This document shows positions 1-64,000 of a DNA stretch of 64,000 nucleotides, piece after piece. The position numbers were made by a program, and so were the translations under genes. Source of the stretch: Paramyrothecium sp. XJ0827. Taxonomy: Eukaryota > Ascomycota > Sordariomycetes > Hypocreales > Stachybotryaceae. The stretch is taken from contig JAJFPB010000006.1 of assembly GCA_020881915.1 (NCBI GenBank), positions 4,030,001-4,094,000 on the forward strand, in the 5' to 3' direction. The stretch's first letter is position 1. Every line of letters begins with the position of its first letter. A model generated the notes under the pieces. The model made no database searches and was not told the DNA's origin. It saw only the letters and a program-made list of their open reading frames with translations.

Positions 1-343
1 TTGTTTAAGCTGATATTCAAGTTGGGCCATGGGACAGAGCCTCCAGCAAGATGATTAAGGTCGTGATATCCCAGCCAGGTATCTCCATTGCAAGTTAGCC
101 AATCTCTTGTCACCCCACTTGACTTTGAAAACACTAATGCATGAAAAGTCATGTTGGCTTACTGGAATAGTTTGCATGATCCTGTTGAAACCCTTCGAAA
201 TTCACCCACCCGCCATCAATATATAACTTATCATCGATGACTGTTGTTTGGTGTGCGAATCTCCGACAAAAGTTCTCCTTTGGGTTTTGAGCATTGGTCA
301 AGTTAACAGCGGACAACAAGAGCAGTAACAATAGCGATTTCAT
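1..343 (-). CDS. Kelch-repeat secreted/membrane protein, 5' part (runs off left edge)
   Basis: N-terminal part of a fungal galactose-oxidase/kelch-like protein. The start at 343 gives a strong signal peptide (MKSLLLLLLLSAVNLTNAQ), followed by HQTTVIDDKLYIDGG, the usual first kelch strand of this family. Exon 1 is 343-163. A short intron (donor at 162, acceptor at 134) leads to exon 2, open from 133 to the window edge, with GDTWLGYHDLN matching the loop after the first blade. The rest of the propeller, and any transmembrane tail, lie outside the window. Upstream in-frame codons to 427 lack the hydrophobic context of a start, so I prefer 343. The kelch identity is fairly sure; the ligand or role is unknown. 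Confidence 0.65.
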
Positions 344-2756
344 TCGCTTCTCCTGCCAAAATTGCTGATGAAACGACATTGGTACGGCCGGATGCTCTAA
401 TACTGGTTTCATGAATACTCTCGTCAAAGTCTTGAGGAAGTGGGATTGGCACTTGTACTAGAAATTACCTGTTGGTGGAGTTGGAGCTTTATAAGCGACC
501 CCCAGTGGTTCGGTTCATCAAGCTGAGAGGTCTAGATCCCCTCCCCGGACCATGCTGTATACCATATGTACACCATAACGCCACAGGAAGTGAGTTTCAT
601 GATACAAACCCACCGAAGCGTGCAATTTTTACTGGCGATCGTTTGCTGAGATTGGGCCTGACCGAAAATAAGCGGCACACGGAGCTGATCGACTCGTGAT
701 CGCCGATGATATCACACCATTCCATTGTGCTGCTGTTGCTCGATTTTTGCCTTTGTGCTCCTGACTACCTAGATGCCGTCGCTATATCAAGGCTGGCACA
801 TGTCGTCAACTTATTGGACAAATCGATACCTTCCATGGTTGCTAATGATGCTTGAATACTGCGAGGTCATGGTATTGCCTTACCGATAGCAATTGCTGGA
901 ATTATTATTCCATACTGTTGCAAAAGATGAACTTTCAATCGTACCGCCTTATTATTCCTTATTTCAAATTGCCACGCCCAACCATGTGGCTGTAGGCATG
1001 CCACTTGATGTATGGCACAAAGTATTGGATGTTGAACTGGGCGCTGCGAGCGGCTGTTGGACTCTACCACTGCGGGATGCACCAAAGAGATATTGTGGGT
1101 TAAGAGATACGGGATGTGGATGATGTGTTTGATATGCTTGATGAAATGCTTGAAGTAACTTAGAATACGAACTAGCTGTGCACTCCGCATTGATGCTTTC
1201 CTCTAGTACCCCGTAGTGCCATACCTAGAGTATGTGATGCTGTACTTTGTCACCAATTACTTATGAGACCATTACTTCTTGTTTACCCGAACTTGTGGGC
1301 TGCATTATCCACTCGTCAAGTGGAACAGGCACGGGTCTAGTCGAGGGGGAAGAAAAAAAAGACGAGCACAAGTCGACGGTTGATGAGCTTGTCCCCAGTG
1401 AACTGAGACTGCAAGGCAGTACTTAGTCCAACTTTAGGCGAGAATTGATTAAAAGAACTTTCCCTCACCACGTGCCATCATCACATGGATAGGCTTGGCA
1501 CGCTAGCTTGGGCGCTCATACTTTCTTCAAGTCTATCACATGCTGCTTTCCGCCCCGCCTCCTCCACTCTCGTGCGCGGTCAAACACTTGTCAGGCTACT
1601 GATGGTTCCTGATTGAAGCTTTGGGATACATGCTTAAATCAAGTAGGGTTGTAGAACTGATACCTGGAATGCATACAGTCGAGACTCTTTTCGATTTCGA
1701 ATCTCCTTTAGACCCTGGCACTAATTCCAGCTGCGAAACTTTCCAGCCAGAAATACGACCTAAGACCCACCGGCGTCCGAGATGCCAATACCTAAGTAAG
1801 CTGGGAATATTTAATTGGCTGAATGCGTTCAACAAATATCCTTCACACCCATGACGGGTAGCTTTGCTGATAATGTTAAGCCCTCCGGTTCATTAGCCTA
1901 ATTAGCAATGACAAACGTACAAGTCCTCTGACAATAGCATCCTTGTGGATGTCATCCCTTGGGGGTAGTCTCGTACCTGGAATGCAGCTAGTCATTCACT
2001 ATCAAAGCTCCTGCTGCCTAGAACCCGGGCTCTCTTCAATATCCCCCTTGAGAACTAGTGTTGGGCTAGTCCGCTCGAGCCCAGGCACTTGTGGCTTACC
2101 ATGTGGCACGGTAGTATTGGCCTTGGCGTTAAAGCCAAATTTGCGTTGGTTGTGGCTGCAGCATACGTTTTCTGCGTCATTGGCATGTGCTGTGGATGCT
2201 GGATGTACTTGGCTAAAGGTTAAATCATATAACAGTAACTGTATTTATTCCCTTCAAGTCTACATCATCCCAATGAGTGGCCATCTGAGCCTTAAATTCA
2301 CGTGGCTCCGTCTAGGGCTTTGAACTTTCATCGAAGGAGTTTTAAATTTCCATCTTGTTCCTAACGCTAAGTGGAACCCTCTGGTTCTTCCAATAGCATT
2401 AAGTAATGTAGATAATTAACTTCAAGTACAAGGCCATCAATAATTCAAATAAGTCAGGAGGTCCGACACATTTTTCTGCATTGGCGGATGTATTACGGCG
2501 ACCGTGGGGGCCCAGACCTTCATAGAGTAATTGAGGTTTTATGATGGAATTAATTATCCTGAAAGTGCATCTTATATAAGCAATTCAATTAACGAAAGAA
2601 AAGCTGGAAGCCTCAGAGTGTCAGCCGAAATATCATCTTGCCGACGAAAGGTAGGCCAGGAGTGGTTCCTCGCCACAGGCATCGACACTAAAACCTGGCA
2701 ACGTCTGAACTTTGCCGCGAAACGGATGGGGTCTTGTCTAGTTTGCCGATAATACA
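344..2756. other. Gene-poor stretch
   Basis: Only short open frames on both strands, none with a recognisable domain apart from the small signal-peptide-like frame at 1485-1616 listed separately. The first few hundred bases upstream of 343 should hold the promoter of the kelch gene. No repeat or RNA gene was recognised. Confidence 0.5.
1485..1616 (+). CDS. Mini-ORF with signal-peptide-like start
   Basis: An ATG frame of 43 codons beginning MDRLGTLAWALILSSSLSHA, which reads as a secretion signal with an Ala-X-Ala-like end. No homologous mature protein follows in frame. It may be the first exon of a decayed secreted-protein gene, a small secreted peptide, or chance. Nothing downstream could be spliced to it with conviction. 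Confidence 0.2.
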   Translation: MDRLGTLAWALILSSSLSHAAFRPASSTLVRGQTLVRLLMVPD

Positions 2757-3002
2757 TCATGGACGGCCTATGGCATCTTTGAACCTGATGGGCTTCTTCT
2801 TGGCCTCGGCTCGAGTCTCTCTCTTAGAGCGGTGCACTTCGCGGAGCGCTGGGAGCTTGCTGGGGTTGTCTTTGCTAGCGAAACGCTGCTCCTGTGCCCG
2901 CGACTGGTCGGGTTCGTGAAACAAAGAGGCCTGATATGCGGGACGTATGGAACGCTGAACAACGATCCTGACAGCGTAAAGGTGAGAAGCTCCTTTCCTC
3001 AA
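2757..3002 (-). pseudogene. Fragment of fungal ubiquitin-like-domain gene
   Basis: The minus-strand frame carries a charged stretch ending in KKKPIRFKDAIGRP. This resembles the KKPIKFKDAVGRKF entry strand of the ubiquitin-like domain (ULD_2 type) found in many fungal coiled-coil proteins. The frame stops right after the motif. The expected continuation (FPFHLC, then TWQGMEEL) was not found in the next few hundred bases in any frame. Both the long N-terminal region and the rest of the domain are missing, so this is best read as a gene remnant. The assignment rests on one short motif. Confidence 0.3.
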
Positions 3003-3424
3003 ATCACCTTGTGAGCTGTGCTAACCTCGCGGCAGCTTCAAGCGAAGGCTGGAGCGAACATACTCGTAGTGGATCGAGTTGGGATGGTTGCCAAGACCTT
3101 GATGGGCCAACACGACGACCTGAATTAGAGAGGTCCAGACGTCTGTTCTGTTTTCAGGCAATTTGGGGGATCGAAGCTACAGCCAAGACAATTTTAATAA
3201 TTGCCGTCGGCGGCAGGCCACAAACGGGAGGAAACAGGATGAGTTCCAGCAATTATCAACGGGGGGGATTTTAAGTCCGACTCAGCAATTAGGTTTATAT
3301 GGTGTTCCACCATTTATGGGTTCTACCAGTAGCCCAGCCCAAGGCAGCCTTTCTTTGAGAACTACTAAGTCAAGTGGACAGTAAATTAGTCAAGCAGAAA
3401 ATACTATGTTAAGCAAAACGCTGC

Positions 3425-5811
3425 TTATACTCCAAAATGCACGTACGGGGCCCAGGACGGCAGTAGCTCATATCCCTCAGGTTCTTCAACAATCTCTGTA
3501 TCTCTCTCCCACTCGTCCCTCTCACCACCCGCTGCATAGGTGAATTCTGTCTGTCCATGCTCACAGATCCATTCTGCTCTTCGCATAGATATTGCGGGTG
3601 AATGCTTACCATCAGATCCAGCCGTTATACTCCTCGGCTTCGCTAGCCGACCGTCCCATGTGCCTTGGATAGCTTGGCCATCTTCTAACACTTGCTTAGC
3701 CTTGACTTTGTAAACCCACTGGTCTCTAAATTCTCGACTGGCCAAATGGAGGCCCCAGGTTACGGATTCATCCGTCATGTTGCCATCTCTTAGCTGTTGA
3801 TATATAATCCTTGCCATAGCAATGCACATCTCATGCTTGACCTCCCACAGGGTCCCGATGACGTGGCGAAAACCGGCAACTTGACAGGCGCTGATTAGAT
3901 GCAGACTCTCGTCACTCGCGTCGTCTGCCTCTATTCGACCTGTGCCGCATGCTGATAGGTAAGCAAGAAACGGTGGGTGTTTATATAGATTAAGCCTCAG
4001 GAGATCGGCCACGTGAAGTGGATTTTGTAGACCGTCTTCAAGGGCCAGGCAGCTATGCAACGGATTTTGATGATCTGTATAGCCATGGCCCGCGAAATGA
4101 AAGACTGCACAGCCTCCTAGTTCTTCCAAGATACTTTCTTTGTTCTGATCAGGTTCGGATAGCTCCACATTCATGGACTGGCATATGCTGCGCAGCATCG
4201 AGACCTCCTCAATAGCGTAAGGGAGACCTGCATTCTCGATCGCTACCAGAACTGCCTTCCTAGTTTTAGTACTCTGCATCTCTCGTCTTCGGCTATATGT
4301 GATTGCCTTGATGGAAGAGCTGTAAGAGGATATGGCGCGATCCAGCACGGTTTCTCCCGATTGTCTCGCGTGGTATCCTGCAGCATGGAGCGGAAACTTG
4401 GTCAAATCCCCTGTCGGAATCCACCAGATGTGAGGCCAGCTTTCGCCCGCGGGTATAGCGTCAGACAGCCCGAGAGCGGTCAGGACTGGGCACATTGTGG
4501 TATCCCAGAGCCATTCGAGGACGTGAGGACTGTGTAGTGGAGATTTGGTCATTTGTCGAATGTCTTCAAGTCGAAGCTCGTCAAGAGGCAATTCCCGTAT
4601 CGACTTCCGAGCAACTAAACGAGTTTATGCATATGAACTACTGAATTCTCACTGCTTGGCGGATTCGTGTTGATGATGCGTCTTGTTATCTCCACGGCTT
4701 TGTTGAGATAGTTCCAAAGTCCCTGTCAGGAAGAAAAATGTGTGCAAGTTGCTGACCAATACGCATAGAGGTCTGCTTTCTTCCAGACAGTCTTCTGGTG
4801 CGAGCTCGGCTACCTGCAGCACCAAAGCAATATCTGCTTTTAACTTCAGTAGGGTTCCTATTTCATCGGACCAATGCCGTAAACACTTACCGAGCAGCAT
4901 CAGCCTCTTGACGCGCTCTATGTGTGTTGCGGATGTCAATTTTATAGCATCCCTAATTGCATGAATAGCTTCCGCCAAATCATTCTTTCTCCTTGATTTG
5001 AAATACCAAAGGTACATGGAGTCTGCGTGATCAAACAACAAAGAAGCCTTTGCAGAGCTATTAGTTGATGCATTGATCTTGCCCTTAGAAAGAACAATCG
5101 CGCGATCAATAGTTTGGATAGCCTCTTGCTTGTAAACTTCGTCCACAGAGTATTGATACCAACTGTAAATATCCCTTCCTAGGCTAAAGACTTGCGCGGC
5201 TTTGTTTGGATCGTCATCGGGCGTCATGCGTTCTAGCTTCCTTGAAGTTGAGACAATCTCCTCTAGCACTACTATTTGCCCAGTCTCCTTGTGATAATCT
5301 CGGAGATTCCGTAGCAGGGTTCGGGTTCGAGCTGCATCGCCATCCTCTGTTTTGACGGCCTCTCGAATTGCTGCAATTGCCTCCTCCAGGTCTTGAACTG
5401 TACCTAGCTTGGTGTACCGGATAAAGCAACCAGTCTGGACAAGGAAAGCGCAGCAGGTTTCAAGTAGCGGTTTTTGCAGCTGCGGTTCGCTTGTCTCGCC
5501 AGTGCGAGCCCTTCTTCCAGAAGTTCAAAGCGTCCAGATCTTTGGAATCCTTTGAAGAGGATTCTGCTAAGATGGCTTGAGGGATTGAAGCTCGTGGGAT
5601 CTGCCTCTACGGCTTCCCTTATCATTCGGATGGCCTCTTCGAGATCACCAATATCCCTTGACTCGTCAAAGCGAAGATCAAGGTCCTGCCCTAGACTGAG
5701 TAGGAAGGTGGCATTGGCAGGAGCCAGGCGAACTGCTTCTCTTCCTATACGAACCGCCTTTTCGATATGAGCTCGATCTTCAGATTGTAGATAGAGATCC
5801 CTCAACTTCAA
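3425..5811 (-). pseudogene. CHAT-domain / TPR protein gene, apparently decayed
   Basis: Three blocks on the minus strand. The first (5811 to about 5495) has TPR-like helices such as IREAVEADPTS. The second (about 5490-4649) continues the repeats in another frame (VQDLEEAIAAIREAV onward). The third (4591-3425) is a CHAT caspase-like domain with HFAGHGYTD and LSACGTG holding the expected His and Cys. Blocks 1 and 2 are offset by one frame with no GT donor between them, so a 1-nt indel near 5488-5495 is likely. Block 2 ends at a stop at 4649, and the long segment that normally links TPRs to CHAT in fungal members is absent. CHAT-TPR proteins are suspected cell-death or allorecognition factors; this copy looks broken. 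Confidence 0.65.
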
Positions 5812-7166
5812 CTCTTCTTTGTGAAGGCTTGCGGCTACGCTCCGATCTCAGATTTGATGCACTTGTTTGATGAGCCACCTCCCAGGCCTTCCTGCAACTT
5901 CCGGAGATCCCATGATGGCGGCTGCAGCATCAGACTTGAGACATCACCCATACAATTTGGGCGGACTCTGCCGCTGATCGAATTTGCTATCTTTTGACCC
6001 TGACAATGACCCCGCAGTTCTTGGACGTGTCTCAAGCAACCGCTGACGTGGCTGACCGGTGTCGACAGCCTTGCTGACGCACAAGTGGCTTACGCACACC
6101 ATGTTGAATGCCGCCTCGCAAGTGGATGAATGGGCCTGAGTTCCTTTACCACTTGTGAGTGGGCGGGTGTTAGCAGACCACAGCCTTTCCGAAATACAAC
6201 ACGTATTATTGGTTGTGAAATGACCTCACCCAACGGTCACAGAAGCTTCGATCATCTGTAGCAGCCAATGAAAATAGGGTCAAAACTCGAATTCCGTAAA
6301 GTCAAGATATAGAACGGATGATGATTGCTATCTTGTTCGTCACCGCAGACAGCTTTAAATACCCAAAGACCATTTGATCATGCGTGGCCGGTCTAGGGTA
6401 GCTACCTTCAATGCTACTGCCGTAAGTAGCAGTTTGAATTGTCCCCAACACACGATCATCGCCGCATTAGCTTTCCTACATTGATGATTCGGTTGTATTA
6501 TCCACAAATATTTTTGAGAGATTGTACATTTGCCCGCATGTCTAGCAAGACTCCCGTAGAGCCAGATGTCCTATCGCCTGGCCCCGCGAAGGTCGGAAAC
6601 AAAATAGATCATTATCATAACACCCTAGCCAGTGTCGACTTTGCCCTAGATTAGCACTGATTCCGATGATGGAGAGGTAAACATGGCGTGCTGGACCTAG
6701 AATTAAGCCTTAGATTCGGTCTTCGGTATATATTGGAAGCACAAGGTAATGGTGCAACAGCTTTTATCTATGGCGAAGGAGGGGCGTTGATGAGATCAGC
6801 CAACCACACCCCCTGCTGCCGATGACGCGATGGACCAAAGAGGGCCCCCTCGCCATGTCAAATTCGAAATGAGCACTTTGTCTTTGCCGATAAGCCGACA
6901 AAGGCATAGATCGAGCCTTCACATGGCATTACGATTGGTGGGCATCTGACTATTTTGAGCTTGACGTTATCAGAAGAAATGGCCTCATCTTTGAGCGAGA
7001 AAAAATGCACGTGCTAATGGAAATTGGGCAAGAAGCAATGCACGTATATAGTTCACAGTTTGGGTCTGTCGGTCAAAGATCAGATCCCCGGAGACACGCT
7101 CCTTAATATCTGGCTGCACGAGACAATCTCAGCCCTCAACCAGGCAGTCTCATCATCTTTCAGACC
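5812..7166. other. Intergenic region upstream of the PL4 gene
   Basis: No coding region recognised. It contains a CCAAT box near 6265 and a TATA-like GTATATAG near 7044, about 120 nt before the lyase start, plausible promoter elements of the PL4 gene. Confidence 0.4.
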
Positions 7167-8963
7167 ATGCGTTTGCAACTGGCATTGTGCTCCCTTCTTG
7201 GGCAGTTAGCCTGGGCGACTTCCGGTCCGTTCCTCCGGGACGTCGGCGACAGATCATGGATCATCGGCAATGATCTGTGGAACATTACCCAAGGCCCGGT
7301 CTATGCCAAGAAGCTGTTCTGGCAAGGGATTCCCGGTGCAGACCTTGTAGGTTCCGCTGCTGGGCATTACGCAGGCTACGGTGGGTTTATCTTGTGCTGA
7401 GAAAAAGTCCATGAGCTGAACGGGCATGTTAGACGGCTCGTATAATTTCCAATTCACCAACGCCAGCATCGTCGCCAAGGGCACGAACTACATCGACATC
7501 AGCTTTTCCTCTACCCTCGGAGATCTTCACTGGGTGATTTTTGATGATCTTTCCGGCGCTTATCAGTATTTTGTCAACCGCGATCTTCCAGACATAAGTA
7601 TTCTCCGCACACTCTGGCGACTCGCCCCCGAGTACTTTTCTCACGGCCGCACGCACCTGAAGGATGAGCCGCTTCCCTCCTTGGAGCTCATCGCGAACTC
7701 GACGAATGTCCAGGATGAAACTTGGCAAACAGCCGACGGCTCGTTCATCACCAAGTACGACTGGTCCAATGCGGTCAGGGACAGAGATTTCTACGGTGTC
7801 TACGGCCCCGAAGCTGGGTCGTGGTGGATCCACCCCTCGACTGAGTATTACAACAGCGACCATCTCAGTCAAACTTTGACCGTCCATCGGGAGACGAGGA
7901 CCGGAGATGCGACCCAGCTGAACGTGGTACAAGATACCTCTCACTTTCGCTTGGGAGCAAAGCTTCCTCAAACTCCTGGGAAAATCTGGGGTCCTTGGCT
8001 TTGGTATTTGGTAAGACCGAGGATGTGTGCGACATATCTAGCCCATGCTAATGTTACATAGAACAATGGCAGCATTTCGGACGTCGAACAGCGACGCAAA
8101 CAAGAACTTAAGCACTTCCCGTACAAGTGGTTGAACAACAAGGCTTATACTTCCAGAGGAGGCCTTGAGGGTACGGTTCAACTTTCTGATGGCCGTCCGG
8201 CCTCCTACGCTGCAGTGTTTCTCGGTGACGCGGACACCACCACTCGGCCTTCCGTCCAGGGTACCAACTACTACTATACCACGTACACCAATGACAAGGG
8301 CCGTTTTAACTTCCGTGATGTGCGAAGCGGGTCTTACGGCCTTGTTGTTTCCTCCACGGTGGCAAACTCGCAGATGTCTATACCAATTTCACCCAGACCG
8401 GTATTACCATTACCAAAGACAAGACTCTCAACTTGGGACGGTTGTCTTGGAAAGTTCCCGACGTAACCAAGCGAATCTGGCAGGTCGGTGACTTTGACAA
8501 GAAGGCACTAGGCTTCAAGAATGGTGGGCTCCCGTACCAGCACGGTGTAGCCGAGGAGAGCCCTGCCAATCTCACTTTTGTGATCGGTAAGTCTCAGACG
8601 TCGGATTGGTACTACGCGTCTTCTGCAATCGGTAAATGGTCTATCGAGTTCGAACTGTCGGCTGCAGAGATTGCTGCTAAGAAGCCCGCGCTGCTGAGCG
8701 TCTCTCTCGCCGGCTACTCGCAAAGCGGCGCTCTCGACGTTGACGTGAACGGCAAGAAGTACGGTACACTGAACAAAGACAACTTGATCACTGATCCAGC
8801 TCTCTATCGCTCGGGAAAGATCAGCGGCGAATGGCGCTTCATTCAGTATCAGATTGAGCCTGAGCAGCTAAGGGAAGGCTTGAACACTGTTGGGTTTTCC
8901 GTAACGCGGTACACAAAGTGGAGAGGGTTCTTGTGGGATAGTATTATTCTTGAGTGGGTATAA
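7167..8963 (+). CDS. Rhamnogalacturonan lyase, PL4 family (apparent frameshift)
   Basis: Secreted pectin-degrading enzyme that would cleave the rhamnose-galacturonate backbone by beta-elimination. The signal peptide ends near ATSG; WIIGNDLWNITQG and YAKKLFW match the PL4 N-terminus. Exons are 7167-7380, 7433-8010 and 8062-8963. The catalytic domain is followed by a fibronectin-like domain (from GLEGTVQLSDGRPASYA) and a C-terminal carbohydrate-binding-like domain (IWQVGDFDKKALGF onward). Exon 3 is 902 nt: the frame before SGSYGL and the frame of GGKLADVYTNFTQTG differ by one, pointing to a 1-nt deletion near 8352-8361. The alternative, a 53-nt intron at 8344-8396, restores the frame but removes conserved residues and lacks a branch point. 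Without the defect the protein would be about 564 aa. Confidence 0.8.
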
Positions 8964-9303
8964 AGTATCCAAAATTGGCAGTACGGAGCTAGAGAAGTCC
9001 ATGGCAACTGCTTCCTCAGAACTTGATTAGACTATTGTGTCATCAATAGAACATGCACACTATCCAGCAACTTAGATCAGCAGCATATGAGCTTTTGTTC
9101 TCGTTGAGATCCCAGGGCAACGCGGCTGTATTCTCATCGTTCTAACTTCTGTAAAGAGGAAATATACGACCTTCCATGGAATAAAAGTGAGCCGGAAGAG
9201 CCTTGAACGTGCCTCGGCCTACTGGCTGCTATGTAAGAAGCATCATCAACCCATGCCACTCAAATATCTTTAACCTATAGAAAAGGGGTTTCGTTGTACA
9301 TGT
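8964..9303. other. Convergent intergenic spacer
   Basis: The 3' ends of the PL4 and GH92 genes face each other here. Nothing else was seen. Confidence 0.5.
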
Positions 9304-11762
9304 TTACGTCGTACTGGCAGGGCTAGGCGGCAGAGGACCCGTGGTCCAATTTGAAGGAGAGTTGCCGAGCACGAACTCCATTTTGCCGCCCTTCTCAAAC
9401 ACATCAGACCAAGACACCCACGACTTGTCCCACTCTTCCCCATTCACCTTGAGCGACTGCACGTAGAACGCCTCCTCTGAGCCACCAGTCGACGTGATGT
9501 GAAGCTTCTTGCAGCCGCCAAGATTGATAGTGAGGTCTTTGAACCATGGTGACCCGATGAGGAACGTAGTCTGCCCTGTAATGGGGTAGAGGCCGATGAT
9601 ATTCCACAGCAGCCAAGACTCCATTGCGCCAGCATCACTGTTGCCGGGCAGTCCGTTTGGAGTCGGCTTGTAGTACGACTTGGCGACAAATCGACTTCGA
9701 CGGACGGCCAGATCCTGACGGTTGACGAAGTTGTACAGATACGGGCTTCCAAAGCTGGGTTCATTGCCAGGGTTGAACATGGTGTTCCCGAACTGACCGT
9801 TTCCGCTGAAAAGTCCAGGCGTGAACAGCTTCTCTAGTCGATCCACGAACATGTCGCTGCCGCCCACTCGGGAGACGATTTCTGCCACATCATGGTGTGC
9901 ATTGAAGGAATACTCCCAAGGTAACGCTTGGTAGTAGTAGTCACCCCAGTAGCAACCGCCACAGCTCTTTGGATCCTGGTCAATGAAGCCCTCCAAATTG
10001 CGAGGTCCCAGGAAGCCCGAGTGTCCCAAGGCTTTCATGTTCGGGTTCCACTGATTGCGCCAGTTGCGGGAACGGTTGAGATACTTGTCCGCGTCGTCGT
10101 CGCGACCCAGCCCTCGAGCGACTTGGGCGAGGGCAAAATCGTTGGTTGAGTATTCCACCGCACGGCTCACCGATCGTGTGAACTTGGGCGTGATGAAGCC
10201 GTGCTCAATCCAATCCGGTAGCGCGCCGCGCCCTTCCTTGACTGACCCAGAGGGATCCCTGTTATCGTCGTCATTGGGAGGTGTGACTTCGGCATTTTTC
10301 ACCATGGCGGCAAAACCATCCTCCCAGTCGATCTTCCCCCGCACGCCTTTTACATATGCGTCTGCAAAGACATTATCGGAGTTTGAGCCGCCCTGGACAG
10401 CACCGTTCCAGTGGGAGGAGCGGGCATCGCTGACGTAGCCCTCATGGCGCCAGACGTCAATTAGTGAACGGATAAACTCCTCGTATGCCTTGGGCTGTAA
10501 GATGTGAAGAAGTGAAGTCGTGCAGCGGAACTTTGGATGAGTGCGTCAGCAATAGGTCTAAGCGCTGGGAAGGAAGATCCAGCATACCGTGTCCCAAAAA
10601 GTAAAGATGTCATCATAGTACGGCTCAGACGACTCCCACAGAGGGTTTTCGCCTGTCTTATTGGTGGGTAGCAGATTCATAAAGTACAGAGCGGTGTATA
10701 GTTGAGTCTTCATGGTCTCATTCGTGTCGGTAGTCGTGACTTTGGATAGCACCTCAGCATTCCACGCAGCTCGCGTGCCCTCTCGAACGGTATCTAAGGA
10801 TGTGCTCTCCGGGATCTGCTCGTTAATGTTGTCACAAGCCTGTGCAGAAGAGATGAACGACACGCCAACTCTGGAATGGATGGTTGTGTCTCGGAAAGAA
10901 AACACAGCTCCGAGCCGTGCCTCACTGGACTCGTATACCCTTTCATCACCGTATTCGACAAGTCTGCTGCTTGTTCTTCCTTCGCTGATGAAGGTCTTGT
11001 AGGTCGCAGGACCATCGAAGTAACCGCAAAAGTAGATACGCCATGGCCCAGCCCGATTCCAGCCCTAATTGCGATTAGCATACAGCCAAGGAAAAGCAAC
11101 TTGACTTGAGCTCACGTTGTCGTAGATGCCGTAACCCTCATAGTGGGGTCTACCGGGCTCATCTTCCTTGACCTCAATGCGACCGCCGAGGTAATTTTGG
11201 CCTAAGCCTTGGCCACGATACGAAGGTAGGACGTGAGAGACGTCGACGACCACGTTGGGCTGCGAGGTGCCATTGGGGAAGGTATACTTGTAAAGTCCAC
11301 CTTTCCTGGTGGCACCAAGCTCTACGGTAATGCCGGAGCCCAGCGAGCTCTGGTAGTAGCCGACTTCAGTAACATCTGGCTTTGCACGCGTCGCTTGCAG
11401 GTTGTTGAGAGGATTGGTGATATTACCAAGAAGCGGAAGCTGGGAAACAACACCATACTTGGGCGCGCCTCCAGTGCCAGATTCGTGGAGCATCGAGAAA
11501 CCCGTGAAGTTTCCATTGGGCTGGTAGCCGGAGTAGCTGTCTACCCCGTTCTCGAGATCGGGGCCTAGTTTTACCATGCCCAGAGGCCATGAAACACCGG
11601 GAAATGTGTTGCCTCCATTGATTGAGCCGGTCTTGACTTGTTAGAATGATGCACAGTCAGTTGCGGGGATTAGAGGACGCTCACATCTGTTTTCACATAG
11701 CTGGCCAAATCATCTGATTGCGCAGCGGCAGCAGACGCCAATGCGAGCGCAAACCACAACAT
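9304..11762 (-). CDS. GH92 exo-alpha-mannosidase, secreted
   Basis: Calcium-dependent alpha-mannosidase, most often alpha-1,2-acting on N- or O-mannans. Exons 11762-11685, 11631-11116, 11064-10588 and 10530-9304 each have a length divisible by three and give 765 aa. The signal peptide is MLWFALALASAAAAQ. The GH92 landmarks are in order: NGGNTFPGVSWPLGM near the N-terminus, TGENPLWESSEPYYDD in the middle, then WEYSFNAHHD, GNEPS and NSDAGAMESW, which carries the acidic residues of the active site. I chose the exon-2 acceptor at 11632 rather than the nearer AG because only it restores the family frame. It lies tail to tail with the PL4 lyase, in a run of secreted hydrolases. Confidence 0.88.
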
Positions 11763-14331
11763 GTTGACAGGGTCCTGAAAGAAGACCCGCTGGTGGTGAC
11801 GTAGATGAATGCACACTACGTGAGGCCGACGTGCGTCCTCGTCGCAAAATATTCCGGACTGGCGAGAGCCGTTATTTATGCATTTCAGTGCCCCGAGACT
11901 CGCATACGTTGCTCGATCACATATGGAAGGTCAAGAGTGCAGAGAGCGGGGCGTACAAGAACCGATTGCGACGCTCGATGAGGAGGATGCGCAACGTTGA
12001 ACGCAACGTGATCTCAGGACTTTCTGTGAATGGATCGCTGGCTGGCGTATCCGCAATTACCGTTCCCTTGGGCATCATAATTAACTGGGGCAGTACCGGG
12101 ATGTTGTGTACCTATTGAAAGGTCCAGCTAGGCGTAGCCATGTGGCCAATAGGTTCGTCCATGATGGCATAAACCTAGTCAGGCGAGGCAATATGGCGGG
12201 CATTTAGGATTCGGCAGTGGGTCCGCCCAGAGCAATGGCGGATATCGGTCATGCTGATCCTATACTGTAACAAAACAAGTGTGGCAGGATGGAGCTGGCA
12301 ACTAGTGGGCAAGACAAAAAGAGACTGAGAATTTCAACCTTCATACCATTACTATGGCAGCGTAGCTATACAATGTCCATTGCAGAAATAGATGAGGGCT
12401 TTACTCCGTACAAGCAGCACTTCCCTTGTGCCGTGGCGAATGAGGTTGACGATCCATGACGGGTCATACTCGCCTCGGAGTGTACTTTATCGCTCGTGCC
12501 CTTCTGATACACTCGCACGCGTAGAAGGGATTGTGCGTGAATTATACTTGGAAACACCAGTATCCACGGCATCTCATTGTGAGTGGTCCATAATGGTCCT
12601 ACATGTGAAGTGAACAGCGCCCACATGTTCTGTCATTTGCTGGTGCACGGCCGCATGCATTCACCCAACGTATTTCATTTGGATTGACTACATGCAATGT
12701 CACGCGTGTCCGAGACATACTTGGCATTAATTAGACAGCCCATGTGTCAGATCAGTGCGAAGTAGTAGCTGGACTTACCCACGTCTGCTTTGCACATGGG
12801 ACCCCTTGAGCAAGGAGGCAATTCACGAGTGGCACTTCCCAATAGAGTTGGAACGGCTTTCAGATCGCTGACAGCGTCAAAGGGACTTTAAGTTTCTTGT
12901 AGACATGAACAGTGATATAAAGTTCGATGAATCATGTTCACCGCCTCCGAGCGCAGACGACTAGGACCTCCAGAATGGAAACATGCGCGGTGTCAAGCAG
13001 ACTCAAATAGCCTGTGAGGTATGGAAGACGCTGAAAATAATCCAAGAGGCGCTCATTCAGTATAAATAGGATCCTCGTGTGGAAAAGGTCACGCAGCATG
13101 CTCTGGACGGAAGGCGGCTTAGGATGACGATAACCGTTTGCGACTGACCAAGGTCGCCGCTCGATCACGGGCATTGCAGTGCATTGGGATAAGCAAACCA
13201 AGACTTTTCAAGAAGTCCTATCCTCACCATCATCCGGCCGGATGAAGGAGTTCCAATGCCTGATTAGTGACAACCACAAGTGTTGCATTTACCCACCTAA
13301 TCAGTGCTCACATTCTCCACGTAAGCATCCGCAAATCACAAGGGACGAGGCGCTATTCTTGACAACTTACAGAGTCTTCCTCAGCCCTGAAGTATGTATG
13401 TGAAAAACAAGGGCATGGTGCTTTTCCGGCCGCAGACGGATCCGGGTGAAAAGACGCACAGGAGCCTCGATCTTGCGGGTAGAAACAGGGCACCATTGAC
13501 AGGGTACGCACGGCACAGGCCTCTGAAGACTGAATTTGCCCTGCCGATTAACCATACAGTGAGCTCGACCAGCATGCGAAAACGGCAGATTGTGGGGGTC
13601 TCATGGGGCTATGCCGGCCCCCAATAATGAATTGCGTTGGTTGAGTGCCAATTTCCCACCGCCACATCTGAATCCAGCGAGTGTGCATCACCAACATATC
13701 ATAAGAAGCGAACCGGAGGGCACCAAGCCTCACCCGGAATACCCACCCAGCCCTTCAAATGCTTGGCGCGTCCTTGATCCTGGTCTCCCGCCTCACGCGG
13801 CACCGTCACATCTCGGAACCAAGCCCATCGTGGTCGTCAATGCACCACAAGTATTACCCGGCCTTGAAGGAACCCGGCGCTAACGACTACCTGCCTTTGA
13901 CAGGAACATGATTGGGCGATCGTACTCGAGGAGGTCTTTAGTCCTGGGGCAATGGCTTATTGTTTTGCGCTTGCCCCGACGGTAGAGACGTTGGTTGCAA
14001 CTCCAAGTCTTGGCCAGGCGCGCGCGATTTACCCAAACAAGGGTTCCTCTCCCTTGTCCAGCTTTACCAGCGTGCTTATCAGCCATCGCCTTAAGAGAGG
14101 TCAATGGAAAAGGATACGAGGTCATCCGGTGAGCGCAGCTACACGGAATGGCTGAGTTTCGAGCAGGCAGCCAGCCATTGGCCAACCTGCGTTCCGGCTG
14201 CCGGGTGCCTGTGCCCGGCTGTGATGCCAACCGCAGCGGCAGGGCTGAGGCTGAGCTACTACCAACACATTGTGTAGGATGCTTTTAGCACGCCCTGAGC
14301 GAGATACTGGCCGACAGTTCGCTGACCACAG

Positions 14332-14345
14332 TGGTATAAAATTCT
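14332..14345 (+). promoter_or_regulatory. TATA box of the S28 peptidase gene
   Basis: GGTATAAAAT lies about 235 nt before the ATG at 14572, followed by a long C/T-rich leader, a common layout of well-expressed fungal genes. Confidence 0.45.
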
Positions 14346-14439
14346 GGCGCAACCTCATGATGTTTTCCCTTCCCTCTCATCTTCATCGTCAAGATAATTC
14401 CTCTGCTTGTCCTTAGGTCACATTCCTAGGGGGCTGTAG

Positions 14440-14500
14440 TGTTTCCTTTTTCCTTTTTCCTTTCGTCTTTCTTATTTCCTATTTCCTTTGTCGGTTTCTA
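14440..14500 (+). promoter_or_regulatory. Pyrimidine-rich tract before the S28 gene
   Basis: Repeated TTTCC/TTTCCT units on the + strand between the TATA box and the start codon. CT-rich tracts of this kind often mark the transcription start region of strong fungal promoters. A role here is inferred. Confidence 0.4.
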
Positions 14501-14571
14501 CGGTCTCGCGGGGTTTGAACAACTGGTTTTTTCCCTAATTTCTATTTTCCTGCCAACATACATCTTCTACC

Positions 14572-16369
14572 ATGTTGTCTTCTTTTCTGGCTTCTGCCCT
14601 GCTTCTTGCCGGCCATGTTTCAGCAAATCTCGAAACTATGGGATCCATGCTGGCTCTTCCACCTCTGAAGGACGAAAGGGTCTCATTGGAGCGCCGCTCA
14701 TCCCCAGCTGGGGAGTTCGACCAGCTCATTGACCACAGCAACCCCTCGCTTGGAACTTTCAAGCAGCGCTTCTGGTGGAATGATGAGTACTATGCCGGTC
14801 CCGGCTCACCTATTGTCCTCACTACGCCTGGGGAGACCGATGCTGATAGACATACCGGTTACGTCACGAATATGACCATCGTAGGCTGGATGGCCAAAGA
14901 GATCAACGGCGGCGCTGTCCTTCTTGAGCATCGCTACTGGGGAACCAGCAATCCGGTGCCAAGTTACAGCACGGAGAACATGAAGTACCTCACCGTTGAG
15001 AACGCACTCCAGGATCTCATCTACTTCGCCAAGAATGTTCATCTCCCGTTCGACCCAGACCGTACCTCTACGCCCGACAAAGCACCTTGGGTTCTATCTG
15101 GTGGCTCATATCCTGGCGCACTTGTGTCTTGGATTGCTTCAAAGTATCCCGGAACCTTCTGGGCGTACCACTCCTCGGCTGGCGTTGTCCAGGCTGTTGA
15201 GAACTTTTGGGGCTATTTCACGCCAATTGAGAAGGGCATGCCGCGCAACTGCAGTGCCGATGTCCACCGAGTTGTCGATCACATGGATCACGTCATGTCA
15301 AAGGGCACCGAGGCTGAGAAGCTGGCATTCAAGACCGAGTTCGGGCTCGAACTGCTTACCCACGATGACGAGGTTGCCAGCGCTCTGCGATACGGCTTGT
15401 GGACGTGGCAGAGCCATAATTTCAACACCTTGGTCCGCTCCGAGTTTCACGAGTTCTGTGACTACGTTGAGAACCAATGGCCTGGCAGCAACACCCCTCT
15501 CCCAGATGCCAACGGCGTCGGTTTAGTCAAAGCACGCGCCGGATACGCCAAGTGGGTTCGTGAGGTTTTCTTAGGCCGCAGTAAGTCATCCTTCCATGTT
15601 TTGTAAGAATATCTAGATCACGTTTCTCACATATGTGTCAATAGAGTGCGGCAAGCTGTCAGGTCCTCACGACACTGTGCAACAGGTTGCGGCCAGGTGC
15701 CTAGGGGCGTACACACCTGACTTCGGAGACCTGGATGAGTCCCTTACCAGCACTACCAACAGACAGTGGCAATGGATGTTGTGCAATGAGCCGTAAGTGC
15801 ACCACATTTCCGCGTGCCAGACATATCTTGTTGCTAATACCTCAATTAGATTCAAGTGGTGGATGGGAAGCGCCCCCAAGGGCCACCGGAGCCTTGTCGG
15901 CCGTGCGATAGGCATGGAGCACCATGAACGCCAATGTGGTTTCATGTTCGACCACCCGGGGAAGACCGGCTCATATGGTGTCAAGGATGGATTGAATGTG
16001 ACCGACGTCAACGGCAGCCTGGGTGGCTGGGAGGCCACTATCGGACTCGAGCGCATCGTCTATGTCAATGGAGAATACGACCCTTGGCTAGGTGCTACCG
16101 TCGCTGCTCCTAATTTCCCCGGCGGGCCTCTTCAAAGCACCGATCGCGCACCGCACTACATCATCCCCCAAGGCATGCACTGCTCCGACATGGCGGCTTC
16201 CAATGCCGCCGCTAACGAGGGCGTGCGTCTGGTCATGAACCGGGTAGTGGCTGATATCGCACGTTTCGTTGGCGAGTTCAAGCCTAGGCCGGCAGAGACT
16301 GCGACGCCTACAGAGACTACGATTGCGGAGCCTGTAGAGCCTACTGAGAGCTCATCATGCCCTTCATAG
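14572..16369 (+). CDS. Serine peptidase, S28 family (prolyl carboxypeptidase-like)
   Basis: Secreted alpha/beta-hydrolase peptidase that removes residues after proline. Exons 14572-15580, 15645-15792 and 15850-16369 sum to 558 codons plus stop. The signal peptide is MLSSFLASALLLAGHVSA. GGSYPG places the nucleophile near Ser179; NGEYDPW gives the Asp (about 463) and GMHCSDM the His (about 496), so the triad is complete. Other family marks are QRFWWNDEYY and LLEHRYWGTS. The C-terminus is a Thr/Glu/Pro-rich tail. Intron ends are GTAAGT and TAG. Nothing appears broken. Acidic prolyl endopeptidases of the same family are the closest alternative. Confidence 0.88.
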
Positions 16370-16938
16370 ACTTGACGATGAGATGCCGATGAAGAAAACT
16401 GATGAACTATGGGAAATGATAGAACTTGGATGCATAGACTATAAGCATAATTTTGGTAATATCACCCCAAAACTGACTCTGGAGACCCCGTGCTTGTGTA
16501 ACCTAACGCCGCTTTCATTCAGGATGAATTCAGGCGTGTGCTCCGGGTCAGTCAAGTTTCGGCTCAGCTCTGCTCACCCAGCCGCAGCTTCCCTGCCCCA
16601 TACCTATGTGCGCATTTTTGACGATGCCTAGAAATCGTGCCCTGCATAAATCGAGGTTCCTGGAAATGAGATCGGACACAGCCTGTGGTGGGGTGCTTTG
16701 ACATTATTGCCCCTGACTTGCTAATCCTCCGCGACTTCAATTGATCTGCAGGTGAAAAGGCAACAGTGGAGGCTTAGATGCCCCCGAATGACCGAGGATC
16801 GAAGATGTTGAGTGTTGGACATCAAATATACTGCCTTGTGAATAGAAACATATCAATTCAGGATAACTGTCAACTGTTTGCCCTAAGTGACGCCATCTCC
16901 GCTTAGATTCTCACGTTTTTCAAAACCTATACAAAACA
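16370..16938. other. Intergenic spacer
   Basis: 3' flank of the peptidase gene and 5' flank of a small unknown gene. Nothing else recognised. Confidence 0.4.
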
Positions 16939-17383
16939 ATGGGTCACCTGTGCAAGAAGGGTGGCCGAAAGGCTTTGCCCGAAGATGACTTGATAAAAGC
17001 TGCAATCGAAGACAGTCTTTCTGAAGATAAGCTGAGATCGATGATCCAACTGTTCACAAAAGCTTTCCGACGTTACAGAACCCCGGTATAAGAGTATGAT
17101 GCGAGTGTGGTATGCGTAAGTATATTGTCCTCATTGCTCCCAAGCTTTGACTGACCAGTACCAGTTACGTTAGGAAGTTCCTGGATCGGACCCATGCATT
17201 ATGAAAACAATGAAACATTTTACCGAGACTATTGTACGCCTAACCAAGGCGCGGTTGGACAAAGAGCCTGCTAGACTTACGGTCAAGTCAATTCGAGTAA
17301 AAATACGAAAATTCATGTCGGCGTATGAACCAACAAGAAGAAAAGCACCTTATATAGTGGCGAATCATACCCGCTCAACGTGA
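16939..17383 (+). CDS. Small hypothetical protein, two exons
   Basis: Candidate gene of 118 aa: exon 1 16939-17085 (MGHLCKKGGRKALPEDD onward), intron 17086-17173 (GTATAAG donor, CTGAC branch, TTAG acceptor), exon 2 17174-17383. Both exons are in phase 0. The product is basic and likely helical, with no signal peptide or membrane segment. I recognise no family. It could instead be the 5' part of the neighbour at 17407, although the two frames do not join by a clear intron. Confidence 0.3.
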
Positions 17384-17406
17384 ACGGTGGATGTGCTTCT
17401 GTCAAT

Positions 17407-17850
17407 ATGGGACTGTCCATGAGCCTGTCCCTACGCGGCAGACAGTTCTCCATTCGCAATAGCATTACTGGCACCAAATTTGTTATCGAATCACCGGATT
17501 ATGGTCGGCTTGAATGGAAGCCGACTTCTCTGCTCGGATCTGGGTTGTCTTGGTATGGTTATGGCAATGGGGGCGAAAAGTTGGCAACGATCATATCTAA
17601 TGGCCTCATGAACTCGAAACAGAAGCAACTGCTCGTCTTTGTTCCTTGCGATGGTTACTATGTTGAGATGGTATGGTTGACGGCGATCGCTGCAAGATGG
17701 TTGGACAACAAAGCTGACGATATTGTCCTCGAGGCACTGAGTTCACATAAACGAAAGTTCAGAGTTGACATGACTCTCGCCTTTCTCTCAATCCATTCTC
17801 TACTTATTGTTGCATTAGCGTATCTTGTGGTTGTGATGCTTGGCCGTTAG
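17407..17850 (+). CDS. Tubby-C-like fold protein with C-terminal membrane anchor (tentative)
   Basis: An open frame of 147 aa from the first ATG. It reads as a short beta-rich domain (SLRGRQFSIRNSITGTKF, then YGRLEWKP and LLVFVPCDGYYVEMV). This resembles the fungal tubby/LURP-one-like small proteins, in which a scaffold strand LLVPCDDYFID is typical. A hydrophobic stretch near the C-terminus (LAFLSIHSLLIVALAYLVVV) looks like a tail anchor. The frame stays open upstream to the previous gene, so the true start or an upstream exon may be missed. Function unknown. Confidence 0.35.
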   Translation: MGLSMSLSLRGRQFSIRNSITGTKFVIESPDYGRLEWKPTSLLGSGLSWYGYGNGGEKLATIISNGLMNSKQKQLLVFVPCDGYYVEMVWLTAIAARWLDNKADDIVLEALSSHKRKFRVDMTLAFLSIHSLLIVALAYLVVVMLGR

Positions 17851-17853
17851 AAA

Positions 17854-18334
17854 ATCATGATTAAAAAGATTCAGATCAACGTTGAGGTGGAAGTGACGTC
17901 AGCTCCACCCAAAAGCGTCAGAGCATCGAGGACATTACATTAGAAGTGCAGTGTAATTTTGAGATACTTGTCCGAATGTGTAACCTACGGCAAAAGATTC
18001 GATGTACAGAATTTATAGGCATTCGAATTCCTAATGAAGCTCTGCTTCCGGGTTATTCGCGAGCTCCCAGTCAGCCCCTATAGTGGGGAATCTGGGGTAG
18101 CATTGAAGGGTCGGTTAAATTAAGGCTTGTTCAATCATTCGTCTGACCCAGAGGTGGCCCTGCACAAGTTTTCCTTGACAGAAAATAAAGGGGCAGATAC
18201 ACTCTTAACTCCTGTGTTTACTAAAGTTTTTTTTTTTTTTTTTTTTTTTTTGCCGATGGCTTGCATTCTGAGTTCGGACGACCTACACAATCTCGACCTT
18301 GCGCTAGATTACAGCAGGTGTGTAAGTGTGCACA
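17854..18334. other. Intergenic spacer with poly(T)
   Basis: Upstream region of the DUF3176 gene. Apart from the 25-T tract listed separately, nothing was recognised. Confidence 0.4.
18227..18251 (+). repeat. Poly(T) tract, 25 nt
   Basis: Uninterrupted run of 25 T about 85 nt before the DUF3176 start codon. It could be an ordinary homopolymer promoter tract, or the poly(A) end of a minus-strand retroposed sequence. No target-site duplication was seen. Confidence 0.7.
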
Positions 18335-20461
18335 ATGCAGCCATACAGTCACTCGAATAATGACTACACACCCCTTGAACAATTTGATCCTTCACTATCT
18401 AGGATTTCAACCCAGACGCAGCCTCAGGATGACAATATCCAACCATACGATGTCCAATCGAATGCCTCCAAAACAGCACCGGGCTGTATTCGTACGCCGG
18501 TCCCGGGAATTGAGAATGATGCGCCCTTGATCAAGCCTCCCTCGACCAATCCGAGTACTTCTCGTCAACCTATTCCAAGGAAACCTCTACCCAGCCCGAC
18601 AACAGCCGACATGTCGTCACTCCCTCATCCTTTGCGAAGATCCGCGGCAGCCGCTTCTTCCAAGGACGACTCGCTGAATGATGAAAGACTTGGCCTAAAC
18701 AAGCAACGTGTCGGCTGGTGGGATGCCTGTCTGTCGTGGACATGGACTGTTGAGGTCCTTTGCCTTGTCTTTGGCACTATCTGCATAGTGGCTATCATGG
18801 TCATTTTAGGCCACATGAACAACAGGCCACTGGAAGCCTGGCATCTGCCAATTCAACCTAACTCACTTGTGGCAGTATTTTCTACGCTAGCGAGGACATC
18901 GCTATTAATACCTCTTGCTAGCTCTATCAGCCAGCTGAAGTGGATCTGGTTTGAGCAGCCACGGCGCCTTGTTGATATACAGGTTTTCGATGCCGCAAGT
19001 AGGGGCCCATGGGGCGCAATACAACTTATTTTGAAGATAGGAGGAAAGGCTTGGATTGCAACAATTACTTCAACAATAACACTTGCGGCGCTGGCATTTG
19101 AGCCTACAACACAACAGGCTATTTCTATTGAAATGCGGGAGAGTTCAAGTGCTAATGCGACGGCTTTGCTGAACATCGCAACCAACTGGACATCAGCGTC
19201 TCTTACAGCACACAACATGTCAGGTGTGTTAAATCCTAGCCAAATACAAATAAGCTCACCGAAGTTCAGCCGCACTAATGGATTTGAAATTTAAAAATTA
19301 GACGTTTTCGTCTGGGAAAGCAATATATTGAGTGCGTTCAGCCCACAGCTCCGCGATATTACACCACTTTTCAACTGCACTGCTCAGACGTGTCGGTGGG
19401 AAGAAGTTGAGACCCTCGGTGTATGCGCCGCATGTGTTAGCGGCCTATACCCTGCATCTAGCCTTATCCGGCTGGATTCTCAAAGTTTTCGATTAGTCGC
19501 ACCCCGCGGCTTACAAGTCGGTTCAGTACTTGAAGGGGATCTTCATGCAGATTTGACGATCCAGCCAATAGTGTACAGATTCGGTACAGCAACCAGCCCT
19601 GGTGCATTTAATGGCAAAGACCCACAATCTATAGTTACGGTTGCTTCTGCTTATTATGAACCTCGAGGCACTCTTGATGATGAGGCCAACTGGATCTGGG
19701 AACCAGGCTATGCCTTGAACTATTCACTTTGCAGTATCCAGCCATGCATTCAAACATTTCAGAATGTAACAATACAAAATGGTATTTACAACATACAAAG
19801 CAGAGCAGACACCTGGCTTGCACCAGTGGAGGTCAGGGAACACACTCGCGATCACAGCCCTACAAATCACTTATTCAAACCTGCGAACGACACTTCGGAA
19901 TTATATTGGATAATCGAGCATTTAACAGGAGATTATAGCAACTTAATTTTGTCAAACCTTTTGGAAGCAACAATACCGCGTCGCCTACCGGACTCTGTTC
20001 ACTTATCAAGGATAGGCGACCTAAAGTTTGCCTTCTCTAATTACCTATACGAAAGAGGCCCTAGGGCAGTTCTCAACTCGATTGCAGATATCCTTTCCGC
20101 TCAAATGAGGCATCTAGATAACCAAGCATGTCGAAATATATCCGGCATAGCTTTAGAGCAACAGGCGTTTGTTACTGCTAATTGGCCTTGGATGGCGTAT
20201 CCACTAGCAATTTTAGTCGGAGCGGTCGTTTCACTCCTATTGACTATAATCCGAAGCACTAGCTACCCTATCTTATATAAGGACTCAGCTATAGCTTTGC
20301 TATTGCATGGTTTAAATACTCGGACAGATATTAGGCGGAACCAGGGAGGTCTAAGTGAGGTTCAGAGACATACTGTATATGAAGCTAATAAAATAGCCTC
20401 AACGATTACAGCTCAGTTAGACTTGGATACTACTAGTGATATTAAGTTTGTACATAGTTAA
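18335..20461 (+). CDS. DUF3176-family membrane protein
   Basis: Fungal multi-pass membrane protein of unknown role, 682 aa. The N-terminus is long, polar and Pro/Ser-rich. Then WWDACLSWTWTVEVLCLVFG begins the first membrane segment. FNCTAQTCRWEEVETLGVCAAC is the cysteine-rich extracellular signature of DUF3176, and a last membrane segment lies near WPWMAYPLAILVGAVVSLLL. An in-frame TAA at 19292 would break the gene, but it sits inside a 78-nt intron (19224-19301, GTGTGT donor, CTAAT branch, TTAG acceptor) whose removal keeps the frame. The start at 18335 is the first ATG; the frame is open further upstream without one. Confidence 0.72.
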
Positions 20462-21923
20462 TTATCGAGTAGAAATATAGGGGAAAAATCAGCCTAACTA
20501 TATTTATTTGCGAACACTTTCAAATGGACATTGGTGGCAAATCTCTCCACCGATTTTACGGGAAGAAAGCGAGCGACGAAGAATTCTCGATTGGTGCAGT
20601 GTTTCAATTTGCTATCCTGTAATAGGTACATCACGAACCCGTTCCAGATCGAAATCCCGCAAGGTGGAGAGCAGCATCTTAAAATAAAATAAAAACACCA
20701 GACTCCTGAAAAGATGAGATAATGATCTGCACATACAATTAATAATGTTCCCATTATATGACACTGCTTGCACGCATTTCCGGACGTAGGGGGGCCGTTG
20801 CGCTAATGATTAGGCCGACCAATAATTTAATCTGAAATTCACCAAGTTCTAACGCGACACAAGCACAAACCTCGCCTGGCTTTTGTTTTTAACAGCTGTC
20901 GCACAAGTTTTTGCGTTTGTGCTCCAGGCCATTCAATCACCAACGCCCCGTCAAACTTGACAAGCTGCTGCCGAAAATCTCGATATGTGGTCTGTGGAGT
21001 ATGAGGATGTATTACGGGGCATCCTGGCAACTGATCGTAAACCGCAACGCACGTGGAGTAATGAATCCAAGAAAGGTCAAAAGGCGCACAAGATCTCACT
21101 AACGAACTGCAGCGCTTAGGTATTCCCACACCTCGCATATAGTCATTCGGAAAAGGCCTAGACTGTGGCACGGCGACTGGGTGAGGAGTCGTACCAGGCA
21201 ACCCACGGAAGCTATTATAGAACCCTCACAGAGAGAAATAACCAGCCAGTCTTTTCTCATCTACTAAAGCTACTTCTATTAATACGTTATCTATGGTCAT
21301 GTCACCAAGACCTTATCTTCTTATAATTCAAACAAGACTGGGAGTCCAGATTATGCCTATCGAAGTGCTTAATAGTAAAGATCATGAACCTCTCATACAA
21401 CGAGTAAAATGCCAGAGCTGCAGCGCAACTTGCACAGCCCCTCGGCCTCTCCGAACCTATCCTCATGCTTGTCGACTAAAACAAGGAATATTTGTTCAGG
21501 CTAACTCAGCCAGGCTCACTGTCGGCTCGGCGTCCGCCTCAGGAAGCTCAGACCAGCTCTGGCTAAAGCGGCGAGTGTTCAGTTCCAAGAGAGGAAACGG
21601 AAATACTCGAAGTCAGTTTTGGAGTTGTATATGGTCTGGAACAACATATAGATATACACTAATTATACAACCACATAATATTTCACCACTTTGCATGCCT
21701 CACAATTGATAGATATGTGACAACTTTGGAAATGAGCTGCCGGGATGGCAAGTACTACACAGATGGTATATTCGAAGCAAGAAGGCACCTTTTGTCAATT
21801 GGCAATTGCCTGTCTTCCCTGAATTTCATTCAGTAGGCACGTAGTCTCTCTCCAAGGCATGCTTCAGGCTGCATCAGCTAACCATAAGTTATTACCCCGT
21901 AGTATACTTGGACATCCAAGAAC
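20462..21923. other. A/T-rich spacer with orphan short frames
   Basis: No supported gene. The minus-strand frame at 20839-21201 reads smoothly enough to be a gene relic and is listed separately. A plus-strand frame at 21293-21709 has no recognisable motif. Confidence 0.4.
20839..21201 (-). CDS. Orphan ORF, possible gene relic
   Basis: 120 codons with protein-like composition (for example DLSWIHYSTCVAVYDQLPG and YRDFRQQLVKFDGALVIEW). No known domain, signal peptide or membrane segment. It may be an exon of a lost gene or chance. Confidence 0.2.
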   Translation of the reverse strand: MPGTTPHPVAVPQSRPFPNDYMRGVGIPKRCSSLVRSCAPFDLSWIHYSTCVAVYDQLPGCPVIHPHTPQTTYRDFRQQLVKFDGALVIEWPGAQTQKLVRQLLKTKARRGLCLCRVRTW

Positions 21924-24900
21924 TCAATATTCCGCCCGGGTGTCTGTAAACTCCTCCATCACACTTCGTGGCTTAACATATACCAGTGACGAAGAAATCT
22001 CCCATGGTAGCTGAAATGCCTGTGGTCCGGCAACTTCCAGCCCCCGTTTAGAGGTCCACACTGGATGGGGTGCCATGGTCATTACGGCAACTTTGATGCC
22101 GTATCTATACTCTTGGACCCCGATGGCTTCACCGGTTGAGACGTCGAGTAAGAAGATCAAATCCGGGATAGTCGCAATAGGCTGTTTGTGAATCAGTCCG
22201 GCTTCTGTCACGTAGTTTTGGAACCAAACTGACCTTTTCCTCGCCATCAGTACCCTTCGCAACCACAGCCAAGTTCTCGTTCATGAAGGGAATCCTGACT
22301 TCGGTCCAGTCTTCTCCCAAACCTGGACTCGATCCTCTTTCGACCTCGTCATCTCCCAGCTTTTCGATCACGACTTGGCCTAACGAATGGGCCGTCTCTG
22401 TAATTTTAGTCTCCACCCTCCGTATCTTACCTGTGAACAGCTTCTTGGCGGATGCCGGACCTCCTACCTCAGCTATGATAGCATCTGTTACAGTGCCCAG
22501 GGTCGACTCCACTTGCGCCCTGCGCACAACGCGCCCGAGTCGCCAGGCAAGTGAAAAGGTGTTAGGAAGGCCGACTCGCCGAAACTTGGCACCTGAGAGG
22601 GTATTGCCAGCAGCACCAGCAGCGAAGCTTTTTACAATGTCAATATGTATGCTTTGGAGCTGTACAAGGCGAACAACGTACCCATACTCGGTGCATACTT
22701 TCCGGATCTCCATCCCTGCAGACGTTTCATCTTTCTGTCCCGCAGGCACTATGCTTGCTCTACCATCTCCGCTGCAGAGGGCGACCGGAAGGAGATCGTT
22801 GATAGTGTCTGCAAAAACATACTGCGAAATCATCTCGAAGTTCGGATATGCCCGCCCTGCCATGATTGAGATCAATGCCAGTTTGAAAGGGAGAATGGCA
22901 TTTGAAGCATCTTACCCATCAAGTCACCATCGACGACTGGCACATTACAATACCGCGTAGCACCCCAACGCAACGTCGCAAGTCCGTTCATCCCCCCTAT
23001 TTCCATAGCAAGCATATGCGTTGCTTCAAGCCCGCCCAGTTCCTGGCCAAGTTTCTTGATGGCGTGGAATACAGCATCCGAGGCAATCCGCTCAAGGCTT
23101 ACCGCCGGTGTGCCAATGGATGCAATTGGTGGAAGCACGGCATTGTCGGGCAAGGAATCAGGGCTGACGATGACAATGCGTTCCCCTTGGCGAAGCAGCT
23201 CAACCAAGCTGAGATAGGTGGCGTGGGGAGACCCGCCTCCACCGCAGCCGAGAATATAACAACCTATCTCAAGGAATTTGAGATCTGTTGGGGACACCAG
23301 CCACTCTCCAGATGGTAGGATTTGTGGTCGATAGGCCGAAAGGTCGATTGCTTCGTCGTCATGGTTGTTTTTGCCAGCATCCTCTGCCGACCGGGCTCCT
23401 GTTTGAGTGTTTCCAGGTGCGGGCTGGGCATTACGCTCTTCTTCATGACCTACTTCCGATAAAATCCCGTCCTTTTCAGAAGATTTGACCATCTCCGAGT
23501 ATACCCTAGCATGGTCTGCCGGGCAGGCTACATCGATGTGTACCATCTGCTTCCCATCAACATATGGCACCCATTGAACAATCTCGTTGAGGACAGTGAC
23601 TGCAGCATTATCCGCTCCCCTAGTAATGGCATCCTGAATAGCGGCATCCATAACACTACTAATGCCCTCATCAAGATCTTTGGCGTCAACGACAGATTCA
23701 GATGAACCGTGAATCTTAGCCAACGCGGCTCCGATGGCGTTGGCGACGCCTGCATGCTCTGGGCGGACAATGCGGCTTACGCCTTTGAGCTCTGAGGGAC
23801 AAATTACTGCGCCACCCCCGACAAGTATGACTGTGCAGTCTTCTGGAGAGAGTTTTATTCGATCGATGAGCGATTCAAACATTCGCTTGATGCGGTTCTG
23901 CGAAGCCGTAACAATCTCGGGGGAGACTTTGACGAGGCCGGGGTCACCGACTAACAGCGGAGAGCTGGTGGAAGAAAGCAATGATACAGCTATGTCCGTC
24001 GCAGTGAGAGTTTTACCGCCAAAGCAAAGAGCTTCGGTGACGAGAGCATGCCCGACGCTGTCAGGGCCTACTGATGCCAAGTCTGGGGTCTCGTCTGGCA
24101 TGCGGATGATAGATCCGCCGCCCAACCCGATACTTTCAACAGCGGGCATCTGAAGATTGACCTTGACACCAGCCAAGTTGGTGTACGTCTTATTTAGACG
24201 AGGATAGCCGTTTGGCAAAAGCGCGCCCACGTCCGATGTAGTGCCGCCAACATCGACCACAACAACAGAACCTTGTTCTGATCCTGATCGCACGACGTCG
24301 TGAGCAAGGAAATCAGCCCCTCGCATGGAGTTGGTAGCTCCCGATGAGAAGATGTTGATTGGGAAGTTGATGGCTTCGCTGTAAGGGAGCAGGTGTCCGG
24401 CGTTGGAGGTCAAATAAAGGGGGCACGATAGTCCAACCTTGCGCATAGCTTGAAAGAACGACCGAATTGTCTGGCGCGCAAAGGTTAGAATGGAAGCATT
24501 CAAGATGGACGCATTTTCCCGAGTGAGGAGGCCCGAGCCAGCCACAGTATGAGAGAGGACAAAGTCCACGCTTCCTGCATATGAAGAATCCAGCTTTTCC
24601 ATCTCAAAAAGAAGGAGCTTCTTGGCCTCGGCCTCCTGATGATAGGTTTGGTCGCCTGGGGACCCCATACCAACGATGACAACGTGACGCAAACCGAGTT
24701 GGTGAATCTCGCAGGCTGGTTTACAAAAAGATGATTCGTCAAGCGGCGCCACTAGTTTTCCGTCGACATTGACGCCACCGGGCACGACGGTGGAGTAGCC
24801 TTCAATAATGGTTTTCAGCGAGGATGGCCAATCGGCGAAAGGCATAGGACTATCGACGAAGCCATGTGAGCCTAGGCGAACGACGGCCACCCGAGAGAGG

Positions 24901-25268
24901 AGGGCGTCATTGCGTTGAATGATTGCGTTGAGGAAATGTGTCGTGCCAATCGTGAGGGCGACGATGGCTGTCCTGTCGATGGGGGCCGTAGTACCGACGC
25001 TATCACCGTCGGCTGAGATTGAGACAGGTTGGGAAAGAAGTGTTGTGAGCGTCGTGTCTATACCCTTCGTCACATCGGGCGTCGTAGGCGACTTGTTGGC
25101 TGAGATAACGGCCGATGTGCCTGGCCTTGATAGATCAAGCAAGACCGAGTCGGTGTTTGTTCCTAGTCAACTACAATGAGTACACCAAACTCAATACGCA
25201 GGCGAAACTGGCTTACCGCCAACATCAACCCCAATAACAAGAGGCCCTTGGGTTTTATATGGCATCAT
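21924..25268 (-). CDS. Hydantoinase/oxoprolinase - DUF917 (S-methyl-thiohydantoin desulfurase-like) fusion protein
   Basis: A 1059-aa cytosolic protein with two enzyme modules. Exons are 25268-25217, 25162-22916, 22856-22234 and 22181-21924; their lengths sum to a multiple of three. The N-terminal half is a hydantoinase A/oxoprolinase of the actin-like ATPase fold: IGVDVGGTNTDSVLLD is the phosphate-1 loop, VVVVDVGGTTSDVG the second phosphate loop and SIGLGGGSI the later glycine motif. From about residue 620 it continues as a DUF917 domain with LGCGGGGSPHATYL and DGDLMGRAYPNFEM, the latter split exactly by intron 2. The family hydrolyses five-membered cyclic amides; the fungal substrate is unknown. 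No partner hydantoinase B gene is adjacent. Confidence 0.85.
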
Positions 25269-26273
25269 GCAAGCATGAGTTCAGTGAAGTGACGGCGTGA
25301 TCGGGCGCAAGGACGCGTGAACACAGAAATAGAGTCGCAGCTAGACCAGGACCATGTACTATCACTATAGTTCCTGTCAATGGTTTGTTGAGTGTTTGCT
25401 TGCGAGGCTTGTGGTACTCAGATCAGATACGCCATCGGACCGGCATCCTGAAAAAGGCGCGACCCCGCCTTGCCCGCATACCTGCGTCAAAGTGGTACTC
25501 AGACGCAAGCCCCTACTAACGTTATGTACCGTCTTCTACGCTAACGTTTGGGCCTTGCGGATCGGAGGCTCCAAGTACGGCAGTGGGTCGCGGCTGATGC
25601 AGACATCCCAGGTCCCACATGAGATAGGCGGAAACCGGTATCGGTGGACGAAGGAATAGGGAATCATTGCTGCGAGCCTTTTCTGCTGCTGAGGCCTACC
25701 GGGTGCCCACTCATACATACACGGTTGGCATGCCAATAAAAGATCTATAGTCCGGCGGGTGATTTCACGCCAAACGAGCATGTAGAATCACATCCTAGTC
25801 CGATCAGGTTTAAACAGCAAGAACCCGGAAAAGGAAGGCTCGCTATTTAGGTTAAAACAGCACCCTTGGATCTGGCACATGATACGGCTTCCAAAATGAG
25901 ATTTGCACAAACCCTGGCGAAGGAAAGCTTGCTGTTGTGCCGTCCATTAAGGGACTGCAAATCGAAGTCGTGTGAATAATGCGTCCCCAATCACCAGACG
26001 AAAGGAAATCTAAATACCATTCAAACTGTTGTCCCGCTCCTCAGCCACTTTGCAGCATCGTAGCCAATTATGAACATCTGTGAAGTGCCCAATCTTCCTC
26101 TGTGCCAGGATAGTGTATGTAACCCAAATCCTTGAGGGAGAAATTTGGTCAATTTTGAAAGGCTACCCACAAAATTTCATACCTTATTTGACTTCAAACC
26201 CATTTGATCAGGCCTAAAGTTGAAGTGACTCTTGATCTCTTCAATGTTCCCAGCACTTTTCCACCATGAAATC
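25269..26273. other. 1-kb intergenic region
   Basis: Upstream flank of the hydantoinase-fusion gene and 3' flank of the orphan membrane protein gene. No coding region, repeat or RNA recognised. Confidence 0.45.
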
Positions 26274-26948
26274 TCATTTCTTGACGTTACTACCCTGAGT
26301 CTGGTGTATTGTATCCTTGAGCGGATCATTCGGGTCCATAGAAGTTAACCGAGCCAGCAGCATTATCTGGTCGCGTTTCATTGTTATTACATTTACCACC
26401 ACGAAAAACCATGACAAGCAAAAGAAACCGGCTCCAAACGTGCACATCAAGCCACGAAGCAGAAATGGTCCTTCGTTGGCAAAACAAATTTGCCACACTG
26501 CGACAGTGATTCGGCTGGTACTTTTGATGATCCATGATTCTTCGATGCTTTGCACAGCGAAGAGGAGACTGGCGATAACGAGGGCCGAGATTTTGCGGCC
26601 CCTGGACGTGAGATGTGGCTGTAGCCAACCATACCGATAAGACTTGGATGAGGAGGCTTCTTTGTTGGTTGACTGAACAACAGTGTTTTTCTCATCCGAT
26701 GCTTTCCCCGTTGCCAGAGGATCGTAGTCAATTTCTGCAAGTCGCTTCTTATGCTCCGCAAATCGCAATTTTTGTTCCTTCACAAATTGATTGGTAACCC
26801 AGAGAATAAGTACCAGGATCCAGAAAATTGGGCGAGATATATATTCGTATAAATACGGATCTTGAAGAGGATTCTTGTATCCTGCAGCCGTTGGGTGAGG
26901 TGTGTAGGTCATTACAACGTTGACGGTAGTGGGTGGTGAACAAGACAT
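26274..26948 (-). CDS. Hypothetical integral membrane protein
   Basis: Intronless frame of 224 aa with three hydrophobic segments: FWILVLILWVTNQFV (about residue 42), ALVIASLLFAVQ (about 122) and FGAGFFCLSWFFVVVNVI (about 172). A charged loop KEQKLRFAEHKKRLAEIDYD follows the first. The N-terminus has no cleavable signal. I do not recognise the family. The start at 26948 is the first ATG and the composition is protein-like throughout. Confidence 0.5.
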   Translation of the reverse strand: MSCSPPTTVNVVMTYTPHPTAAGYKNPLQDPYLYEYISRPIFWILVLILWVTNQFVKEQKLRFAEHKKRLAEIDYDPLATGKASDEKNTVVQSTNKEASSSKSYRYGWLQPHLTSRGRKISALVIASLLFAVQSIEESWIIKSTSRITVAVWQICFANEGPFLLRGLMCTFGAGFFCLSWFFVVVNVITMKRDQIMLLARLTSMDPNDPLKDTIHQTQGSNVKK

Positions 26949-27452
26949 GATGGTAGTTTCAATAGACGGGGATGTACTGGCAGGGGCGAAAAGCTGCTCA
27001 ATGTCAGGAAGGGAAAGTGAATGTCTTTATGGGCGGGGCAAATGGTGAGATTCTGTTGTCCAAATCAAGATTCCCAAACCTCAGCGTTGGCACTGTGCTG
27101 TGGTCTTTTGAGACATTGCCACCTCCTCGTGCTATAATAGGCAAACAAGTGTTAGATGAATATTTTGTGTCATATTTGTCTTTCCATTCGCTGATGCCTA
27201 GCGACGAAGGATTTGACGTGCAGGCCACATCGCCGTACACAGCCTTCCCCACTGCCGCTACTGCCGCGATCCTTGCAGGGTTATTCGTGGATGCATCATA
27301 TACCAAAGGATATCGTGGCGTCCCCCTCGTTGGTGCGTTGAAACTACTTCAGGCCGCGGGATTCCGAAGGTTGAGTATATCACGAAAAAGAGATCGCATA
27401 GAGAACAAAAAAGTTTTGCGATTTCTTAATATAAAAGCACCACGAAAACTCC
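26949..27452. other. Spacer between orphan membrane gene and chitinase gene
   Basis: Promoter side of the membrane protein gene and 3' flank of the chitinase. A long + strand frame (26972-27478) overlaps the chitinase 3' end and shows no domain, so I do not call it. Confidence 0.4.
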
Positions 27453-28952
<1,500 letters not shown>

Positions 28953-29023
28953 ATCAAGGGAATGTGGTTGTTTTAAAAGAAGGTAAAGGAGGGGACAGGT
29001 TCAAAACCCAGACCAGCGATGAT

Positions 29024-29057
29024 TGAATGAATGGATGGATGGACAGACTGATGGATG
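29024..29057 (+). repeat. Short imperfect (ATGG/ATGA)n repeat
   Basis: Tandem TGAATGAATGGATGGATGG-type units with one interruption, about 75 nt upstream of the chitinase start codon. A simple microsatellite. Confidence 0.55.
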
Positions 29058-31241
29058 ATCTCCGCCTTACGACAAAGGCAAGGGAACATGGTACTTATGA
29101 ACCAAAAACGAAGCATCTCTCCTCGACTCTAGAGTGCGTCTCACCATGTTCAACTAGCGTGGTCGACGCGGTTAGTGGCCATATGCTAATACTCCCGGGC
29201 CTTTCCAGAAACCGCGCTGGTGCTCCCCTGATCCCCATGCAGCCTTGACAGGACGTTGTGTTCCCCCACAAAACAGAGTTCGTTCAATTTACGAGCAATT
29301 GCCCTGATACCCGACGAAGAACGGCACTTCAGCACGAAATCCCCACCTCCGCGACTTTATGCATGCTCGCGGTCCAATCGTTTGGCCGCAGCAATCCAGG
29401 GACTTGCGTAAGACGAATTAAACCGTACTTTATCCCTACTCAAGCCCATGCTTAGCCCTGTGCACGTCTGGCATCATCCCTACTGCCATAAGGCTCTTGC
29501 CAGCGATCGTCGCTGGCCCCTGCGATGGACAGCTGCGGCGAACGTCGCGGGTAAATCCCAGCAGGACACTGATTTCAGGGGTTGTAGCGGTAGTTGCCCG
29601 ACATGAGAGAGTCTTCCCGCCCGGATGCGCCGGCCTAACTCGCCCGCCCAGTTGATTTTATCAAGGATCGTTCGTTTCATGGAAGCACGCCGAAGCCGCT
29701 GTCAATCGGCACAACCCTGTGTCGCACACTCCGAGCCGTCGGGACGTGGCGACTTACTGTTGCAATGCATCCGGGTTTGTCCTGATGGGGAATTTGCATG
29801 CAGATGTTTCTTAGCGATGATGTGCATGAATGGAGCAAAGATGCGTGGTCCAAACGCATCTGCCTTGTTGTTACTCGTCGTCTTATCTTAACTCTCACTT
29901 GTTTTCGTTCACTCGTCTGGTAAGTTTGTCGGTCTGCCAAGACAGTATTGACGCGTCAATTAGCCTTGTGAAGCACGGCAACAAGCTGCCCAAACAACAC
30001 GACCCTGGCACTGCCGCTAGCAATGGCGTAAGGCTTCGCTGGCCCACCAGGGAAATGATGTTCACTTTTTGCACCATCATGGCCGAATACGTAGCGAAAT
30101 TCTCGGTTCATTTCCAGAGCCCGACCATCCTTCTGCCTGATTGCAGTCAGCCAGTCACAGACACAGCATTCCCCAGAACACCACAGTTGAATTCCCTGTG
30201 CTTCATGCCATGTCCACGAGCTTACAACGAATCTAAGCTATGGGGTCCTCTCTTACTTCTTAATTTGTCACTACAGCGCCATGCGAACGATCGTGGCGCA
30301 GGCCTCTACCGTCGGAATGACATGGCTTACCAGTCAACCACGACGGAAAAGAAATTTGGTTTGCTTTGATTCGTCTATATTAATCTAGAAGTTGGATTAT
30401 TGGAGGAGGTTTACGAATTGATTTGATCAAAATGTCTCCGTGGCGTTTGGCAATAATATTCTAACTACAATAAGTCAGCAGAATGTTTGAGTCATACGCA
30501 AAACACTGGATTTTCATAGCTGGATTATCAGGGATTGCTGCTTTATCCCTTACAAGTCGCCTCGTTCATTTCCTTTCTTTCTAGGGTTACTCCCTGTCAG
30601 TGCTTCCGCGCAGATGGAAGCTTCATAGCCACGGTCTCTGTTGTTACAGGAATTGATGGTCACGATCGTCAAGATCGCCTTTGTCAGACGCTTTTATGAG
30701 AGAAAACTTGCTCATTATATAAGTCAGCGCCTCTCTAGTCTCAAAGCAAGCATGGCCAAAAAAGGCCTCTTCCGCGAGTTCGACAAGTCGAACACACCAG
30801 AGCCAGTTGAATGGACAACCAGACGTTTTCGTTCCGACTCGTGATCTTTCTGTGGTTTGGTTTCTATCATAGCTCAGTAAATTGCACCTACTCACTACAG
30901 ACCACATTTCTATCAGAAGCAGGTTTTAATTTCGCTATGATGCCCCAAGTTATTGTAACCACTCCTTGGGGTAGCTTTGGACGCTGGTAGTTACTCACTG
31001 AGGTCCATAGTTGTGTCCACAATCTTCTGCCATTCACGATAATGGTTATTGGAATTTCCACCAGTGGTAGAGCTTAGTGGATATTCAAGTTGCACTCAAT
31101 TAAGCCTACATCCTAATACAGTCATTGCTCCGAGCGCAACATCATAATTTTATCGTCTGAGCGCCTTGGCAGGTGGCGCTTCCGATCCTGAATCCTGCAG
31201 TCAAGCTAACCACGTCTAAATTTAGATGATTACACAGTGCC

Positions 31242-31247
31242 TATAAA
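31242..31247 (+). promoter_or_regulatory. TATA box of the beta-propeller gene
   Basis: TATAAA lies 97 nt before the ATG at 31344, in a typical position for a fungal core promoter. Confidence 0.5.
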
Positions 31248-31343
31248 GCACCCCTAATGCTGCCACGAGAGCAGCCGCAGTCTACAATCATCGTAGAACT
31301 TTCTTAGCTCCACGATTGAAGCCAAAATCACATTTTCGACGCC

Positions 31344-32324
31344 ATGAGAACCAAGAACAATGCAACTGCAGTGCTCCAGATGTTGCTGGGGTCCCTCTTA
31401 GTGACATTGGCAACATCGCAGGTGGCGCCGCAACCAGCCGGTTGGCCACAGTTCAAATATCAAGGAGTGGTCACGAACAAAAGCAAGCTCAAATACAATC
31501 CCACGAACGAGTTCATATTCCCTACAGTCTTTCACGCCGGTATCTACCTAGACAACCCAGTTGGGGAGTGGTACATGTACTACGCGCCTCACGACAATCC
31601 TGGCGGCATCTGTCTCATGTACGCCGCCAACCCGAACGGACCCTGGACCGAATACGCTGGGAACCCGGTCATCAAGAACGTTTGGGCACCTCATTACTCA
31701 GTTCCACATGTCTCCAGCCCCGACGCCAAATGGAACAAAGAGTCTGGTCGGCTGTTTGTGTACTTTCATGGCAGCAATTCCCAAACCCGCTGGGCGGAGA
31801 CGGACGACGGCGTGAACTTTGATTATGGCGGACTGGCGGTGGACAACAGCATGGGAGGGCCAAACGTCACTGAGACGAGCTACGCTCGGGTCTTCACGCA
31901 CCGCAATCCAGCCTCCGGCTACAAGTATGGAATGTTCTACATGGGCAACGAGCGAGACAACAAACGTCGCATTCGCCTGGCAGAATCGAAAGACGGGCGC
32001 AAATGGACCGTAGATCCCAACTACGTTGTTGTACCTGGCTCTGAGGAAGGATCAAATGTCTCGGGCGGCAGCTTATGGGAGTGGAAAGGGCAGAATTACG
32101 TGCTCTACCACGCGTCTAGCGGTAAGAGCTACGCCCGCACCATCGACAAGACGCTGCGAAATGTCGGCAAGACCCCCATTCTACTTCACAAGGCCAGTGG
32201 CACCGGCGATGATGTGGGGCGTGTTGCTTCTCCGGAGATTGTCAACTTTGGCGGCCAGCAGCTGCTGTTTTACGAGTCGGGTGATCGTCTTGGAGCGACA
32301 ATCGCTTGGGCAAAGACGGGCTAA
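31344..32324 (+). CDS. Secreted five-bladed beta-propeller, glycoside-hydrolase-like (GH43/GH32 fold)
   Basis: Intronless 326-aa secreted protein with the signal MRTKNNATAVLQMLLGSLLV followed by TLATSQ. The body shows repeating propeller strands: HAGIYLDNPVGEWYMYYAP, then GICLMYAANPNGPWTEY, FVYFHGSNSQTRWAETDDG, YGMFYMGNERDNKRRIRL and RVASPEIVNFGGQQLLFYES. This pattern of 'xxW-Y-MYY' and 'S-DG-W' turns is that of GH43/GH32/GH117-type folds. I cannot assign the exact family or the catalytic acids. The lack of introns in a gene-rich fungal region would fit recent acquisition, but codon use is not obviously foreign. Confidence 0.65.
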   Translation: MRTKNNATAVLQMLLGSLLVTLATSQVAPQPAGWPQFKYQGVVTNKSKLKYNPTNEFIFPTVFHAGIYLDNPVGEWYMYYAPHDNPGGICLMYAANPNGPWTEYAGNPVIKNVWAPHYSVPHVSSPDAKWNKESGRLFVYFHGSNSQTRWAETDDGVNFDYGGLAVDNSMGGPNVTETSYARVFTHRNPASGYKYGMFYMGNERDNKRRIRLAESKDGRKWTVDPNYVVVPGSEEGSNVSGGSLWEWKGQNYVLYHASSGKSYARTIDKTLRNVGKTPILLHKASGTGDDVGRVASPEIVNFGGQQLLFYESGDRLGATIAWAKTG

Positions 32325-33031
32325 TTCTGTTGCATGTATTTCTAGGCCAGAAGGTCCTACTGGTACTCTTCCTGAAAACAGTATATAGTATTGAATAAGT
32401 GACTGAGGTGTTCAAACACTTGACATTGGCATACCTCAAGTCTTTGCTACCACAAAGACCTTGCTTTAACAACACAACAATACTGTACCATAAGATACGC
32501 ATTTTGGCTAATGTCCACTAAGCAATATTGCGAAAATGCGGCATTTCTCTCACCACCTGTACCAAGTTGCTGTGATGGCGGCTATCCGTGTCCAGTCTTA
32601 CCTCTTGGTGTCCTATTAAACAATGAGTCCTTTGCTAATGTGCTTTTACAACTTCCCCAGAATATCTATATTCTCGATCAGTCAATTCGAGCACCAGGTT
32701 AATTGAGAATGATATTTTCGCGATGGATTAATCTGTTAATCGCTGGATACTCCCGGGTTGATGACTTGGTGCTTGCAACTGTGGAGGTGTAGGGTAGCTG
32801 ACTCACAACGCAAGAAGCAGGTCTTTTCCAAGTATCGTCTAAAAAAACCCCTGTGAAAGACTGTGACTTTATGTGGGGCGTACAAAGTGGCTAAGATTCA
32901 TGATCCAAGGCTGCTTAGTGCGGGGTTGCCCCTTTGCTGACAGGTATCGCTTTCTTGACAACACTCCATTTTCATCTCAAATGTCATTTGTTCCCAGTGT
33001 GTCATAAGACACACAGCAACGCAGCGACGCA
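32325..33031. other. Intergenic spacer
   Basis: 3' flank of the propeller gene and promoter of the sulfotransferase-like gene. Nothing else recognised. Confidence 0.4.
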
Positions 33032-33841
33032 ATGCAAGAGAGCCGGAAACCACCAGGTGTCTCTGTCATCAATGCAGGCCTTTTCAAAACAGGAACTGCC
33101 TCAATGGCAGAGGCATACCGAATCCTAGGCCTTCGCCCTCACCACGGACTAGATCTGATGGAGCTGCCCGAACACTGGGTCTACTTGGAGCGTGCTGCGG
33201 AAGCCAAGTGGCCAAGCGTTCCTGGCGCACGACGGCAACCGGCCGCTCTTACTCGAGCTGATTGGGATAAAATATTTGGCGACTACGACGCCATAACCGA
33301 CATCGGTGCCGCCTTTGCTGAGGAACTGGTGGCAGCGTATCCTGACGCTAAAGTCGTCGTTGTTGAGCGAGACATTGATAAGTGGTTCCAAAGCTTCGAC
33401 AGACAGATTCTTGTGCCTGTTTGGGGTCCTCTGGCGACTTTCCTCACAATCTTCGTGCTTCCCTTGATCGGAAATCGCGGGCTCCATGCCACACGAAAAA
33501 TCGTCTTAGGGCATTGGAACGGAAAGAACGTGGCCGAGGTACGGGAGAACGCGCGACGAGGTTATGAAGCCTACTACAGTCGTATCAGGGAGTTGGTGCC
33601 ACAAGATAAAAGACTTGAGTACAAGCTGGGTGATGGATGGGGTCCCCTTTGTGAGTTTCTGGGAAAAGACATACCTGATGTCAGCTTCCCAAGGGTAAAT
33701 GAAGCTCAGGCACATTCGAAAAAACAGCAAGAACAGGCTAATGAGGTCATGAGACAAGCTTGGGTGATTGTGAAGCCGTGGATAATGGTACTCGGTGGCG
33801 CGTGCGTTGTGGGGGTTGCTTACTATTTGGCAAAGGTGTAG
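33032..33841 (+). CDS. Sulfotransferase-family P-loop protein with C-terminal membrane anchor
   Basis: Intronless 269-aa protein. GLFKTGTASM (residues 16-25) is the 5'-phosphosulfate loop of the fungal sulfotransferase group (PF17784 type); VVVVERDIDKWFQSF is the 3'-phosphate strand-helix. WGPLCEFLGKDIPD is the conserved C-terminal motif. A hydrophobic end (VLGGACVVGVAYYLAKV) likely anchors it to a membrane. The substrate of this group is not established, and many members may not be true sulfotransferases. It lies about 2.2 kb beyond the 3' end of the P450-A gene, with the AA9 gene between, so a link to the triterpene cluster is possible but unsupported. Confidence 0.75.
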   Translation: MQESRKPPGVSVINAGLFKTGTASMAEAYRILGLRPHHGLDLMELPEHWVYLERAAEAKWPSVPGARRQPAALTRADWDKIFGDYDAITDIGAAFAEELVAAYPDAKVVVVERDIDKWFQSFDRQILVPVWGPLATFLTIFVLPLIGNRGLHATRKIVLGHWNGKNVAEVRENARRGYEAYYSRIRELVPQDKRLEYKLGDGWGPLCEFLGKDIPDVSFPRVNEAQAHSKKQQEQANEVMRQAWVIVKPWIMVLGGACVVGVAYYLAKV

Positions 33842-34045
33842 CATAACAATTTGAGTTGATGTGGACAAGCTCAACCATGTCTTTGCGGAACTTTTAGACT
33901 TAGAGGTGCTATTTCCGCGTGAGTGGTAGAGGTAGGATATGTCCCGATGAGTATGTACAGTCTGATTGATGATCTCAAGATAGCTACAGTAGATCACCTT
34001 GAATGACGAGGTAGAGTCTAATACCAAGAACAGGATAACAAAGGT

Positions 34046-34900
34046 CTAAACAGCAACAGCCGGCCCGGGAATGATGTACTTCGAGTTGTCTCCCGAGTAA
34101 ACGTTGTAGAGAATGCCAGGGTCGCTTGCGGAGTACGCTCCTGGGAAACTAACGCCACTTGGCACAGAGCCCGAGCCACCCGAGACAGATATTTGCTACG
34201 AACGTAAGTATTAAGCGCTGGAGTAGGATCATGATTACTTACGAAGCAACTCATGTAGAATTGAGCGCCACCAGCGCCCCCAGCAACGTGAAGGGCGATC
34301 ACCTCGGCGCGGACAAGGTAGTCACCAGGAGGCAGGTTTGCGGGAACTGCGAGAACAATTAGCTGTCTGCAAAACAACTTTGTCAGCCGGGAGCTTACCA
34401 GTGAACGGGAAGCGGCCGCAGTTCTCGTTGAGATAATCGGTGCCCCAGAGGTCGGCATCCGCGTTGTAGCCATACTCGGCAACCTTGAACCACGGATCTG
34501 AACCATCGGCCGTGGTGGCATCATCCACCAAAGCCATGTACACAATGACAGGACCATCATGGTTGCCGCCGATGGCTGGCCTGGTGCAGCTGCGCTCGTT
34601 GGGCTGTTCGTGCATCTCAACTTCAACAGTAGAACCCGCTGGAAGGGTGATCAGCGTCTTTCTTCTTAAAAGTTGCAAACGATGAGGGTTACCTGGGACA
34701 TCGCAAACACCAGAGACACCAGCGGCGCCGTTGACGTTGCAGCGGAGATCGTTGCCGCTTACGCTTGTGACGGGGCTGTTGCTCGAAGGCCGACGAACAC
34801 AGCTGTCTGCTTGGTCTACACCATTAACCCAGAGCTGCTGGAACGTGGCGTGACTGGCAGCTAGACCGGCACTAGCCAGGATCGCGAAGGCGGACTTCAT
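34046..34900 (-). CDS. AA9 lytic polysaccharide monooxygenase
   Basis: Copper enzyme that oxidatively cleaves cellulose or related glucans outside the cell. Exons 34900-34693, 34638-34399, 34346-34243 and 34195-34046 sum to 233 codons plus stop. The signal peptide ends before HATFQQ, so His17 becomes the N-terminal His of the copper brace. The second copper His is in GGNHDGPV (about residue 96). ALHVAGGAGGAQFYMSCFQ carries the His/Gln/Tyr cluster of AA9, with Tyr as axial ligand. No cellulose-binding module follows. The last intron splits the Cys-Phe/Gln junction cleanly. Confidence 0.9.
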
Positions 34901-36059
34901 CTTGAATGATTGGTAACTCTTTTGACGAATGGATTATGTAGATAGGCGGAATGGGGAGGTCATCATGTGCTTCCTGGGAACACGGCGCTTTAAGTAATTC
35001 AAGCGGCTGGCCTCAAGACCAGCAAGCAAGCGCGGACGTACCTGATCCCGTTTCACGACTCTGCAAAGTCGGAACCGCCATCCGCTGAATTGAATCAGTG
35101 CAAATCGAGAAGGAAGGGAGCGAATCAACTAGATACGAAAGCATTCGATTCGACCTGATCTGCATGCCGATCAACTTCAGAGTGAATAACGGGGTAGCAT
35201 GGCCTCGACACATGTGATCACCCAGCTTGCGAATTTGACTTGTCGAATCGGCCCGCGGACCTGCTTAACCGTCAGATGTAGTGGCTTGGCCATGCGCAAT
35301 GACTTCTTCCACGGCAGCGATGAAGATCAATACTGATTCAAGAACGGAGGCAAGAGCCGCATTGTGGGCCCAATATAACGAGCTCGGAGGAAACAGGCCT
35401 GGGATCAATCTTCCTTTAGAAGCAAATTGCAACCAATAGATTACAGGTTAGAAGAAGCTCTCGGCCAAATCTGTCTGGTATACATGTTCAGAAAGAATTA
35501 AGTATGGGGTTTTGCGGTTCTCCGGGCCGTGCGCACTGCCGCATCACGACCCAAGTTACCAACTTCAAAGGTTCTTGAACCAATTCCCCTGCATAGCGAT
35601 CAAGAATCTCTGTCCAAAGTCCACTGATGTCATCCTTGATGTGAAATTTCTTGAGCCAAAAATTTCCTCTCCTCAGGCCTGATTGGGGCGCGCTCAATAG
35701 ACCGGATGCAACTTCGGAGCAAGCTGTCCAAGGATTAGAAGCTGCGATGACATCATTTTCCCAGACCACAGTCTCTGCGGTAATTAAGATTGCGCTGCGA
35801 GATTTTCAGAATTATGATTAAGGGCACATGTTCATATAATAACGCAAAAGCTCTTCAAGCTAGGAACCAGCGGTAATTATTGGAAGCTATCAATGCACGC
35901 TCAAAGCTAGCCAGCTGCTACGCTTTGAGAAACCTTCGGCAGCTATTTTTCTTGTCTCCTTTCCCCAATGCGTATGTAGCGAGGACCCGAAGTTTGTTCT
36001 TGAAGGGCAAGTATATAGATATCGAACTCTTAACTTTCCATCGATCCCACTGAGTATCA
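34901..36059. other. 1.2-kb spacer between AA9 and P450-A genes
   Basis: The AA9 promoter occupies the left part. A minus-strand 93-codon frame at 35488-35769 is listed separately. Nothing else seen. Confidence 0.4.
35488..35769 (-). CDS. Orphan exon-like ORF
   Basis: A 93-codon minus-strand frame with protein-like composition (DDISGLWTEILDRYAGELV and LKLVTWVVMRQC) and an acceptor-like CGCAG just upstream. It has no ATG and no recognisable family. It may be the last exon of a lost or undetected gene. Confidence 0.2.
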   Translation of the reverse strand: MVWENDVIAASNPWTACSEVASGLLSAPQSGLRRGNFWLKKFHIKDDISGLWTEILDRYAGELVQEPLKLVTWVVMRQCARPGEPQNPILNSF

Positions 36060-38062
36060 CTATACCCTCGGGGAGGTAAGCCGTCTCACCAACATCGTGT
36101 TTGGTGTGAAGTAATCTTGGATTTCTTTGGCCGTCATCCCCTCGGGCAGCTTCAAGTCGAAACTAGTCAGAATACGTGATAAAATAAGCTTAATTTCGTT
36201 GGTTGCAAAGAAACGCCCTGGACATGCGTGCTGGCCGTAGCCCCATGTCAGATTTTCCCGCGTTGCCGTTGCAAACTGATGCAGATCCTTGTTCTTGTAG
36301 CCGAAAGGATCAGCGCGTTCGCCAGTGCGGATGTGGTAGAAGCGATAAGGATCAAAAACCTTGAAACAGTTAGTATGCGAACGACAACTGTCCATGTAAA
36401 TCCGAGATTTCGTGCTCAGAGTGAGAGTTTCTTCGGCATTAGAAGAAAGGATTGTTACGCAAAGTACCTACCTGGGCCTGCGGGTAAATCGTTTCGTCGC
36501 GGAGCTGCGCAATATGCGGAACTTCCACTATAGAGCCGGCTGGAATTGTCTTTCCGTCGTGTAGATGGATGGGATCCTGTACGTAGCGCACATAGCGTGC
36601 TAGGGCAGAAACGCGAGTTAGCAATTATGTCTTGGTTGGTAGGTCCAAGAGTTGACGAGGAGTAACGTACTCAATCCTAATGGGTGCATTCTTTGAGACT
36701 CCTTCATGACGCTGTCAAGTAATTTGAGCTGTGGTAATGAAGGTACCGTGAGTTTACCGCCATGCTCTGCCATCGTAGCATGTATCTCCGCACGGAGCTC
36801 ATCGATAATACTTCCGCCGTGCAGAAGAAGGTCGTACAGTCTACACGTTAAATTGCGTCGAAGTCAGCATCTGTCACCTTGTCTGTTGACGTAGCTGGGA
36901 GTAAAAAGTCGAACGAGAACATGAAAATACGTACATGGATGTAGCGGTCAACGAGGCTGTATGGAGAGCTACCCAAGTTAGTTGGAGTTGCTGATTGGCA
37001 ACCTCTTTATCGTCCTTGGAATCTGCAAACTCGTGCTTGTTAAGCATCCACTGCAGCATATCGTTGGGCACTTCTTCGCCGTTCTCAATCATCTTCCTTC
37101 TCCGTTCAACGATAGGCACCAAGAATTTGAGCGCGTCACGCTTTTGCCTCCGCACGCTCCAGATATGAGGAAGGAAGGGACTGATGATGCCACGCAACGG
37201 CGCAGGCCACCATTTGATCAAGAAGCGCGCTATGAAGGCCGTTGTGGTAAAGTTGGCAGCTGCATCGAGCCATTCCTTTCGCCGAGCCACGTCATGCCCG
37301 ATGAAGATAGTCCCGGAGGCGATGGCTACGATGCGAGCTAGGGCCTCGTCGATAGTGATCGTTGTCCATTCATCACCGGACGGTCCTGTTCCAGCCGGGA
37401 GAATCTCCGTCTCAACTGCTTCATCCACAGCTTTGGCAAGACTGTCATGAATACGACCTTCCATCAAATTCCTTAGAACGGATTCTAAGATCTTAAACAA
37501 GGAGGGGACACCTTATTCTTGGTACCTACCTATGTTTCGAGTGAGATCCGTGAAGATGGTGTGGATCATAAACTTGGACACTGAGAGGCCGGTGTGTTTA
37601 GCTTCTAATGTCTGAAATGTAGGATTAGCAGAGTTCATAAGGGCTCGGAAGTCTTGATAAGAGCATCATACGATAGCTTGAGCTTTGTCTGTGGAATTTG
37701 GGTCCTTTTCCAGTGTCTGATAAAGCTCATCGAAGTAGGAATTCGGAATCATCAACCGATCGCCTAGGTCCATGTCAATCATCGCAATTCATACCCAATG
37801 TGACATTCTTTCACGCACCATCCGCAGTCGTGACCCTGTATACGGAGTCCTTGAACTTGCGATAGCCCTCACGATAGAGCGGTTCAGCATCGAAGATGGA
37901 CTTGGTCAAGCCACTATCCACGGCTGGAAACGTCTTGCGCAACCGGCGAAATGAGAGCAGTCTGAGACCTAGGTTTGTCAAAAGCACCATCAATGAGCTG
38001 AACACAAGTATGTAAATCTTGTTAGTCACATTGGGCAAGTCTTGGTGGCGTAGCAGGTCCAT
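36060..38062 (-). CDS. Cytochrome P450 monooxygenase (P450-A of the triterpene cluster)
   Basis: ER-anchored haem monooxygenase, 521 aa from seven exons: 38062-37819, 37763-37672, 37611-37530, 37484-36935, 36840-36671, 36599-36472 and 36359-36060. Phases agree throughout. A hydrophobic anchor (YILVFSSLMVLLTNLGL) opens the protein. KESQRMHP supplies the ExxR pair of the K-helix and WGYGQHACPGRFF the haem-binding loop, with Cys at about residue 468. FDPYRF precedes it as usual. The family resembles fungal terpenoid P450s such as ent-kaurene-oxidase-like enzymes. It reads in the same direction as the cyclase-GT gene 659 nt away. The likely job is oxidation of the triterpene core; the position oxidised cannot be told. 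Confidence 0.85.
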
Positions 38063-38721
38063 GTTTGCGGCTCCAGAACATCAGTTACAGCTCGGTGGTT
38101 AGGGTAGACGGAGGTGTAGAGGCAGATGTAATTCTACCAATACGTTTTCAGTTCTATCTTATTGACAATGTATTATAAAGCAAATAAAGCGGACACACAG
38201 GGTGTTCGGCAGCAAGGGGGAAGGGTGGAACAAGATCCTAGTTCTCAAAGGTTGATGATACACGCACCCTCCAAGCTAGTAAGTACCGATACATATGAGT
38301 CATGGTCCCTACCGTTCAGGGTCAAATCCCGGATCTGACGTGCAGAACAATGGGTTTACATGCCCTGCGGTATGATTACTGTCAGCCGCTGCCGGCATGC
38401 GCATGCCGCTAATCAAGGTGGGTTGTCCGGGAGCATAGCCCTGCTTACTGCCTGTTTGGACTCGAATGTTGAGGTGATCATCTCTTTCGGAACACGAAAG
38501 TGGACTGATACGCGTAGAGATCAATTGGGATGGGGAATCATGGCGACATTACGGAGCTATTCAAGATACTCTACGACGCCCGAGAACTACTCCAAATCCT
38601 TGATTATTCAGGCTAGCTCTGAGCAGGACTACATGCACGAGCAGAAGGCTGGCTTGTAAATCGGTTAGCGAGCGATGGCACTTGTGCAAAACTAACTTCA
38701 TTTTAGAAACTGGAAATCTGA
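38063..38721. other. Promoter of P450-A / 3' flank of the cyclase-GT gene
   Basis: Non-coding. A B-box-like sequence around 38320 was examined as a tRNA and rejected. Confidence 0.45.
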
Positions 38722-41700
38722 CTAAAGCTTTTCCTTAAACTTGTCCTGGAAACGTCCTGATGCCAACAATTGCCAGGTCTTTCGAACATGCCCCTGCAGG
38801 TCACGCCCAGACTCCTCCTCTTCGACCCAGGCCAAGTGGACCTTGCTTTGCCTGATCCTCGCTTGGAAGACTGGGTCCTGTGGTTCGCTCCGAGGCGCCC
38901 TTTCCAATCCCAAAATCGCGAACAGAATATGGAGTAAGACATAATACAAGCTCACAAGTAGCCCCAAAACACCAGAAATACGCGGTTGCGCTGTAGTGAG
39001 AGGATCGCCCGCGGATCTTGGCCTACCGTGTAAATCTAAATCAGCCCAGTGTAAGACGCCCTGAGACACCAAGGAGGCGGCAGCAACGCCTGAGAGTGTG
39101 AGCCCGTTGTTTACATGGCGCCAAGGGGCTTTCAAGACAGGGATTAGGCTGCAAAATGGGCCCTGTGACTTTTTGATCTCACGTTCAAGCATATCTGCGA
39201 CCACTGCGCCTCCATCCTGTTCGTTGCGGAGCTTAGTGGACAGCTCCCTGCTCCGTCCGAGGTGACTTCCTGGTAACAGGAGCTTCCGTAGCGACGGGAC
39301 AAGGTTGTCCTCTGTCACGTCGCGGAAGCGAATTGGCTCGGGTCCGAGTCCTAATTGATAGGTCTTGGCGGCCCAGAAATTCTGGTCGAGGAAGAAGGGT
39401 AGAACCAGCATTGGAACACCAGCTTTCATACCCGCCGCTGTGTGTCCTGCACCTCCATGGTGGACGAATCCTTGGACACGGGGCAAGAGCCAGGCGTGTG
39501 GAACGTCTCGGATGAAGTAGATATCATCCAGGGCAGATAACATCTCTACAACATCTTTGGGCCATGTACCGCAGATGACAGCTTTCGCCCCAACTTTTGC
39601 AACCGCTTCGCAAAGGATGGATAATGTTTTGCCGGGGAATGGAATGTTCATAGATCCAAAACCAATGGCGAGAACTGGCTGGTCTGTTTCAACAAAAACT
39701 TCAAGACTCTTGGGCGGCTGGAAATCGTTTTCTGCAGGAGAGAAGGCGTAACCAGCAACTGTGACAGAGTCACCCCATTCTGAAGCTCTTGGAACGACAT
39801 GGGATGACCATAGACAAGCATGGGGCACGTCCGTATTTTGTGCTGCGAGAATCGATTGTACCCAAGGCCGTGATTTCATCCCATAGGTGTTTACGCGGAG
39901 ACGATTCAAAAAGGGCAAAAAGGCGAGAGTGTTCCTGTAGCTTGATGAGTAAATGTGACAAAGCGAGTAGCTGTGGAAAACGTACATTGCTTGGATACAG
40001 CGATAACTCATGAGGTTCCACCAACGCCCCAATTGTGTCTTAGGCCCGGTCATCGTTAGATAATGAGGGAATTCCGCTGATGGCAACTCTGGCTGAACCG
40101 ACACAAGCGTCAGGGGGACATTAAGAGCCTCGGCAGCATGAATATGAGACTGCGTAGGTGGGTTAGAGGCAATGATATCGGCCACAAAGGGACGACTCGA
40201 CAACGCGCCAATCCCAAGTTTGGTATCGGGCAGGGTTGAGATTGAGGGACTATCGATCGCCGCGCTCCAGAACCTCTCCATCATATCATGAAATCCCCTC
40301 TGGAGGGCCGTAAGTTCTCCATTAAAGAACGAACGAACGACGTTGGGTTTCTCTCCCAAGACTTTGGCGAACGCCTCTGGACTGCCACCAACGGAGTAAA
40401 ACTCCAGGCCCTGGCGTTCCACATGCTCCCGATGAGAATCATGTGTTGCGATCCTGATGCGACAATCATGTTTTCTTTGAAGTAGGCCGGCGATGCGAAG
40501 GAAAGGCTGGATGTCCCCACGACTTCCAACGACCATAAACAGGACGTTGGTTTTATTCAGAGTTTGTATAGAATGTGACGCAAGCTCAATGGCCCCAAAA
40601 TTGCTCTTCGCTTCTATGTCAACTGCCTCGATATATCTGCTGAGTGCCATGATGGGAAAGGCATGATGATAATAAGGATATCCAAGGTAAAGGACCTTTG
40701 GGAATCCAGTCCCTGTGTACACGTCTGTTGGCCAGGATACGCCGTGTTCCGACTTGACAGTCTGATGAGTTACAAGCCATTGGATACCTCGCTGAATAGG
40801 CAATGATGAGGCCGAACGATATGGCAGCAAGGCTTGGAGGGCCCAGGCAGTCTGTGCAGCAGTGCTGACTCCTCGGCCGACCAGGTCAGGCTCGGTATAC
40901 GACCTCAAAGTCTCACCCCATCCACCATCGTCGTTCTGGATCGACTCAAACCAATCAATGGCTCGTTTGACCGACTGCCGAACTTGAGCACTGCTCTTGG
41001 CGAAATGTTCCAGGCCCCTGAGAACATTACTGGAGCCATAGATGTAATTGTTCCCCCAACGGCCCCACCAGGCGCTGGTTGGCGCTTCCTGTTCTTTCAT
41101 GAGATAGCTTACAGCCCGCCACGAAGCATCGTTCATTCTCCGGCGGAGATCTGGGTCGACGCGATGCCCCTGTCGGTGGGAGAGTAAGAACCCAAAGCAC
41201 TCGATGATGCGTCCAGTGATGTCGGATGAACTTGGATCGCACAAACTATCCATGTCGCTAAATGGGATCTTGTGAAGCCAAAGTTTGTCGTTGCCGTGGT
41301 CGAAGGCGGCCCAGCCACCGTCAGGGTTTTGCATGCCGATCATCCATTCGACAGCATCCGCAATGGACTTTGAACCGATCATGCCCTCGACATCTTGCTT
41401 CACGAGCGCCATGACCACGACAGCGGTGTCATCCACATCTGGGTACCACGTGTTTTCGTACTCGAAGCTCCAACCGCCACCCTGGCTTGTGGGGCAGTAA
41501 ATGCGCCAATCTCCTCGTTTAGGATCGTTGAGTTGCCTGGCTTTTGTCCAGTCGGCAGCTCTTTGGACGCGGACATCACTACCGGCCCCTGCATCACACA
41601 AGGAACTGGCCATCAAGGCCGTGTCCCATACGGGTGACACCGTTGCGGCAATTCTTTTGCCCGTGGAGTCTTCCATGGCCAAGCGCTCCAGTGCAGCGAG

Positions 41701-42816
41701 GCCCAAGCGTACAGGTTTGCAATCAAGAGAATATCCCTCAAGGAGAAGAGCCCATATGCTACCGTGCATTGGCGGGAAGAAACCAGCCCAATCACCGGCT
41801 TCTTCTTGGTGCTCCAGCAGCCATTCGATACATCTCTTACGCGACAAATCACGCAATGGCTTAAAGTCTCTGAACCCATTGCCTAGTTTTGCAATCAACT
41901 TGTCGACGGCCGTGAACCCAAACTCGATATAACTTCTTTCCCAGAAGAGGGTCGATAGAGGCGGGGCATACGGAACGTTCTTGTTCTGTGGATCTACCCA
42001 CAGTTCATCTAGGAAGTTGTTATTCGCACTCAATCCATTTGGCAAGGCATAGACGGGTTGGTGGTGGTCAACGATCAGGACAGGGATAAGTGTGCTCCTC
42101 GCCCAGGATGATAAGACGTAGATATTTAGAGGCGACGATGGTGGCATAAGAATGAGCTCGGCTGGTAACTAATAGGTCAACGAGATTAGCACCTTGACGT
42201 AAGAGAGGCAGTTACATTGTTGTAGACGCATCTAAGAATTGGATGTGTTCACAACGTGAACCGTGACAAGGGAACAACTTACTTGAGGGATGGCACTCCA
42301 TGGGAACAATCCAAATGTGGCAAGAAAGAACCGAGTGAAGAAACGAACTTTGGCAACTCCGCCGCTTCTGATCATAAAGTCCCGCGACCGGAGCATGGCC
42401 GGCTCATCAGGGGAAACCCCAAGGATCTTCAGCGCCAGATATGCCTCTGTCGTCGTAGAGACATTCCCCGGCAGTTCAGGAGCGAGACCCCACGAGCCGT
42501 CTGGCTTTTGGTCCTGCAAGAGCCACCGACGGATGGTGTCTCCATCGGCCTTCAGGTCTAGTCCCATGGCGTACTTGAACATGACGTACTCTGATGTGAA
42601 AGTAGCATCAGAAGAAACCTCGGCCACCCAGTGGCCATCGGGCCTCTGGCAGTCGAAGGAGAATGCAGTTGCACTCTCCACGGCCTGGAAGGCGAGTTGT
42701 CTGAGTTCTTCTTCACCCATGTCTGAATCTGTGGATGTAGCTTCATTCAATGAGCATATGCCCTGAAATGGGGCCGTGGACATGCCGCACTCTATATTGG
42801 CATGTTTGGGAGTCAT
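38722..42816 (-). CDS. efuA-like: Triterpene cyclase (SHC type) - glycosyltransferase fusion
   Basis: Core enzyme of the cluster, 1309 aa. Exons 42816-42283, 42168-39986 and 39934-38722; the second intron is 51 nt, in frame, so unspliced RNA would also stay open. Residues 1 to about 690 are a squalene-hopene-type cyclase: QW motifs (QKPDGSWG, QNPDGGWAAF, QNDDGGWGE) and DVDDTA at about 422-427, whose central Asp protonates the substrate. Residues from about 718 are a sterol-type UDP-sugar transferase: VVGSRGDIQPFL at its start and HHGGAGHTAAG (about 1064), then PFFLDQNFWA, in the sugar-nucleotide site. A hydrophobic helix (GVLGLLVSLYYVLLHILFA) lies near the C-terminus. This order is known from EfuA (enfumafungin) and FsoA (fuscoatroside). 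It should cyclise squalene or its epoxide and attach a sugar. Ring type and sugar are inferred by analogy only. Confidence 0.93.
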
Positions 42817-43966
42817 TTCTGCGTATACCTACCAAATCCAAGCCGTATTCTGGCAATTCTGCCTATCACATGTATGACCCTCGGGCCCGCCAATCCACCT
42901 CCCCCGGTGCGACAATGTCAGTCTAGGCTCCATTCGTCATTTTTCTTATCATCACTGTGGCTGCTCACACCCTCCTTCTCGGGTGCGGGTCCAACCTGAG
43001 GTTTTCCGATGGACACCCTCTTCGAGGCTGTTAGCACTCGACGGCCAAAGAAAATATTTCTACTTTTGGCTGAACTTCCTGTTGGCGTGGTCTTACAGCA
43101 ACCAGACTGGTAGCTTTCTGTCTTCAAGTGATGGTTCACGCGTCTGTCAGCCTACATGTATGTAGCAGTCCTAACCGACGATCGGTCCCGACACATGTCC
43201 GTCAGCCTGAATATGTTTCCGGGGTGGGGGTCAACATAGTAAGCCGAAAAGTCTGCGGTTTGTACGTTGATAGACTAAGGGCTCGGGGATGTCGAAGTAG
43301 TCAAAAGTGTGGTCATGTGATGATACATGACTGGGGCCTCATAACAGACAGCGTAGGATTGTTTGGATGATATCCACATATCTGATCTTGATTTTGGGCT
43401 CCATTTTCGGCATCCTCATCCAATCCCGTGATGGATGTTCTCATCGCTAGCTGTCTCCGTTGATTGCACCAATCAATCTAACTGCATTGAGCAAGTGTCG
43501 CTTTGCTTCCAATAAGCTGACTGTAATACTTGCGCAGACTGATTACCTTCAAGGGACGCGTACCCAGGTCCGGCAAATGTTGGTTCCAGATTACGTGCGT
43601 CCATGCGGCTCAGCAGAATCCACAAAGCGGGAGGCTTGCCGATCCTGCAGGGATAGAAGATAACGCGTAAAAACGCCAAGCAAGCGTCACAACACACGGC
43701 CGGAAGATTCTTACGAGAATGGAAATATTCAGTAATCGGGGCATCCAAATTGGAGTGAAGGCATTGTGAGCAGAGAGCCGATGTAAGCAGTATGTCGTGC
43801 TGGCCAGAATGCCAAGGCATGGCACGAAAAATGAAAAGCAAGAGGTAGGTAGCCTAGAGACGAGGACGGGGTGCTTGAATCCCCCCATAACCACTCCCTC
43901 CCTCCTTGAAACCAGTCTTTCATGCCCCAATTTGGGCCGAGTTGCGTTTGCGATCCGTAGCTCAGG
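42817..43966. promoter_or_regulatory. Divergent promoter of cyclase-GT and P450-B
   Basis: 1150 nt without coding capacity between two divergently transcribed cluster genes, thus likely their shared control region. It holds an everted CCG-N5-CGG at 43175-43185 and two copies of GTCAGCCT (near 43147 and 43202). Confidence 0.6.
43175..43185. promoter_or_regulatory. Candidate Zn2Cys6 site, everted CCG-N5-CGG
   Basis: CCGACGATCGG lies in the divergent promoter, within the larger inverted repeat ACCGA-N3-TCGGT. Zn2Cys6 dimers often bind paired CGG triplets, and a cluster regulator of this class is encoded at 50684-52931. I did not find the same element in the other cluster promoters by eye. Confidence 0.3.
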
Positions 43967-45798
43967 ATGTCTCTCAACAGTATGGTAGAGCTCTGGGGCT
44001 CGTACCTTGCGTCCCTCCTCATTTTATGGTTTGCGTTTCTTGTCATATTTGACCTCTTGCTTCCATCCTTACGAGGTTCTCGTCATCCAAAGTCGACCAA
44101 ATTCCCCGATGCAATCCCTGCCATCATAGTTCAGGATCAATGGTTCAAGACAGCCAGGGCTTCTTTTCGCCAGCTCACAAATGGCATGAGCACATTGCTA
44201 GATGGTTACAGTCGGGTAAGTAAAGCAATGCTACCAGGACAATGAGTAAATGTGGCTGTGCTAATGACATGATTTCGACTCGAAGTACTCTAAGAATGGC
44301 CGCTCATTCATAGTGCACGAGCCTAGCTTCCAGCAGGAGCTGATGCTTCCACCAGAACACATAAGATGGTTTTCGGGACAGCCTGATTCAAAAATGGCAA
44401 GTAGAACTATACGGGAGGAGAGGCATGCCGTGGGATACTTGCATGTGGGCGTGGAATTCGATTCCACCCTGTTCTTTCTCGAGAGAATTATTCGCGATAG
44501 TCTCACACGAGGCCTCGATGCCATTCAAGCCCCTATGCGCGAAGAAATTTGTCGCGGATTTGATGAGGTTTTCAATAACAAGGATATGACGACGGATGAG
44601 TGGAAGACTATCAATGTCTATGACTCCTTTCAAAAACTTATTCTCCCGGTCATGACCCGGGTCTTCTTTGGCTTGTCGTTGAGTCGTGACCCTTCCTTTC
44701 TGAGACGATTCGAGAACTACAATCTCGCGATGGGAGTTGGAACAATTGTGATCGGCCAGCTGCCGAAGTTCTTCAAGAGTGTCTTTGTGCCACTCTTCAA
44801 CTTACCTCTTCGGTACTATAGGCGGATGACTTTGAACAGAATAGTCCCAGAGGTGAAGCGCCAGCTTTCGGGAGACGCCGCCGGCAACCAAGAGGAAAGC
44901 TTCATCTCACAGTGTGCCAGGGTCTCGGCAAAGTCGGCGACCTTGGCTTCTGCGAAAGATCCTCAGATCCTCGCCGAGTGGCTCATGCTAGCAGTAAGAC
45001 CCTAAACGTATCCTACTTGTGAATTAGAGATTCAATGTTTCATTAACACGAGCGCAGGGATTCGCCGCCATGTCTTCTACAGTCATCCAGGTTTCAAACA
45101 GTCTGCTGGATATCCTGAACTGTGATCCTGAGTTGGATCTCTATCATACACTTCGCAAAGAGGCAGAAAGCGTGCTTAAAACCGAGATTGATTGGAACAC
45201 AAGCGCACCATTCAATGGCCTTGTCTTATACGACAGTGTTATCCGAGAGAGTCTAAGATGTCATCCGATCCTGATCAAAGGGTTGACGAAAGAAGTTGTT
45301 GATCCAGAGGGTCTCAAGTTGCCTGATGGCACCCATCTCCCCAGAGGCTCATGGGTTGGAGTGCCGGTTCTTGGTGTTCATCGGGATGAGCGGTTTTATC
45401 CTAACTCCACAGCTTACGACCCCTATAGATTCGTGAGATTAAGACAAGAAAACGACAAGAAAACAACCGATCAAAGCATATCGAAAAACGAGTTTGATGC
45501 GGCACGGCCCAGCGTTGAGTACTTGGGTTTCGGCTACGGCCGACACGCTTGGTACGTCATTGCATCTTTCTATGTGATGAAGCTCTCAAGCTACTTAGAC
45601 AAGCACTAACAAAAGGATTCAAGCCCCGGTCGATGGTTTGCAGTGTTGATGATGAAGACAATTCTTGCTCACTTGACTCTGCATTACGATGTGGAAGCAA
45701 CAGGTCCGCAGCCGGAGACAAGTGTCATAGGAGACGCAGCGTTGCCGCCAATTTCGGCTACTATTAGAGTCCGAAAGAGGACAACCATTAGCTCCTGA
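43967..45798 (+). CDS. Cytochrome P450 monooxygenase (P450-B of the triterpene cluster)
   Basis: 541-aa haem monooxygenase, exons 43967-44215, 44286-44993, 45058-45551 and 45624-45798. The N-terminal anchor is YLASLLILWFAFLVIFDLLL. VIRESLR is the ExxR motif; GFGYGRHACPGRWFAV is the haem loop, with Cys near residue 484. That Cys codon is split by the last intron (45552-45623): TG ends exon 3 and C opens exon 4. A nearer AG at 45614-45615 would lose the Cys, so the acceptor at 45622-45623 is the functional one. It belongs to the same broad fungal terpenoid-P450 group as P450-A, but the sequences are clearly different. It is divergent from the cyclase-GT gene and shares its promoter region. Confidence 0.85.
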
Positions 45799-46204
45799 TT
45801 TAATGGAAGAATTATATTATGCAGTGTTCACTTTGTCCAGTTATTTGTAGGCGTCTGTTTTGTTTGTTCATTGGTTATTGTACTCTAGATCTAGTGTTTT
45901 GGCTTGGAAGGCTCTTTCAAACCAAGCATTCAAATATTACACGCAATAAAAGAGGGTGTATTTATTGTCATACATTCACTTTGGTTTCTTGTAGACATGG
46001 GGTAAAGTGTTGCTCCAAGTGAGATACTTGTATTGGTGATCCAAAGTCGTGCACAAATTGAATATGACGTTCAGGGCCACTGCCGCCGAGAACCGACGGA
46101 ACGATTGTATCTGAGATTTAGAACTAAGGAAGGCTACCGTCGCTGTGAAATTGCTGAGACGCGAGTCAAAGGCGCCCAAAACATTGATTGAGAGGCGTAA
46201 CAAG
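45799..46204. other. Convergent spacer between P450-B and acyltransferase genes
   Basis: 3' flanks of two converging genes; A/T-rich, nothing else seen. Confidence 0.45.
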
Positions 46205-47527
46205 CTACTGAATGAAGGCCGGCAATGGGATGATTGGCACACCATTGCTCCTCTGGAGAGATGGATAAATCCAAATGGGCGTTGACCATACCAACCAAGC
46301 CAATGTCCACAGATAACCAAGGGGTTTTAATGACACGCGCACACTAAAAGAATGCCCTTGGCTTGGTCCTTCACCAGGTGACCCATTAGAATGTAGAAGA
46401 CCTTGCACCGCATCTTCTAGCATGATCCCAAATGCTTGCATAACAAAAAACCGCAAGGCACCACTCTCCTGTAATGGGATTCCCTGCGAGACATCGCTGA
46501 AGACGTGGAAAATGCCCGAGACTGCGAAAACAGCAACAGTAAATACATATCTACCAAAAGTGTTTCCCCTTTGAAGGCCAAGACATGTGTAGGTGAGAAA
46601 GTGAGCGATGCCGCCGCAGCCCCGGCGAAGAAGTTGATGGTAGAAAGTCCTGATGACCGGTTAGTATAAGGGTTTCTTGTGTCTCCGGACACACGTGTAG
46701 AGGTCTTACCCCCAAAATTGGCGGATCGAGTAGGAGTCACTGACGGAGCCGAACACGGGCGGCCAGCTTTCGACTTTGGCTATGCCCAAAGCAACTGATA
46801 AGATTGCAAAGGTAGAGTACACGGCTTGAATGATAACATATTGGGACGTCCAGTAGACTAGTACGCTGGCAGCCCTCACAGCCCCTTCAAGGGCAGAGAT
46901 GCTACTCGCACGTGAGAAGAATGGAATACGCTGAGAGGAAAAAAGGACAGAATTTTCCCTAGGGTTACTCGGTAAATGGTCCAGAAGAATGAGGAACAAG
47001 ATGCAAGCGCTAAGCTTGAGAAGCTTTTCACGTATGAAAAGATTCTTTGAGGGGACATATGTCGGGTCTGTTCTCGAGAATGGCGGAATGTTTTTGACAG
47101 GCCATGGAGTAGCTGGAAATCGGCTTTGTAGGGCGACGCCAAAGCCAAAGACAAGACGATCGAACACCCTCGAAAATGTATTTTGTTCTTTAACAGAGAT
47201 TGCCCCAGGCTGGGTTATGTTTTTGACTCTTGCCGGCTTCAATCCACCAGCATTGCTTGTTGGCCCGTGGAACTCGAAGGTCCATTTGTGAATTAGAGCC
47301 GCGTCCGTGTAAAGTACCACGGTGTATACGCAGGCGGCACCGATAAAAGCTCGCAGGACCGGATGACTGATGTCTTCCAAGCCTGGGAGCTGGAAATATG
47401 GACATAGTACCACAACCGTGAAGGCCCCTGGACGGAGGATTGAGTCTGGTCTCGTGAAGCCCAGGATGGCACTCATAACAAGGATCTGGAGGCCGAAGAG
47501 GCCAATGGAGGTTGAAATCGAACCCAT
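46205..47527 (-). CDS. Membrane-bound O-acyltransferase (wax-synthase-like acetyltransferase)
   Basis: 420-aa multi-pass protein, exons 47527-46710 and 46649-46205, joined through an intron with a perfect CTAAC branch. RQFWGTFYHQLLRR is the conserved loop of fungal wax-synthase-domain (MBOAT-like) acyltransferases; SGIFHVFSD carries the likely catalytic His (about 321). At least six hydrophobic segments are visible, including AWLVWSTPIWIYP near the end. Relatives acetylate hydroxyls in meroterpenoid and trichothecene pathways. In this cluster it most likely uses acetyl-CoA to acylate a hydroxyl of the triterpene or its sugar; acetate is inferred, not shown. No frame defect. Confidence 0.83.
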
Positions 47528-48335
47528 GGCTCAGATGATGCTCGAAATCGTAGAAAACAATGTGATAAGCAATAAAGAATGATATTGGTTTGCTTGATTT
47601 GTTTGATTCCATCAGTTTGGATAGGCAAACACCGAGATCCTCCATATCCTATACCAATTGCCCGTGTAGTTGGCCTGGAGCAGCCTGTATTGCTATTCGC
47701 ATATCCCTATTATGGTTTGATGGATATTCATCTATCGCAGTCACACTAGTGTAGGCAATCTTTCCGCAGCTAATGGCGAGGCTGTAGCATCTGACGTGAT
47801 CTTCAGGATGGGGTTGCTTACATTGGCACGAAGGAAGATAAGGAAATGAGACTCTATTGAGGATCAACCCCACTACACCTACTTTCCCGCCATGCGGTCC
47901 GCTTGAGATTGCGAGCTACCGAACGAAGTATATGTACGAAGTGTCGGATTATGGGGCGTAACTGTAATGAAGATGACAGCCGGAGCCTGCTAGAGCTGAC
48001 CATCATGCATTCAGCACGGCCCCCGGGGCTACGATGGCGCACCCGAGGTGAATTGCAAAGGACCGCGTAAGCAATGCAATAAGCCTATTGGAAATCAGAG
48101 ACATTGCTGTTTCGGGGAAAACCTGCTGCTCAAGTCCTGGACAGACTCGTAATCTAACCTCGAAGAAGGCGCAATCACCATCTGCTCTTGAACGTGGCCC
48201 GATAACCTCGTCATAATTTGCTCAGGGGCAAGTGTGCTGTCCCTCTTTCATCTCAGGCTTAGTGCAAGCCTCCTAGTTGTTCTCATCTAAGTTTTCACCA
48301 CTCAGTTGTCTGTTTGTGATCATTCGACCAAATCA
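47528..48335. promoter_or_regulatory. Divergent promoter of acyltransferase and P450-C
   Basis: 808 nt of non-coding sequence between two divergently transcribed cluster genes. No clear shared motif with the 42.8-44.0 kb promoter was seen by eye. Confidence 0.45.
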
Positions 48336-50214
48336 ATGGACAACATGTATTCCAAAATTGAACACTGCGTTCGCTTTCTTGGCCTAGGTTCGAGACTGGG
48401 AGACAGCTTCACTACCCTGTCCATTGTCCCTGTATTGCTCCTTGTATGGTTTGTTACCTTCAAGACAGTCAAGTCCAATGGCGAGCCACATCTCAAGTCC
48501 AAACGTCCACCTTCATTCCCGTCCGGCATCCCGATACTCGGTCACCTGCCTCAGTTCTTATGGGACGGGAACCAACTCATGTCGAGCGCAGCGTAAGTAG
48601 GCCCTTCCTTTCCATGGCCACTGCAAAGCATCCAAGCTCATCTTTTAACTAATTGTTTTGCCCTCGACAGTCGGTATCTGAGCCCAGCCGTGCCGACCAA
48701 AATCTCACTGTTTGGCTTTTCCACTTACATTGTGTCCGGTCCTGAGAGTATAGTTAGCTTTTTCAAAGAAAATTTCTATCTTTCGGCAACCTCTCGCAGC
48801 ATCACTGTCATGGAAAATGCCTTCGGCTGTCCGCATGAGCATGTAGACCAATTCAGGCCCCGGATTGCGCCCGATGGACGTCCAGATGAGATTGAGCAAT
48901 TGATTCATCGCAGCATCCAGAACGGACTCTCAGGTCCACATCTGGAGTTGCTCACGGCTCAATTCCAAGAGAGCTTGGCCAAGAGTCTGATTGAAGAAGC
49001 TACAGAGGGGCATCAAGATGAATGGATCCACGTTCCTGACTTGCACGGTTTGGTGCAGAAACACGTATTCCGAGCAATGGTACATACATTGTTTGGCCCG
49101 TACATGATCTCATTAAACCCAACAATTGCGGAAGACTTTTGGGAGTTCAATAGATCCGTACGGTCACTCTTCATGGGCCTGCCTTCATGGATGACTCCTA
49201 CAGCGCAAAGGATGCGCTCGAGGATGCTGAAGAGCATCAAGCGGTGGCAAAAACACGCTCAAGAGCATTGCGACATTGAAGAGGTGGGCGACGTCGCGTG
49301 GGAGCCCTACTATGGGAGCCGTCATGTTCGGGAAAGACAAGATTTGCTTACTCGGCGCGGCATCCTGGATGAGACAGCAAGGGCGGCTGAAAATTTTGCT
49401 TTTATGTGGGCGTAAGTCTATGATGCTACCAGTCTCTCCCAAAGCTATGTCAAGAAGCTGACTCTGCCAATGCAGCACAAACTCCAATTCCGGACCCGCC
49501 TCATCCTGGTTCCTCCTTGAGGTTCTCCAGAACTCTCAACTGAAGGAAGAAGTCAAAGGCCGACTCTCTGATGCACAAATAGCGTCAACGGCAGCCTCGG
49601 AGAAATTGGAAAAGTCCCTTGTACCCATCGATCCTGCAACGCTCTTGGCGGATCCTCTTTTCCAATCCGTGTACGCAGAGGTTCTTCGGCTCCGTGTGGC
49701 GGTACTGGTGGTTCGAGAGGCAGCCAGAGACGATTTCACATTTTGCGGCTGGCAAATCAAAAAGAACGAGGTCCTGACCGTCTCTTCCCGTACCGAGGCA
49801 ATGGATCGAAACATCTGGGGCACAGGAGGCGCTGACGAGCCGCATCCCCTCCATGAGTTCTGGCCTCACCGGTTCGTTGTGGATCCCGCTGATGGTGACA
49901 GCGGGCCCTTGAAAACCCAGAAGCGGATTAAGAAGCATCCTGCGACTGAAACATCGTCAGCGCCATACTTCTCCATGGATGGTTTAGCCGGATCTTGGAT
50001 TCCCTACGGCGGTGGTCGGAGCCTCTGCCCCGGCCGCCACTTCGCGAAGAGAAAGATGCTGATCACCACAGCGGTCTTCATGTCGCTTTATGACATCGAG
50101 CTCATGAGCTCTGAGAATGCCGTAGTTGACCTGAACCATTTCGGCTTCGGCACCATGCCCCCCAAAAACAAGGTACCAGCGCGTATACGCCGAAAGACTC
50201 TTTCTCATGCCTAA
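48336..50214 (+). CDS. Cytochrome P450, CYP7/CYP8-like class (P450-C of the triterpene cluster)
   Basis: 578-aa haem protein, exons 48336-48592, 48671-49411 and 49476-50214. The anchor is LSIVPVLLLVWFVTF, then a Pro-rich hinge PPSFPSGIPILGHLP. The I-helix region reads TNSNSGPASSWFLLE, without the usual acid-Thr pair. This is the pattern of the CYP7/CYP8 (sterol hydroxylase and prostacyclin-synthase-like) group. AEVLRLR gives ExxR, and PYGGGRSLCPGRHFAK the haem loop with Cys near residue 517. Such enzymes can hydroxylate sterols or rearrange oxygenated substrates. In this cluster it may carry out a harder oxidation, such as C-C bond cleavage or an isomerisation; that is speculation. Confidence 0.85.
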
Positions 50215-50683
50215 GTTTTGGGACAAGACTATCAGATGCACGAAGAGGACAGCGAATGTCCGATAACTGCGTATTCTGAATGCAAAATTCTTCTCTCCCT
50301 TGTCAGTATTTAGATACTAGTTGCTACTACACATCTGTAACTGCATCAAACTTCAAAATAACACCCTGCCATCTAGAAATCTAGGATGATATCGTGATGC
50401 GCCCGTGCCGTATGCCATCCAACATACATGACCAGGCGCCCATAGAACCAAAATCATTGCTGCGCGCGATAGGCTAATAAAAAGAATGTTATCTTCGCCT
50501 ATTTTAGAATGCTACCAGTAAGAACTCGCAACTTGCACGGCCACTTCTTGCTGGGCAGTAGTTCTGCTTCCGTGCTGCTGGTTAGCTGGATCAAGTAAGG
50601 TCCAACAACAAACTCAGCTCGGTTCGCGTAATCGGATTTGGAAACAGGAAACTTTGGGATTTGCTCCTCTATATGTGCTTTGT
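50215..50683. other. Convergent spacer between P450-C and regulator genes
   Basis: Two 3' flanks; no coding or repeat feature seen. Confidence 0.45.
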
Positions 50684-52931
50684 TTACAACCAGCTCTCAT
50701 AGGCATCGTCGCCGCTTAGAAGAAGCGCTTCAAGTGGATCTAACCACAGACCCGGTTCGTCCATGTCATGGAACGAAGTCAAGTCGTCTCCATCCCTGCC
50801 CGATTCGGCAGGTCTCTGACTCTCCTCATCTTCAACGCCTCCGCGGGCGTTGATATGTGCCTTGTTGGCAATAACCTTGATCCACTTCTCGATACACTCT
50901 TTCCTTTCCCTGAGCTTCCACGATACCAAGTCCAAGAAGTCGTTGGACCATTCACAACAGTGTGCTGCGGCCATTTCTATCCTTGCTTCTTCGAATCGTG
51001 ACGCGAGACGATCTAATAGATCTAGCATCAAATCGTTCGAGCTGCCGCCAACACCAATGCTCGTGGAGGCAGCACCGATGTTGGCCATATCTGTGTTGGG
51101 TGCATAAGAGTCTCCTTGCCGAAGGAGATTCAGCAGCGCGAGCCTAGCTCGACGAAGAAGGACCACGGTGACATTCGTCAAGTGCAGGTATCCTGACATG
51201 GGCATGTAAAAGAAATGGCACACTGGTATTTTCAGCCAGTCCTCGAACCAAGCCCTCAGCGCAGTATCAGCGACGTCCTTTTTGTCCGTCGAAGGTGTGT
51301 GAGAGTAGCCCAGTGTGTGGTGTAACGCAAGCAAGGCCTCGTGATTTCGGCTGTGGTTCGCATCCACTAGCTGCGGCTCCGAAAACTGCAGCAGCGCAAA
51401 GTTACGATGGCTGGATAACAAGTCTGTGCTACCGTGTTAACTCAGAACATATTGGTCAGATATGATTTCTACGAACAGCTGTGGGGCTTTTGTTGTCCCT
51501 TGGAGTCCCGTAGGCTTTCCAAACCAGCCAAGAGGTCGTCGCAGTTCGCACTCCAAGCATTTGAAGACGGCTGAACATCGACTGACTGGTCGCTCTGTCG
51601 GATTTGGGCGATTATTTCATTCACACGCTGGGCACAAATAAGTTGCGCCAGGACTTCATCGGTTTGATACTCAAGTCCATCTTGCAATTCTTGGAGTTGT
51701 CGTTCCATGTGTTGAGTGAAATGCCTCCCTGGAGAATTCACCTTCTTGAATGCTACGGCAAAACTAGCATAGTTGCGTCAGCTACCGTAGGGGAGGCGGA
51801 ATAGCCATAGCCCATGGGAATCAGGGCACAAACCTGGAGTTGAGGTACCACATAGCAAGCACAGCCCGTCTCTCATCATTTAACATCGCTCTAGGTTCTT
51901 CTGGGTCAATCCCTTGAAGAGCCATATTTCTTAATACAGGCTTGCTCCGCGGCCTATCCAGCCTCATGTCGGCAATCATGCTGGAAGCAAGATGTGCGAG
52001 ACCATTGAAGTGTCCATGAGCAAAACAGAAGTAGTGATAGAAACCCAGGAAAACAATGACGCTTTGTAAGAGGTCCAGAGACCTATCAGGTCCCATGAAC
52101 ACTGCCTCGGAGATCTGTTTCAATAACAGCCTGCTTTGATTCCACATTGATCGACGATGGCGTACCGAAGCCACCATCGTGATTGCCTTGGCGAGGAATG
52201 GCCGGGATCGTTGTAGTTCGATAGCGGTGACACCATCAGGGATGACAACAAATGGAAATTGAGGACTCAAGCGTGTGCGATAAATCGAGAGAAGACCATC
52301 ATCAGACTCTATGGGTCCTGGGTCATCCTCGCCCTCCGTTTCCGAGACACAGGTACAGGTGGGAGTGGGGAATGGATGGAACCCCGGTAACGAGGTCGAA
52401 GCGCTGAAAGCTTTGGTAGGCTCGGCCTTGACTGGCGCAACGTAGATATTGGGCTCTGATGCTGCTGCATCATTGCGCAAGTCATCACTCGTTGCTGCAT
52501 CGATCCCTGCGATTGGAGGAAAGGCTCCATGGTTCCGAGGGGAGTTTGTGGTGCTGTTGGAACTTTCACCTTTGTGTCCCAGCTGCGAGATTGCAAAGTT
52601 TGACAAATTCCTTGATAGAAGCGGATCAGTCTGATGCATGGATTAAAGCTGTAAGATCTTGGTCCCTTACGAGGCATTTTGGCGGATTCTTGTCTTTCTT
52701 GGCTTGCGAATCTGCTGGGGGCAGGATATATTGAGGCTCTGACACCTGTTGGCTCAACTTATCAGTAAAGGTCACGAGACTCAGCCAAAGGTCCGACGGG
52801 AAGTGTGCAAGATGCGCACAGAAGCCTTACCTATTGCACCTGGGTTCCTTTGTCTCCTGTGAGCGAATGCATCTCGTCTTCGCTTTTGCGCAGGGGTCAC
52901 ACGCGGCTCCCCACCCTGCAGACCACTTCAT
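50684..52931 (-). CDS. Zn2Cys6 transcription factor, likely cluster regulator
   Basis: 659-aa nuclear regulator in five exons: 52931-52831, 52745-52671, 52610-51834, 51763-51477 and 51423-50684; lengths sum to exactly 660 codons. The zinc cluster is at residues 11-42 with C11, C14, C21, C32, C35 and C42, crossed by intron 1, and a basic linker follows (RKPRKTRIRQ). The third exon opens at 52610, not at the nearer AG, because only that acceptor keeps the frame. The middle region (FPFVVIPDGVTAIEL, then MVASVRHRRSMW) matches the fungal-specific factor domain of TRI-type and secondary-metabolism regulators. It sits at the cluster's right border, convergent with P450-C, which fits pathway control. 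Confidence 0.85.
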
Positions 52932-53456
52932 GTTCCGACAAGAATCTGCTAGAAGGACGTCGGAAAATACCCAATTTTCCAAGAGAGCCGATTCAGAGAA
53001 TGAGGCGTGGCGGAAATAGACAAACGGAAATTTTGAGCCCTTAAGTATCCTCTTGTGTGTAGTATGGATGAACGGATGACGCGGCGTAAGCACGTAGTAG
53101 AGGTAACGCCAGCTCTCCGAAATTTCCGCAGTCTTGGCTGCCGGAAAGATGACGGGGCTCCACCTTCAGATTCCTTTCTGCTGAAGGTATCTACGTAGAT
53201 CCTTTATCATGCATGTTGTATATAACAGCACATGACCGGATGGTTTGTCTTGAGAGGTGTTATAGAAAATGAAAATCGGCATCGATTTTTCTTCTCCTGC
53301 TTTGGCTGATTGAGTTGGACCTTGACTGCTTTTCTACTTAAAACATAGAATAATTGACCGCTTTGCGCAGCTACTCTTTATACGGGCCATTTCGCGCTGC
53401 CGAGGAGGCAGTCAATATTTCCGTTGCATCCGCAAGGTCAAGCAGAAAGGCTTAAC
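52932..53456. promoter_or_regulatory. Divergent promoter of regulator and Ytp1-like gene
   Basis: 525 nt of non-coding sequence between two divergent start codons. No clear element identified. Confidence 0.4.
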
Positions 53457-55468
53457 ATGAAATCAAGCAGAGCTACCTGCGTGATCGCCGCGCTGAGTAT
53501 GGCGCTGGGAGTGTCTGGCCATACCGACAATGAAATGGGAGCTCCCAGTGGCGGGTCACATGTAGCCCCGGAGACCTCTGAGAAGGCATACCCGACAACG
53601 TACTTTACCTTGGACACCCATCTGTTTGAAATTCATGCTCATATAAGTTTGATGATCCTTTCTTGGTTCATTATTCTACCGATTGGTACATCTCCTAGTT
53701 CCCACTGGACAGAGCCACCGCTAACACAGGAATGACAGCAACAATGTTATCACTTGCTAGGTCTCGCTACACGCAGTGCGTTCGCCTCTGTCTCATAATA
53801 ACAAACGCCATTGGAGTACTACTTGGAGTCTCGTACAAGGCCAAAACGCCAGACCTGTATCCGGGGAGCGCGCACTCCGCTGTGGGTTGGATTGCCACTG
53901 GTATCGCTGCTGCGCAGATGAGCCATCTCCTAGTTGGACTAATGAACAAGCTCTTCAACTTCGTTGCAGCGTTTTCGAAGCGTCAAACCGACGGATACTC
54001 GCTGCCACTGATGCGGCAAAGCTTCAGCAGCCTGCAAGGGCACGACGGTCGGTCAGGGCTTTCCCGAGAAGGATCGTTCGACGTAGAGGCCACCCATGGC
54101 GGCTTGGAGGACCGCGACCATTCATCAGATGCACGGCTGTACCAAGAAGACCCGCAAGAGTCGGGATTCACAAGTGGAGATGATACCTTTTACGGGGAGT
54201 CAGACTCGGTTCGCGCCCTACACCACGATTTGACTTCGAAGGTGGCCTCCAAGCCTGACTTGACACGAACGCGGAGAATCTTGCTACTCATGTACAATGT
54301 GATGGACGTAACTATCATGATCGTGGCATTTATTGCTTTCTGCACTGGTATTGTTACCTTCTGGGGGCTCTTTGTAAGTGCAGATGCACTTAGGGTGACC
54401 AGTGTCCAGGAAGTCAGAATTGACCATTTTCTCGCAGAAAGGAGAGGCCATCTTTAATGGCATCGCTCATTGGATTAAGGGTGCAATTTTTGTGTGGCTG
54501 GGCATTTTCAACCTCGGTCGCTGGTGCGGATGCTTTGCAGAAATGGGATGGGTAAGCAAGATGGATGCCCCAAGGATCGAGACTTCAAGCTGAGACCCGA
54601 GAAACGCTAATACGTCGCATGACGTCGTGAAGGCATGGAATAATCGACCCGGCAACTCGAAAGCTCAGTTCTGGCTATCTCTTGAGTTTGTTGAGAGCTC
54701 GCTGATCTTTTTCTACGGTTCTACCAACATCTTCCTTGAACATTTAGCAGGCTGGGGCAAGGCATGGTCAGCACGCGACCTGGAGCACATCGCTATTACT
54801 GTCCTATTCATCGGTGGAGGGCTGGTAAGTTCTGATTTCTGGTTCAGTGGTTCGGCTTCTGTTGTGACTCATGATGGTTGTCTAGTGCGGTATGTTGGTC
54901 GAATACATCAGAATCAAAGGCCTCGGTGAGCAAAAGGCAACGCAACAAGGGCAAACGATGCCTACTTGGTCGAGCGGGACGATCAATGAGCACACTAAAG
55001 TCAAATTCAAGGGGATATCGATGAACCCTCTGCCAGCCCTGGTCATCTTTCTCATGGGAGGGTCTATGGCATCTCATGAGCAAGCTTCCATGGTCTCAAC
55101 AATGGTCCACAAGCAGTGGGGCAACCTTCTGGGTGCTGCCTCAGTCTCCCGTTTGATCACTTACATCATTCTGTTTCTGAAGCCCCCGGCCTCTACGTTG
55201 CCATCACGTCCGCCTACAGAGCTTGTTATGTCGTTCTGTCTCATTTCCGGTGGGATTCTCTTCATGGCAAGCGTACGATTTATCCACAGATCTCTCCTCA
55301 TAAAACTTATTCACTGACGCACACGACTAGTCTAGCGATACCATTGACGGTATGATACATTTTGGAGTAGACGCCATGGCTCTATATACTGCCACTATGG
55401 GGTTCACGGGCATTTTCATGGCTTGGATCATGGCTTTACTGGCTCTCAAAGGTTGTGCATCGAAATAA
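53457..55468 (+). CDS. Ytp1/DUF2427-like multi-pass membrane protein
   Basis: 564 aa in six exons: 53457-53685, 53739-54373, 54438-54551, 54633-54824, 54886-55272 and 55331-55468. A signal peptide precedes YPTTYFTLDTHLFEIHAHI, the start of the DUF2427 cytochrome-b561-like bundle. GWIATGIAAAQMSHLLVG follows, then a long polar loop, then the Ytp1 domain (IKGAIFVWLGIFNLGRWCG, NIFLEHLAGWGKAWSARDLEH and MSFCLISGGILFMAS). His residues in membrane helices could bind haem, by analogy with cyt-b561-like folds. The family's function is unknown. For the first acceptor I chose 53737 over 53728, because it aligns without an insertion. It is probably not part of the cluster, but could be co-regulated. Confidence 0.82.
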
Positions 55469-56356
55469 GAGGCCTGCTTCATGTGCACGCTTCTGTGCTT
55501 TGTACATCATCGATTAGAAGTTTTTTGTTTTATTACTCTACCATATAGAATTTGTAGACTTGAGAATATTTCCATAAGAAACGAAAAAATCAGTTCACTC
55601 TTCCCGGCGGCTACTTATGTTTCTCCTCCTTGCGCTTTCCAAATGAATGTTGCATGATTTATCTATGTAGCTTTCTTATGTTCTTTTGTCGACTATTATT
55701 CAAGGTGAACAAGCCTGCTTACTGCTCAACCCTCTAGGACTACACAACCATTAGTCCATAATCCTGAGCCATGGCATATCGTTTCCCTGTTTGTTGGCAT
55801 TGTCGCTCATCTAATCTTATGAAGCTCTGGCGGGCGATCCTGCAGCTTGAGTTGAAAAGGATTTGCGAGAGCTTAATAGCTAATCTTCAAGTAGCCAAAA
55901 GACTTGATTCTTCTCCGCTGAACAGACTTCCGCCGGACCGGCCTGGTACTGGGCGTGATGATCTGATATTTTAGCTCTGCTTGTACGTGCTGTTACTCAG
56001 CACATGACAGTACCACACAACAAGCTTGCGATCTCATGAAATAGCAGGTCGAGCTGCTAGCTCTACGAAGTGGTGAAGTTGAAAAGGATAAAGCCTTCTC
56101 CATGATTATCAGCCTCTGTCGCCCACTATTGTGACTCCTCATGCAATATTATTGCAATACTCATGACTAATTACTACGCATTATAAAAAGATACGTGGTA
56201 TTGAATCACGATTATCAAAATTATGCCACTGTTTTTGTTTGTCCTGTACAACATGCATAGCTTCATAGGATTACGCACATAGACTGCCACGATGATAGTG
56301 GACGAATGGTTTAAATTCAAGAGATCATTGCTGCTTAGAGCTTTGCTCTGTTTTGG
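55469..56356. other. A/T-rich convergent spacer
   Basis: 3' flanks of the Ytp1-like gene and the zinc-finger gene. A 67-codon + strand frame at 55771 has no recognisable feature. Confidence 0.4.
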
Positions 56357-58405
56357 TTATCTGATCTGATCTTCGTGGCTTTCCATTCCAGTTGTCCAAA
56401 GCTGAAAATTGGACACACTCAGCTCATCCGCGGCTTCCTCCATATCGAGTACGGAAAGGTCCAGGTCTGGCAGGAAGTTGAGATCAAATGTCTCCAAATC
56501 TTGTTTCGATGGAAGATTAGCACCATGTTGAGACTCCATGGGCGGGCAGGTCGAGCTATTGCGGGTCAAGGCACTGACTGAAGGTGAAGAAGGAAGCGTG
56601 GCTTGTATCACAAGCTCAGGGCTTGCAAGCTCGCCAGATGAATCAACATGCTTCTTTCCATCAGAGCTGCTTTCCCTCTGATATGATCGGAAAACCTCTA
56701 CCTGCGCTACCCGAATGATGTCGATGAATTGAGCTCGAAGTCCGTCTTCCAGTGGTCCGGCGATGACAGGAGCTTGTTCTTCCAACCGCTTCCTGACGAG
56801 GCGTAGGAGTTCTCTTCGTTGCACGCGCTCGTATTGCACTAATTTTTCCTCCTGGGATGAACTGGAAACCTCATAGTCTTTGGCATACAATTAGGCCACT
56901 GTGTTATCGATGCATCTGGCTAGTAAAAAGACACTTACATGGGGAGGGAATAAGGTCGCCATCTTCATCGGGGAAGAGGATCTTATACACCTCTATCCAT
57001 TTCTCTTCGTCTGACGCACCTCTCAGTCTCTTTCGCAGCTTTTTCTCTTGACTGTGACTCATTCCTTGCTGAGACACTAGCTGCCTTTCACATGCCACTG
57101 GCTGTCTTTGGTGTGAAATTAGCGCTGCATCCGTATCAAAAACGGTTCCGCATCGATTACAGTGAAGCTCCAGTTTGTGTGCTCGATATACATGTTCCCT
57201 GTCTCTTCATTCAATATTGAAACTTTTATTGCGACAACATCGTACTTACTTTACACGATGTATGGTCTCCCAGCCTGGCCCACCGCATGACCGCTTCTTC
57301 AAATGCTTACTTGAGTTGTGTTTAAAAAAGGGGCATGCAAACCTCCGAGGGGTTTCACAAGGACCGGCGACCGTTTGCCGTGATCGTTTCGCTCCAATCT
57401 CTCTTCCGCTACTAGGCAACACAGAGTCACTACTGTGCCTTCGGACGCGCTTTGACTCTCCACTCGGGGCTTCTGAAAATGTCTCAAAATCATGTGGGAG
57501 GTCCTGAGCAGTATGTTTCCCTGGTGGAGTGCCACCGGCACCAGCTCTAATTCTGATACCAATATAGGGACTATGATTCAGTAGTGATCGAAACTCCGAC
57601 AAGAGGGTATTGATCGCGCGTTCCGTGCACTCCTCTATGTTACTCGGAATGATTGAGGATTCCGAAGGTGAATCAGAAGATACAAGTTCAGATTCCAAGC
57701 TTGTCTCTGCGTCATACTGGGATCCAGTAGCTGATATAGATGTTTCTTCTCCACCGATGTTAGAATCTGATGGCACATCACCGGTCAATACAACTTGACT
57801 GTTTGGTTCGATGGCCACAGGATGATCGGAAGAATTCGGAATGTTCATGCTTTCTATAATATCTAAGCTTTCAGTCGCAGGTTTTGTAGGTTTTGGGGAG
57901 CTCTGATGATATCCCTGCTTGTCTACGACTGTGGAAAAACTGGAAATCTTCGAAGTGCTCGCTGGTATTGCTTCAGGTGTTGCCACGGGAGTTTCCCTAA
58001 TCAAGGTTTGGGTCAGTCCAACACACTTGCATGTGGCGGCTGATAAACGTACCCTCCCCACCAGTCCAGGATCTCTATAGTCGCATCTTCATTCGGACTG
58101 GCACGGGAGCCTAGCAACCGACGCTTTCGCCAACATGCAAAGAGAATGGATGATATCAGGGCGGCTATCAATACTAGAACGCTCACAACAGTGCCGATGA
58201 TCTCGCCCGAACTCATCGGAGCCGAGTTTGCGTTACCCGAGCCACATACTTCCCTGGGACAAGTGGTGACTTCTGCAGCGTTGGAAATGGTTGTTTCAGC
58301 CACGCCTACAACTACATTGTCCGTCTGCGTGGCCACAAGCGTTTTCATTGTAGTGAGACCTGGGCTTACGGGCAAGTGGTCGGAGGCGTCGCTTCTGGAG
58401 CTCAT
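56357..58405 (-). CDS. C2H2-like zinc-finger protein, possibly with a membrane-spanning N-terminus
   Basis: Model of 626 aa: exons 58405-58053, 57996-57250, 57198-56939 and 56877-56357, phases consistent. The C-terminal half is a common fungal zinc-finger protein: RRFACPFFKHNSSKHLKK, SCGGPGWETIHRVKEHVYR and LHCNRCGTVFDTDAAL supply the Cys/His ligands, followed by KWIEVYKILFPDED. The N-terminal exon encodes a Ser/Thr-rich stretch, one membrane segment (IIGTVVSVLVLIAALISSIL) and a basic stop-transfer WRKRR. It is joined to the zinc-finger part by an intron (GTACGT to TTAG, 58052-57997) that keeps the frame. If real, this is a membrane-tethered regulator. Two adjacent genes, the second starting near 57850, are the alternative. 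No cleavable signal was found upstream. Confidence 0.6.
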
Positions 58406-59751
58406 CGTGCGTGCCGTAACAGCCTGCTCTTCTTGTGGCCAAGAAAAAGTATTTTCACAGTTGAGAGAGCTTGGAGTTCGACGTGTCAAGATAATTTGTG
58501 AATTGCGTCGGAAACCGCGTCCAAAGTGTAGAGTTGAGTATGGAGCAATATTTTATGCACTTTTTAATCTCAGGGGAAGGACGCGTTGGAATGCGCAAGT
58601 GCGCGTTCCATAACCCCGCCTCCTCGCAGCGAATCAGTTCTTTGAACAATATAACTGGTGAACCCTCTGAGGCAACATCTCCATGCATATGACGAAACAG
58701 CGGACACGTGATCGAGGTAACAGATATTTTCAGCTCTCAGCCGGCTGAGTTACCGTAGCATTACGTGGTCACCTTGTCCATGATACAAGCTACTTATGAA
58801 TTCGAGGCTGGCTCTGCGTAGACGTAGACAATTGCATTTTCCAGTCGCTGCATTTATGGAGAAAAGGGGTGCATTACAAGTACAGTTAGGTGCGCTGCTT
58901 TCGTACGCGATAGGTTTGAGAAAACTTGCTATGTATCTCTTCTTATTCAATCTGATCATTGCAAAAGAATTCCTTAACTTATTCCAGGTTCCTTAGCAGC
59001 TCACGTGAGTCTTCAGGATTTGTCAAAGTGGTGTACTGTATCTCGGGCATGCAGTCTCTGGAAAGCGGATACTAGACTCCATAGCACGCTGCTAATGCGA
59101 TAGAAGGTGCTGTATTGTGAGTTCTATCGCGACACTTTATCTTTTCTTATCGTATGCGGGTTGCTCAACTATCCAAACCATTTCATCCATTTCGGCTCAG
59201 TAACAGAACCGCAGTACACTATACTTTTTTTGAGGTCATCCTCTCTACACATTGTGATCGGATGCGTCTCCCGATGGAGTAGGTAGCCCAGGGAGCGAAG
59301 CAAGTTCGCACGCCTCAAGAGGCCGGATTTGCCACGGAGAGAGAGCGCCGAGAAGGAGGAGAGGTAGCTGGGATTGTAGCACTGCACCCCAGACTTTCCA
59401 CTCTGCACCCCACACTTCCCCAGTCCGGGAGATGTCAATGTCCCTCCACATTCCCGAGTTCGGGCACGATACTCCAGGTTTGTTTTTACGAGAATCAGGG
59501 TGCTTTTGTGCTAAACCCAGTGTATGTTGTTGGGGAGGCCACATAGGTGGCTGCTGTGTGCGAAAGCTCGGCATATCACAAGGCGAGGCGAGTTAGAGAA
59601 CCCCGAGCCGATGTTGTGAAAATAGAACTGAGAAAAGGTATAATAAGCAAAGGAATAGCCGGCCTTGAAGGAAGGAAGTGTCTCGGAATCATCTAGACAA
59701 GATCGTCACTCCAAATCTTCCTCGTTGCGCTCGCGCCTCCTCTTCTCTACC
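58406..59751. other. Intergenic region upstream of the GH5 gene
   Basis: No supported gene. The zinc-finger model might extend leftward in frame to about 58489. Short frames further right show no motif. Confidence 0.4.
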
Positions 59752-60915
59752 ATGATTCTTAAGCACTTCATCTTCACGGCACTGATTGCCAACGTGTTTA
59801 CTTCGACGGCGCAGTCGACGTATCTAAACTGGCGAACATTCAAGGCGAACGGCGTTAATCTTGGCGGTTGGCTCCACCAGGAGGCTGTCATTGATCCCAG
59901 TTGGTGGAACCGTTATGCCCCCGGAACTCTCGATGAGTGGGACTTCTGCGTCACGCTAGGAAGGCAATGCGGGCCGGTTCTAGAACAAAGATATGCCTCT
60001 TACATCACTACGAACGACATAGACATCCTCGCAAAAGCAGGGATTAATGTGCTCCGCATTCCTACGGGCTATAATGCCTGGGTTGCTGTCCCAGGCTCCC
60101 GCCTCTACACTGGCAATCAGGCTCGATTCTTGAGGACTATCTCTGAGTATGCTATCAATCGTTATGGCATGCACATTATTCTTGATATGCATTCCCACCC
60201 AGGTGGCGTTAATGGCATGGGCCTTGGGGGCAGAGAAGGCGGTTACGGCTGGTTCAATAATCAGACCGCCCTGGACTACTCTTACCGAGCCGTTGATGCG
60301 GCCATTGCTTTTATCCAGGCCTCTGACCATCCTGACGCCTGGACCCTTGAGCCGCTTAACGAACCCGTCGATAACCGTGATCCGACATCAATGGGTACTC
60401 CCGCAGCTTTGAGTGATGCTGGCGCTACTTGGGTTTTGGGCTACTTCCGTGGCGTTATATCCCGCGTCAACAGTGTTAACTCACGCATCCCTGTCATGCT
60501 TCAAGGCAGCTTCCGGCCCGTCGACTTTTGGTCCCCCAACTTCTCGGTCACGGCCAACATTGTCTTTGACATTCACCACTACTACTTTGCTGGTAGGCCA
60601 ACCACTTCGGCAAACATTCCCGAGTGGATATGCCGGGATGCGCTTGAGACCAAGGGTAGTGGCAAGTTCCCGGCTTTCGTAGGAGAGTGGTCCATTCAGG
60701 CCGTTAACTCCAACACTTTTGCCAGCCGAGGGCGTAATCTGAACACAGGATTGCGCACTTTTTCCCAGTATTTCGTCGGAAGCGCCTACTGGACCTACAA
60801 GTTCTTCGGCAACGTGCCCGTTGATGGTCAAGGCACACAAGGCGATTACTGGAACTATTCTGAGTTCATCCGTGCGGGCATTATTAGCCCTTCCTCTGGA
60901 GTCGCTTGCAGTTGA
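59752..60915 (+). CDS. GH5 exo-beta-1,3-glucanase-like, secreted
   Basis: Intronless 387-aa secreted glucanase of the Exg1-like group. The signal peptide is MILKHFIFTALIANVF plus TSTAQS. NGVNLGGWLHQEAVIDPSWW is the hallmark N-terminus. EPLNEP holds the acid/base Glu (about 204), HHYYFAG the second-shell His/Tyr and FVGEWS the nucleophile Glu (about 312). It would release glucose from beta-1,3-glucan chain ends in fungal walls. The start at 59752 is the first ATG that gives a signal peptide. It lies about 7 kb beyond the triterpene cluster, whose predicted product class inhibits beta-1,3-glucan synthase; a link is only conjecture. Confidence 0.88.
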   Translation: MILKHFIFTALIANVFTSTAQSTYLNWRTFKANGVNLGGWLHQEAVIDPSWWNRYAPGTLDEWDFCVTLGRQCGPVLEQRYASYITTNDIDILAKAGINVLRIPTGYNAWVAVPGSRLYTGNQARFLRTISEYAINRYGMHIILDMHSHPGGVNGMGLGGREGGYGWFNNQTALDYSYRAVDAAIAFIQASDHPDAWTLEPLNEPVDNRDPTSMGTPAALSDAGATWVLGYFRGVISRVNSVNSRIPVMLQGSFRPVDFWSPNFSVTANIVFDIHHYYFAGRPTTSANIPEWICRDALETKGSGKFPAFVGEWSIQAVNSNTFASRGRNLNTGLRTFSQYFVGSAYWTYKFFGNVPVDGQGTQGDYWNYSEFIRAGIISPSSGVACS

Positions 60916-62042
60916 TTAATGCCATATGGCATTGATTAGGGCTTTCTCACTCAGATGGATGGATTCAGAGAGGAATGCCGCAGAGCAGACATGTTGAACT
61001 AGGTAACTTCAATTTTGAGGAAAGAAAAGAACGGGACAAAGACGAAGGAATTTTTTGGGACATTAACACTCTTTACTCGCTTTTTCGTTCCTGTCTTTAC
61101 CCAAGACGGATACATTATCCAAGCAACAAGACGAATTTGTTTCCGTAGCACACACGAAGTTGGATGAATTTTGAAAAATTATACACTGGATTTAGCAATT
61201 TGCCGTGTCCGACAAGCTCTTCGAGCAATCTTGCAGCCGACTAAGCACTGAATTAATTGTTGAAATCATGCCTCAGCCTTGACACTTTCGATTGCCTTGA
61301 CCCTATCATTTCAACGATTATCCATCTCCAACGCCTGAAGGCCATTGTTGATACCTCTTCATTCTTCGTCGTGGAGCGACTTATTGAACCATTTCTTTTA
61401 GAATAATCTGCGGATCTAAACCAACAACTCCATACCGAATAGAACCCCATGCCCTTTAGTCCCTAATCGGTAGCCGACCAAGCCTCCTCCTCATTCCGAC
61501 CCCCCGCGATTCCCCCACTTAGCCGGTGGAGCCGAAGAACTCGGAAAGGTGAGGCTCGCGCCCTTGAAAACTGCCCCTCATCTTGGCGTGAGACACTGTC
61601 ACATCAACATCGCCAAACTGACAAAGGTAGAATTAACCAACGAGATAGATTGCCTACATTGGAGGTTCCAGAATGTGGACCATGAACAACTATATCGCAG
61701 ATCCCACAACACCCAGAGCTTGTGCAGTTGCTTCGTCTGTCGAAACAAGCATCATTGGTGCGCCATCTGCATGGCATTTGACTGTCGGTCACGCATGTGG
61801 ACCAGAGATATCCATCACTCGGGTGAATAATAAACGGAAGGGGCAGGACTGATGTATTTTCATGTTCAAACAGCTTGTAGAAAGTAACGTTGCGCCACCA
61901 AGTAAGGAACTACCTAGCAGAGTAGACAACGCCCACCATTCGTACGGTTCTCCAAACATGTGAGTTCAAACCCTCCAATTCGCGGCTCAATACCGGTTTG
62001 CTCGCATTTAAATCATAATCTTTAAACGATTGCTTCGTGAGA
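60916..62042. other. Convergent 1.1-kb spacer
   Basis: 3' flanks of the GH5 and MFS genes. A tRNA-like TTCAAACCC at about 61967 was considered and dropped. Nothing else seen. Confidence 0.4.
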
Positions 62043-63887
62043 CTAGGCTCTGCCCCAGGTGTTTACCATAGGAGCAGTGGCAATGCGAAGTCTCTTCCCC
62101 CAGAGCCACAGCGGGACCGTCAAGAGACCGAAGAGACCCAGAAGCATGCCGAATATTCCGAAACACTCTGCAGGGCCGCGACTATCCACCCACTCAGTAA
62201 CGCAGAAGGTCCATGCAAACGAGATGAGCGATCGGAAAATAGTTACAACGGTGAAACAATCTGGAGCAAGGGAGTGGTAGGAGTCGATGAGCTGTACGTC
62301 CCCAGGGGTTAGCATACGAAACACGATTGCAAGGGGCGTTTCCTGGGTCATGACACACATAGCTGAATCCAACAGACGGTACTTGCATCAGACCGAAGGC
62401 AAGCATAGCAAAGCCAGCCTCGAGCCCGATCCATCGAGTGGAGCCTGGATTTTGCGCGCAGAAGCCGAAAACGAGGAGGCCGAATGTCGACATGAGAAAC
62501 GGGAAGAACAAGATTGGTAGTCGATCTTCTGCTTCTGCGACGCCTTCTCGAAGCGACTTAGATCGCCTCCTCACCCAAATGTCAGATGTGAAGTGTGTGT
62601 AGATGTAGCCCATCCCTGCTCCGATGATTCCCCCGACGTTGATGAGACCGGCATTGGGTCCCCAAAGATACGGGGGACGTGCGACAAGATATGGGCCAAC
62701 CATCGAGATGGTCACGACGCCACCGACGAGGCCGGCGTAGTGTAGTGTGACGACCCACGTACCGGGAAAGCACATGGCCCGAAATAGCCGAAGATATTGC
62801 TGCCACGGATTCCCTTTTGGCTTTCGGAAAGCTAGAGACTCGGAGAACGACAGCGACTCAACGACGTGAATCTGGGGTTCCTCAATGCCGACAGCATGGG
62901 CCTCGTCTTTGGAGCTAGAGTGGCGAGCTGCTTCCATCTCCACCTCTTGTTGGCGCAGAGTCTCATGTCTGTCAAACATGGTTTCGGGGACAAAGAACAC
63001 GACACCTAGCAACGTAAAGGCACTCAGGGCAGTGCTCACCCAGAAGACGTATGGCCATCCGTGGCCGAACCCAATGTATCCACCGACTAGGCCACCGAAA
63101 AACGGACCCGAACACAGAAGGAGAGTATATAAACCCTGTTTTGTTTAGTGAATGTATGAGTGAAAGGAAAAAATGACCTACGCACCATTGCCCTACCGCG
63201 CTGATGAACAAAAAACAAGTCGCCAATGACTCCTGGAGCTACTGTATCGGCTGCGCCTCCTCCAGCAGCTTGCAAGATCCTGGCCCCAAGGAGAGAGTGG
63301 TAGGACGTTGCCAGGCCACACCATATCGAACATGCGGTCATGAGAAGGGTTGCCAGTATAAGCACCGGTCGCTTCCCTATCCAGTTGGCTAATGGAACCC
63401 AAACCAAACTGGAAATGCCCAATAAAAGAACATGATACTAGCAAATCGGACAATGGGTTTTAGTAGGTATCCCCTTAAAGAGTTAGGGTAAGGCCAGCTC
63501 ACAGCAATGAGGTATGAAACAACGTGGTATGGTCGTGGGTCGTTAGGAAAGGCAACAGGCCACAGCTGAAGAGCAGGTGCTACAACCGAGCTGGTAAAGT
63601 TAGCCACGAAGGCATAGATGGAAACCACTGTCAGAGCTGCGATCTTCCGCCAGGTATCATAGTTAAGCGGGTCTCGAGGACTGTCGGAAGGCTGTGGAAC
63701 CTTGACGATAGTGTGGCCTTCACTGGCTGCTTGAGGACCATAGTCTGTGTTTGAATTGGAGCTGGTTAGGATATTTCACTAACGGTTGATCAAAGACTCG
63801 ACACTAACCAATGATGACCGCAGTTCCGGGTGGTGTTGCCGCCTTGACAGCACTCTGAGGCAGGGCAAATGCCTCCCTGAATGCCAT
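62043..63887 (-). CDS. Major facilitator superfamily transporter (DHA1-like)
   Basis: 532-aa plasma-membrane carrier, exons 63887-63809, 63744-63503, 63437-63186, 63135-62359 and 62291-62043; every junction keeps the frame. SDSPRDPLNYDTWRK is the cytosolic entry motif of fungal DHA1 transporters. PLANWIGKRPVLI is the loop 2-3 signature of the MFS, and GARILQAAGGGAADTVAPGV the TM4-5 region. A long central cytosolic loop (ETMFDRHETLRQQEVEME onward) separates the two six-helix halves. SFAWTFCVTEWVD lies near the end. The substrate is unknown; relatives export drugs or polyamines. At 9 kb from the cluster border it is a weak candidate for product export. Confidence 0.85.
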
Positions 63888-64000
63888 GGTGGATGGGTAA
63901 CTCGCAAGACAGTTGTTCGATGCCTATGATAAGCAGGTTGGATGCAACGATCCTACTGCTCAATGAAAGAGAAGTTTGCGAAGACAATTAGGCACGGAAG
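63888..64000. other. Promoter side of the MFS gene at right edge
   Basis: 113 nt of upstream sequence; nothing else seen. Confidence 0.3.

What the first reader, a model, noticed from the sequence alone, without database searches (positions are those of the whole stretch)
36060..52931. Triterpene-glycoside biosynthetic cluster of the enfumafungin/fuscoatroside type
Six adjacent genes form a coherent pathway: cyclase-glycosyltransferase fusion, three distinct P450s, an O-acyltransferase and a Zn2Cys6 regulator. All six models splice into full-length frames, so the cluster looks functional. Enfumafungin-type compounds inhibit beta-1,3-glucan synthase and are the basis of the drug ibrexafungerp, so any new member is of interest. 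The set of three P450s and one acyltransferase may define a product not yet described.
Basis: partly seen in the sequence, partly recalled or inferred. Interest (0 to 1): 0.95.

Follow-up and report, generated by a model that had tools for sequence, protein, structure and literature searches.

The report
Enfumafungin-type triterpene glucoside gene cluster
A fungal genome carries an intact gene set that looks able to build a sugar-bearing triterpene of the family that gave the antifungal drug ibrexafungerp; the kind is known, but this copy and its exact product have not been characterised.

Summary
In detail: six adjacent genes at 36060-52931 splice into full-length frames. They encode a squalene-hopene-type cyclase fused to a sterol-type glucosyltransferase (TC-GT), three P450s, an MBOAT acyltransferase and a Zn2Cys6 regulator. 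I add one missed TC-GT intron (39935-39985, in frame, no stop), giving 1309 aa.

The cluster reading holds for four genes. P450b and P450c sit in one merged model in Paramyrothecium foliicola, 83% identical each. P450a and the regulator rest on adjacency only.

Most likely product: a fernane-type triterpenol, C2-hydroxylated, 2-O-acetylated and 3-O-glucosylated as in fuscoatroside, plus further oxidation. No 2-oxoglutarate oxygenase (EfuI role) was found in the window, so enfumafungin itself is unlikely. Ring-E cleavage is untested: no efu/fso sequence could be obtained.

The fso cluster also holds three P450s and one acetyltransferase, so the gene set alone does not prove a new product. New member of a known kind.

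The parts
36060..38062 (-). P450a, 521 aa, 7 exons; heme motif GYGQHACPGRFF present; cluster membership by adjacency only
   Evidence: elsewhere in the own genome at best 34% over a long stretch, up to 45% over about 120 residues
38722..42816 (-). TC-GT fusion, 1309 aa after correction; exons 42283-42816, 39986-42168, 38722-39934; DVDD cyclase motif at residue 422, HHGGAGHT glucosyltransferase motif at residue 1064
39935..39985 (-). second TC-GT intron (51 bp, no stop in frame) inside the glucosyltransferase domain, after residue 906; 45 of 50 listed homologues of 840-960 aa end at the homologous place
42817..43966 (.). divergent promoter region between TC-GT and P450b; no motif shared with the other promoters found
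43967..45798 (+). P450b, 541 aa, 4 exons; residues 120-537 are 83% identical to the first part of a merged P. foliicola P450 model (P0156)
46205..47527 (-). MBOAT_2 O-acyltransferase, 420 aa, 2 exons; probable 2-O-acetyltransferase (inference)
47528..48335 (.). divergent promoter region between the acyltransferase and P450c
48336..50214 (+). P450c, 578 aa, 3 exons; nearest solved sequence CYP7A1; linked to TC-GT genes in other fungi; probable C2-hydroxylase by position next to the acyltransferase (inference)
50684..52931 (-). Zn2Cys6-type regulator, 656 aa, 5 exons; membership by adjacency only

Best explanation
An intact biosynthetic cluster for an enfumafungin-class fernane-type triterpene glucoside in a filamentous ascomycete, probably of the Stachybotryaceae. 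Inferred order of work, by analogy with fso/efu: the cyclase half folds 2,3-oxidosqualene into a 3-hydroxy pentacyclic triterpene; P450c hydroxylates C2; the MBOAT enzyme acetylates the 2-OH; the glucosyltransferase half then glucosylates the 3-OH; P450b and perhaps P450a oxidise the skeleton further, one of them possibly opening ring E. With no 2-oxoglutarate oxygenase found in the window, the product should be fuscoatroside-like, without the C24/C25 hemiacetal. Shown here: intact frames, domain architecture, catalytic motifs, conserved linkage of TC-GT, acyltransferase and P450c. Inferred: every reaction, the assignment of P450c, and the roles of P450a and P450b.
For: Frames and domains. Full-length TC-GT relatives: P. 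foliicola 77%, Hypoxylon texense 58%, Diaporthe ilicicola 56% (77.7% over 1274 residues to P. foliicola after correction). The cyclase half matches squalene-hopene cyclase (1gsz, E 1e-120) far better than lanosterol synthase (1w6k, 9e-43), and the other half matches yeast sterol 3-beta-glucosyltransferase (5xvm, 1.6e-33). Contig-length linkage: 14 of 35 acyltransferase hits and 12 of 36 P450-search hits, all 12 of them P450c relatives, against a mean of about 0.01 in a jitter control; consecutive locus tags. TC and P450c identities correlate over 13 genomes (Spearman 0.58, 0 of 2000 permutations as high). The TC tree puts the window with P. foliicola, Stachybotrys elegans and one metagenome row (97% SH-aLRT), then near Diaporthe and Hypoxylon at weaker support; the H. 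rubiginosum cluster is published as a likely fernane glycoside cluster (PMC8403587, passages).
Against: No efu/fso sequence was among the 120 TC hits listed of 142, so one-to-one orthology to FsoD/E/F is untested. No product or expression data. P450a and the regulator show no conserved linkage in anything I searched. P450b is only 26-27% identical to the second P450 beside P450c in two lichen fungi, no closer than long-stretch paralogues in its own genome (27-32%). The TC lies in a different subclade from Chaetomidium, the nearest row to Humicola by my recalled taxonomy, so its scaffold may not be isomotiol. No motif is shared by the promoters. No second glucan synthase gene was found (one locus, C7). 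The TC-P450c correlation could come from shared species history alone.
Confidence: 0.85

Rival explanations
1. The cluster makes a glycosylated fernane with ring E intact (peniciside, with hydroxyls at C-19 and C-20, would be a neighbour), because neither P450a nor P450b is the ring-E-cleaving enzyme.
For: Neither P450a nor P450b could be tied to a cleaving P450; P450b is not close to the second P450 of two lichen clusters. H. rubiginosum shows that accessory oxidases vary between clusters. Peniciside: PMC11371599, passage.
Against: The published efu and H. rubiginosum clusters share two P450s along with the acetyltransferase, and two further P450s are available here.
Confidence: 0.3
2. The cyclase acts on squalene and the locus makes a hopane-type compound.
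For: The cyclase is of the squalene-hopene lineage with a DVDD motif.
Against: EfuA has the same lineage and motif (PMC11371599, passage), yet its TC domain makes fernenol (PMC12667498); a fused sterol-type glucosyltransferase expects a 3-hydroxyl.
Confidence: 0.06
3. The real cluster is only TC-GT, P450b, acyltransferase and P450c; P450a and the regulator are unrelated neighbours.
For: Conserved linkage was shown only for these four.
Against: P450a is only about 0.7 kb from the TC-GT and has no close paralogue in the genome; the last protein search returned almost only P450c relatives, so it did not test P450a.
Confidence: 0.3

Closest known systems
fso cluster, fuscoatroside, Humicola fuscoatra NRRL 22980 (PMC12667498, parts 1-3 of 5 read)
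   Same: TC-GT fusion, three P450s, one acetyltransferase by gene content
   Different: fso also has a glucose oxidase gene (fsoC); no GMC oxidoreductase was found in the window. The window TC is in a different subclade from Chaetomidium, a stand-in for Humicola. Sequences not compared
efu cluster, enfumafungin, Hormonema carpetanum (PMC12667498; PMC9476466, passages)
   Same: TC-GT fusion, P450s (EfuB, EfuG, EfuH2), acyltransferase (EfuH1) by gene content
   Different: no Fe(II)/alpha-ketoglutarate oxygenase of the PhyH, 2OG-FeII_Oxy or TauD families in the window, so no C24/C25 hemiacetal expected. Sequences not compared
Hypoxylon rubiginosum candidate fernane glycoside cluster (PMC8403587, passages)
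   Same: TC-GT P0023 66% identical over 65% of the query; P450c relative P0161 56% (its listed contig differs in length from that of P0023)
   Different: the Hypoxylon cluster has an O-methyltransferase and an FAD monooxygenase; here P450a and a Zn2Cys6 gene
Paramyrothecium foliicola and Stachybotrys elegans loci (database entries only)
   Same: TC-GT 77% full length and 81% over 66%; P450c 83% over 427 residues and 72% over 571; P450b 83% over 419 residues in P. foliicola; acyltransferase 65% in S. elegans
   Different: models there are merged or cut short; seven paper searches found no report of these loci as enfumafungin-type clusters (listings of open-licence papers)

Membership tests
enfumafungin-type (TC-GT) biosynthetic cluster | squalene-hopene-lineage cyclase with DxDD motif fused to a sterol-type glucosyltransferase | tested here: met
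   intact after splicing
enfumafungin-type (TC-GT) biosynthetic cluster | linked acyltransferase (FsoF/EfuH1 role) | tested here: met
   MBOAT gene next door; relatives on contigs matching TC-GT contigs in 14 of 35 hits. Orthology to FsoF itself and the reaction not tested
enfumafungin-type (TC-GT) biosynthetic cluster | C2-hydroxylase P450 (FsoD/EfuH2 role) | tested here: inconclusive
   P450c is linked across TC-GT clusters (12 of 36); no FsoD/EfuH2 sequence available
enfumafungin-type (TC-GT) biosynthetic cluster | ring-E-cleaving P450 (FsoE/EfuG role) | tested here: inconclusive
   two candidate P450s (a, b); no FsoE/EfuG sequence available; P450b not close to the second P450 of two lichen clusters
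enfumafungin-type (TC-GT) biosynthetic cluster | product is a 3-O-glucosyl, 2-oxygenated, E-seco fernane that inhibits beta-1,3-glucan synthase | not testable with these tools
   needs extracts or heterologous expression
enfumafungin pathway in the strict sense (efu) | EfuI-type Fe(II)/alpha-ketoglutarate oxygenase in the cluster | tested here: not met
   whole-genome six-frame searches: 0 of 11 PhyH, 0 of 15 2OG-FeII_Oxy and 0 of 32 TauD matches lie in the window; which Pfam family EfuI belongs to was not seen in print, so a member of another family could be missed

The most novel reading that the evidence does not exclude
The cluster makes an undescribed enfumafungin-class glucoside: a cyclase from a Stachybotryaceae subclade away from the Chaetomidium/Xylaria one, with P450a and P450b doing oxidations that neither efu nor fso does. 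In addition the intron after residue 906 of the fusion, where dozens of relatives' gene models stop, could be a real retention switch between a cyclase with a broken glucosyltransferase and the full fusion, not only an annotation error.
Probability: 0.3. Interest if true: 0.65.

Novelty: new member of a known kind. Interest (0 to 1): 0.48.

Why it matters
Enfumafungin-type compounds inhibit beta-1,3-glucan synthase and one is the parent of ibrexafungerp (PMC12667498). In Aspergillus oryzae EfuA gave little fernenol and no glucoside, and EfmA gave no product, so a further intact TC-GT with its partner enzymes is useful material. The missed intron probably explains why many relatives are annotated as proteins of about 860 aa and should be checked before anyone clones them.

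Tried and rejected
Promoter motifs: gapped CGG pairs and shared 8-12-mers in three promoter regions gave nothing beyond shuffles (best p 0.05 among 68 patterns; 0 shared 8-mers in all three against 0.6 in shuffles). Self-resistance by a second glucan synthase: one locus only, on C7; its own drug sensitivity was not examined. P450b as the common second core P450: not supported, since its likeness to two lichen P450s (26-27%) is no higher than to long-stretch paralogues in its own genome (27-32%). Subtelomeric position: the telomere pattern matched only on C13 (9 places) while the backwards-read control matched 32, so nothing is concluded. Published report of this locus in Paramyrothecium, Stachybotrys or Myrothecium: none seen in the listings, which cover open-licence papers only; 'Myrothecium' with 'fernane' gave 0 papers. 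Nearest solved P450 sequences gave no functional lead for P450a and P450b (mostly CYP51 and CYP3A).

The third protein search used an alignment of the three window P450s. Nearly all good hits were P450c relatives, so the absence of P450a and P450b relatives there means nothing.
Full report
What is there. The window is C12:4030001-4094000 of a 51.8 Mb assembly in 15 contigs. Between 36060 and 52931 lie six genes that splice with GT..AG introns into complete frames. Pfam finds P450 domains in three, both squalene-hopene cyclase domains plus glycosyltransferase domains in one chain, and an MBOAT_2 acyltransferase. The last gene has a zinc-cluster match below Pfam's cut-off. MBOAT, P450c and residues 120-537 of P450b align cleanly with relatives; the rest of P450b, P450a and the regulator could not be checked this way.

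Correction to the model. The long TC-GT frame contains a 51-bp stretch (39935-39985) with splice signals, no stop and a length divisible by three. Without it the protein is 1309 aa and reads IQAM-NTLAFLPFLNRLRV, in register with P0002 (sequences). Of 50 listed homologues 840-960 aa long, 45 end within residues 896-918 of the window protein by alignment, that is, at this junction (residue 906); 46 of 50 if the unaligned tail is counted. So most of these look like fusions cut short by an unspliced intron. That metagenome gene callers ignore introns is my explanation for the unnamed ones; four named examples are Stachybotrys elegans P0003, Hypoxylon crocopeplum P0021, H. rubiginosum P0023 and Apiospora kogelbergensis P0047.

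Catalytic features. The cyclase carries DVDD at residue 422 and the glucosyltransferase HHGGAGHT at residue 1064. Of 23 TC hits of at least 1230 aa, 23 show a DxDD stretch and 19 show the exact HHGG-G-T motif searched for. The cyclase half is nearest to bacterial squalene-hopene cyclase among solved structures and much further from lanosterol synthase. The other half is nearest to yeast sterol 3-beta-glucosyltransferase. The own genome has other relatives of the glucosyltransferase half at 32-34% over long stretches, on C1, C11 and C7, where the cyclase family search found nothing, so they are not fused. All three P450s keep the cysteine heme motif, as read from the sequence.

Is it a cluster. 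In the P450 search, 12 of the 36 hits with a contig length (38 hits in all) do, and all 12 are P450c relatives. Jittering the lengths by up to 50 bases gives a mean of about 0.01 matches, at most 1. Equal length is taken as the same contig; that is inference, backed by organism names and locus tags where given. The unmatched hits (21 and 24) may be true non-members, or clusters whose longest contig is another one, or belong to the 22 of 142 TC hits not listed; I cannot separate these. Locus tags: Oculimacula VTL71DRAFT_9167/9168/9169 and Wetmoreana Q9181_001889/1888/1887 are TC-GT, acyltransferase, P450c in a row; H. texense Hte_010510 and 010512 are TC-GT and acyltransferase; Diaporthe ilicicola diail_480 and 482 are TC-GT and P450c. 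In Paramyrothecium foliicola one 940-aa model (P0156) is P450b followed by P450c, 83% identical over 419 and 427 residues. That fits the window's order with the opposite-strand acyltransferase swallowed as an intron, but this is inference, as no P. foliicola acyltransferase was among the hits. TC and P450c identities correlate over the window and the 12 linked genomes (Spearman 0.58; 0 of 2000 permutations as high), which shared species history alone could also cause.

Where it sits. In a quick tree of 44 cyclase domains (SH-aLRT support only) the window groups with P. foliicola, S. elegans and a metagenome row (97), then with Diaporthe ilicicola (88) and with Hypoxylon and Apiospora kogelbergensis (81); Chaetomidium and Xylaria rows lie in another subclade (100). 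Some rows have long branches, and the tool warns of one possible false join deep in the tree.

How it probably works. In fso, FsoA makes isomotiol and glucosylates O-3, FsoD hydroxylates C2, FsoF acetylates 2-OH, FsoE cleaves ring E, and glucosylation needs the 2-acetate first (PMC12667498, parts 1-3 of 5 read). FsoA, D, E and F suffice for fuscoatroside (PMC12299000, passages). EfuI adds the hemiacetal in enfumafungin. By analogy the TC-GT and acyltransferase here do the FsoA and FsoF steps. P450c is next to the acyltransferase in the window and by locus tag in Oculimacula and Wetmoreana, and shares a contig length with it in two more; the names EfuH1/EfuH2 for acyltransferase and C2-hydroxylase suggest that those two are neighbours in efu (not seen in print). 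So I assign P450c to C2 hydroxylation; this is inference from position only. P450b and P450a are left for ring E and other oxidation.

What is missing. Six-frame searches of the genome place 0 of 11 PhyH, 0 of 15 2OG-FeII_Oxy, 0 of 32 TauD and 0 of 79 GMC_oxred_N matches in the window, so partners equivalent to EfuI and FsoC are not here, with the caveat that EfuI's family was not stated in what I read. Pfam scans of 19 flank ORF stretches (18 of the 39 listed, one) show no further tailoring enzyme of this pathway type; the unscanned ORFs include many antisense frames. The neighbours are a lytic polysaccharide monooxygenase (AA9) on the left and a YTP1-like membrane protein on the right, which I take as the borders.

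Limits. No efu or fso sequence was among the 120 listed hits, so membership of the single enzymes is by domain, linkage and analogy. The original efu/fso papers (Kuhnert 2018; Cao 2024) were not read; their content is taken from PMC12667498, PMC9476466 (passages), PMC11371599 (passages), PMC12299000 (passages) and PMC8403587 (passages).

Verdict. Real, intact and of the stated class; a new member of a known kind, of practical interest because it is drug-related, but not surprising: fusions of this kind occur in many ascomycetes.

Noticed in passing
TC-GT hits of 840-960 aa, between P0003 and P0094: 45 of 50 of these homologues end at one conserved intron position in the glucosyltransferase domain; they are probably truncated models of fusions.
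   Followed up: partly
P0088, P0104, P0106, P0109, P0112, P0120: Aspergillus squalene cyclases of about 1100-1150 aa with a PF02458 transferase domain precomputed: a different cyclase fusion. P0088 groups in the tree with P0086, P0097, P0100 and P0114, for which no such domain is listed.
   Followed up: no
G000:C14:2304203-2305126 and C14:393380-394428: Two further squalene-cyclase-family loci in the genome, perhaps lanosterol-synthase types. A P450 lies about 10 kb from the first (C14:2315308-2316384) and a TauD-family gene about 3 kb from the second (C14:389762-390484), so further triterpenoid clusters are possible.
   Followed up: no
G000:C12:4230388-4231434 and C3:1046856-1048010: Two strong trichodiene synthase (TRI5) family loci, one about 147 kb from this cluster on the same contig; used only as a hint to the lineage.
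   Followed up: no
window 22875-25166: A long frame with hydantoinase/oxoprolinase domains followed by an S-Me-THD-like domain.
   Followed up: no
window 27456-28466, 9307-11640, 34325-34933, 59659-60912: Several polysaccharide-active enzymes around the cluster: GH18, GH92, AA9 and a GH5 protein.
   Followed up: no
P0073, P0081, P0082 (Xylaria): These Xylaria relatives end in a tail like that of the fusion although no glycosyltransferase domain is precomputed for them; the glucosyltransferase part may be deleted or mis-annotated.
   Followed up: no
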